Source: Pukyongia sp.
GTDB lineage: Bacteria > Bacteroidota > Bacteroidia > Flavobacteriales > Flavobacteriaceae
Length of the DNA stretch: 41,425 nt
NCBI GenBank assembly: GCA_030148705.1
Contig: JASBSY010000012.1
Coordinates: 1-41,425, forward strand
Reading direction: 5' to 3'
Both the position numbers and the translations under genes were made by a program. A model generated the notes under the pieces. It was not told where the DNA came from, made no database searches, and was given only the letters and a program-made list of their open reading frames with translations. Below, in pieces: positions 1 through 41,425 of the stretch (positions are counted from its first letter, which is position 1; the number at the start of each line of letters is the position of its first letter).

Positions 1-137
1 CAATTACTGCTGCAGGTCCATTCCCAAGAGGATTCAGATACCCGAACACAGAAACAGAAAACAACCCGAACATCCAACAACGTCAGTTAACTGATCAAGT
101 ATTCTGGGATAATAACCCGGGTGGATTTATAGACTAA
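1..137 (+). CDS. SusD/RagB-like outer-membrane lipoprotein, C-terminal end only
   Basis: The frame with codons at positions 3, 6, 9 and so on is open from the window edge to a TAA at 135-137, giving about 44 residues. The fragment contains FRYPNTETENNPN and DQVFWDNNPGGFID, which resembles the conserved C-terminus of SusD/RagB nutrient-binding lipoproteins (an R..YP..E...NPN segment followed by a VFWD segment). SusD proteins sit on the outside of the outer membrane and cap a SusC TonB receptor. If the call is right, the susC partner should lie upstream, outside the window. The gene is followed directly by a strong terminator. The family call rests on a short tail only and could be wrong. Confidence 0.5.
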   Translation, partial: ITAAGPFPRGFRYPNTETENNPNIQQRQLTDQVFWDNNPGGFID

Positions 138-151
138 TTTATTTGCAATTG

Positions 152-182
152 AAAAAGCCCCTGTGATGCAGGGGCTTTTTTT
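152..182. terminator. Bidirectional Rho-independent terminator
   Basis: A perfect 12-bp stem (152-163 with 169-180) encloses a 5-nt loop. It is followed by a T-run on the plus strand and preceded by an A-run that gives the T-run on the minus strand. It sits between the ends of two convergent genes and can serve both. Confidence 0.9.
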
Positions 183-201
183 ATTATATGGGACGTACGG
201 C

Positions 202-2772
202 CTAAAATTCCACTTGAAATGCGAAGTTTGGCGTGATGCCCACGGAAAATGATCGAATTTCGTTCAGGGACAGTTCCCCGGAATTTCGCTCCACAATGGC
301 ATATCGTATATTCAAGGTGTTCCTGGTATCCAACACATTCAGCAACGCCAGATTGATTCTTGCTGAAACCGAATCGGACCAATGCCACAGATATTCACCC
401 GATAAGTCCAGGCGGTAATAGTCCGGCAGGTTTTCGGAATTCGGAATCCCATACTGGATAGTATCTGTAATTCCATCCGAAATAATACTGTCCTCCTCGT
501 TTACCGCTGTGTAAGGTTTACCAGTTCTGTAGTTAAATCCCGCGGCAATTTTCACCTTACCCAGATTATACGAACCCGCCAGGGTGGATGTATGAGTTAT
601 ATCCAGATTATGTGGAAAGTTTGCAGGTTGAAGTTCGTCGAAGGTGTATTCATTGTTCAAAAAGGAGTAACTAAGCCAAATACTGTAGTCCCGGTGTTTC
701 TTGTTGATAACAAATTCGGTTCCTTTTGCTGAATAACTTCCTATGGTTCGCTCGAATTGAAATTGATTTTGAAAACCCTGGTTGGAAGAAGTAATACCGC
801 TTACATTTTTTGCAAAGCCGGTAGCCGTGATCATCCATTTATTTGTATCGTAAATAAGTCCAATCGACGCTTGTTCACTGGTGATGACGGGGAAGTTCAT
901 TTCATCGGCCAGTACCCATCTGCGTTTTTCTATTCCCAGAAAATCACTGTCAAAATCGATGCGCTGGGTGGTGGATTGGCTCTTTAATTCCCCCAGGGCC
1001 TCGACAGCGAAATTGCGCGCAACAACCTGGTTGAACGAAATCCTGGGTTCGAATAGTATTTTATCGAATTTCGAATAATAATTTATCCTAGCACCTGCAT
1101 TGATATTCGTTTCTTTACTCGGAGATTTATAATTAATCCCACTAAATAAAGCGTGAATTCGCAAAACCTGCTTATCGAAATCGAGAAAACGCGGCAAATT
1201 CACCTCCTGTTCATTGGTGATACCTGTTTCGGTGAATTGGTAACCCGTGGATAATGTAACTGTTGGAGACAGCGAAAACGTACTGTTTAATTTCAAACCG
1301 GTTTCAAGCACATCGTTTTCCTGAAAAACTTCCTGGGTGGTAAACAGGTCCTTGTTAAGTGCCCGAAGATAATAGGTAGTTCCGTAGGCCATCACGTTGG
1401 TTTGAAATGATTCGGACCATACCCTGTTCCAGGATAAACCGACCAAATAACTTTTCAGATCTAATTCACTGGTTTGTGAACGGTTGGTTTCTGCTATACT
1501 TTCGTTAAACTCCAGGGTGTTGTTTAAAGACAAAAAGTTAAGTCGAAATTTATCACGCCGGTTCGGATCCCATAAAACCCGGGTACTAAAGTCGTAAAAG
1601 CTAAAAGTTTCACCGGCTTCAACAGTTAAACCACTTTGGGAGGCATCGGTGTTGGTTATTTCCGAATCCTGGAAAATCCTTTCGGAATATTGTGTGTATA
1701 CGGGCGATTCCCAAAGCCCATTTAAAGATCCACGTGCGGAAAATTGAATCGACGCCTCGTCCGAAATTGGCGTATCCACGTAGATATTGGCATTAATTAA
1801 ATTAAAACCCGCTTCTCCGCTAAGCTCGGATGAAACCTTGTTGTTCGAACGCATCGCAATAACACTGGAAACACTTTCTCCGTAATAAGATGGGGTTCCA
1901 TTCTTATAGATGTCCACACTTTCGGTTATGTTTGGGTTGAATACGGTTATAAGTCCGAAGAAATGACCACTCTGATAGGCTTTAATGTCATTCCAAAGGA
2001 TTAAATTTTCGTCGTGCGTGCCTCCTCTGACGTTGATATTGGAAATGGTTTCGTTTACACTTTGAATTCCCGGTAGTGCCTGTGTTGACAACAATACATC
2101 TTTTTCAACTAAGCCGGGAAGAAGGCCGGAGTTTGAGGTTTCCAAAGAGAACGATCCATCAGCATTTTTTTCAACCCCTTCAATAAAATACTTTCTAATC
2201 ACAATAGGGTCGAGCACGGAAACATTGCGGTTAAGCAAAATTATTTCACAGCCGGAGGTCAATTCAGAAACAGGAATCCGCAAGTGCTCATAGCCCAGGA
2301 AGCGTATAGTTATCATTTGGCCTATAAGTGATTCAGGAATATTAAAGAATCCGTTGATATTGGATATAACAATTTCCGCTCCGGCCTGCTCAATACTCGC
2401 ACCTTCCAGAGGCATACCGGTGTCGGATGCGATTATTTGTCCGCAAAGCCTTGCTGTTTCAGTTCCTACGACCGTAATATACCGCTCATTGAGTTGATTG
2501 AAAGTGAACGGGATTTGCACCTCAAGATTCTGAAGATTGGCCTTCAGATCGTTCTGGACTTCAAAAATTACATCTATGTTTTCAATTTCAGCTTCGGAAT
2601 AGGAAAAACGCACTTCGAACCTTTGCTCGAGACTGTCTAATGCTGAAATTAAAGAAATCTTCTCCTGTGCTTGAGCCTCGGTATAGTTCCAGAACAGCAG
2701 TAGCGCAATTAGGGTAATATGTATTTCTCTAAGCTTGAGTCTATTTGGCATAAATCTTAACATCGTTTCCAT
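202..2772 (-). CDS. TonB-dependent receptor with STN signalling domain (module 1)
   Basis: This 856-aa outer-membrane receptor has a signal-peptide-like segment (LIALLLFWNYTEAQA). An STN domain follows at about residues 35-105 (SLISALDSLEQRFEVRFSYS...), then a carboxypeptidase-regulatory-like beta domain at about 108-180 (LCGQIIASDTGMPLEGASIE), a TonB plug at about 215-320 (ALPGIQSVNETISNINVRGG, FFGLITVFNP), and a beta-barrel ending in an aromatic residue (FQVEF). In FecA-type receptors the STN domain contacts FecR in the periplasm and passes on substrate binding. The gene overlaps the end of the fecR gene. The longest start at 2772 overlaps by 32 nt, while Met8 at 2751 overlaps by 11 nt and gives a more compact signal peptide, so the start is uncertain. 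The substrate is unknown. It is a close paralogue in layout of the receptor at 9722-12232. Confidence 0.93.
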   Translation of the reverse strand: METMLRFMPNRLKLREIHITLIALLLFWNYTEAQAQEKISLISALDSLEQRFEVRFSYSEAEIENIDVIFEVQNDLKANLQNLEVQIPFTFNQLNERYITVVGTETARLCGQIIASDTGMPLEGASIEQAGAEIVISNINGFFNIPESLIGQMITIRFLGYEHLRIPVSELTSGCEIILLNRNVSVLDPIVIRKYFIEGVEKNADGSFSLETSNSGLLPGLVEKDVLLSTQALPGIQSVNETISNINVRGGTHDENLILWNDIKAYQSGHFFGLITVFNPNITESVDIYKNGTPSYYGESVSSVIAMRSNNKVSSELSGEAGFNLINANIYVDTPISDEASIQFSARGSLNGLWESPVYTQYSERIFQDSEITNTDASQSGLTVEAGETFSFYDFSTRVLWDPNRRDKFRLNFLSLNNTLEFNESIAETNRSQTSELDLKSYLVGLSWNRVWSESFQTNVMAYGTTYYLRALNKDLFTTQEVFQENDVLETGLKLNSTFSLSPTVTLSTGYQFTETGITNEQEVNLPRFLDFDKQVLRIHALFSGINYKSPSKETNINAGARINYYSKFDKILFEPRISFNQVVARNFAVEALGELKSQSTTQRIDFDSDFLGIEKRRWVLADEMNFPVITSEQASIGLIYDTNKWMITATGFAKNVSGITSSNQGFQNQFQFERTIGSYSAKGTEFVINKKHRDYSIWLSYSFLNNEYTFDELQPANFPHNLDITHTSTLAGSYNLGKVKIAAGFNYRTGKPYTAVNEEDSIISDGITDTIQYGIPNSENLPDYYRLDLSGEYLWHWSDSVSARINLALLNVLDTRNTLNIRYAIVERNSGELSLNEIRSFSVGITPNFAFQVEF

Positions 2773-3640
2773 CTACCGAGAATCCAAGTTGAAGAGGATC
2801 GCAGATTGAGTGCAATGCCGTTTGAAGATCATTATGCCCAAAACTACCGGTAAATCTTTTATTTTGCAGCTGATTTGGAGCAAGTACGTCGATTTTATAA
2901 TGTTGTTTTAATTCCCTTATTACCTCTGCCAACACCACATTTTCAAAACTGCTCTCGCCGTTTAACCAATCGGGAGTAGAACGGCTAGTTTTCCCTTCGC
3001 TTACTAACTCATCATTTCTGATAGTAATTGTATTTCCCGCCGATAACTTAACTTCAGATCCCTTAAAGGAAACACTTACAAGTCCTTCGAAACATTTAAC
3101 CGAAAAAACCGAATCCCGGGAAAACACATTAAACTGTGTTCCCAGTACCTGCACTGTTCCTTGGGAAGTCTCAACTTCAAAGGTACTACCTTTATTTACT
3201 TTAAAAAACGCTTCCCCTGAAAGCCGGAGCTTTCTGTTTTCGTTCCAGTTTCTTTTTTTATAATGGAGACTCGAATTGGCGTTTAATTCTACCAGGGAGT
3301 TATCTGGCAGTTCAAAGCTTTTCTTTTGAGCTATATCGGTAGTTACTGTAGTCTCCAAATTTGAAACGAATAAATATCCGGCGATCACCAACACCAGCAT
3401 CGCTGCAATTTTATAGATTGTACTTCGGTAATTGCGAGTGGCTGGAGCAAGCCTTCTCGTCTTATTTTCCTGAATTGCTCGGTAGTTACGATCAGAATTG
3501 ACTGCAGGAGGCTCGAAGCCGGAAGTTGCATCTGCCAGCTGAACGTAATGGGCATATTCCGGAGACTCCGACAACAGCTTTTTTTCAGCTGCAGTGGCTT
3601 CGTTGTTAAGGTATTTATGAAGTAGTTCTTCTTTGTCCAT
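2741..3640 (-). CDS. FecR-family anti-sigma factor (module 1)
   Basis: This 299-aa inner-membrane regulator has a cytoplasmic N-terminus with short helices (MDKEELLHKYLNNEATAAE), one transmembrane segment at about residues 78-94 (IAAMLVLVIAGYLFVSN) and a periplasmic FecR domain at about 100-195 (ELPDNSLVELNANSSLHY, GEAFFKV, VLGTQFNV). A C-terminal DUF4974 region follows at about 228-298 (FENVVLAEVIRELKQHYKI...). In this family the N-terminus holds the ECF sigma factor and the C-terminus receives the signal from the receptor's STN domain. The start lies 55 nt downstream of the sigma gene, and that gap holds a copy of the shared ECF-type promoter (3659-3689), so fecR and the receptor gene are probably transcribed from it. 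Translation is likely coupled to the receptor gene through the overlap. Confidence 0.93.
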   Translation of the reverse strand: MDKEELLHKYLNNEATAAEKKLLSESPEYAHYVQLADATSGFEPPAVNSDRNYRAIQENKTRRLAPATRNYRSTIYKIAAMLVLVIAGYLFVSNLETTVTTDIAQKKSFELPDNSLVELNANSSLHYKKRNWNENRKLRLSGEAFFKVNKGSTFEVETSQGTVQVLGTQFNVFSRDSVFSVKCFEGLVSVSFKGSEVKLSAGNTITIRNDELVSEGKTSRSTPDWLNGESSFENVVLAEVIRELKQHYKIDVLAPNQLQNKRFTGSFGHNDLQTALHSICDPLQLGFSVDGNDVKIYAK

Positions 3641-3658
3641 AATAAGTCGATGTCATTA

Positions 3659-3689
3659 TAAAAACCGTTGAGTAAACAAATACCCTACT
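3659..3689 (-). promoter_or_regulatory. ECF-type promoter before fecR (module 1)
   Basis: On the minus strand AGTAGGGTA (3689-3681) is followed by GTTTTTA (3665-3659). The register is 24 nt from motif start to -10 start, the same as in the four other copies in this window. The -10 end is 18 nt before the fecR ATG. It is the most diverged -10 of the five. Found by eye; no expression data. Confidence 0.65.
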
Positions 3690-3695
3690 CAAGTT

Positions 3696-4202
3696 TCAAA
3701 TATTTTCGAATTCTTTTCTTAGCTCACTAAGTGCCTGGCTCATTCTTTTTTCCACTGCTTTTACACTAATCTCCAGAATTTCGGCTATTTCCCTGTATTT
3801 TTTACCCTCTATGCGATTCAGTAAGAAGGCTGTTCGCTGGGCTTCACCCAGGTTGGCAATAGCAGCTTGCAATTTCTTGTAATATTGTTGCTCTTCAAGT
3901 AAAAATTCGGGAGTTTGATTATTTACCCTCGTTGGAGCCAGTTTCGCGTGGTTTAAGACCACCTTGGCATGGGCTACCTCATTTAAAAAGGCATTGTTCG
4001 TTACTGTAAATAAAAATCCCTTCGCCTTGCTCACAGGCACTTTGGCGCAGTTATTCCACAATTTTATAAAGGCCTCCTGGACCAGATCGTCGGCTTGGGC
4101 AGTATCGCCACATTTATAGTATATAAAACGCCATACCGCATCACTCAATTCCTTGTAAACCCGGCCAAATATTTTTTCTTCACATACGTTGGACTCGTCC
4201 AT
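3696..4202 (-). CDS. ECF RNA polymerase sigma factor, FecI-like (module 1)
   Basis: This 168-aa sigma-70 family protein has only regions 2 and 4. Region 2 spans about residues 10-60 (VYKELSDAVWRFIYYKCGD, ADDLVQEAFIKLWNN) and binds the -10 element. Region 4 spans about 112-166 (AQRTAFLLNRIEGKKYREIA, ISVKAVEKRMSQALSELRKE) and binds the -35 element. It is followed by fecR and an STN receptor, the standard cell-surface signalling layout. It is divergent from a lipoprotein gene, and the 106-nt gap holds both an ECF-type promoter for the lipoprotein and a TATATTTG housekeeping-type element facing this gene. I infer that the sigma gene is made constitutively while fecR, the receptor and the lipoproteins are its targets. 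Its recognition helix differs from that of the paralogue at 13182-13697 (ISVKAVEKRMSQA versus ISRKAVEKRIYSA). Confidence 0.94.
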   Translation of the reverse strand: MDESNVCEEKIFGRVYKELSDAVWRFIYYKCGDTAQADDLVQEAFIKLWNNCAKVPVSKAKGFLFTVTNNAFLNEVAHAKVVLNHAKLAPTRVNNQTPEFLLEEQQYYKKLQAAIANLGEAQRTAFLLNRIEGKKYREIAEILEISVKAVEKRMSQALSELRKEFENI

Positions 4203-4225
4203 ATAGTTCCTTGATGACTTTCAGC

Positions 4226-4233
4226 CAAATATA
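4226..4233 (-). promoter_or_regulatory. Housekeeping -7 element (TAnnTTTG) for sigma gene 1
   Basis: Minus-strand TATATTTG, 23 nt upstream of the sigma ATG, matches the Bacteroidota -7 consensus TAnnTTTG. I see no clear TTG element at the expected upstream distance, so this is a partial match. Confidence 0.45.
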
Positions 4234-4251
4234 TAAAAACATACGATGTTG

Positions 4252-4282
4252 GGTAGGGTAAATGTATAATTGGCTGTTATAT
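4252..4282 (+). promoter_or_regulatory. ECF-type promoter before lipoprotein 1
   Basis: GGTAGGGTAAAT starts at 4252 and GTTATAT occupies 4276-4282, 26 nt before the ATG. The same two boxes in the same 24-nt register occur before lipoprotein 2 (6542-6572), lipoprotein 3 (13734-13764) and both fecR genes. The GGTAGGG box resembles the purine-rich GG-type -35 of ECF promoters. Confidence 0.75.
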
Positions 4283-4308
4283 TATAAATTGCGACCTAAA
4301 TCTAACCA

Positions 4309-6093
4309 ATGAAGAAATTTGCAGTATTATTAAGTTTAGTTCTAATTGCAGCATCTTTTTTGTGGTCATGCCAGAAGGAAGAGCGAAAATTCATTGATGA
4401 AACAGACAATGAAACAATTACTTCGGCCTCGGATCTCACACTTTTATTGTTGAGGACAGCTTCTAATAATGGCTTGGTAGATGATCTTATAGACGAGAAC
4501 AGTTGTGCATCGGTAGCCTACCCCTTTAGTGTCATTGCCAATGGACAGCAGGTAGTACTGGAAAGTAGTGACGATATTCAGACCATTGAGCAGATATTCG
4601 ATCAATTTCCCAACGATACAGACACACTGGAGATTATTTTTCCCATCACGGTGGTGCTAAACGATTTTACCCAATTAACCGTTAATAACCAGGAGGAACT
4701 TCAGGCACTTCGCGAGGCCTGCGAAAATGGAGAAACCAATACTCCTATAACCTGCCTGGATTTAGTTTATAACTTAAATTTCTTTGTGTACGACTCCAAC
4801 CAGCAGCAAACCGGAACCGTATCGCTCGATTCGGATGTTGAACTATACTTATTTATACAAAGTCTTGATCCCGAAAATTACATAAGCATAGACTTTCCTG
4901 TGTCGGTTGTTCTCAACGACGGTTCCACCACCGTGGTTGAAACAAATTCACAATTACAGCAGCTCATTAACGAATGCGTTGAAAATAGTAGTACCGACCC
5001 TATTGATCAGGAACTCTTTGAAGAGCAACTTACAACCGACTCCTGGTTTGTTACCTATTTCTTTGATGATTTCGACCGAACGGCCGAGTTCGATGGGTTT
5101 CAATTCGAGTTTAACACCAACAATACTGCCTCAGCGACGGATGGAGCGATTTCTGAAACAGGTAACTGGATGTTTTTCGGGGGTGCCAATCCACAGCTTG
5201 AATTATTCTTTGGGAGTAATGTCCCATTCGACGAACTCGACCAAACCTGGGATATCCTCGAAGCCGGGGATGATCTTATTCGCCTGAGAAATGTAAGCTC
5301 GGACGGCAGTACCGATTATATATCCTATGGGCGCAATCCCGCAACGGGAAATGCCAATGCGACCAATACGCTTATCGATGAACTGACAACCGCCAGCTGG
5401 TTTGTAACGCTTTACGACGACGGCGGAACCGATGAAACATGTGATTATATAGCCTATGAATTTACCTTTAATTTAGATGGCACGGCTATGGGTGAAACAT
5501 CTTCAACCAGTATCGATGGGTTCTGGGCGGTTGTAAACAATAATAACGATCTGCGCCTTATCCTCAATTTCGACTCCAGCGGATCCGGCAATCCGCTTGG
5601 GGAGTTAAATGACAACTGGGACGTAACCGACCACAATATAAATTTAATTCAACTTCAGGATGGTACCGGCGGCGGAGCTGATATCCTACTCTTTGGCCGA
5701 ACTTCACCCACCGGTTGCGGTGGAGGTGGAGGCGGAGGCGGAGGCGGAGGGTCAAACCCTCAGGAACTTCGTGATGTCATGCAATCGGGTACCTGGTTTG
5801 TAGCACAGTTCCTGGACGATGGTGACGATGAGACTGCAGATTTTAACGGTTTCGACTTTACCTTCTTACCCAACGACATAGTGTCGGCCCAAAATGGAAA
5901 TCAAACGGTACCGGGAATTTGGATAGTATCGGTAATTGGAAATGAACTCAATTTTGAGTTTGATATGGATAGCCCGATAAACGGAGCTGATGATGACGAA
6001 TATAAAGTAGTTCAGTTTACAGAGACTTCTGTGACTTTTGTAACGCTGAATAATGGAATGATTGAGGATACCCTCATATTCAATAAGAATTAA
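4309..6093 (+). CDS. Modular surface lipoprotein 1 (two Cys-Cys modules, three beta repeats)
   Basis: I do not recognise this 594-aa protein. It starts with a lipoprotein signal peptide (lipid Cys21), and the next residues QKEER resemble the Q-K-acidic-acidic surface-export signal known from Capnocytophaga. Two modules each begin and end with a Cys: Cys66-Cys138 and Cys149-Cys223, the second with LVYNLNFFVYDSNQQQ and IDFPVSVVLNDGS. Three beta-rich repeats follow, centred on Trp246, Trp364 and Trp496. Each runs W-F/Y-V-T, an acidic cluster (such as DDGDDETADF), a G.W strand, an L.L.F strand and usually a W-D segment near the end. Repeat 2 has an extra Cys pair (Cys378, Cys470). Eleven Gly codons (5719-5751) link repeats 2 and 3. 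A lipocalin-like fold is possible but unproven. It is divergent from sigma gene 1 and has an ECF-type promoter, so it is probably a regulon member and perhaps a ligand-binding partner of the receptor. Confidence 0.9.
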   Translation: MKKFAVLLSLVLIAASFLWSCQKEERKFIDETDNETITSASDLTLLLLRTASNNGLVDDLIDENSCASVAYPFSVIANGQQVVLESSDDIQTIEQIFDQFPNDTDTLEIIFPITVVLNDFTQLTVNNQEELQALREACENGETNTPITCLDLVYNLNFFVYDSNQQQTGTVSLDSDVELYLFIQSLDPENYISIDFPVSVVLNDGSTTVVETNSQLQQLINECVENSSTDPIDQELFEEQLTTDSWFVTYFFDDFDRTAEFDGFQFEFNTNNTASATDGAISETGNWMFFGGANPQLELFFGSNVPFDELDQTWDILEAGDDLIRLRNVSSDGSTDYISYGRNPATGNANATNTLIDELTTASWFVTLYDDGGTDETCDYIAYEFTFNLDGTAMGETSSTSIDGFWAVVNNNNDLRLILNFDSSGSGNPLGELNDNWDVTDHNINLIQLQDGTGGGADILLFGRTSPTGCGGGGGGGGGGGSNPQELRDVMQSGTWFVAQFLDDGDDETADFNGFDFTFLPNDIVSAQNGNQTVPGIWIVSVIGNELNFEFDMDSPINGADDDEYKVVQFTETSVTFVTLNNGMIEDTLIFNKN

Positions 6094-6331
6094 TTATGAA
6101 AAAGAAATTTTTTTAGTTTGTTGATAAGGTGATTTTCTGTGTATTGAAAATAGAACGTGATCGAAAAAAGTTGCTACTATCCCCACAGATTCGAATACAT
6201 GTGAAATTTTCGGGATCTGCCCCAAGTCCGACACAGAAAGTCACTTACTTTAAATCTTCCGAAAAAGATTATATCGATAAACTATTGAAGCGTAAATTCT
6301 CTGTTTTGATTGTTTAGTTAGTTAATTATTA

Positions 6332-6463
6332 AAGGCATTCTTCGTTAGGGATTCATCACGAGCTGTACTTCCGGAATAACAATTGGTTCCTTATATCTGA
6401 ATCTGCAATTGAGTAGGTTAACTCCGGACGGTTCTGTTGGACGAGATCTAAAAAGAATGCCTT
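6332..6463. repeat. Widely spaced 11-bp inverted repeat
   Basis: AAGGCATTCTT at 6332-6342 is the exact reverse complement of AAGAATGCCTT at 6453-6463; the arms are 110 nt apart. The interior is not open over its full length in any frame I could read. It may close a structured RNA or mark the ends of a small decayed element. Confidence 0.5.
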
Positions 6464-6541
6464 CATTTTAATTTCCCACCTCCTGTTTTTTTTTGTCTGT
6501 TCGTCGGAAATCGGTTCAAACGATAATCTTTTTTATTCTTT

Positions 6542-6572
6542 GGTAGGGTAAATTCAGAATAGGCTGTTCTAT
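6542..6572 (+). promoter_or_regulatory. ECF-type promoter before lipoprotein 2
   Basis: GGTAGGGTAAAT at 6542-6553 and GTTCTAT at 6566-6572 keep the 24-nt register. The -10 ends 27 nt before the ATG, nearly the same leader length as lipoprotein 1. The first 12 bases are identical to the lipoprotein 1 copy, while the surrounding gap is otherwise dissimilar. Confidence 0.75.
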
Positions 6573-6599
6573 TTATATAACGATAAAAATTTTAAACCT

Positions 6600-8126
6600 A
6601 TGAAAAAATTAACCAATCTTTCCATGTTACTACTGTGTTGCCTTACACTGGTTTTTAGTGCATGTAATAGAGATGAATTGCCAACTGAAGGAGATCCGCA
6701 GGATTCAATAAATACCACTTCTCCTTTGTCCGATTTAATTCTCGCCATATCTCAGGACAGCAGTTCTCCAGATGCAATAGACTGTATTGATTTTGTATAT
6801 CCAATAACTTTTTTTGTTTACGACTCCAATCAGCAGCAAACAGGGTCACAAACTGTTAACAGCGACACGGAATTGTTGCAATTCCTTTCAGGACTGAACG
6901 TAAACCATTCATATTCGATCGATTATCCAATTGAGGTAATTTTACAGGATGGAAGCATCGTTGAAGTTAATTCGAACTCTGAACTTCAGGGACTGATAGA
7001 ATCTTGTGAGTCGGGAGGAAATCAGGTTCCCAGCAATTTGGAACAGATTTTAACCACCGGAAGTTGGTTTATAACCTACTTCTTCGACGACCAGGATGAA
7101 ACCTCAAACTATGCCGGCTATGAATTCTCATTCAGTACCGACAATACTGCACAGGCTACAAATGGGTCAAACACCGTAAACGGGATTTGGTCCCTAACAT
7201 CCGGCTCCACTCCCGATCTGAATTTATTCTTCGGAACAACTAGTCCTTTTGATGAACTTGACGAAGACTGGGATATCATTGAAGCAACCCAGGATATTAT
7301 CCGCCTGAAGCACATCAGCGGTGGGAATGGTGATGTAGACTTCCTTACCTACGAGCGCAATCCGGGATCCGGAGGCGGCGGAGGCGGCGGTGGCGGACAG
7401 GGATCCGGCCCGCTAGTAGATGTTCTTATCGATGGAGTGTGGTATGTAACCTTATTGGAGGATGATGGGAATGATGAAACCTGCGATTATCAGCCTTACG
7501 AATTTACGTTTAATTCCAACCAGACAGTAGTTGCTGCTAGTACAAATAATACCGTAAATGGTACCTGGGCTGTAACTAATGATTCCGGTACATTCGATCT
7601 TATTTTGAATTTCGACATCTCCGGTCCGGACGACCCATTTGAAGATCTGAACGACGATTGGGATGTGTTGGCATACGATATGCAAAACATTAATCTGATA
7701 GATGTAAGTGGTGGAAATGGTGGAACTGATTACTTGAACTTCGGTCGTCAGCCGGTTACAAATTGCGGCGGCGGCGGAGGCGGTGGAGCCCCGCTGGGTG
7801 ATGTCCTTGTCGATGGCCAGTGGTACGTACAAAGTTACGTGGACGATGGCGACGACCAAACAGGGCTTTACCAGGGCTACACACTTACATTCAATACGGA
7901 CGGAACCGTGATTGCCGTTAACGGAAGCACAAATATTTCAGGGACATGGAATGTCTTTGGCGGCGCAAACGACTTGCACCTTGATCTGGATTTTGGTTCA
8001 CAATTCCCCTTTGATGAATTCAATGATGACTGGGACGTAAGTAATTATACCGATATACTGGTTGAATTATTTGATATAAGCGGTGGTAATGGAGGCACCG
8101 ATTACTTGACCTTCGCTAAACTATAA
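6600..8126 (+). CDS. Modular surface lipoprotein 2 (one Cys-Cys module, three beta repeats)
   Basis: This 508-aa paralogue of lipoprotein 1 is also unrecognised. It has a signal peptide with lipobox FSAC (lipid Cys22), followed by NRDE. It has a single Cys-to-Cys module (Cys62-Cys136) with DFVYPITFFVYDSNQQQTG, almost the same wording as the second module of lipoprotein 1. Three beta repeats are centred on Trp156, Trp281 and Trp408, with acidic clusters such as DDGNDET and DDGDDQT, and W-D segments before each final strand. Repeat 2 again carries an extra Cys pair (Cys295, Cys389). Gly tracts of 9 (residues 258-266) and 7 (390-396) codons join the repeats. It ends at a strong terminator. The promoter matches that of lipoprotein 1, so both are probably co-induced by sigma 1. 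Function unknown; surface display and ligand or polymer binding are inferences. Confidence 0.9.
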   Translation: MKKLTNLSMLLLCCLTLVFSACNRDELPTEGDPQDSINTTSPLSDLILAISQDSSSPDAIDCIDFVYPITFFVYDSNQQQTGSQTVNSDTELLQFLSGLNVNHSYSIDYPIEVILQDGSIVEVNSNSELQGLIESCESGGNQVPSNLEQILTTGSWFITYFFDDQDETSNYAGYEFSFSTDNTAQATNGSNTVNGIWSLTSGSTPDLNLFFGTTSPFDELDEDWDIIEATQDIIRLKHISGGNGDVDFLTYERNPGSGGGGGGGGGQGSGPLVDVLIDGVWYVTLLEDDGNDETCDYQPYEFTFNSNQTVVAASTNNTVNGTWAVTNDSGTFDLILNFDISGPDDPFEDLNDDWDVLAYDMQNINLIDVSGGNGGTDYLNFGRQPVTNCGGGGGGGAPLGDVLVDGQWYVQSYVDDGDDQTGLYQGYTLTFNTDGTVIAVNGSTNISGTWNVFGGANDLHLDLDFGSQFPFDEFNDDWDVSNYTDILVELFDISGGNGGTDYLTFAKL

Positions 8127-8150
8127 ACCTCCATATTAATGATGCCCAAC

Positions 8151-8182
8151 AAAAAAGTCATCCTGAAAAGGATGACTTTTTT
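8151..8182. terminator. Bidirectional terminator between convergent genes
   Basis: A perfect 13-bp stem (8151-8163 with 8170-8182, core GTCATCC/GGATGAC) has A-runs and T-runs on both flanks. It can end the lipoprotein 2 transcript and the M28 peptidase transcript. Confidence 0.9.
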
Positions 8183-8199
8183 ATTTAGTGGAGCCATAA

Positions 8200-9681
8200 T
8201 TAATTTCCGTAAAGGCTTTTACCCGCGTCTTCGTATTTATCACCCTTATTCCACTGTGGCTTAACATCGTCGTTGGCGATCTTCCTGCCCGAAAGCACAT
8301 AAGCCCGGAAAAATTTCTCCAGGTAGTCATAATCCAGCGTATTTGCATGGTCGCCGGGCTGATGATAATACTTGGTCACTTCCCCGTCGAAAGAGGTAAA
8401 CCCCATCGAGAAAGTAGGCGCTGGGATACCCTTGGCGGCAAAATGAACATTGTCGCTGCGGTCGAACAAACCTTGTTCGGGTGCCGGATCTTCAATGGCA
8501 GTTAGGCCAAATTCGGATGCGGCCTCCTTAATATTCTTTTCAGCCGATGTTCGTTCCAGTCCGACGATTGTAGCCTTCGAAGTATCATTGTATCCGCCGT
8601 TGTCACTGTTAAAGCAAAATACCATCTGATTTAACGGCAATACAGGGTTTTCAACATAATACTGGCTACCCAGAAGACCTTTTTCCTCTGCGGTGAAGAG
8701 AATAAACAAGGCAGATCGCTTGGTAGGATATTTTGCCAGGTTTTTGGCCATGCTCAATACGGTGGTAGTTCCCACGGCGTTATCTCTAGCACCGTTATAG
8801 ATAGTATCACCACTTGCATCGGGCTGTCCAATCCCAACGTGATCGTAATGCGCCGAATAGATGATATATTCATTCTTTAATGTAGGATGGGTGCCTTCCA
8901 CAATTCCTATTACATTTTGTGAGATTACAGGCTCTACCTTGCCTTTGGACATTTGGAGCTTTATTGGGATGACCGACCTTGCTTCCACGTCCATTTGCAG
9001 ACTTCCGTATTCATCCTGCACCCATATATGCGGAAAGCCCTCGTCTTTTTTATTGGGAGATGATTCGTTTACTGCCTTTAATTTTTCCGACATAAATTCG
9101 TGCTCTACATACCTCCAGATACTTGCATCGATCTTAACGAGTTCAATGATGCCTAAAGCACCTGCTTCTCGCGCCAGTTGTGCTTTTTTTTCAGCGAGAC
9201 TATAGATAGCTATGGCAGAACTGTTAGCGGGACTGCCCCCTTTTACAAGGACGATTTTCTTACTTACATCCTTACCCTTGTAATCCTCTTCCAGTCCGTA
9301 ACCTACGTTCACGACATTATCGGAGTATTTAATCGTACCCTGTCCCACCGCGACCTTACGCTTATACTCTTTCCCGTCCAGTTCGAATAAAATTCCGGCA
9401 GGTGGATGGACTTTTTCCATTTTAACTTGTTGATAATAATCTCCCGTTTTCGGGTTGGGCTTTACGCCGTAACTCCTTAAGGTGTTGGCCAGGTATGAAG
9501 CTGCTATCTTGTTTTCCGGTGTACCTGCTTCTCGCCCTTTTAAGAGATCGTCTGCCAGAAAATAAATATGGCCTTCAATGGTATGCTTGTTCACAGTTTC
9601 CGCAACCAGCTCTGTCTCGGTCTGGGCATGACTGCAAAGAGTAATAGCTGCTGAAAAAACAGCCAGGATGATTTTTTTCAT
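8200..9681 (-). CDS. Secreted M28-family zinc metallopeptidase
   Basis: The 493-aa product has a signal peptide (AVFSAAITLCSHA) and an M28 catalytic domain with an inserted PA-like domain (about residues 125-215, KKIVLVKGG, ALGIIEL). The two-zinc centre is visible: HYDH at about 278-281, GARDN with the bridging Asp, FTAEEKGLLGSQYY with the catalytic and metal Glu, NSDNGG, and a late His in YYHQPGDHANTLDYDYL. Members are aminopeptidases or carboxypeptidases acting in the periplasm or outside. It lies 40 nt downstream of receptor 2 on the same strand, so read-through is possible, but a TATCTTTG element in the gap suggests its own housekeeping promoter. Confidence 0.92.
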   Translation of the reverse strand: MKKIILAVFSAAITLCSHAQTETELVAETVNKHTIEGHIYFLADDLLKGREAGTPENKIAASYLANTLRSYGVKPNPKTGDYYQQVKMEKVHPPAGILFELDGKEYKRKVAVGQGTIKYSDNVVNVGYGLEEDYKGKDVSKKIVLVKGGSPANSSAIAIYSLAEKKAQLAREAGALGIIELVKIDASIWRYVEHEFMSEKLKAVNESSPNKKDEGFPHIWVQDEYGSLQMDVEARSVIPIKLQMSKGKVEPVISQNVIGIVEGTHPTLKNEYIIYSAHYDHVGIGQPDASGDTIYNGARDNAVGTTTVLSMAKNLAKYPTKRSALFILFTAEEKGLLGSQYYVENPVLPLNQMVFCFNSDNGGYNDTSKATIVGLERTSAEKNIKEAASEFGLTAIEDPAPEQGLFDRSDNVHFAAKGIPAPTFSMGFTSFDGEVTKYYHQPGDHANTLDYDYLEKFFRAYVLSGRKIANDDVKPQWNKGDKYEDAGKSLYGN

Positions 9682-9703
9682 GATGAATGATTTTTAATTC
9701 GGC

Positions 9704-9711
9704 CAAAGATA
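9704..9711 (-). promoter_or_regulatory. Candidate -7 element for the M28 peptidase gene
   Basis: Minus-strand TATCTTTG fits TAnnTTTG and lies 22 nt before the ATG, inside the short gap after receptor 2. No matching TTG element is evident upstream. Confidence 0.4.
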
Positions 9712-9721
9712 CATAATTCGC

Positions 9722-12232
9722 CTAGAAACTTAATCGAAATGTAGCGTTAGGCGTGAATGACAAAGCGTGTTCACCCATCTTTTCGGCCTTGTTATTATTA
9801 TCAATTCGGAAGAAATAATTGAGTTGGTTGGTAGTGTGAAGAAGATTCCAGAACGACAGTCCTGCAAAGGCTTCAATTTTCCGGCCGATATTAAAGGTGT
9901 AGGTGCCCGAAAGGTCGATTCGGAGGTAATCGGCAATATTCGAATCATTGGGACTGTCGAAATTAAGATCGCCATTCACTATTTCCATTCCTTGGACCAA
10001 ATTTGTAATAGGTTTACCGCTGCGCCAATTGAGCCCTGCCGACACTTTAAATTGGTTTGGCGCATAGGTGATGCCATAGGTGAAGCTGTGCCGGATATCT
10101 ATATTATTTGGGAAGTCTGAAGGTTCGAGTTCCTCGAAGGTGTAATTGTTCTCGGCATACGAATAGCTAAGCCAGGTATTGATATTATGAAAGCGCTTGT
10201 CGAGTAAAATATCGATCCCGGTTACGAAATATTCACCGTGAGTTCTCGTACTTTCGAACTGATTTTGAAACCCCTGGCTCTGGGTAGTGATACCGGTGAT
10301 TTTCTTCACATAGGATTCGAAATTAACCAGCCACCCGTCACGACTGTAATTAACACCTGCCGAAAACTGCTGCCCTTTAAGAATCGGTATTCTTCCGGGG
10401 CTTGATAATACCCACCGGCGATTCTCAACTCCGAGAAAGTCATTCTGGAAGTCGATGATCTGGGAAGTTGTCTGACTTTTTAATTCCCCGGCAATATCCA
10501 CTGAAAAATACGACCAGAAGCGGTGATTTATACTGAAACGGGGCTCCAACAGTATTTCGTCGAACTTTTCAATTTGATTGAGGCGTAAGCCGGCTACAAA
10601 AGTGGTATTCTTTGTGGGAGTTCGCATTTTAAATTCAGAAAATACACTCTGGGTGCGCAACACCTGTTCATCGGTAATTTCAAAAAACGGATTATTGATT
10701 TGCTCAAAATTAGTTATACCTGTTTCATTGAATTGATAACCCGCCATGACGTTGCTGTTCTCAGTTATCGAGAACCGGCCCATCACCTTTATACCCGATT
10801 CCAGCAGTTCGTTTGTTTGCAAGAGTCGCTGTGCATTAAGGATATCAAAATTCGTGGCCTGCAGCTCGTATTGGGTGGCGTAAAACTGGATCTCGGAGTT
10901 AAAATATTCACTCCATTGTCTTTTATAATTAATACCGGCAGAGATGTTATCCTGCCCCAGTTCACTTTGAAGCGACTGCCTTTCGCCGTCGACGACAGCC
11001 GTTTCCAGGAACTCCAGCTTATTGCCTAAAAACAACAGGTTTAACCTTAATTTGTCTTTGAAGGTTGGTTTATACTGAAAGCGAAGATGCGAATCGTAAA
11101 AGGTAAAATCATCGTTAGATGCCATTTGTATCTCATTGTTGGAAACGACTTCCGTATTTTGAAATGCCTGATCGAAATAAGAAGTATACGTAGGTGTTTC
11201 CAGGAGATTATTAAAAGATTTTCTGCCGGCAACCTGCAGGGACGCCTTGTTGCCTAATGGCAGATCTAAAAAAGCGTCGGTGCTTATTAGGTTGATGCCC
11301 CAGCCACCCGAAATGTCGGTATTGATCTCGTTGTCGCCTTCCATACTTATGATTCCCGAAACACCGTCGCCGAATTCGGCACTACTGCCGTTTTTTATAA
11401 CTGTTACTTTTTTGGTCAAGAACGGATTGAATGCTGAAATAAGACCAAAGAAATGACCACTCTGATACATCTTTATCCCATCCCAGAGGATAAGGTTCTG
11501 GTCATTGGTGCCTCCCCGAATATTGATGTAAGACACCTGCTCATTAACACTTTGAATTCCGGGTAAGGCCTGTATGGTTTGAAGCACATCCGGCTCGATC
11601 AATCCGGGCACTATGTCGAATTCATCGTAGTCTACGGTAATGGACCCATTTGCGTTTTTAGTGATTCCGCGTGCGAGATAATTAACAAGGGTCACGGTGT
11701 TCAGGAATTCAATCTTCCGGTAAAGTACTGTTGATAAACATCCGGTGGAAGGGAGTTCGGCCGTATTGATTGCCTTTTGCTCATAACCGGTATGTGATAC
11801 GATTATTTCTTCCGAAGCACCCCTGTACAGAAATGAAATCACCCCATTGGAGTCCGTACCCAGTTGCTGATAGGGGGTTCTAACGGCTACGTTCTCGAAA
11901 GCCGATCCGCTTTCAAATTTAAGCACATTTATACAACCCATGAACAGGTTGGTCTTTAGACTAACTGCAACTGTATTGTCTTCTAATATGGTGAAATCGA
12001 AGAGGGTATTACTGCTTAACCAATCCACGGCTTCCGAAAGTGACTCCGCTTCGGGGACCTGCGAAAAATGATTAGTGATATCGACATCCTTGTAGGCAAA
12101 GACACAGGAATATTGTTGCTCGATGATATCAAAAACCTGGCGAAGGGAATTGCTGTTGTCAGGGGTTTGCCCTGTCAAAGAATTTAAATTAAGAATAAAA
12201 AAAAGTAATACTAACTTTCTTAAATAGGTCAC
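9722..12232 (-). CDS. TonB-dependent receptor with STN signalling domain (module 2)
   Basis: This 836-aa outer-membrane receptor is a paralogue of the one at 202-2772. A signal peptide (LVLLFFILNLNSLTG) is followed by an STN domain at about residues 28-93 (LRQVFDIIEQQYSCVFAYKD), a carboxypeptidase-regulatory-like domain at about 97-170, and a plug at about 205-310 (QALPGIQSVNEQVSYINIRG, QSGHFFGLISAFNP). The beta-barrel ends in FRLSF. The plug wording (QSGHFFGLI..FNP) is almost shared with receptor 1, but the STN and beta domains are diverged, which suits different partners or ligands. The ATG overlaps the fecR stop by 4 nt (ATGA), a sign of translational coupling and a good reason for this start. 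Confidence 0.93.
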   Translation of the reverse strand: MTYLRKLVLLFFILNLNSLTGQTPDNSNSLRQVFDIIEQQYSCVFAYKDVDITNHFSQVPEAESLSEAVDWLSSNTLFDFTILEDNTVAVSLKTNLFMGCINVLKFESGSAFENVAVRTPYQQLGTDSNGVISFLYRGASEEIIVSHTGYEQKAINTAELPSTGCLSTVLYRKIEFLNTVTLVNYLARGITKNANGSITVDYDEFDIVPGLIEPDVLQTIQALPGIQSVNEQVSYINIRGGTNDQNLILWDGIKMYQSGHFFGLISAFNPFLTKKVTVIKNGSSAEFGDGVSGIISMEGDNEINTDISGGWGINLISTDAFLDLPLGNKASLQVAGRKSFNNLLETPTYTSYFDQAFQNTEVVSNNEIQMASNDDFTFYDSHLRFQYKPTFKDKLRLNLLFLGNKLEFLETAVVDGERQSLQSELGQDNISAGINYKRQWSEYFNSEIQFYATQYELQATNFDILNAQRLLQTNELLESGIKVMGRFSITENSNVMAGYQFNETGITNFEQINNPFFEITDEQVLRTQSVFSEFKMRTPTKNTTFVAGLRLNQIEKFDEILLEPRFSINHRFWSYFSVDIAGELKSQTTSQIIDFQNDFLGVENRRWVLSSPGRIPILKGQQFSAGVNYSRDGWLVNFESYVKKITGITTQSQGFQNQFESTRTHGEYFVTGIDILLDKRFHNINTWLSYSYAENNYTFEELEPSDFPNNIDIRHSFTYGITYAPNQFKVSAGLNWRSGKPITNLVQGMEIVNGDLNFDSPNDSNIADYLRIDLSGTYTFNIGRKIEAFAGLSFWNLLHTTNQLNYFFRIDNNNKAEKMGEHALSFTPNATFRLSF

Positions 12233-13125
12233 TGTCGGTTGTTTTTGAGAACAACATTTTTACCGTTAATACTATAAGACAAGTTAAGAGGAATTGTAAT
12301 CGCCTGCAAGGCGGTTTCTAAGTTTTCGTGAGAAAATGTTCCTGTAAAGGCTGTAGTGTTGTCTACAGGCGTACCGGTGATTTCGATATCGTACTGACGT
12401 TCCAGTTCGCTTACTACCTGGTGAAAAGGGACACTTTTAAAAATTGTTTTTTGGTCCAGCCATTCCGGGTACTCGGCCCGGGTGGATTCGGCAAATATCT
12501 CACTGCCCAGCGATTTAAATGATTGTCCTGCAGCCAACAGCTGCTTTTTATTGTTAAAAACCACTTCAACCCGGCCTTCATAACAAACCACCTCGAAAAA
12601 ACCGGGACGATCCTTTACTTTGAACTGGGTGCCTATAACGCGGATTGTACCCTGAGGAGTGGACACGGAGAATGTACTGCCACCGGCCACCTTAAAATAG
12701 GCTTCTCCTTTAAGGCTCAACTCCCTTTTTTCAGGCCAGTCGTTTGCGTCGTAAGTAAGTAGAGACTCTGCATTCAATATTACTTCGGAAGAATCGGGCA
12801 AACGAAGTTCGGTTGTGATTCCATTCTGAGCATGATGTGATGTGGTTGAAGAATTCAGAAAATAGAGAGTTCCCAAGCAAACTACCAGAATAGCAGCAAT
12901 TGCCGAAATACTCTGCAATAGTGGTCTGGTTTTGCGTTGATGCTTTAGCTTTTCCTGAAGTAAAAGGTAACTCTTTTCATTGTCTAAAGCAGGAGATTTA
13001 AACAATTTGGCCGTTTCAGATATCTTGTGATAAGAACCGGAAGCATCCAGTTTGTTGAAGGCCTCCAGTTCACTATCATCAAGGTTAAAGTCTAACCATT
13101 TAGAAATTAAATCTTTCTTTTTCAT
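12229..13125 (-). CDS. FecR-family anti-sigma factor (module 2)
   Basis: The 298-aa protein repeats the FecR layout: cytoplasmic N-terminus (MKKKDLISKWLDFNLDDSEL), one membrane span at about residues 72-90 (SAIAAILVVCLGTLYFLNS), FecR domain at about 100-195 (LRLPDSSEVILNAESLLTYD, GEAYFKV, VIGTQFKV), and a C-terminal DUF4974 region (FKSVPFHQVVSELERQYDIE...TALQAITIPLNLSYSINGK). It overlaps the receptor gene by 4 nt and starts 56 nt after the sigma gene. The gap contains an ECF-type promoter (13140-13170). Expected to hold sigma 2 inactive until receptor 2 signals. Confidence 0.93.
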   Translation of the reverse strand: MKKKDLISKWLDFNLDDSELEAFNKLDASGSYHKISETAKLFKSPALDNEKSYLLLQEKLKHQRKTRPLLQSISAIAAILVVCLGTLYFLNSSTTSHHAQNGITTELRLPDSSEVILNAESLLTYDANDWPEKRELSLKGEAYFKVAGGSTFSVSTPQGTIRVIGTQFKVKDRPGFFEVVCYEGRVEVVFNNKKQLLAAGQSFKSLGSEIFAESTRAEYPEWLDQKTIFKSVPFHQVVSELERQYDIEITGTPVDNTTAFTGTFSHENLETALQAITIPLNLSYSINGKNVVLKNNRQ

Positions 13126-13139
13126 ATCAATTTCTGTTA

Positions 13140-13170
13140 ATAGAACAATTAGCCGGCAAAAATTCCTACC
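13140..13170 (-). promoter_or_regulatory. ECF-type promoter before fecR (module 2)
   Basis: On the minus strand GGTAGGAATTTT (13170-13159) and GTTCTAT (13146-13140) keep the 24-nt register. The -10 ends 14 nt before the fecR ATG. Its -35 flank (GGAATTTT) matches that of lipoprotein 3 rather than the module 1 promoters. Confidence 0.72.
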
Positions 13171-13181
13171 CCCCGGTTCAA

Positions 13182-13697
13182 TTAAATTCCTTCAATATCC
13201 TCTCGTAGCTTTTCCAGGGCACTATAGATGCGCTTTTCGACGGCTTTTCTAGAGATATTTAAGATTTCCGCTATCTCTTTATGTCGCTTACCTTCCACCC
13301 GGTTCAACATAAAGGCAACCCGCTGTGCTTCGGTTAGGTTCGCCAGGGCGGTTTCAAATTTCTCGAGATATTCCTTTTCTTCCAGGACAAACTGAGGTGA
13401 TTCCGCAGTTAGGTTGGTTTTTATGGTCTTTTGAAATTTAAGCACTACTTTTTTGTGCTTGATATCGTTTAAGGTAAGATTGTTGATTACCGTAAACAGG
13501 TAACTTTTGGCCTTATCCGGAGAAACTTTCTTACAATTCCGCCACAATTTTATAAACGCTTCATGAACCTTATCCTCCGGATCGAATTGCTCCCCGAATT
13601 TGTAAAAGATAAAATCGTGTAAATCCTTCGAATACCGTCTATAGAGTTTGGAAAACAACTGTTCATTACAAACATCTTTATTTAAAGGGGTTGGCAT
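13182..13697 (-). CDS. ECF RNA polymerase sigma factor, FecI-like (module 2)
   Basis: The 171-aa product has region 2 (about residues 12-62: LYRRYSKDLHDFIFYKFGE, PEDKVHEAFIKLWRNCKKV) and region 4 (about 113-168: AQRVAFMLNRVEGKRHKEIA, ISRKAVEKRIYSALEKLRED). It is clearly paralogous to the sigma factor at 3696-4202, with the same downstream fecR and receptor. It is divergent from lipoprotein 3, whose ECF-type promoter lies in the 85-nt gap. A TATATTTA sequence at 13712-13719 on the minus strand is a near match to the housekeeping -7 element. Confidence 0.94.
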   Translation of the reverse strand: MPTPLNKDVCNEQLFSKLYRRYSKDLHDFIFYKFGEQFDPEDKVHEAFIKLWRNCKKVSPDKAKSYLFTVINNLTLNDIKHKKVVLKFQKTIKTNLTAESPQFVLEEKEYLEKFETALANLTEAQRVAFMLNRVEGKRHKEIAEILNISRKAVEKRIYSALEKLREDIEGI

Positions 13698-13733
13698 CTG
13701 GAGATTTTTCGTAAATATAAAAATATATTATAT

Positions 13734-13764
13734 GGTGGGAATTTTATATTTTGAGTTGTTATAT
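13734..13764 (+). promoter_or_regulatory. ECF-type promoter before lipoprotein 3
   Basis: GGTGGGAATTTT (13734-13745) and GTTATAT (13758-13764) have the same 24-nt register as the other four copies. The -10 ends 18 nt before the ATG at 13783. This position rules out the longer reading frame beginning at 13648, whose first 45 codons would cover the promoter and overlap the divergent sigma gene. Confidence 0.72.
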
Positions 13765-13782
13765 AACCAAACAGGCACTCCC

Positions 13783-14433
13783 ATGAAATACCTCGTGTAT
13801 TTTTTATTACTAATCGGAATTATCTCTTGTCAGGAGGAACAGCTATTAATAGTTGAGGAACAACCCGATGAGGCACTCACAATCGACGAGCAGCTACGTG
13901 ATTTAGTTGTCTCGGTAGCAGCTCATGACGGATCCTTCGACGATGTCGTGGACAATTCGTCCTGTTTCAGTATCGATTTTCCATATGTGTGCACGTATAA
14001 CGGGCATGAGTACCCGATGAATTCACGGCAAAGTCTTGAGCCCTGGAATAAGGGGGATGTACTAATACCTGTTTTTCCGGTCACGATTACTTTTGCAAAT
14101 CATCTTAAAGCAGAAGTTCCCGATGCGGAAACCTATAAGAATTTAATTGCGCTGTGTGCCAGTGGCGATCTGTTCGACGAGATTATTAATTGCGTGGATC
14201 TGGTTTATCCCATAAGCATCTCAACCTACGACAAAGTATCTTCCAATTTTGAGACGCTCACCCTTAATCATGACAAACAGACTTTTGAAACCATCGTTGA
14301 CTTCAATGAGAATATATTGGTAAGCGTTAATTATCCAATTCAAATAGAATTAGAAAACGAGGTTGTCCTCACAATATACTCTAACGATATGCTGAAAAAC
14401 GAAATTCTGGATATCGTACCGTTTTGTGAGTAA
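13783..14433 (+). CDS. Surface lipoprotein 3 (two Cys-Cys modules)
   Basis: I chose the start at 13783, giving 216 residues, because it begins a clean lipoprotein signal peptide (YFLLLIGIISC, lipid Cys16, followed by QEEQ) just after the ECF-type promoter. The protein has the two Cys-to-Cys modules of the family, Cys61-Cys125 and Cys137-Cys215 (CVDLVYPISISTYDK, VNYPIQIELENEV), with an extra Cys70 in the first, but lacks the beta repeats and Gly linkers of lipoproteins 1 and 2. The Cys-Cys module is therefore the common part of all three and may be the functional core. Function unknown. It is divergent from sigma gene 2 and probably belongs to the sigma 2 regulon. Confidence 0.88.
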   Translation: MKYLVYFLLLIGIISCQEEQLLIVEEQPDEALTIDEQLRDLVVSVAAHDGSFDDVVDNSSCFSIDFPYVCTYNGHEYPMNSRQSLEPWNKGDVLIPVFPVTITFANHLKAEVPDAETYKNLIALCASGDLFDEIINCVDLVYPISISTYDKVSSNFETLTLNHDKQTFETIVDFNENILVSVNYPIQIELENEVVLTIYSNDMLKNEILDIVPFCE

Positions 14434-14460
14434 CCCGCTTATGTTTAGTTATGTTAATTG

Positions 14461-14486
14461 ACCCTCCTTAGCGGAGGGTTTTTTTT
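14461..14486 (+). terminator. Terminator after lipoprotein 3
   Basis: Stem ACCCTCC (14461-14467) pairs with GGAGGGT (14473-14479), loop TTAGC, followed by eight T. Confidence 0.9.
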
Positions 14487-14521
14487 GGATTGCTAAGAAG
14501 CCAGGAAATAAGATAAAGAGA

Positions 14522-14545
14522 AACCCCTTCCAAAGTCGGAAGGGG
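14522..14545 (-). terminator. Terminator after the NTF2-like lipoprotein gene
   Basis: Perfect 9-bp stem (14522-14530 with 14537-14545) downstream of the minus-strand stop at 14569, followed on that strand by a T-rich stretch interrupted by C. Confidence 0.7.
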
Positions 14546-14568
14546 TGGGTATTTAGGATAACGAAGCA

Positions 14569-15081
14569 CTACATATCTGTACTATCGACCATTTTCTTTG
14601 CTTCCTCCATTTCCATCTGCGCCATCATAATAGGTGCATTGTCCCAGTATCCATGGGATTTTACAATTTTACCATCTTCAAATTGGGCAGTTATATGTAC
14701 CGGAATACGAAAATTCCTGTCGGAATCTTTCATCGTGCCTTCCCAGGTACCCCAGAAATTCACCCAGGTCTCGCCTTTGTCGGTGACAACCATTTCTACA
14801 TCGCCTTCCTCATCAATAAAACCATAGGAAGACATGGACATCAAAGATTCTTTATTCACGTCTACAGATTCCTGAACACTTATGGAATCCGTACTGTTTC
14901 GGAAAACGTACGCATTTTCAGCATAATGGCTCTTATATCCTTCCCAGTTTCCACTCTCATAATCGGCGATAAGGGCCTTATAGGTATCAATTTCCGCCGA
15001 ACTTTGTGTATAGCGATTTTCTTTTTCCTCGCAGGCTGTAAACACTGCTATAATACAGGTAATCAAAATTAATTTTCTCAT
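14569..15081 (-). CDS. NTF2/SnoaL-like lipoprotein
   Basis: This 170-aa protein has a lipoprotein signal peptide (lipobox FTAC, Cys17). The remainder looks like the cone-shaped NTF2/SnoaL fold: an N-terminal helix pair (TYKALIADYESGNWEGYKSH), a Y.F.NS strand, and the late strands WVNFWGTWEG, HITAQFEDGKIVKSHGYWD. Such domains bind small hydrophobic ligands or act as isomerases, but many exported members have no known reaction. It lies 27 nt after the gene at 15109-15870 and is probably co-transcribed with it. Confidence 0.8.
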   Translation of the reverse strand: MRKLILITCIIAVFTACEEKENRYTQSSAEIDTYKALIADYESGNWEGYKSHYAENAYVFRNSTDSISVQESVDVNKESLMSMSSYGFIDEEGDVEMVVTDKGETWVNFWGTWEGTMKDSDRNFRIPVHITAQFEDGKIVKSHGYWDNAPIMMAQMEMEEAKKMVDSTDM

Positions 15082-15108
15082 TTTATAAGTTGATTTAGTT
15101 AATAGTTA

Positions 15109-15870
15109 CTACTTAGCGGTATAACCCAACTCCGGCCGAATCCAGCCTTGTACGGTTTCTGTTTTGTCAATCAATGACATAAGTTCCCGAAACAAAGCCT
15201 GTCCCTCGGCTCCTAATAATTTGTTGTTCTCCGAGGTCATGCTTTCGTAAGCGGCCGGATCGGATGCGGCAACAGCCACCATAAAATAAGTGCCATTGGC
15301 ACCAAAACCGCTTTTATATACCCTGTAGTGTAGTTTCGATCCTTTTTTTGCATAGAGCTCCTTGAATTTACCGGCAAGCTCATTGGCCTTTGAATAATTT
15401 TCCGGACTTACATAGAACAATCTGTTGTTTCGATAATTCATTCCGGCGGGAGCCTGATCGATACCTCCGGGCTGATAGGATAATTCCGTGTCCAGGTGAA
15501 GTATATAATCTTCGTGGTCCGTATAGCACTTGTCCATTTTAGACCACATGGCATTCATTTTTTCGTTACCTACCTTCTCGTATAATTCAGCAAAGGTATT
15601 ATTGCCCAATTCGCTATAATCGGCTATGGGAGCAATAAACGAATAGTCGTTATCGATAGAACTAAGCGTGATCCAGTTACCTCCCTGAAAGTTGTGATCT
15701 GAACAGTATTTCACCAGTTCCTTGGTAACAGCTTCATATTCTCCTACCATGGAGGGTTTAACATGATCCACATGTATCCAGTACATTTTTGTTTTTTCTT
15801 GTGCGTTTAGCGCAAAAAGCGGGATAATTACCAATAATGCAATTAATCTTAATTGTTGGATGGTTTTCAT
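15109..15870 (-). CDS. Secreted protein of unknown function
   Basis: The 253-aa product has a signal peptide (LIALLVIIPLFALNAQ) and no family I can name with confidence. It has two similar halves that could be ferredoxin-like alpha-beta units: KMYWIHVDHVKPSMVGEYEA and NRLFYVSPENYSKANELAGK each start a strand-helix pair, and SFIAPIADYSEL and YFMVAVAASDPAAYES are later strands. That pattern recalls dimeric alpha-beta barrel proteins, as an inference only. Probable operon with the NTF2-like lipoprotein gene downstream. Confidence 0.8.
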   Translation of the reverse strand: MKTIQQLRLIALLVIIPLFALNAQEKTKMYWIHVDHVKPSMVGEYEAVTKELVKYCSDHNFQGGNWITLSSIDNDYSFIAPIADYSELGNNTFAELYEKVGNEKMNAMWSKMDKCYTDHEDYILHLDTELSYQPGGIDQAPAGMNYRNNRLFYVSPENYSKANELAGKFKELYAKKGSKLHYRVYKSGFGANGTYFMVAVAASDPAAYESMTSENNKLLGAEGQALFRELMSLIDKTETVQGWIRPELGYTAK

Positions 15871-16079
15871 AATTTTCTTGTTTAGTTAATAAAAGTCTGC
15901 ACACTGAATTAGATAATAACTAGTTATACTTCAGCTGTTGTAATGTCGATAAATCTTAAATTTAGCTAAGGAAAAGTTGAAAAGATTCGGGTGAGAATAA
16001 TCCAAATGTTTGATTTACAAACAGTTTAAAGATAGGGAATCCTGCCATGGAAGTGTTATAATCCGACTAGCGATTATTC
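15871..16079. promoter_or_regulatory. 209-nt intergenic region with two small palindromes
   Basis: It lies upstream of the minus-strand gene at 15109-15870. It contains a perfect 12-bp palindrome ATAACTAGTTAT (15916-15927) and an inverted repeat TGTTTG-N5-CAAACA (16007-16023). I see no exact TAnnTTTG element. Either palindrome could be an operator, but there is no direct support. Confidence 0.35.
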
Positions 16080-17261
16080 TTACAGATAGCTGAGCCACCA
16101 TTTATCCCTGTTGTTTGCCTTGTATTTCATATACCATAAACAAAGAGGATAAAGCAAAGCCACTACGCCCACCCATACCGGATAGGTGATCCACAATGAG
16201 TATCCATAACCCGATAGTTCACCGGAGGTCATTGCAGCTGCATCCAGGATCATTAAAGTCCAGTCGTCACCGGTTATTAGTAGCCCCGCCACCGCGGCAA
16301 GATGAATAATAAGTATGTGCAGTACATAGTAAAAAAACGGAACGCGGCCATAAACCAGCAAGAAATCGGTAAACTTGTTCTTTATATTCTCTACCGCCAG
16401 CAGGAACAAGAATGCCGGTCCGAGCGTAACAAGGAGAAAGAGTAGGGACGGGGGGTATTTCGTCACGTTAAAGAATGATATTATACTGTAAACAATGTCT
16501 TTTTGGACCGACCATGCTGCCATATCGCCATAAATATTTGCACTTCTAAGGAGAAAAAACAGCACGAGGGAACCAATCCCCAGCCATATTAGCCACTGTC
16601 GTCTCACCGCTGCTTTAAAATCGGGTTGATATAACCTTCCGAAGCAATAGCCCAGCACAATAACCCCTACCCAGGGCAAAATAGGATACAGTATGCCTAT
16701 CCACCTGTCGCCAAGCTGAATAAAATTGGACTGATGCAGTATGTACCAGAGTACGGCCAGAGGATTATTCCCGCTTAACTGAATTCCATCAAGCAAATTA
16801 TGTCCGAAGATCAACAGTAAACCAATGACTAATAAGACCTTAGGTGGAAGGAATACAAGAATAGATAGTATAACCATGCACAAGCCGATGGCCCAGATTA
16901 CCTGTAGGTTAATAAAGCCATAACTGATGTCGAACCACCAGAGGAAATTCATAATTACGATCTCGACTACGATTAACCATATCCCGCGAGTGAACAGGAA
17001 TTTAAACAAATGCTCCTTGCTTTTATTCCTGCCGTAAAGAAAAGCCGCGGTCCCGGCTAAAAATACAAATACAGGAGCACAGAAATGGGTTATGAATCTG
17101 GTTAAGAAAAGCTCGGGAGTGGTGGTGTCAAGATTGGTGGGATCCGATACAAGAGCTCCTTTGTGAAAATAGTCGCGAACGTGATCTAAAGCCATGATCA
17201 CCATTACCAGACCCCGAAGAATATCGATGGATTGTATACGAGGACTTTTGATAATTCCCAT
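16080..17261 (-). CDS. DUF1624 / HGSNAT-like multi-pass membrane protein
   Basis: The 393-aa protein begins with the family signature RIQSIDILRGLVMVIMALDH followed by VRDYF, and continues with about ten hydrophobic spans (for example FLTRFITHFCAPVFVFLAG, IVLGYCFGRLY, FLLVYGRVPFFYYVLHILI). This matches the DUF1624 / heparan-alpha-glucosaminide N-acetyltransferase catalytic-like family, whose lysosomal member transfers acetyl groups across a membrane through a conserved His in the first span (DHVRDYF here). Bacterial members have no settled role; acyl transfer to envelope sugars is a reasonable inference. It is 53 nt downstream of the lipoprotein gene at 17315-17818 on the same strand. Confidence 0.85.
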   Translation of the reverse strand: MGIIKSPRIQSIDILRGLVMVIMALDHVRDYFHKGALVSDPTNLDTTTPELFLTRFITHFCAPVFVFLAGTAAFLYGRNKSKEHLFKFLFTRGIWLIVVEIVIMNFLWWFDISYGFINLQVIWAIGLCMVILSILVFLPPKVLLVIGLLLIFGHNLLDGIQLSGNNPLAVLWYILHQSNFIQLGDRWIGILYPILPWVGVIVLGYCFGRLYQPDFKAAVRRQWLIWLGIGSLVLFFLLRSANIYGDMAAWSVQKDIVYSIISFFNVTKYPPSLLFLLVTLGPAFLFLLAVENIKNKFTDFLLVYGRVPFFYYVLHILIIHLAAVAGLLITGDDWTLMILDAAAMTSGELSGYGYSLWITYPVWVGVVALLYPLCLWYMKYKANNRDKWWLSYL

Positions 17262-17314
17262 GGTCGCACTTTGTAGTAAATCTACTAATTTTCAGTGATC
17301 TACCTTTTTAAAAT

Positions 17315-17818
17315 TTAATATTCCGGCTCGTTTCTTTCGAAAGTTATTTTATACGAAATAGTTTCCCTGCCGTCTATAAGGACGTATTGTTTAGCGATTT
17401 TGGCAACCAGGGTATCCCGAAGCAGGGTGTCGTCCGCAGAAATAGTATAAGTATAATGAATCCTTTCCAGGGAATCTGATACTCTTTCGGCATCGCCCAG
17501 TTGCCGCATTCGGAGTACCCGAAGCGAATCGCTATGAGTAGTTTGCAATAAATTGGATTCTGATATATTGAGAAGCTGTTGCCTTATTTGCTCTTTAAAT
17601 TCTGGATGTTGTGTTTCCAGCATCAGCAGATCGGCGTATTCCTGGAGTTTTAGACTGCTCATCTCTGTAAAATCGGGTTCTGAAACTGTTTCTGTTTCCT
17701 CCATAGACACACTCGATTTCTGAGATTCGGCAGCATCGACATTTTTTAATTCTTCATGCTCCACACTGCTGTTACAGGCCCAAAGCAAAATAAACAGTAT
17801 GTATATACTTCGGTTCAA
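17315..17818 (-). CDS. Small lipoprotein of unknown function
   Basis: The 167-aa product has a short lipoprotein signal peptide (YILFILLWAC, Cys15). An acidic Ser/Glu-rich linker is followed by a helical segment (LQEYADLLMLETQHPEFKEQ) and a C-terminal strand region ending in ISYKITFERNEPEY. No family recognised. Its ATG overlaps the stop of the upstream gene (17815-18717) by 4 nt, so the two are translationally coupled and probably work together. Confidence 0.82.
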   Translation of the reverse strand: MNRSIYILFILLWACNSSVEHEELKNVDAAESQKSSVSMEETETVSEPDFTEMSSLKLQEYADLLMLETQHPEFKEQIRQQLLNISESNLLQTTHSDSLRVLRMRQLGDAERVSDSLERIHYTYTISADDTLLRDTLVAKIAKQYVLIDGRETISYKITFERNEPEY

Positions 17819-18717
17819 TGTATGGTGAATTTTAATTTTTTAATCATGCCGTTTTCATATTCCTTCCGAAGGATACTAATATTCTTAAGACTCCCGGTTG
17901 GAATGGTGAGTTTATTGATAAATTCTTCTTTAGAATAAAGCTCGATCCCAACCTGGCCGGGGTATACCTGGTATATCTGGGCATTTTCTGCAATTAGTTC
18001 GTCCAGCTGAGCCCGTCGCTTATTAATCTCGTCAACATTGCCGTTGCTGTAGTAGCGAAGCATCAATGCATAATCGTCGGTGGCAAGTTTTATTATTGAA
18101 TTTGTTTCCGAATCGATAGTGCGGTAAATAGTATCGGTTTTATAGTAAGGCGACTGAACCACAAACCGGATAGATTCTTCGGTGGTAGCATAGCTGAAAC
18201 AACCGGATTCATCGGTCTTCAAATGCACCGGCGACTGACCTTCCACCAGTACTTTAATATTTACTCGGGTATCTGTTACTGCTTCATTCCTGTCCTCATC
18301 TATCATACAAAATCGAAATTCGTTTTCCTGGCCGGCATAAAAATAATAGGCTATCAGTAATAAAATCGGGAGAATCAGCATCCAAAGGTAATTTCTGCGA
18401 GTAGATTCGATCTCCGTTAATGCAGTTGCCTCGGGATGAGCCGCTTTAAAATCGTTCCAGTTTTTGTATTCGGCATACTCCGACAACAAATTAAGCATAT
18501 CGATGCGAGGAAGCTTTTCCGGCTCATTCTTAAAATAGGTGTAGAACCATTTCTCGCTCACTCTACCCTTGGTGGATCGAGCCAGATCTTCCTGGAAGGC
18601 CACGATCTCATCACCTTTCCAAGCCGAAATGCGTTTGGGTGCTTTGTTATTCTGAAGAAATACTTCAGCCACAGCTTCTTTTAATAACTGGAAGTGCAAT
18701 TTATCTGAAGCTTTCAA
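17815..18717 (-). CDS. Membrane-anchored protein with regulator-like N-terminal domain
   Basis: The 300-aa product has a soluble N-terminal domain of about 100 residues (ISAWKGDEIVAFQEDLARST, LPRIDMLNLLSEYAEYKNW, then NDF). The LPRIDMLNLLSEYAEYKNW segment recurs in Bacteroidota proteins that look like small helical DNA- or protein-binding modules. A single membrane span follows at about 108-128 (WMLILPILLLIAYYFYAG). The periplasmic part (RVNIKVLVEGQSPVHLKTDE, SGCFSY) resembles a carboxypeptidase-regulatory beta sandwich. The layout suggests a one-component envelope sensor or scaffold. It is divergent from the DUF4349 lipoprotein, with a perfect inverted repeat in the gap. Confidence 0.75.
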   Translation of the reverse strand: MKASDKLHFQLLKEAVAEVFLQNNKAPKRISAWKGDEIVAFQEDLARSTKGRVSEKWFYTYFKNEPEKLPRIDMLNLLSEYAEYKNWNDFKAAHPEATALTEIESTRRNYLWMLILPILLLIAYYFYAGQENEFRFCMIDEDRNEAVTDTRVNIKVLVEGQSPVHLKTDESGCFSYATTEESIRFVVQSPYYKTDTIYRTIDSETNSIIKLATDDYALMLRYYSNGNVDEINKRRAQLDELIAENAQIYQVYPGQVGIELYSKEEFINKLTIPTGSLKNISILRKEYENGMIKKLKFTIH

Positions 18718-18753
18718 TATGTGCTAATTATCAGAAAATAAATGAATTAACTT

Positions 18754-18782
18754 TTGTAAAACAACTTACAAACGTTTTACAA
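18754..18782. promoter_or_regulatory. Candidate operator: 9-bp inverted repeat in divergent gap
   Basis: TTGTAAAAC (18754-18762) and GTTTTACAA (18774-18782) are exact reverse complements, 11 nt apart. A further TTTACAAC follows at about 18787-18794. The repeat lies between the divergent genes at 17815-18717 and 18851-19717, close to both starts. Confidence 0.5.
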
Positions 18783-18814
18783 CTCCTTTACAACAGGGGC
18801 CGGGTCACCGTATT

Positions 18815-18822
18815 TAAGTTTG
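18815..18822 (+). promoter_or_regulatory. Candidate -7 element for the DUF4349 gene
   Basis: TAAGTTTG fits the Bacteroidota TAnnTTTG element and lies 28 nt before the ATG at 18851. No good TTG element is seen at the usual distance. Confidence 0.4.
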
Positions 18823-18850
18823 TTTCAACAAGTATTAAAAATATAAAATT

Positions 18851-19717
18851 ATGAAGACAATTCAATTTAATTCGATTTCAAAAATTATGACATTGCTGCT
18901 TATGTCAGTAATCTCTGTTTCCTGTAATGAGCCGGGTAGCTATAAAGAAAATCTAAAAATGGATGCAGTAGATCTTTCCGAATCCTATGAGGCCATTGAA
19001 CAGGAAGAAGCAAATGCCACAACTACCTCAATTAGAATTGGGGAAATACAAACTCCCCGAGAGTTGAAAATCATAAAATTTGCTTCGGCCAGGTATAAGG
19101 TAGCCAATGTCCATCTTGCAACTGATAAGATTAAAGGGATCGCTCTTAATTTCGATGCCTATATCAGTGAGCTTCGTTTCGAGAACAACTTGTATCAGAA
19201 GGAGAACAGGTTTACGATAAAGGTCCCGGAAACACATTTCGATGCACTGATGGATTCGTTGGGAACCGTTGCTGAATTTGTCGAGTACGAGAACATAAGC
19301 ACCCAGGACGTCACCGAAGAATACGTCGACCTGAATACGCGACTGGCGACAAAGTTACAGGTGAAGGCCAGGTACGAAGAAATCCTTAGAAGTAACGCCC
19401 GGACGGTGGAGGACATCCTCAACACCGAAGACAAGCTTAGAATCTTACAGGAAGAAATAGAAGCCGCCCAGGGCAGGTTAAAATACTTAAGCAATAAGGT
19501 TGCCTACAGTACCATACAGGTAGACCTGTACGAAACAGTGGAATACACCGAAGAGCCCAGCAGTTATAAAAAGAGCTTTGGTGCAAAAACAAAAAATGCC
19601 TTTAGTTTTGGCTGGAACCTGATCCAGGGAACTGTGTTACTGATTTTTCATATATGGCCGCTGTGGTTGGCCGGAATAGTACTGTTTCTTTTTCTGAAAT
19701 ACAGATCAAGAATATAA
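18851..19717 (+). CDS. DUF4349 lipoprotein
   Basis: The 288-aa product has a lipoprotein signal peptide (lipobox SVSC) and the DUF4349 pattern: RELKIIKFASARYKVANV near the start, a mid-protein coiled coil, and a C-terminal membrane span (about 260-283, LLIFHIWPLWLAGIVLFLFL). Characteristic pieces are RFTIKVPETHFDALMDSLG, DVTEEYVDLNTRL, ILNTEDKLRILQEEIEAAQG and LSNKVAYSTIQVDLYE. The family is widespread, of unknown function, and often sits near membrane or regulatory proteins. The coiled coil lies at about 165-215. It ends at a good terminator. Confidence 0.88.
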   Translation: MKTIQFNSISKIMTLLLMSVISVSCNEPGSYKENLKMDAVDLSESYEAIEQEEANATTTSIRIGEIQTPRELKIIKFASARYKVANVHLATDKIKGIALNFDAYISELRFENNLYQKENRFTIKVPETHFDALMDSLGTVAEFVEYENISTQDVTEEYVDLNTRLATKLQVKARYEEILRSNARTVEDILNTEDKLRILQEEIEAAQGRLKYLSNKVAYSTIQVDLYETVEYTEEPSSYKKSFGAKTKNAFSFGWNLIQGTVLLIFHIWPLWLAGIVLFLFLKYRSRI

Positions 19718-19744
19718 TGATATAGCCAGGATTGATGCACGAAG

Positions 19745-19775
19745 GACGTCGGTATAAGTTATCGGCGTCTTTTTT
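19745..19775 (+). terminator. Terminator after the DUF4349 gene
   Basis: GACGTCG (19745-19751) pairs with CGGCGTC (19763-19769), one G-T wobble, followed by a T-run. Confidence 0.8.
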
Positions 19776-19857
19776 CTGTTTTAAGCCGCAAATAATACAG
19801 CTGTTCTAACCCTGTTTCCGAAGCAAATATTACAGCTAACTACTTTAAACTTATACT

Positions 19858-19887
19858 TTGTCACTCGCTCTTCAATTTGTATCTTTG
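19858..19887 (+). promoter_or_regulatory. Housekeeping promoter of ffh
   Basis: TTG (19858-19860), a 19-nt spacer and TATCTTTG (19880-19887) match the Bacteroidota primary sigma promoter (TTG / TAnnTTTG). The leader to the ATG at 19942 is about 50 nt. Confidence 0.7.
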
Positions 19888-19941
19888 CGCTTCGCGGAAT
19901 TTCGGAAATTTAGCCGGAATTATTAACAATGAGATAGTACT

Positions 19942-21270
19942 ATGTTCGATAATTTAACCGACAAGCTCGATAAGGCCTTACACGTATTAAAAGGTCATGG
20001 AAGTATAACTGAAGTAAACGTCGCCGAAACATTAAAAGAGGTTAGGCGGGCCTTGCTCGATGCCGATGTGAACTTCAAAACCGCCAAAGAATTCACCAAT
20101 AGGGTAAAAGAAAAGGCGCTTGGCCAGAACGTACTAACAACCTTGCAGCCGGGTCAGTTAATGGTGAAGATCGTTAAGGATGAACTCACCGAACTCATGG
20201 GTGGCGACACCGCAGGAATCGATCTTAGCGGAGCACCAACCGTAATTCTGATGTCCGGTTTACAGGGTAGTGGTAAGACCACCTTTTCCGGTAAGCTTGC
20301 GAATTTCTTAAAAACAAAAAAATCGAAGAAACCGCTGCTCGTTGCCTGTGATGTATACCGTCCAGCCGCGATCAACCAATTGCATGTGGTGGGAGACCAG
20401 ATTGGCGTTGAGGTGTACAGCGAAGAAGGCAATATGGATCCGGTAGCAATTTCCAAGAGCGCGATTGCACATGCCAAAAACAATGGTTTCAATGTGGTGA
20501 TAGTCGATACTGCCGGGCGATTAGCAGTGGATGAAGAAATGATGACCGAGATCGCCAATATTCATGAGGCAGTTAAACCTAATGAAACCCTGTTCGTTGT
20601 CGACTCCATGACAGGTCAGGATGCGGTAAACACTGCCAAAGCGTTTAATGACCGCCTGGACTTCGATGGAGTGGTACTTACCAAACTGGACGGTGATACC
20701 AGGGGTGGAGCCGCAATTTCGATAAAAAGCGTAGTAAGTAAACCTATTAAGTTTATTGGTACAGGCGAGAAGATGGACGCCATCGACGTTTTTCACCCTG
20801 CGAGGATGGCAGACCGTATTCTTGGAATGGGGGATGTGGTATCGCTGGTGGAAAGGGCTCAGGAACAGTTCGACGAGGAGGAAGCCAGAAAGATTCAGAA
20901 AAAGATCGCCAAGAATCAATTTGGTTTCGACGATTTTATGAAACAGATTCAGCAGGTGAAGAAAATGGGAAGCATGAAGGACCTGATCGGGATGATCCCC
21001 GGTGCCGGCAAGGCGATGAAAGGCATGGATATAGACGATGATGCTTTTAAAGGAATCGAGGCCATCATTAATTCGATGACTCCCGAAGAGCGTTCTATCC
21101 CATCCGTTATTAACGGCAGCCGTAAAAAGCGAATTGCAAAGGGGAGTGGTACCACCGTACAGGAAGTGAACCAGCTGTTAAAACAATTCAATCAGATGAG
21201 CAAGATGATGAAAATGATGCAGGGTGGCGGAGGCCGGAAAATGATGCAGATGATGAACAAAATGAGATAA
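19942..21270 (+). CDS. ffh: Signal recognition particle GTPase Ffh
   Basis: The 442-aa protein is a full-length SRP54/Ffh. It binds 4.5S RNA and signal sequences of nascent membrane proteins and docks with FtsY at the inner membrane. The N domain (LTDKLDKALHVLKGHGSITE) is followed by the G domain with G1 GLQGSGKTT, G3 DTAGRL and G4 TKLDGDTRGG. The C-terminal M domain contains FDDFMKQIQQVKKMGSMKDL and a Met-rich tail (MSKMMKMMQGGGGRKMMQM). folD begins 45 nt downstream on the same strand. I saw no 4.5S RNA gene nearby. Confidence 0.98.
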   Translation: MFDNLTDKLDKALHVLKGHGSITEVNVAETLKEVRRALLDADVNFKTAKEFTNRVKEKALGQNVLTTLQPGQLMVKIVKDELTELMGGDTAGIDLSGAPTVILMSGLQGSGKTTFSGKLANFLKTKKSKKPLLVACDVYRPAAINQLHVVGDQIGVEVYSEEGNMDPVAISKSAIAHAKNNGFNVVIVDTAGRLAVDEEMMTEIANIHEAVKPNETLFVVDSMTGQDAVNTAKAFNDRLDFDGVVLTKLDGDTRGGAAISIKSVVSKPIKFIGTGEKMDAIDVFHPARMADRILGMGDVVSLVERAQEQFDEEEARKIQKKIAKNQFGFDDFMKQIQQVKKMGSMKDLIGMIPGAGKAMKGMDIDDDAFKGIEAIINSMTPEERSIPSVINGSRKKRIAKGSGTTVQEVNQLLKQFNQMSKMMKMMQGGGGRKMMQMMNKMR

Positions 21271-21315
21271 GCTTAAACAAAATCAGTTTTTTCAACACAT
21301 CAACACCTTACAAAT

Positions 21316-22197
21316 ATGACGATCCTCGACGGTAAAAAAGTTAGCAACGACATCAAAAATGAGATTAAAACCGAAGTGGATGCGATCAAAGCAAAAGGGG
21401 AACGCGTTCCCCACCTGGCAGCAGTAATTGTTGGTGATGACGGTGCAAGTCTTACGTATGTGGGAAGTAAGGTCCGGGCCTGTGAGCGCGTTGGTTTCGA
21501 ATCGACTATGGTCCGATTACCATATACCACAAGCGAGATAGAATTATTGCGAAAAATAGATGAACTCAACAACAATGATGATATTGACGGGTTTATCATT
21601 CAATTGCCCCTGCCTCCCCAGATCGATACCCAAAAAGTGTTGATGGCCGTGGACCCCAGTAAAGATGTGGATGGCTTTCACCCGGAGAACTTCGGTAAAA
21701 TGGCGCTCGATATGTCAACCTTTATTCCTGCCACGCCTTTTGGAATCCTGGAATTGCTGGAGCGCTATAAAGTGAATACCAAGGGAAAATACACGGTTGT
21801 GATCGGGCGAAGTCATATAGTAGGACGCCCTATGAGTATCCTGATGAGCAGAAAGGGGTGGCCGGGCAATAGCACAGTAACCCTCACCCACAGCAATACA
21901 CAAAATATTTCAGAAATCACCATTCAGGCCGATATTGTTATCTCTGCCCTGGGAGTGCCTAACTTCTTAAAGGCCGATATGGTGAAGGAGGGTGTTGTTG
22001 TAATAGATGTTGGAATTACACGTGTCGCGGACGATTCTCACCCAAAAGGATATGTTATAACCGGAGATGTGGATTTTAAAAACGTGAGTAAAAAGGCTTC
22101 ATTTATTACCCCGGTTCCGGGAGGTGTAGGGCCTATGACAATCGCTATGCTATTAAAGAATACGCTTCTTGCCAGGACACAGCGCAGAAACGCCTAA
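21316..22197 (+). CDS. folD: Methylenetetrahydrofolate dehydrogenase / cyclohydrolase FolD
   Basis: The 293-aa bifunctional enzyme interconverts methylene-, methenyl- and 10-formyl-tetrahydrofolate with NADP in the cytoplasm. The substrate site is visible in GASLTYVGSKVRACERVGFE (Tyr and Lys of the YvxxK motif). Family signatures follow: DIDGFIIQLPLPPQ, VDGFHPENFG, the nucleotide loop VIGRSHIVGRPMSILM, and PVPGGVGPMTIAMLL. Length is normal for the family. It is co-directional with ffh with a 45-nt gap, and its 3' end faces the AI-2E permease gene with only 15 nt between the stops. Confidence 0.97.
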   Translation: MTILDGKKVSNDIKNEIKTEVDAIKAKGERVPHLAAVIVGDDGASLTYVGSKVRACERVGFESTMVRLPYTTSEIELLRKIDELNNNDDIDGFIIQLPLPPQIDTQKVLMAVDPSKDVDGFHPENFGKMALDMSTFIPATPFGILELLERYKVNTKGKYTVVIGRSHIVGRPMSILMSRKGWPGNSTVTLTHSNTQNISEITIQADIVISALGVPNFLKADMVKEGVVVIDVGITRVADDSHPKGYVITGDVDFKNVSKKASFITPVPGGVGPMTIAMLLKNTLLARTQRRNA

Positions 22198-22212
22198 GTT
22201 AAGTCTGAAACT

Positions 22213-23241
22213 TCAGGTTGTCTTTTTCTTGGACTCACTTAAGTATTCCTTGCGATAGATATTTACAATCACCAAAAACAGGCTAATTAACAACGGTCCG
22301 AAAATCAGGCCGATAAACCCAAATAACGGTACCCCAACGATAACCCCTATTAGCGTAATAAGCGGGTGAACATTGTCGAGTTTCTTCAACACATACAGCC
22401 TGATAATATTATCGGTTGAACCAACTACTATTATTCCATAGAGAAGGATTCCCCATGCCTGATAACTGTTTCCCTGGGACATGGTAAGGATAAAGACCGG
22501 GAGGATGCCAAGCAGCGTACCCACGAAAGGAATCATTGAACCAATAGTAACGATTACGAACCAAAAGAACGGATCCTCGATTCCGAAAATAAAAAAACCG
22601 ATCAAGGCTATTATTCCCTGAGCAATTGCCACTAAAGGAATTCCAAGAGCGTTAGAACGCACCATGGCCTTGATCTCTTTGCCTATCAATCGCAGGTTGG
22701 ATTTGTTCATAGGAATATAATCCCCTACGGTATTATTTACCAGGCGGCGGTTTGTGAACATATAAAAAAGCAGGAAATACATTAAACCCACTGCGATAAA
22801 CACATCGAAGGTTGTACCGGCGAAGCTGCTAAGATTTCCCGATAACCAGGACGAAACGGCACCTGCATCCAGTTGAGATGTAATATCGTAATTGTACTTG
22901 TCTTCAATGAATTTTAATTGATCCTGCATCGCAAGGATTACTCGTTCCGAATTATCCACAACACTGCTTATCTTGTTTCCTAACAACATGATCACCCCGG
23001 AAACCGGGATAAAGATCAGAATAATGGACATGAGAATTAATAAAATTGCAGCCACATTCGGGTTCCATCCTTTCTTTACCATACGGAGCATCCAACCTCG
23101 CATTAATACATAAATTGTAATTGCGCCAAGTACTCCACTGAAATAAGGCAGAAGCTCACGAAAGATCAGGCTTCCAATTAACAGTATGATTAGAAGTACA
23201 AAAATCTGTTGGATAATATGTTGTGGGATGGGTTTGTCCAT
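22213..23241 (-). CDS. AI-2E-family transporter (PerM-like)
   Basis: The 342-aa inner-membrane protein has the AI-2E/PerM family pattern: paired N-terminal spans (IIQQIFVLLIILLIGSLIF, then LPYFSGVLGAITIYVLMRG), a membrane-adjacent helical region, and five more spans. Typical C-terminal motifs are IGSMIPFVGTLLGILPVFIL and VHPLITLIGVIVGVPLFGFI, then GLIFGPLLISL. Members export diverse substrates, and some act as Na+/H+ antiporters; the AI-2 link holds for few. The substrate here cannot be told. Confidence 0.92.
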   Translation of the reverse strand: MDKPIPQHIIQQIFVLLIILLIGSLIFRELLPYFSGVLGAITIYVLMRGWMLRMVKKGWNPNVAAILLILMSIILIFIPVSGVIMLLGNKISSVVDNSERVILAMQDQLKFIEDKYNYDITSQLDAGAVSSWLSGNLSSFAGTTFDVFIAVGLMYFLLFYMFTNRRLVNNTVGDYIPMNKSNLRLIGKEIKAMVRSNALGIPLVAIAQGIIALIGFFIFGIEDPFFWFVIVTIGSMIPFVGTLLGILPVFILTMSQGNSYQAWGILLYGIIVVGSTDNIIRLYVLKKLDNVHPLITLIGVIVGVPLFGFIGLIFGPLLISLFLVIVNIYRKEYLSESKKKTT

Positions 23242-23304
23242 TGGCCGATAATTCGTTGATGTAAATATAGAATTTTATAGCCTATATGCCCGGTATATTT
23301 TGGT

Positions 23305-23321
23305 TTGTGATAGTTTCACAA
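23305..23321. promoter_or_regulatory. Small inverted repeat upstream of the AI-2E permease gene
   Basis: TTGTGA (23305-23310) and TCACAA (23316-23321) are exact inverted copies 5 nt apart. It resembles a CRP/FNR-type half-site pair, but the spacer is one base short of the usual six. Confidence 0.3.
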
Positions 23322-23366
23322 TTAATTCGGTTCAATACATGCCATGACAATACCCGGCAGGGTAGC

Positions 23367-23792
23367 TCAATTTGCAAATAATTGGTCTATGTTTTTAAAA
23401 GCTTTGAATTCGAGCGCATTTCCGCTTGGATCCTTAAAGAACATGGTGGCCTGTTCTCCAACTTCTCCTTTGAATCGAGTGTATGGTTCGATTACAAACT
23501 GCACATGCTTGCGCATTAAAGAAGTAGCCAGTTGTTCAAAAGTTTCCATATCCAGTACCACTCCGAAATGCGGGATGGGAACTTCCTTCCCGTCCACCGG
23601 ATTGCTGTCTTCCACAAGCTTTTTATCTGCTTTAAGGTGGATTACAAGTTGATGACCAAAGAAGTCGAAATCTACCCAGTGTTCACTGCTACGCCCTTCT
23701 TTACACCCTAATACCTCCCGGTAAAAGGTGCGGTTTGTGGCTATATTATCTACGGGAATCGCCAGGTGGAAAGGACGAATATCGTGTTTCAT
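23367..23792 (-). CDS. VOC-family (glyoxalase-like) protein
   Basis: I place the start at 23792, giving 141 residues. The longer frame to 23876 would run across a terminator hairpin and add a hydrophobic stretch absent from the family. The protein has two beta-alpha-beta-beta-beta units: RPFHLAIPVDNIATNRTFYR with His as a likely metal ligand, FFGHQLVIHL, then IPHFGVVLDMETFEQLATSL and FFKDPSGNALEFKAF with a C-terminal Glu ligand. The wording matches VOC proteins often labelled glyoxalase or dioxygenase-like; the substrate is unknown. Confidence 0.88.
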   Translation of the reverse strand: MKHDIRPFHLAIPVDNIATNRTFYREVLGCKEGRSSEHWVDFDFFGHQLVIHLKADKKLVEDSNPVDGKEVPIPHFGVVLDMETFEQLATSLMRKHVQFVIEPYTRFKGEVGEQATMFFKDPSGNALEFKAFKNIDQLFAN

Positions 23793-23829
23793 AATGCGCT
23801 GTTTGTAGAAAGATACGAATATTGAAACT

Positions 23830-23854
23830 AAAAAGGCCCCCGTAAACGGGAGCC
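23830..23854 (-). terminator. Terminator after the 66-aa membrane protein gene
   Basis: Minus-strand stem GGCTCCCGT pairs with ACGGGGGCC (23854-23835, one T-G wobble), followed by TTTTT. It lies just beyond the stop at 23883. Confidence 0.75.
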
Positions 23855-23882
23855 AGGTAACTAACTTTTGAATCAACTATAC

Positions 23883-24083
23883 TCAATCATTTTCTGCAGC
23901 GATCGTATCTGTGTCTTTTCTGTATTTCAGTAATCCAATACCTGCAAAGAAGAATACAATGCCTAAAATTCCAAGTGCCCAGGGGTTTAAGCCTACACTC
24001 ATACTTCCGAATACTCCGAGTACTCCCATTACGAGCATAATAGCTCCTCCTATTGTGAGAATAAATCCTAATACTTTGATCAT
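23883..24083 (-). CDS. Small two-span membrane protein
   Basis: The 66-aa product has two hydrophobic segments (VLGFILTIGGAIMLVMGVLG and ALGILGIVFFFAGIGLLKY) joined by a short Gly/Asn loop, and an acidic C-terminal tail. Similar small proteins are common in Flavobacteriaceae and have no known function. The ORF has its own terminator, which supports it being a real gene. An overlapping 73-codon frame at 23887-24108 is not hydrophobic and looks like a shadow. Confidence 0.75.
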   Translation of the reverse strand: MIKVLGFILTIGGAIMLVMGVLGVFGSMSVGLNPWALGILGIVFFFAGIGLLKYRKDTDTIAAEND

Positions 24084-24192
24084 GACTTAATTGGTTTGAT
24101 TTGAACAACCAAATTAGCCAGAAATCCTACCCGATAAATGCCTCTTAACAGTAAATTATTATTGTTTTTAGAAAGATTTATCAGAACACCCT

Positions 24193-24774
24193 CTAAGGGG
24201 TTTCGGCATCGTCCAATTCGTACCAGCCTACCATAAAGTACTTAAAGGTCGCGGTTTCGGGGATCTGAGAAGCTTCCACCTTGGCATTAAAGTTATATCT
24301 GATGCTTTCCGGAAGTTGTTTCTTATCGATAGTTATATAGACCTCGCTGTTTTTAAGGAAAATTACAACCGAATTGATAGCATTTTCAACAGCTTCTATT
24401 TCATAATTGGCCTTAATGTCTGCGAATGTGCTGTTAATGTTCAGACCTGAAACGGTTTCGTATCGCTCGTCAAAGATCTGAATATTACTAATTTCTGAAT
24501 CCGGGTCGCTTTCATCCTCAGGAGAGATTAACAGTAACTTGTTACCATTCTTTTCATAGATCTCAACTTCTCCCTGGGTGCCGAGGGCATTGGGAATTGG
24601 ATTGAGCTTAACGATAGAGTCGTTCGCAAAGATGGAATCGAGCTGTTTCATTTGGGTGTCGCGGGTTATGCTTCCCATTCTTCCGTTTTCGATTAGGTAA
24701 GGATTGCTGTCCTCGCCACATTGAACAAATGTCAATACGGCTGCTACTGCCCCCAGTATGATGGTTTTTTTCAT
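24193..24774 (-). CDS. Lipoprotein of unknown function
   Basis: The 193-aa product has a lipoprotein signal peptide (VAAVLTFVQC, Cys19). The mature part mentions no family I know: a short region NGRMGSITRDTQMKQLDSIF, a strand-rich middle (GEVEIYEKNGNKLLLISPED) and a C-terminal region ending in FMVGWYELDD. The segment GLNINSTFADIKANYEIEAV resembles a short helical repeat seen in other Bacteroidota lipoproteins. It lies 37 nt downstream of the DUF853 ATPase gene on the same strand. Confidence 0.82.
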   Translation of the reverse strand: MKKTIILGAVAAVLTFVQCGEDSNPYLIENGRMGSITRDTQMKQLDSIFANDSIVKLNPIPNALGTQGEVEIYEKNGNKLLLISPEDESDPDSEISNIQIFDERYETVSGLNINSTFADIKANYEIEAVENAINSVVIFLKNSEVYITIDKKQLPESIRYNFNAKVEASQIPETATFKYFMVGWYELDDAETP

Positions 24775-24811
24775 TTGATTGTTTTTTTGTTTTACTGAAT
24801 TGGTTTCAGCG

Positions 24812-26344
24812 TTATTTTAATAATTTGGTAAGGATCCCAAGTACGCTTCTGATAACGGTGGGACTAGTAAGCACTTTTTCTATGGGGCTTCTGGTACTTC
24901 GTCTTCTGGAGGTAGATCGCCTGCCGGAACTGGCTTCCTTTGCAGCCTCTTTTTCCTGTCTTGCTTTTTCCTTGGCTTCCTCCTGGTTGGCCGCTTCTAT
25001 CTTTTCGTTTAGCATTTCATAAGCACTGGCTCGGTCTATTTCCTGGTTGTATTTGTTCACCAATTTCGACCCCGCTATGAGCTCTTTTAATTCGTTTTCT
25101 TCCAATACATCCATTCGGCTCATGGGCGCACGCAGCATGGTTGCGGCCAGGGGAGTGGGTATTCCTTTTTCGTTCAGGGCGGACACCAGGGCTTCTCCAA
25201 TTCCGAGGCTTGTTAAAACTTCATCCGTTCTATAATATTTGGAAAGCGGATAATTCTCCGCAGTGAGCTTTATGGCTTTTCTGTCTTTGGCAGTGAAGGC
25301 TCTTAGCGCATGTTGCACTTTTAATCCCAACTGACTCAGAACGGCATCCGGAACATCGGTGGGATTTTGAGTAACGAAATAAAGTCCTACCCCTTTTGAA
25401 CGTATCAGTTTAACGATGCTTTCAATTTGATCGAGCAAGGCATCACTTGCTTCTTTGAAAATCAAATGCGCTTCATCTATAAAAATAACCAGTTCGGGTC
25501 TCCCGCTGTCGCCTTGTTCGGGAAAGGTGCTGTAAACTTCGGCTAACAGGCAGAGCATAAAGGTTGAAAAGAGCTTGGGTCGATCCTGGATATCGGTAAG
25601 CCGAACGATGTTAATATAACCCATCCCGTTTTCATCCACCCGCAGCAGGTCGTCTGTATCGAAGGACTTTTCCCCGAAGAATCTGTCACCGCCCTGTTGT
25701 TCCAGCTCCACGATCTTCCGAAGGATGGCACCGGAGGAGGCTGGAGAAATACGGCCGTATTCCTTAGCGATCTCAGCTTTTCCTTCGTCGGTTGCATATT
25801 GAAGGATCTTTTTAAAATCCTTCAGGTCCAGCAGCGGTAATTTATTGTCGTCGCAATATTTGAATAAAATAGAGATAATCCCCGCCTGTGTTTCCGAAAC
25901 CCCGAGTATCCTCGAGATGAGTACCGGCCCGAATTCACTAACCGTTGCACGCAGCCTTACACCCTCCTGTTCGGACAAGGTTAATATCTCTACCGGGAAT
26001 TTCTTTGGGTTAAATGGAATACCAATCTTTTCGTGCCGCTCGTCGATTTTGGGATGTCCGGGGCTGGGCCGGGCAATCCCGCTGAGGTCTCCTTTCATAT
26101 CCATTAGCAGCACCGGGATCCCTTTTTCCGAGAGATTTTCGGCAAGCACCTGCAAGGTCTTGGTTTTGCCGGTGCCAGTGGCCCCGGCGATAAGTCCGTG
26201 CCTGTTCAGGGTTTTTAGCGGAATTTTAACAAGGGCATTGGCTACTGTTTCCCCGTTTAGCATCGCCGCACCAAGAGTAATCGATTCACCCTTAGAAAGA
26301 TACCCCTCTGTTATATGGTCATGAAATTCCTGTTTCCCCGACAT
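24812..26344 (-). CDS. HerA-like ATPase, DUF853 family
   Basis: The 510-aa protein is a hexameric-type HerA/FtsK-fold ATPase of the DUF853 (YjgR) family. Walker A is GATGTGKT at residues 54-61, with the sensor-type motif LLMDMKGDLSGIA after it. Walker B is ELVIFIDEAHLIF at about 285-296, and LYFVTQNPTDVPDAVLSQLG follows. A basic, low-complexity tail (SSGRRSTSRRRSTRSP, about 470-487) precedes a short amphipathic end. HerA relatives pump DNA, but the cellular role of this subfamily is not settled. It is divergent from the RidA gene. Confidence 0.93.
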   Translation of the reverse strand: MSGKQEFHDHITEGYLSKGESITLGAAMLNGETVANALVKIPLKTLNRHGLIAGATGTGKTKTLQVLAENLSEKGIPVLLMDMKGDLSGIARPSPGHPKIDERHEKIGIPFNPKKFPVEILTLSEQEGVRLRATVSEFGPVLISRILGVSETQAGIISILFKYCDDNKLPLLDLKDFKKILQYATDEGKAEIAKEYGRISPASSGAILRKIVELEQQGGDRFFGEKSFDTDDLLRVDENGMGYINIVRLTDIQDRPKLFSTFMLCLLAEVYSTFPEQGDSGRPELVIFIDEAHLIFKEASDALLDQIESIVKLIRSKGVGLYFVTQNPTDVPDAVLSQLGLKVQHALRAFTAKDRKAIKLTAENYPLSKYYRTDEVLTSLGIGEALVSALNEKGIPTPLAATMLRAPMSRMDVLEENELKELIAGSKLVNKYNQEIDRASAYEMLNEKIEAANQEEAKEKARQEKEAAKEASSGRRSTSRRRSTRSPIEKVLTSPTVIRSVLGILTKLLK

Positions 26345-26425
26345 GCTCGAAATTTTTGATAAAAATAGGAATTGTGAATTAGCTTCTGAAATAATACGTA
26401 TTTTAATTACAAAATTAAATTGATC

Positions 26426-26929
26426 ATGAAATTCATCGATTTTACTGCGCTCGTTCTAATTGTGTACGTTTTTTTTGTCTCATGTGCTGAACAACCGCAG
26501 CAAAAACAACGGCAACAAACTCAGAAGCACAAGGCGATCTTTCACAAATCGCACGAGCCGGCCAAGGCTGCCCTTCCTTTTAGTGATGTTGTTCAGGCCG
26601 GAGATTTTTGGTACCTGTCGGGGCAAATAGGTATAGATCACAAAACCAGAACCCTTGTGCCGGGAGGCATACAAGTAGAAACAACTCAGACTTTGGAAAA
26701 CATAAGGCAGGTGCTCGAGCTTCACGACCTTAGTTTGAACGATGTGGTAAAGGTAACCGTCATTCTCGATGATATGAATGATTTTTCATCCTTTAATGAA
26801 GTGTATACGGCTTATTTTCCGAAGAAGCCTGCTCGCACCACCTTTGCAGCCGAATCACTCGCCATGGGAGCCGCCGTCGAAATCGAGGTTGTTGCGTTCG
26901 GAGGAAATGTTCAGAGTAAGGACAACTAA
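26426..26929 (+). CDS. RidA-family protein with a lipoprotein signal
   Basis: The frame opens at 26420, but Met3 at 26426 gives MKFIDF and a cleaner signal peptide (FTALVLIVYVFFVSC). The resulting 167-aa protein has a lipobox Cys, a Gln/Lys-rich linker, and a complete RidA (YjgF/UK114) domain: LPFSDVVQAGDFWYLSGQIG, then TLENIRQVLE, VVKVTVILDDMNDFSSFNEV, and PARTTFAAESLAMGAAVEIE. The key Arg that binds the carboxylate of imine substrates is present in PARTTF. RidA proteins normally hydrolyse reactive enamines in the cytoplasm. Here the leader predicts a lipid-anchored envelope form. Confidence 0.88.
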   Translation: MKFIDFTALVLIVYVFFVSCAEQPQQKQRQQTQKHKAIFHKSHEPAKAALPFSDVVQAGDFWYLSGQIGIDHKTRTLVPGGIQVETTQTLENIRQVLELHDLSLNDVVKVTVILDDMNDFSSFNEVYTAYFPKKPARTTFAAESLAMGAAVEIEVVAFGGNVQSKDN

Positions 26930-26953
26930 GCGCTTAAATCCGGATATGGTGCT

Positions 26954-26982
26954 TTGAGTACGATCTAATTGTGCTATTTTTG
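26954..26982 (+). promoter_or_regulatory. Housekeeping promoter of queE, very close to the start codon
   Basis: TTG (26954-26956), an 18-nt spacer and TATTTTTG (26975-26982) match the Bacteroidota primary promoter. The ATG begins at 26988, only 5 nt after the -7 element, so the transcript would be leaderless or nearly so. Confidence 0.65.
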
Positions 26983-26987
26983 CGCTG

Positions 26988-27617
26988 ATGACAGACGAGA
27001 TTCAAAAAGAGGTTGACAAGGGATTGAAATTACCTTTGATGGAGGAGTTCTACACCATACAGGGTGAGGGGTTTCACAAGGGTACGGCAGCATATTTCAT
27101 ACGTGTAGGCGGTTGCGACGTGGGTTGCCACTGGTGCGACGTAAAAGAAAGTTGGAACCCTGCGCTTCATCCCCCAACCGATATAAGTGCTATAGCCGAT
27201 AATGCCGCGAAGCATTCAAAGACAATTGTTGTAACCGGAGGAGAGCCGCTTACATGGGATATGGGACCATTGACCAAACTCTTAAAGGAGCATGGCCTGA
27301 GTACCCATATAGAAACCTCAGGAGCCTATAAACTCACCGGTAGCTGGGATTGGATCTGTCTTTCCCCAAAAAAGATAAAACTGCCTCAAAATGAGATTTA
27401 TCCTCGCGCTAACGAACTGAAGGTAATTGTATATAACCGCGATGATCTGAGATTTGCGGAAGAACAGGCCGCTCAGGTTTCCCATGATTGTATTCTTTAT
27501 TTACAGCCCGAATGGAGTAAACGGGATCGGGTTATGCCGATGATAGTAGATTACGTTATGAGCAATCCGAAATGGAAGGTATCGCTTCAAACTCATAAAT
27601 ATTTAAACATCCCTTAA
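26988..27617 (+). CDS. queE: 7-carboxy-7-deazaguanine synthase QueE
   Basis: The 209-aa radical SAM enzyme converts 6-carboxytetrahydropterin to 7-carboxy-7-deazaguanine on the way to queuosine. The substrate and cluster motif is GEGFHKGTAAYFIRVGGCDV followed by GCHWCD, giving the Cx3Cx2C cysteines for the 4Fe-4S cluster. VVTGGEPLTWD is the SAM-binding GGE motif, and the end is short, as in other flavobacterial members. Its precursor derives from GTP through FolE, encoded at 38051-38746. A perfect hairpin overlaps the stop codon. Confidence 0.96.
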   Translation: MTDEIQKEVDKGLKLPLMEEFYTIQGEGFHKGTAAYFIRVGGCDVGCHWCDVKESWNPALHPPTDISAIADNAAKHSKTIVVTGGEPLTWDMGPLTKLLKEHGLSTHIETSGAYKLTGSWDWICLSPKKIKLPQNEIYPRANELKVIVYNRDDLRFAEEQAAQVSHDCILYLQPEWSKRDRVMPMIVDYVMSNPKWKVSLQTHKYLNIP

Positions 27618-27638
27618 AACGCTGTCCTAAGGGATGTT
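27606..27638 (+). terminator. Hairpin overlapping the queE stop codon
   Basis: AACATCCCTTA (27606-27616) and TAAGGGATGTT (27628-27638) pair perfectly over 11 bp with an 11-nt loop. There is no long T-run, so it may be a weak terminator or a 3'-end stabiliser. It lies between convergent queE and the DUF2911 gene. Confidence 0.6.
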
Positions 27639-27667
27639 CTGAAAATACTTTTCGAAATTAAACGGTC

Positions 27668-28210
27668 TTATTTTCTGAATGGTACGGCAATCCGTGCATT
27701 CCCCCAACCCAGGTGCATATCAACACCTCCGTCGGCCTCGTCGAATGCAATGGAAAAAGCTTCCAGCGATTCGTCAGCCATGGTAACAGGAACTGTAATC
27801 CGGGCTACATCGTTAGCTTCGTTGTAAAAATAAGAACCCCACACATTGATGTCCTTGCTCAGAATGGCAGTCCAGTTCTTTTCTCCGGGTATAGTATAAA
27901 AAGTATATGTGCCCGCTTCAACCATGGTGTCACCCACCTTCATATCGGTGTAGAGTGTGATCTCCGCCGCTTCGTTGGCTCCGGTACGCCAAACCTTGTC
28001 GTGAGGAGCCAGATTGCTCAGTTCACGGCCTTTAAGTTGTGGCCTGCTGTAGGTAATCTTGATGAGTTTGTTCGAATCCCGGTAGTTGGACGGATATGCT
28101 GCAGCATCCATCGGACTTACATCCAGTTCAGAGAATTTCTGGGCATCTGTGGTATGGGTAACCATCAGAGCCAGTGCAAATACGAATAGTGTAAAAATGT
28201 TTTGTTTCAT
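27668..28210 (-). CDS. Secreted DUF2911 protein
   Basis: The 180-aa product has a signal peptide (FALALMVTHTTDAQ) and matches the DUF2911 family, with ITYSRPQLKGRELSNLAPHD, VWRTGANEAAEITLYTDMKV and TYTFYTIPGEKNWTAILSKD. The family is common in Bacteroidota and predicted to be a periplasmic beta-sandwich protein of unknown function. Length is usual. No exact promoter element could be placed upstream. Confidence 0.9.
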   Translation of the reverse strand: MKQNIFTLFVFALALMVTHTTDAQKFSELDVSPMDAAAYPSNYRDSNKLIKITYSRPQLKGRELSNLAPHDKVWRTGANEAAEITLYTDMKVGDTMVEAGTYTFYTIPGEKNWTAILSKDINVWGSYFYNEANDVARITVPVTMADESLEAFSIAFDEADGGVDMHLGWGNARIAVPFRK

Positions 28211-30423
<2,213 letters not shown>

Positions 30424-30443
30424 CTTTAAACAACTTTATTATT

Positions 30444-30476
30444 AAGAGCCCTGCCAAGAGCGGGGCTCTTCTTTTT
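30444..30476 (+). terminator. Terminator after gyrB
   Basis: AAGAGCCC (30444-30451) pairs with GGGCTCTT (30463-30470), followed by CTTTTT. Confidence 0.85.
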
Positions 30477-30511
30477 AATCCCCTCTGCTGTGTTTTTCAA
30501 TTAGATAATTG

Positions 30512-30519
30512 TATTTTTG
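30512..30519 (+). promoter_or_regulatory. Candidate -7 element for mdh
   Basis: TATTTTTG fits TAnnTTTG and lies 35 nt before the mdh ATG. The upstream element is not clear. Confidence 0.5.
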
Positions 30520-30554
30520 CAGCTCGAAATTAATCACTTAAAACATTTATACAC

Positions 30555-31481
30555 ATGAAAGTTACTGTTGTTGGAGCAGGGGCCGTAGGGGCAAGTTGTG
30601 CCGAATATATTGCCATAAAGAATTTTGCCAGTGAAGTCGTCTTATTGGATATCAAGGAAGGATTTGCCGAAGGTAAAGCCATGGACCTCATGCAAACGGC
30701 CTCGTTAAACGGTTTTGATACTAAGATCACCGGAACTACAAACGACTATTCTAAAACTGCAAATAGCGATATTTGTGTAATTACAAGTGGAATCCCGAGA
30801 AAACCGGGTATGACTCGAGAGGAACTTATCGGGATCAATGCAGGGATAGTAAAGACAGTATCTTCAAGTTTAATTGAGCATTCCCCCGATACCATCATGA
30901 TCGTGGTGAGTAACCCTATGGATACTATGACGTACCTGGTGCATCAAACCACCGATCTTCCAAAGAACCGAATCATCGGGATGGGAGGGGCTCTAGACAG
31001 TGCTCGCTTTAAATACAGACTGGCCGAGGCGCTAGATGCACCCATTAGCGATGTGGACGGGATGGTCTTAGGAGGTCACAGCGATACGGGCATGGTACCC
31101 TTAACTCGCCTGGCAACTCGTAATAGTGTGCCTGTTTCAGAATTTATTTCAGAAGAGCGATTACAACAAGTCATGGAAGACACCAAGGTAGGAGGAGCCA
31201 CCCTTACAAAACTACTGGGAACTTCGGCCTGGTACGCACCCGGAGCCGCGGTGTCCAGCCTTGTACAGGCCATAGCCTGCGATCAGAAGAAGATGTTCCC
31301 CTGCTCGACCTTGCTGGAAGGAGAGTACGGGCTTAACGATATCTGCATAGGAGTTCCTGTGCTCTTAGGGCGGAACGGGATCGAAAAAATCGTCGAGATA
31401 GAACTAAGCAATTCGGAGAACGAACATATGCAGAAGAGCGCCGAAGGAGTAAGAGCTACAAATGGTTTACTACAACAGTAA
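30555..31481 (+). CDS. mdh: Malate dehydrogenase (LDH-type)
   Basis: The 308-aa enzyme interconverts malate and oxaloacetate in the TCA cycle with NAD. The N-terminal Rossmann loop is VVGAGAVGASCAEYI, and an Asp ends the second strand (VVLLDIKEG), favouring NAD. Substrate-binding Args lie in PRKPGMTREEL and the catalytic His in VLGGHSDTGMVPL; the more usual wording is GGHGDTM, so an extra residue spacing is present here. SNPMDTMTYLV is also typical. Length is normal for the short LDH-like MDH group found in Bacteroidota. Confidence 0.95.
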   Translation: MKVTVVGAGAVGASCAEYIAIKNFASEVVLLDIKEGFAEGKAMDLMQTASLNGFDTKITGTTNDYSKTANSDICVITSGIPRKPGMTREELIGINAGIVKTVSSSLIEHSPDTIMIVVSNPMDTMTYLVHQTTDLPKNRIIGMGGALDSARFKYRLAEALDAPISDVDGMVLGGHSDTGMVPLTRLATRNSVPVSEFISEERLQQVMEDTKVGGATLTKLLGTSAWYAPGAAVSSLVQAIACDQKKMFPCSTLLEGEYGLNDICIGVPVLLGRNGIEKIVEIELSNSENEHMQKSAEGVRATNGLLQQ

Positions 31482-31504
31482 ATTCGTAATTTACAAATAT
31501 GAAG

Positions 31505-31529
31505 GACCGCTTTAAGCGGTCTTTTTTTT
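31505..31529 (+). terminator. Terminator after mdh
   Basis: GACCGCT (31505-31511) pairs with AGCGGTC (31515-31521), followed by eight T. Confidence 0.9.
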
Positions 31530-31552
31530 GCCTTATTTTAAAAAGAAAATAA

Positions 31553-31583
31553 TTGTCATTTCCTTTTTGAAAAGCTATATTTG
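31553..31583 (+). promoter_or_regulatory. Housekeeping promoter of secDF
   Basis: TTG (31553-31555), a 20-nt spacer and TATATTTG (31576-31583) match the Bacteroidota primary promoter. The ATG is at 31616, leaving a leader of about 25-30 nt. Confidence 0.7.
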
Positions 31584-31615
31584 CACGTTTTTAAAATCAT
31601 CTAAATACCGATAGA

Positions 31616-34600
31616 ATGCAAAATAAAGGACTTGTAACTGTATTTGCGATATTATTTGGACTTGTCTGTTTGTACCAGCTGTCTTTCACCTTTATCGCCA
31701 ATAAAGTGGAAGGAGAAGCGGAAGCTTATGCGAAAAGCATGTACGACGGAAGCCAGCCGGAAGAACGAATTGCAGCAGAAACGAAATATATCGACTCTGT
31801 GGCTAATGATCCGGTGTTTCTGGGTATCGACTACAATAGTGCCAAGGAAAAAGTACTCAATAAAGGTCTTGACCTCAAAGGTGGTATCAACGTTATCCTA
31901 CAGGTATCGGTCGAGGACATCCTTCGAGGTTTAGCAAATAACTCCAAGGATCCGGCATTCAACCAGGCTTTGGCCAATGCCAAAGAACTTCAGAAAAACA
32001 GTCAGGATACATATCTTGAATCCTTTTATACAGCCTTCGAAGCCCTTCCGGGGGAGAATACCCTGGCGTCCCCTAGTATCTTCTTCAACAAAAACCTGGA
32101 AGACGACATCAACGCAGGGATGAGCAATGACGATGTAAAAGAGGTACTCGATCGAAAAGTGGACGAGGCCATGGTTTCCGCATTCGAAGTTCTCAGAAAA
32201 CGTATCGATAAATTTGGGGTAACCCAGCCTAATCTTCAGCGTTTAGGTAAATCGGGAAGAATACTCGTTGAATTACCCGGCGCCAAGGATATTGAACGTA
32301 CCAAAGATCTTATAACCCAGACGGCACAGCTCGAATTCTGGGAAGTGTTTAAAGCCGAGACTTTTCAAAACTTTTTTATAGAAGCAGACTCGAAACTCAA
32401 GGAGCTTATTGCTCCGGAGACTGTAGAGGAGGAAGCAGATACCACCCAGACCGAGGAAAACGTTGTTGATGAATTGCTTGTAGGCGATGATGATACTTCA
32501 GACCAGGATCCGGATATCGCCAATCCGCTCTTATCAAAAATATCATTTGGTGCCCCCGGGTTTCCCGTACTAGCCACGGTTGAATTAAAAGATCAGGCGG
32601 CCGTGAGCGAATACCTTGCAAATCCACAGGTTCGCCAATTGCTTCGTGACGATATTCGATTTGCGAAGTTCGTTTGGGGAATTCCGAAGGAATCTGTAAA
32701 CCCCGAAACAGACGAAGTAACCGAATACGTAGAGCTTTACGCTCTTAAAGGAAACCGTGAGAATGAACCTCCGCTTAGTGGAGGCGTGGTAACAGATGCT
32801 GCCCAGTCTTATGACCAGTCGGGAAGAGTCTCTGTCGATATGCAGATGAACGGAAAAGGTGCTAAAGTCTGGGAGGAAATGACGGGTAATGCCTACTCCA
32901 ACCAGAGTCAGATTGCCATCGTTCTCGATAATATAGTGTATTCTGCGCCCGGCGTAACCTCGGGTCCTATTTCTGGAGGACGAAGTTCCATCACCGGAGA
33001 TTTTACCATCATCGAAGGCCAGGATCTTGCAAACGTACTAAGAGCCGGTAAACTTCCGGCATCGGCCGATATTATTCAGGCTGAAGTGGTAGGACCTACC
33101 CTTGGGCAGGAAGCCATAGACAGCGGGGTGTTATCCTTCCTTATCGCACTTGGTTTTGTACTAATCTGGATGGTCTTCTATTACGGAAGAGCCGGTATTT
33201 ATGCCGACATTGCGCTGGTAGTTAACATCTTATTCATCTTTGGGGTTCTCGCCGGAATTGGGGCGGTACTTACCCTGCCAGGAATAGCCGGTATCGTATT
33301 AACCATCGGTATCTCGGTGGATGCGAACGTACTAATCTTTGAAAGGATACGAGAGGAACTCGCAAAAGGCAAGGCTCAGAAAGATGCAATTAAGGATGGA
33401 TTTAATAACGCCTTATCGTCTATTCTCGATGCCAACATCACAACCGGTCTTACGGGCTTGATCCTGCTTGTATTTGGAACCGGCCCTATCCAGGGATTCG
33501 CCACTACCTTATTGATTGGTATTCTTACCTCTCTGTTTACGGCGATATTTATCACCAGGTTGTTCATCGACGGTTATACCAAGAACGGAAAACCACTTCC
33601 GTGTTCTACCAGCGTTACCAAGAACCTGTTTAAGAATGTGAATGTCAATTTCCTTGGAAAACGTAAGATCGCTTACGTAATTTCAGGCTTATTGTTAATT
33701 ACGAGTTTAGGATCTCTGTTTACAGTTGGATTAAACCAGGGGGTTGATTTTGTTGGAGGTCGCACCTACACAGTGCGTTTCGACAAGGATGTAAACGCCA
33801 CCAAGGTGCAGAACGATATGATCGCGGTCTTCGGTAGTGCTGAAGCGAAAACCTATGGTGGGGATAACCAGCTGAAAATTACTACTAAATACAAAGTAGA
33901 CGATACAGGGGACGAGGTCGATGTGGAAATTGAAAAAATGCTTTTCGAAGGCCTAAAGCCGGAATTGCCTGCTGCGATGACCTATGAAGACTTTATCAGT
34001 GACGACGAGACCAAAACCGTGGGACGGATGTCGTACTATAAGGTGAGTCCTACTATAGCCGATGACATCAAGAAATCGTCCTTCTGGGCGGTGCTTGGAT
34101 CGCTGGCAGTGGTTTTCCTTTACATACTGTTGCGATTCCGCAGATGGCAATTCTCCTTGGGTGCCGTTGCGGCGGTATTCCACGATGTACTTATCGTACT
34201 GGGAATCTTCTCGCTAACGTATAAGATCATGCCGTTCAATATGGAGATAGACCAATCGTTTATCGCCGCTATCCTAACCGTTATTGGTTACTCGCTTAAT
34301 GATACGGTGGTTGTATTCGACCGAATTAGGGAATTCTTCAACGAACACCCTAAGTGGAAGATGAATCGCATTATCAACAGTGCATTGAACAGTACCTTAA
34401 GCCGAACATTGAACACCTCTATCACGACGCTTATCGTATTGATCACAATTTTTGCCCTAGGTGCCGAGTCGATCCGCGGACTGATCTTCGCACTTATAGT
34501 GGGGGTAGTTGTAGGTACCTATTCCTCATTGTTTATCGCGACTCCTGTATTCTTCGATACGGTACGAAAAAGAGGAATCGATCTTAGTGATAAGAAAGAA

Positions 34601-34627
34601 GAAACGGAAGAAGAAGGCGTTAAATAG
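31616..34627 (+). CDS. secDF: Fused protein translocase subunit SecDF
   Basis: The 1003-aa inner-membrane protein is SecD and SecF in one chain, the normal form in Bacteroidota. It uses the proton gradient to pull secreted proteins out of the SecYEG channel. The SecD part (1 to about 640) has the first membrane span near the N-terminus, the motif GLDLKGGINVILQV at about 85, and a membrane block with GISVDANVLIFERIREE. The SecF part has VDFVGGRTYTVRF and GYSLNDTVVVFDRIREFF. An acidic insert (EEEADTTQTEENVVDE, about 270-285) lies in the periplasmic domain; such inserts occur in the family. It ends in an acidic tail and a strong terminator. Confidence 0.97.
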   Translation: MQNKGLVTVFAILFGLVCLYQLSFTFIANKVEGEAEAYAKSMYDGSQPEERIAAETKYIDSVANDPVFLGIDYNSAKEKVLNKGLDLKGGINVILQVSVEDILRGLANNSKDPAFNQALANAKELQKNSQDTYLESFYTAFEALPGENTLASPSIFFNKNLEDDINAGMSNDDVKEVLDRKVDEAMVSAFEVLRKRIDKFGVTQPNLQRLGKSGRILVELPGAKDIERTKDLITQTAQLEFWEVFKAETFQNFFIEADSKLKELIAPETVEEEADTTQTEENVVDELLVGDDDTSDQDPDIANPLLSKISFGAPGFPVLATVELKDQAAVSEYLANPQVRQLLRDDIRFAKFVWGIPKESVNPETDEVTEYVELYALKGNRENEPPLSGGVVTDAAQSYDQSGRVSVDMQMNGKGAKVWEEMTGNAYSNQSQIAIVLDNIVYSAPGVTSGPISGGRSSITGDFTIIEGQDLANVLRAGKLPASADIIQAEVVGPTLGQEAIDSGVLSFLIALGFVLIWMVFYYGRAGIYADIALVVNILFIFGVLAGIGAVLTLPGIAGIVLTIGISVDANVLIFERIREELAKGKAQKDAIKDGFNNALSSILDANITTGLTGLILLVFGTGPIQGFATTLLIGILTSLFTAIFITRLFIDGYTKNGKPLPCSTSVTKNLFKNVNVNFLGKRKIAYVISGLLLITSLGSLFTVGLNQGVDFVGGRTYTVRFDKDVNATKVQNDMIAVFGSAEAKTYGGDNQLKITTKYKVDDTGDEVDVEIEKMLFEGLKPELPAAMTYEDFISDDETKTVGRMSYYKVSPTIADDIKKSSFWAVLGSLAVVFLYILLRFRRWQFSLGAVAAVFHDVLIVLGIFSLTYKIMPFNMEIDQSFIAAILTVIGYSLNDTVVVFDRIREFFNEHPKWKMNRIINSALNSTLSRTLNTSITTLIVLITIFALGAESIRGLIFALIVGVVVGTYSSLFIATPVFFDTVRKRGIDLSDKKEETEEEGVK

Positions 34628-34641
34628 TCTTGAATTCCTTT

Positions 34642-34679
34642 AAACTAAAAAACCCGCTTTAAGGCGGGTTTTTTAGTTT
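34642..34679. terminator. Strong bidirectional terminator after secDF
   Basis: A perfect 16-bp stem (34642-34657 with 34664-34679, core AACCCGC/GCGGGTT) with a 6-nt loop and A/T runs on both strands. It lies between secDF and the convergent DUF192 gene. Confidence 0.92.
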
Positions 34680-34742
34680 TAGATATGAGGGAAGTAATTT
34701 GCCGAATGGGTTATCGCCACAGCTTTGATTATGCCATAGCGG

Positions 34743-35237
34743 TCATTCGTCCTGGCGGGTAAATTGAATTTTGTCTCCGGGTTCCAGTTGCCATTTGTCA
34801 CTAAGGCCGGCGTTTACTTCAAGCACATAAAGTGCAGCTCCTTCGGAAGGAAGCGAAGAGGGATCCCTGGGTTTGGCATTCTTCTGTATACTCACTACCC
34901 GGTTGTTACTGTTCACGAAGATAATATCCAGAGGAAATTCGGTGTTCTTCATATAAAAGGAGCGAGGTTGCTCACTCTCGAAAATAAACAGCATCGCCTG
35001 CTCGTCCGGCATGCTCTGGCGGTACATCAGTCCTGTTTGAGTCTCGTATTCATTATCGGCAATTTCGATATCCAGTCTGGCGATAACTGAGTCGGTTTCC
35101 GATTTCAGCAGCTGAAGTTCTCCTTCTTTTTTAAATTCTACTGTGGTAGTGAGCACTTTGGATTCTTCTTTTTCTTTGCATCCAAAAGGGAGCAAGACCA
35201 GTGCGCTCAGCGCAATTAACTTGGGTAATTTATTCAT
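34743..35237 (-). CDS. DUF192 lipoprotein
   Basis: The 164-aa product has a lipoprotein signal peptide (LSALVLLPFGC, Cys20) followed by a DUF192 domain: TQTGLMYRQSMPDEQAMLFI, FYMKNTEFPLDIIFVNSN, and VLEVNAGLSDKWQLEPGDKI. DUF192 proteins are small exported beta proteins of unknown function. The ATG overlaps the lgt stop by 4 nt. Lgt is the enzyme that lipidates such proteins. Confidence 0.92.
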   Translation of the reverse strand: MNKLPKLIALSALVLLPFGCKEKEESKVLTTTVEFKKEGELQLLKSETDSVIARLDIEIADNEYETQTGLMYRQSMPDEQAMLFIFESEQPRSFYMKNTEFPLDIIFVNSNNRVVSIQKNAKPRDPSSLPSEGAALYVLEVNAGLSDKWQLEPGDKIQFTRQDE

Positions 35238-36163
35238 GGGGTAAATCTGGTTTGTTTGGCAGATCTGAGCAACAGGTAAATACCTGCAATTATAAACGGT
35301 ATACTCAGTAACTGACCGGTGTTGAGGAACCAGTCGGCTCGTTCCCCTAGCTGGGCCTCCTTAAAGAATTCCACGATTACTCGTGTAGAAAACAAGAGGA
35401 TAAGGAACCACCCGAATATATAGCCAGGAAATTCCTTTTTGGTAGTTTTCCAGTACAAATACCAAAGCACCAGGAAGGTTATTACATAGCCAAGAGCTTC
35501 GTAAAGTTGTGTTGGATGTCTGAAGGGAACTGAGGTTAACAGGTCGTAGTATTGCGGGTCGTTCACTATGGCCGAATAGGCCCCATCTACATCTTTGATG
35601 CCGGTAGTCTTTACAGCGACTTCAGGTCTGATATCATTTCGAATAAGGCGAACTCCCAGCGGAAAATCACCTGAAGGTTTTCCAACGATCTCAGAATTCA
35701 TAAAGTTGCCGAGACGCACGAAAGCCGCACCAATTGCAACTGTAATGACCACACGGTCGAAGATCCACAGTGTTGGAAATTTTAACTTTTTGCGGTTGAA
35801 AAGTATAAGCGATATGATGATCCCTATTGCGGCACCGTGACTTGCCAGTCCGCGAAAGCCGGTAAATTCGAATTCGGGTACGGTTTTAAAAGGGAGTATT
35901 ACCGAGAGAGGGTCTTCCCATAGGAGTTCGGTTTCGTAGAAGATAACATGCCCGAGTCTGGCTCCAAGCAGTATTGCCAGTACCATATAGATAAAAAGGC
36001 TGTCCAGTTTATCCAGGCTTACGTTCTCGTGTTTAAAAAACCGCTTCATAATAAACCAGCCAACGATAAAAGCCAGCACATAGCTCAAACTGTAAAAACG
36101 GATTATTAAAAACCCAAGATCGATGCCCTCAATCGGATTCCAGGTAAATGTTAGGAAATGCAT
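35234..36163 (-). CDS. lgt: Prolipoprotein diacylglyceryl transferase Lgt
   Basis: The 309-aa inner-membrane enzyme attaches diacylglycerol to the lipobox Cys of prolipoproteins, the first step in lipoprotein maturation. Seven spans are visible, with the family motifs GFRGLASHGAAIGIIISLI, VRLGNFMNSEIVGKPSG (the Lgt signature with Asn and Glu) and RHPTQLYEALGYVI. It is translationally coupled to the DUF192 lipoprotein gene and 57 nt downstream of yidD. The window's many lipoproteins depend on it. Confidence 0.96.
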   Translation of the reverse strand: MHFLTFTWNPIEGIDLGFLIIRFYSLSYVLAFIVGWFIMKRFFKHENVSLDKLDSLFIYMVLAILLGARLGHVIFYETELLWEDPLSVILPFKTVPEFEFTGFRGLASHGAAIGIIISLILFNRKKLKFPTLWIFDRVVITVAIGAAFVRLGNFMNSEIVGKPSGDFPLGVRLIRNDIRPEVAVKTTGIKDVDGAYSAIVNDPQYYDLLTSVPFRHPTQLYEALGYVITFLVLWYLYWKTTKKEFPGYIFGWFLILLFSTRVIVEFFKEAQLGERADWFLNTGQLLSIPFIIAGIYLLLRSAKQTRFTP

Positions 36164-36220
36164 AAGCAGTTGTTAAAAAAGTCTCCCGTAAATATAGAAA
36201 AGCTACAGCAAAGGCGCTAT

Positions 36221-36466
36221 TTATTTCTTATTCTTTTCTGAAGTGGGGACGGGGTCATACCCACTGCCGCCCCAGGGATTACAACTAAGAATTCGCTTAG
36301 TGGCCAGCCAGCCACCTTTGAAAAGTCCGTGGGTTTTTAACGCCCCCACGGCATAATGTGAACAAGTAGGGGTGTACCGGCAGGTGGAAGGCGTTATGGG
36401 AGAAATAAATTTCTGATAGAATCTGATAATTGATATAAACGGAGATATCAGTAGGTCCTTCACCAT
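36221..36466 (-). CDS. yidD: Membrane protein insertion efficiency factor YidD
   Basis: The 81-aa protein has the full YidD pattern: an amphipathic N-terminus ([20 protein letters not shown]), the Cys motif [20 protein letters not shown], and [20 protein letters not shown]. YidD helps YidC insert membrane proteins. The gene starts only 3 nt after the cysS stop, so the two are co-transcribed. In many bacteria yidD lies in the rnpA-yidC region, so this placement next to lgt and cysS is different. Confidence 0.96.
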
Positions 36467-36469
36467 GGG

Positions 36470-37954
36470 TTAGTTTAAGGAATAGGTAGTCCCGTCTTTC
36501 CCGTCTTTAAGCTGAATTCCTACCTCGAGTAGTTCATCGCGGATACGATCACTGGTTGCAAAATCCTTATTCGCGCGCGCCTGATTGCGCAATTCGATCA
36601 GCAGTCCAACGGCACCATCAAGGCGACTTCCGTCTTTATTTTCTTCAGAAGAGATATCCAGCAGCCCCATCACATCGAATATAAAAGCGTGCATGGTTTG
36701 CTTCAGGGTTTTCAGATCGGTTTCAGAAAGAGTTTCAACTCCCTCTTTAACCCCATTGACCATTTTAACGGCTTCGAAGAGTTGAGCAATGAGGATCGGA
36801 CTGTTGAAATCATCGTTCATCGCATCGTAACAGCTTTGTCGCCAGGAGCTAATATCCAGGCTGCTTTTGCCCTCTGTGGGTAGCGTATCAAGGCTGCGAT
36901 AAGCATCCATCAATCGGTTATAGCCTTTTTCGGATGCTTCGAGTGCATCGTTGGAAAAATCCAGAATACTCCGGTAATGCGCCTGGTACATGAAAAATTT
37001 GGCGACTGTAGGGGAGTATGCCTTACTCAGTATATTATTATCTCCGGAAAACAATTCATGGGGCAGGATATTGTTGCCGGTAGATTTGGCCATCTTCTTG
37101 CCGTTTAAGGTGAGCATATTGGCATGCATCCAGTAATTCACGGGGCTTTCATTGTTGCTGGCTTCCGCCTGGGCGATCTCACATTCGTGGTGCGGGAATT
37201 TCAAATCCATTCCCCCGCCGTGAATATCGAATTGTTTTCCCAGGTATTTTGTACTCATGGCGGTACACTCAAGGTGCCATCCGGGAAATCCCTCACTCCA
37301 GGGAGAGGGCCAGCGCATAATATGTTGCGGCTCTGCTTTTTTCCATAGCGCAAAATCCTGCGGGTTTTTCTTTTCACTTTGTGCGGCCAGTTCCCGGGTA
37401 TTGGAGATCATATCCTCCAGTTGTCGCCCACTTAATTTTCCGTAGGTATTGGTTTCGTTGAATTTTAATACATCGAAATATACCGATCCGTTCTTCTCGT
37501 AGGCAAAACCCAGATCGATCAATTTAGTTACGATATCGATTTGTTCGATTATATGACCGGTGGCTGTTGGTTCGATACTGGGTGGTAAGGCGTTGAAACG
37601 GCCCATGACATCGTGAAAATCGACCGAATATTTCTGAACTACTTCCATAGGTTCCAGTTGCTCAAGCCTGGCTTTCTTCAGTATGGGATCGTCCCCGCTT
37701 TCTCCGTCATTTTCCAGGTGCCCGGCATCGGTTATATTTCGCACATAGCGTACCTTGTAACCAAGATGCTTCAGATAACGAAAAACCAGGTCGAAAGAAA
37801 GAAAGGTTCTACAATTACCCATATGCACATTGCTGTAAACTGTGGGTCCGCATACATACATACCTACAGCTCCCTCGTGAATTGGTTTAAAGACTTCCTT
37901 AGACTTGCTTAAGGAGTTATAGATGGATAATTGCTGTTCTTCGTAAAGTTTCAT
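36470..37954 (-). CDS. cysS: Cysteinyl-tRNA synthetase
   Basis: The 494-aa class I synthetase charges tRNA-Cys. The start of the catalytic domain is [20 protein letters not shown], holding a zinc-ligand Cys and the HIGH-type motif [22 protein letters not shown] carries the second zinc-ligand Cys, [20 protein letters not shown] the His and Glu ligands, and [10 protein letters not shown] the KMSKS-type motif. The C-terminal helical domain and short RNA-binding tail ([33 protein letters not shown]) are typical. It lies between folE (96 nt upstream) and yidD on the same strand. Confidence 0.97.
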
Positions 37955-38018
37955 GCTTTTTCCGGATTATAATGACCGTTACTAAGTGAACAATAAGATG
38001 CGGTAAAGTATATTTTAA

Positions 38019-38035
38019 GCTGAAATGTCTTCAGC
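38019..38035 (-). terminator. Weak hairpin after folE
   Basis: GCTGAA (38019-38024) and TTCAGC (38030-38035) form a 6-bp stem with a 5-nt loop just after the folE stop. The following minus-strand sequence is A/T-rich without a long T-run. It may only partly stop transcription into cysS. Confidence 0.35.
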
Positions 38036-38050
38036 CGGAACTGGGTTTAC

Positions 38051-38746
38051 CTAGAATTCTGTTTCTAATTTAATGTAATCCAGGAAATCGCGTCTTACCT
38101 GGGGATCCTTGAATTTACCACCAAACTCACTTGTTACCGTACTACTGTCGATATCCCTTATTCCTCTCGAATTAACACAGAGGTGTTTGGCATCGATCAC
38201 GCAGGCTACGTCTTCTGTTTGAAGGATATGCTGTAATTCGTTAACGATCTGCATTGTTAAACGCTCTTGGACCTGTGGTCTTTTGGCAAAATAATCGACG
38301 ATGCGGTTCATTTTCGACAAGCCTACAACCGTCCCATTCGAAATATAACCGATGTGTGCCTTTCCTACTATTGGCAAAAGATGGTGTTCGCAGGTGGAAT
38401 AGAGTGTAATATTCTTCTCTACAAGCATTTCCCCATACTGATATTTATTTTCGAAAGTGGAAGCCTTGGGTTTCCTGTCGGGGTGCAACCCGCCAAATAC
38501 TTCCTGTACAAACATTTTAGCAACGCGCGTAGGTGTGCCTTTTAAGCTATCGTCGGTGAGATCCAACCCCAGCGTTTGCATAATGTTCTTGATATTTTCC
38601 TTAATAAGGGCAATTTTCTCTATATCACTTAATTCGAAAGCATCATGCCGTAATGGGGTATCTGCCGATGTTCCCACATGCTCATTTCCAAGGGCTTCTA
38701 TATCTTTTAATTGTTTATCCAAATCCATACAGTCTAATCTGTTCAA
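38051..38746 (-). CDS. folE: GTP cyclohydrolase I FolE
   Basis: The 231-aa enzyme opens GTP to 7,8-dihydroneopterin triphosphate, the first step to folate, biopterins and queuosine. The zinc site and active site are visible in YSTCEHHLLPIVGKAHIGYI, with Cys and His ligands, and DAKHLCVNSRGIRDIDS with the third ligand Cys. FGGKFKDPQVRRDFLDYI is a usual C-terminal segment. A second Met at 38728 is also a possible start. A TATCTTTG element lies upstream at 38766-38773. QueE downstream in the same pathway is encoded at 26988-27617. Confidence 0.96.
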   Translation of the reverse strand: MNRLDCMDLDKQLKDIEALGNEHVGTSADTPLRHDAFELSDIEKIALIKENIKNIMQTLGLDLTDDSLKGTPTRVAKMFVQEVFGGLHPDRKPKASTFENKYQYGEMLVEKNITLYSTCEHHLLPIVGKAHIGYISNGTVVGLSKMNRIVDYFAKRPQVQERLTMQIVNELQHILQTEDVACVIDAKHLCVNSRGIRDIDSSTVTSEFGGKFKDPQVRRDFLDYIKLETEF

Positions 38747-38765
38747 AATGTGTTAAAACGAACCG

Positions 38766-38773
38766 CAAAGATA
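38766..38773 (-). promoter_or_regulatory. Candidate -7 element for folE
   Basis: Minus-strand TATCTTTG fits TAnnTTTG and is 19 nt before the ATG at 38746. The upstream element is not clear. Confidence 0.5.
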
Positions 38774-38881
38774 GTTAATAGCGAAACGTTATTAAAAAAA
38801 CTAAGCCGACTTATTTTAACTGCAATAAAGTAACATTTTCATAAAATTTTCTTAATTTTCGCCAATTATACCCAATTCTGA

Positions 38882-41425
38882 ATGAATATGCATATCCCTA
38901 CTCGCACGCTGCTCGTTTTTTATTTATTGATAATGACCCGGTTAGTAATGGCCCAGGGTCCCGGATCCCTATTCGTCGATGCCGGTCCGGATGTCACTAT
39001 AGACTGTGCAACCGGAGGATGTGCAGATATCACAGCAACTTTTCTGGAAACCTTCGATACCTCAGGACTCACATACGGAGTTTCTTCAATTCCTTACAAT
39101 CCGCCATTTCCTTTTAACGGGTTGGCGAATTCGCTGAATCCGAATATCGACGACGCCTGGTCTGCAGTAGATAACTTGCCGTTCGATTTTTGTTTCTTTG
39201 GCGACCTGGAAACGCAGTTTCAGGTGGGTTCCAATGGAGTTATTCGATTTGATGTAGATCCCGGTGATACCACCAATGGGTGGCAATTTACTCAGAACCT
39301 TCCTAACAACACCAATCCAACGTTGGGGGAAGCCAATGTCTTCACCCCTGTGCATGATATTGATCCTTCAGCTTCGAGTTCCGAAGAAATAGGATATGAA
39401 GTTTTGGGAGCCTATCCGAACAGAGTATTGGTAGTGTCCTACTACGAAGTACCCCTGTTCTCGGGATCCTGTAACAGTCTTTTAGCCACTCATATGGCGG
39501 TTTTCTATGAATTTTCCAATGTTGTGGAAATCTATATTCAGGATAAGCCAACCTGTACGACCTGGAATAGTGGAAATGCAGCTATTGGAATTCAAAATGA
39601 CGCAGGTACTACAGCCTATGTTCCACCGGGGAGAAATACCTCCGATTCGCCCTGGACGACAAATAATGAAGCCTGGAGCTTTGCACCTACAGGTCCTCCA
39701 ACCTATGTTTTCGGCTGGTATGATCAATTTGGTACCTTCTTGGGGAATACGCCAACTATTAATGTATGCCCGTCCGGAACCGAAACATACGAAGCCCGGG
39801 TTACCTGGACCAATACCTGTAATGGTGAAACTGTTACGCTTTCCGATTTTGTGCAAGTTTCTCAAGTAGCGCCATTTACGGTAGATTTAGGACCGGATGT
39901 TTCCACCTGTAGTTCGAATGATATCCTGCTGGATGCCGATCCGGGAATTTCAGGGCTTTCCTACGAATGGTTTTTTAACGGGATATCCCAGGGGCCTTCC
40001 ACCATTAACGATTCAACGTTTCTGGTAACTTCACCAAATTCGGGTAATTACAGTGTAGAAGTTTTTAATCCGGCCGATCCAACCTGTGTGGTGAGCGATG
40101 ATATAGATATTCAATTTCTTATGCAACCGGTTGCGAATCCTGCAGACGATCTGTTTCAATGCGACGACGGAACCAATACGGGGATATTCGACCTAACTGT
40201 GAACGATCCCGTGGTACTGGGCCCTCAAAACCCGGCCGATTTCAACATTAGCTATCACAATTCTCAGTTTGATGCAAATACGGGAGCGAACCCTATTGCT
40301 ACACCCACCGCATATCCTATCGCGACACCTCCGGTTGAATCTATTTTCGTACGGATTGAAGACCTTACCCAAACCTGTTACGATACAGACGAATTCTTAA
40401 TTGAATTCAAACCGGTTGCAGCCGGTCCGATGACCGATATGGAAGTATGTGATCCGAATGGTACGGGAACGGTTTCAGTGGATTTGATTGCTTTAAAGAA
40501 TCCCGAAGCACTCAATCTTCAGAGTCCGGCTAATTTTACTGTGAGTTATCACGCTTCACAGGCCGATGCAGATGCAGACATCAACCCACACCCTAACCCG
40601 TATGATGTTACAGCTCCCAGCGAGACTATTTATGTACGGGTAGAAGCAAATTCTAATCCCGGATGTTACGCAACTGATAGTTTTATCGTCAATATTTCTG
40701 AAGCCCCGGCAACACCTCCTACTCCTTATGAGTTGTGCGACACTGCTCCCAACGATGGGTTTGCCGAATTTACATTAAGTACCAAGGATGCCGAAATTAC
40801 AGGTGGAAACCCGAATGTTACGGTTACTTATCATATTAATATGGCCAGTGCACAATCCGGTTCCTTTCCATTGCCAAACTTATATACTAATGCGAACCCC
40901 GGTTTTCAGACAATCTATGCGCGGGTAACCAGCAATTCGAATAATACATGTTTTAATGTCGTTCCTCTCGATTTAATTGTGAACGACGCCCCTGCGATCA
41001 CCGATCCTATTTCCGATTATTTTATCTGCGACAACGACCAGGATGGGGTAGAGATCTTCGATCTTACCTCCAAGGATGCCGAGATTCTGAACATTTTGGT
41101 AAATGTTACCCTTACCTACCACAACAGCCAGGCCGATGCAGAGAATGGGATAAATGCCATTGTTAATACAACAATGTATCCCAGTGGTGGAGAGTTTATC
41201 TGGGTACGGGCAGAAAATAGTGCAGCTTGTTATACCGTAGGCAGCTTCGCCTTAATATTGGGTGAAGTACCCGTTTACGTTGAAGTTCCTGTTTTCGAGC
41301 AGTGTGATCTAAACGGGGACGGGGTTGAGGATTTCGATCTGAACACCCAGAATGCGACCATAGTGGACGGGGATTTGAACCTTAGTGTTAGTTACCATCC
41401 TACCCAGGCTGATGCTGATGCTGCC
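38882..41425 (+). CDS. Giant secreted adhesin / gliding-type protein, 5' part
   Basis: The frame opens at 38882 (a second Met at 38888 is equally possible) and stays open to the window end, 848 codons without a stop. A signal peptide (TLLVFYLLIMTRLVMAQ) is followed by an N-terminal domain to about residue 285 typical of large flavobacterial surface proteins (ITATFLETFDTSGLTYGVSS, DNLPFDFCFFGD, GSNGVIRFD, VHDIDPS, PPGRNTSD). An Ig/PKD-like region with VDLGPDVSTCSSNDILLDA comes next. Repeats of about 96 residues begin at Cys427, 523, 619, 716 and 808 with CD..DG and FDL, then YH.SQADA and I.VR.E. Such proteins usually end in a type B T9SS sorting domain, which would lie beyond the window. Confidence 0.85.
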   Translation, partial: MNMHIPTRTLLVFYLLIMTRLVMAQGPGSLFVDAGPDVTIDCATGGCADITATFLETFDTSGLTYGVSSIPYNPPFPFNGLANSLNPNIDDAWSAVDNLPFDFCFFGDLETQFQVGSNGVIRFDVDPGDTTNGWQFTQNLPNNTNPTLGEANVFTPVHDIDPSASSSEEIGYEVLGAYPNRVLVVSYYEVPLFSGSCNSLLATHMAVFYEFSNVVEIYIQDKPTCTTWNSGNAAIGIQNDAGTTAYVPPGRNTSDSPWTTNNEAWSFAPTGPPTYVFGWYDQFGTFLGNTPTINVCPSGTETYEARVTWTNTCNGETVTLSDFVQVSQVAPFTVDLGPDVSTCSSNDILLDADPGISGLSYEWFFNGISQGPSTINDSTFLVTSPNSGNYSVEVFNPADPTCVVSDDIDIQFLMQPVANPADDLFQCDDGTNTGIFDLTVNDPVVLGPQNPADFNISYHNSQFDANTGANPIATPTAYPIATPPVESIFVRIEDLTQTCYDTDEFLIEFKPVAAGPMTDMEVCDPNGTGTVSVDLIALKNPEALNLQSPANFTVSYHASQADADADINPHPNPYDVTAPSETIYVRVEANSNPGCYATDSFIVNISEAPATPPTPYELCDTAPNDGFAEFTLSTKDAEITGGNPNVTVTYHINMASAQSGSFPLPNLYTNANPGFQTIYARVTSNSNNTCFNVVPLDLIVNDAPAITDPISDYFICDNDQDGVEIFDLTSKDAEILNILVNVTLTYHNSQADAENGINAIVNTTMYPSGGEFIWVRAENSAACYTVGSFALILGEVPVYVEVPVFEQCDLNGDGVEDFDLNTQNATIVDGDLNLSVSYHPTQADADAA
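40160..41425 (+). repeat. Tandem protein repeats of about 96 residues
   Basis: Five repeat starts lie at 40160, 40448, 40736, 41027 and 41303 (spacing 288, 288, 291 and 276 nt). Each unit starts with Cys-Asp and usually an Asp/Asn-rich loop (CDNDQDGVEIFDL, CDLNGDGVEDFDL), has a YH..QADA strand-turn in the middle and a late second Cys (TCYDTDEF, GCYATDSF, TCFNV, ACYTVGSF). Confidence 0.85.

Follow-up and report, generated by a model that had tools for sequence, protein, structure and literature searches.

The window analysed here is a stretch of 41,425 nt from Pukyongia sp. (GCA_030148705.1), covering positions 1 to 41,425 of the forward strand of contig JASBSY010000012.1, and it carries two modules in which genes for an ECF sigma factor, a FecR protein and a TonB-dependent receptor follow one another in the order of FecI-FecR-FecA. 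The first module, on the minus strand, consists of ECF sigma factor 1 (3696..4202; Sigma70_r2 and r4_2 by Pfam; recognition helix SVKAVEKRMSQAL), FecR-like anti-sigma factor or regulator 1 (2741..3640; FecR and FecR_C by Pfam) and TonB-dependent receptor 1 (202..2772), which has a Plug domain and a sub-threshold match to CarbopepD_reg_2. The second module, likewise on the minus strand, comprises ECF sigma factor 2 (13182..13697; assigned by Pfam; recognition helix SRKAVEKRIYSAL), FecR-like anti-sigma factor or regulator 2 (12229..13125; FecR and FecR_C by Pfam) and TonB-dependent receptor 2 (9722..12232), with a Plug domain. A third ECF-FecR-receptor module of this genome lies on contig C17; when the receptors were examined for an N-terminal signalling domain, receptor 3 matched the FecR_C model near its N-terminus at 27.8 bits, above the cut-off. 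For both window sigma factors the best NCBIfam model was TIGR02985 (Sig70_bacteroi1), with scores of 115.6 (ECF1) and 115.9 bits (ECF2) that fall below the curated cut-off of 126.4 bits, so that neither is assigned to that family; a candidate class for them would be the ECF Hub group (FecI-like, e.g. ECF240). Three lipoprotein genes lie on the plus strand. Lipoprotein 1 (4309..6093) has a lipobox recognised by eye and matched no Pfam family, and lipoprotein 2 (6600..8126) contains lipocalin-like stretches, the whole protein scoring 27.3 bits against the GH43_C lipocalin-like model (cut-off 23.4) with no single stretch passing. Lipoprotein 3 (13783..14433) shows two beta-beta-beta-alpha repeats in its structure model and matched no Pfam family; as the model had no PDB fold match at E 0.001 or better, no function is claimed for it.

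The initial annotation had aligned five copies of one bipartite motif around these modules, and every copy was recovered in the sequence at its place and on its strand. On the plus strand, predicted ECF promoters precede lipoprotein 1 (4252..4282; GGTAGGG-N17-GTTATAT; matrix score 25.2), lipoprotein 2 (6542..6572; GGTAGGG-N17-GTTCTAT; matrix score 24.0) and lipoprotein 3 (13734..13764; GGTGGGA-N17-GTTATAT; score 19.4). On the minus strand, they precede the fecR1-receptor1 operon (3659..3689; AGTAGGG-N17-GTTTTTA; score 18.7, the lowest of the five) and the fecR2-receptor2 operon (13140..13170; GGTAGGA-N17-GTTCTAT; score 22.5). As had been described, GTTMTAT is present in four of the five, the exception being the GTTTTTA of 3689-3659, and the distance from the end of the box to the ATG is 14 to 27 nt at the five sites. 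The pattern RGTRGGR-N17-GTTNT, which joins the proposed boxes at their fixed spacing, matched the window exactly five times, at these sites, compared with a mean of 0.15 and a maximum of 1 in 100 dinucleotide shuffles. Across the whole genome (2.89 Mb) there were 16 matches, and 11 in all for a reversed control pattern; because five of the 16 lie inside this 41 kb window, within 1.4 percent of the genome, the motif is not equally frequent at random positions. Outside the window the pattern alone stands at background, so it is only the clustering and the places of the sites that are special. A tighter pattern in seven same-genus genomes gave 39 matches versus 14 for the reversed control, and the -35 type of the lipoprotein 1 promoter (GGTAGGGT) was the same in 7/7 of them. 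Two similar sites, GGTAGTAA, whose spacer is shorter by one base, belong to the third module on C17.

Conservation was measured with a matrix made from the window's five sites only, applied at threshold 9 to 108 other modules; this held-out set contained neither of the window's modules nor the one on C17, and four duplicate modules were removed before counting. Site A denotes the fecR side, between the ECF gene and fecR, and site B the side of the divergent lipoprotein (or SusD) gene. Site A was found in 96/108 modules (antisense 0/108; shuffles 24/1080) and site B in 88/108 (antisense 0/108; shuffles 78/1080), and a trained matrix found them in 100/111 and 91/111 modules, respectively. A recognisable site A was absent from four of the 111 modules (L174, L175, L176 and L047_12454), the latter two scoring 45 and 60 bits as sigma factors. 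An EM model separated a 10-base block from an 8-base block by a spacer of 13 in 93 percent and of 12 in 5 percent. Nine further loci yielded no parsed module; seven of these had a usable fecR start, each with a site before fecR (7/7), and the other two were L081 (cut) and L177 (no FecR found).

A phylum sample added 16 modules, whose sigma factors score 202-260 bits and share 54-93 percent identity with their closest counterpart in the first set; a seventeenth, L300, duplicates L168 and was not counted as new. Site A was present in 16/16, with some kinship among them (L298, L299, L301 and L302 are 86-91 percent alike, L304/L305 88 percent); 15 scored 15 or more and one, a TCAGGA variant, was placed by eye. 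Site B was present in 15/16, the TCAGGA variant again being placed by eye. Among 12 comparison ECFs of 58-179 bits (three of 150-179 bits, nine of 58-99), site A was found in 0/12, a count that includes two with no fecR found (L310 and L318), L318 also being without a scorable region. The two boxes thus keep a fixed spacing, are oriented to the gene and are conserved before orthologous genes, as an ECF sigma-factor-dependent promoter should be. Non-random placement, together with conservation upstream of orthologues in the 108 other modules, the 16 further modules and the same-genus genomes, supports the earlier proposal that these sites form a predicted sigma-specific promoter set.

The two promoters of a module also vary together. 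At -35 position 7, site A and site B carry the same base in 89/90 modules (permutation mean 52.5, maximum 67 in 2000 permutations), a count conditioned on both sites scoring over 8, by which 19 family modules were dropped; both sites could be placed by eye in 14 of these 19, all agreeing at position 7, and could not be so placed in the other 5. Spacer length agrees between both promoters in 90/90, and the intervening letters of paired sites are not copied from one to the other, save in L064 and L074. On the fecR side, the -35 base corresponds to the recognition helix of the sigma factor in 16/16 further modules. The -35 positions 2, 3 and 6 pair best with residues 152, 158 and 151 of the recognition helix, a GTT-to-GTC change at -10 goes with region 2 residues, and for -35 position 7 the highest score falls on residue 37, which lies outside region 4.2. 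These residue counts, and those on the tree, cover 107/109 family modules, L174 and L175 being excluded as having no site. On the FecR tree, residue Y155 changes once and -35 position 7 three times, giving one independent pair; with so few informative changes, the residue-to-base link is inseparable from shared descent, and a phylogenetically corrected code was dropped, leaving a correlation with its check on further modules. Exceptions to the pairing of I154-Y155 with A at position 7 are L064 and L074 (L154-Y155, G) and site B of L291, and site B of L170 is of the promoter type of another sigma group. Taken together, the switch sequence appears to change in step with its sigma factor, such that the genes under each sensor may be predictable from sequence.

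Similar sites occur at conserved places outside the modules, before a multihaem cytochrome operon and before a cupredoxin gene. The genome-wide look consisted of pattern searches and selected stretches, and since the loosest pattern came near the control rate in four genomes (12 vs 13, 10 vs 6, 18 vs 11 and 14 vs 14), pattern lists alone were not relied on. A site before a leucine-rich-repeat gene (C4:10002) was rejected as a regulon member because the protein is poorly kept in the genus (three of six other same-genus genomes without a match, three with partial matches at 30-38 percent identity), and sites within coding genes (e.g. C7:183345, C12:8125) were set aside as likely chance hits. Another site, C9:7782, lies before an exported protein.

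The sigma gene itself seems to have its own candidate sigma-A promoter, standing back to back with the lipoprotein promoter. For ECF1, a candidate -7 box (TATATTTG; 4226..4233, minus strand) stands at a distance of 18 nt from the divergent lipoprotein promoter, counted to its -35 block; window module 2 has no exact sigma-A box for its ECF gene. Such a box was present on the sigma gene's strand in 61/91 modules (shuffle mean 9.4), compared with 15/91 on the wrong strand, and in 54/91 its distance to that -35 block was 14-24 nt.

Conserved bipartite boxes about two helical turns apart can be operators too, here for a separate DNA-binding activator or repressor co-regulating the modules, yet we hold this to be very improbable, as the sites are non-palindromic by inspection, keep a single orientation relative to the gene and stand at a short and narrow distance from the fecR ATG (median 17 nt over 100 modules for site A). 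Moreover, the -35 type before fecR tracks the module, and with it the neighbouring sigma factor, rather than the genome, even among the three modules of one genome (21/21 sites, three modules in seven same-genus genomes). The primary sigma box of Bacteroidota is given as TAnnTTTG in the relevant passages of two studies (PMC7366714, PMC9723704), and it was present on the sense strand in only 5/100 site A and 5/91 site B regions. The first of these counts also speaks against an operator, and both make it scarcely credible that the sites are ordinary primary-sigma promoters of unusual look, even though promoters of both kinds finish with a T/A-rich box close to the start codon.

The initial annotation had further placed the lipoproteins and the FecR-receptor operons in one regulon type; the promoter reading within that claim is supported, with the refinement that module-specific -35 variants paired with their own sigma factor make parallel regulons likelier than one. 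If the three sigma factors of the genome shared all sites, the variant bases would be drift, and several observations lean that way: module variants differ at one to three -35 positions only, some distal sites combine features (e.g. GTAGGG then A), and the susD-side -35 of module 3 is not constant from genome to genome, the paired promoters differing at -35 position 6 in 6/7 genomes (T before fecR, C before susD). Nevertheless, each module retains its own -35 type before fecR in seven genomes and position 7 matches between paired promoters, a concordance that plain drift would not maintain, and one common regulon is therefore rather unlikely. From their sequences, the modules look like parallel cognate regulons.

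It is highly probable that the FecI-like ECF sigma factor encoded next to the sites reads them directly as promoters, each module being a surface-signalling loop. This explanation builds on what was observed of the sites: where they occur, how they are spaced and placed, how far they are conserved and how they co-vary. From these we infer transcription start, direct binding, signal flow, a brake and distal operon control. Region 4.2 would read GTAGG[G/A] at -35 and region 2 TGTTnTAT at -10, with 17 bases between the seven-base boxes and 16 in module 3. Expression of the sigma gene would start at a sigma-A promoter, for which the TAnnTTTG box on that gene's strand is a candidate, the outer-membrane receptor and FecR would hold or release the sigma factor, and freed sigma would act on the fecR-receptor operon via the promoter between the sigma gene and fecR, on the divergently transcribed gene for the surface lipoprotein (or SusD), and probably on distal operons. 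Since the sigma factor would drive production of its FecR and not of itself, the loop should be self-limiting. There is hardly room for two polymerases at once on the sigma-A and divergent ECF promoters, which stand back to back, and this crowding may brake the sigma gene a second time. Within a genome, paralogous modules would be partly insulated through matched helix and -35 changes.

A more far-reaching version, in which paralogous sigma factors are insulated by such matched changes, run self-limiting, promoter-blocking loops and command multihaem cytochromes in the genus, is put forward tentatively and is on the whole somewhat doubtful. The predicted series would pair helix VEKRM or VEKRIH with -35 GTAGGGT, VEKRIY with GTAGGA, VVEYRIY with TCAGGA, AAGKRIH with GTAGTA and AARKRIY with GGGTAA, and a sigma factor occupying the lipoprotein promoter would block the sigma-A promoter that stands back to back with it and drives the sigma gene.

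Among known systems, FecI-FecR-FecA and HasI-HasS were compared with these modules at the level of genes and loop logic. HasI-HasS, in which HasS is the anti-sigma factor, is proteobacterial and dedicated to haem, and in this differs from the present modules. Its loop logic is the same, HasI controlling hasS and hasI not being autoregulated, according to the passages on haem signalling in PMC9249621. The E. coli FecI-FecR-FecA system likewise combines an ECF sigma factor, a FecR-type regulator and a TonB-dependent receptor, and as described there sigma-70 makes fecIR, whose transcription is not autoregulated, fecI and fecR forming one transcript outside FecI control (PMC9249621). Here, unlike in E. 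coli, the promoter between the sigma gene and fecR predicts that fecR is under sigma control. Related promoters are those of B. thetaiotaomicron SigW-1/PM2, where two promoters of the SigW-1-controlled part of a polysaccharide utilisation locus share a TGTT box near -10, proposed as an ECF recognition element; the SigW-1 motif was not significant by MEME, and the passages concerned neither spell out a -30 element nor pair promoter variants with sigma variants (PMC12596196, PMC7366714). Another member of the Flavobacteriaceae, F. psychrophilum, has an ECF-type promoter motif, SM6, which differs in its -10 box CGT and its T9SS genes, and which the authors do not apportion among the seven ECF sigma factors of that species (PMC9723704).

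Few promoters are known for Bacteroidota ECF sigma factors; in 2020, by the account in one of these papers, no motif was then known for any B. thetaiotaomicron ECF (PMC7366714). If the -35 box can be read from the sigma helix, regulons of this module family, which is mostly from Flavobacteriaceae, could be predicted from genome sequence, and the promoter class so defined would supply candidate orthogonal promoter-sigma pairs for the laboratory and make insulation among paralogous sigma factors testable. Finally, the conserved distal sites, which the window alone did not suggest, would link surface sensing with electron-transfer genes.

The five sites proposed in the initial annotation, two on the minus strand between an ECF sigma gene and its fecR (site A) and three on the plus strand before lipoprotein genes (4309-6093, 6600-8126 and 13783-14433), are all present at the positions and on the strands assigned to them. 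The pattern RGTRGGR-N17-GTTNT has exactly five matches in the window; 100 dinucleotide shuffles average 0.15 and never reach five. As the 2.89 Mb genome yields 16 matches versus 11 for the reversed control pattern, this pattern is at background beyond the window. What is distinctive is the clustering of the sites in 41 kb and the places they occupy, rather than the pattern itself; the sites are not scattered over the genome at random. A tighter pattern, GGTAG-N18/19-GTTNTAT, gives 10 genome matches versus 1 for its control. The trained matrix finds one more match in the window scoring at least 13 besides the five sites. A site-like match on the plus strand at 16031 (score 16.0), in the gap preceding an opposite-strand gene, is probably due to chance.

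The FecR_C model detected three FecR genes in the genome, plus a fourth match within a receptor. The third FecR gene, on contig C17, lies in the same ECF-FecR-receptor order as the two modules of the window (ECF sigma genes at 3696..4202 and 13182..13697), here with a divergent SusD gene. This third module carries GGTAGTAAATTTTAATGTGAACTGTTCTAT before fecR and GGTAGTAATTTGTGTTGTGAGCTGTTTTAT before susD, with spacing one base less than that of the window's sites.

Conservation was measured in 80 loci from a receptor profile search, 40 further stretches from relatives, the window and the C17 stretch, which were parsed into 115 ECF-FecR modules (111 unique). A bipartite model trained on the regions of the 111 modules (threshold 8) found site A in 100/111 (antisense 0/111; shuffles 2/555) and the divergent site, site B, in 91/111 (antisense 1/111; shuffles 3/555). 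To avoid testing a model on its own training regions, a second matrix was built from the five window sites alone and applied at threshold 9 to the remaining 108 modules, and the predicted conservation upstream of orthologues was borne out, with site A in 96 (antisense 0/108; shuffles 24/1080) and site B in 88 (antisense 0/108; shuffles 78/1080). Nine fetched loci contained no parsed module; in the seven with a usable fecR start, where the sigma gene is cut off, 0.7 to 3.3 kb away or not detected, a site precedes fecR in every case. At L056, L061 and L093, with the sigma gene 0.7-3.3 kb from fecR, the promoter is still with fecR. The 11 modules of the 111 missed at site A comprise five TCAGGA variants and one GGGTAA variant placed by eye, a weak GTTAGGGA site at L172, also placed by eye, and four with no recognisable site A.

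A 198-genome phylum sample, from which loci around the best match in 29 other genomes were taken, supplied 16 new modules after one repeat was dropped from 17; their sigma factors score 202-260 bits and are 54-93 percent identical to the nearest of the first set. Site A was found in all 16, fifteen scoring at least 15 and L297 carrying TCAGGA, the variant expected from its helix KVVEYRIY. Site B was found in 15, counting the L297 variant placed by eye; L292 had none. L304 and L305 (helix SQKTVEKRMS) have a GTC -10 at both sites, like their first-set relatives. Among 12 comparison ECFs (three at 150-179 bits, nine at 58-99; two without detectable fecR), no site A scored above 8, the highest reaching 7.5. 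One of them, L309 (175 bits), carries a strong match (score 25.2) ahead of the sigma gene on the same strand, with fecR 3 nt behind the sigma gene; its wiring looks different, with a predicted autoregulated sigma gene.

The two promoters of a module also vary together. Among the 90 modules whose two sites each score above 8, the base at -35 position 7 (G or A) is the same at both sites in 89 (permutation mean 52.5, maximum 67 in 2000) and spacer length is the same in all 90. This count omits 19 family modules, variants among them; in 14 of these both sites could be placed by eye, and every one of the 14 agrees at position 7. Since letters between the boxes are barely more alike within a module (0.42) than between modules (0.36), one site of a pair is not a copy of the other. 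L064 and L074 are the exceptions: in these two, both promoters are identical, spacer included, as if one had overwritten the other. Across seven same-genus genomes, each with three modules, the module sets the site A -35 type in 21/21 cases (GTAGGGT; GTAGGAA; GTAGTAA with a short spacer). The susD-side -35 of module 3 is GGTAGTA in the window's genome and GGTAGCA (three) or GGTATCA (three) in the other six, which speaks against strict matching. In L170, site A suits its own sigma factor and site B has the GTC form of the -10 that belongs to a different sigma group.

In sigma factors, region 4.2 reads the -35 element and region 2 the -10. Residue-base association over 107 sites (51 effective) linked -35 position 6 to residue 151 (E, with G in module 3 and R in L171), position 2 to residues 152, 130 and 149, position 3 to 158 and 146, and position 7 to 37, 154, 155, 156 and 147, and linked the -10 change from GTT to GTC to region 2 residues 23, 56, 20 and 67. 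The residues linked to the -35 lie mostly in the recognition helix and those linked to the -10 change in region 2, a pattern that fits direct reading of the sites by the sigma factor. The first-set rule that I154-Y155 goes with A at position 7, and any other pair with G, holds at site A in 16/16 further modules and is broken at site B by L291; L064 and L074, both of the first set, combine L154-Y155 with G. A causal residue-base reading is weakened by residue 37 ranking first for position 7, and by the FecR tree (109 rows), on which residue and base changes are too few for a test.

Sites scored with the trained matrix also occur away from the modules. In 7/7 same-genus genomes, one orthologous gene has a site scoring 15.7-25.4 at most some 230 bases upstream. 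In the window's genome this gene heads an operon for a flavin/iron-sulphur reductase and two multihaem cytochromes (operon content was examined there and in one relative). A second site downstream in the same direction is present in six of the seven and missing in the window's genome. A cupredoxin gene is preceded by a site (13.1-24.0) in the six same-genus genomes with a protein match, which is missing in the seventh, and is followed by YceI-like and DUF5777-like genes (three relatives' operons; Pfam on one). Because the other ECFs found in the window's genome score at most 48 bits against the module sigma family, the best candidates for reading these distal sites would be the sigma factors of the three modules.

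The divergent lipoproteins, the window's three and the divergent genes of L028-L107, appear to share a repeated Cys-bounded stretch with no Pfam family. A simple lipobox pattern was found in 65/92 divergent proteins. The lipoprotein 3 model (mean pLDDT 82.6) shows two beta-beta-beta-alpha repeats, and its PDB fold search gave no match at E 0.001 or better. A literature search, mostly by abstract openings, found no description of the motif, and earlier publication is possible; nor was one found in passages of PMC9723704, PMC12596196, PMC7406223, PMC10766802, PMC7366714 and PMC9249621. In PMC3646045, GTAGGG belongs to a primer.

Finally, TAnnTTTG, the Bacteroidota primary-sigma box, occurs between the sigma gene and the divergent site, on the sigma gene's strand, in 61/91 modules (9.4 expected from shuffles; 15/91 on the opposite strand), lying 14-24 nt from the divergent -35 block in 54/91. 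The candidate sigma-A box of the module 1 sigma gene is at 4226-4233; module 2 has no exact match between its sigma gene and the divergent site. Such an arrangement would set a sigma-A promoter and the divergent ECF promoter back to back, close enough to share a single polymerase footprint. In fecR-side gaps, the box is on the sense strand in 5/100. The predicted logic is that the sigma factor would drive its own regulator and receptor, but not itself, similar to the HasI/hasS loop and unlike E. coli fec, whose fecIR is made as a single transcript by sigma-70, as PMC9249621 describes for both systems.
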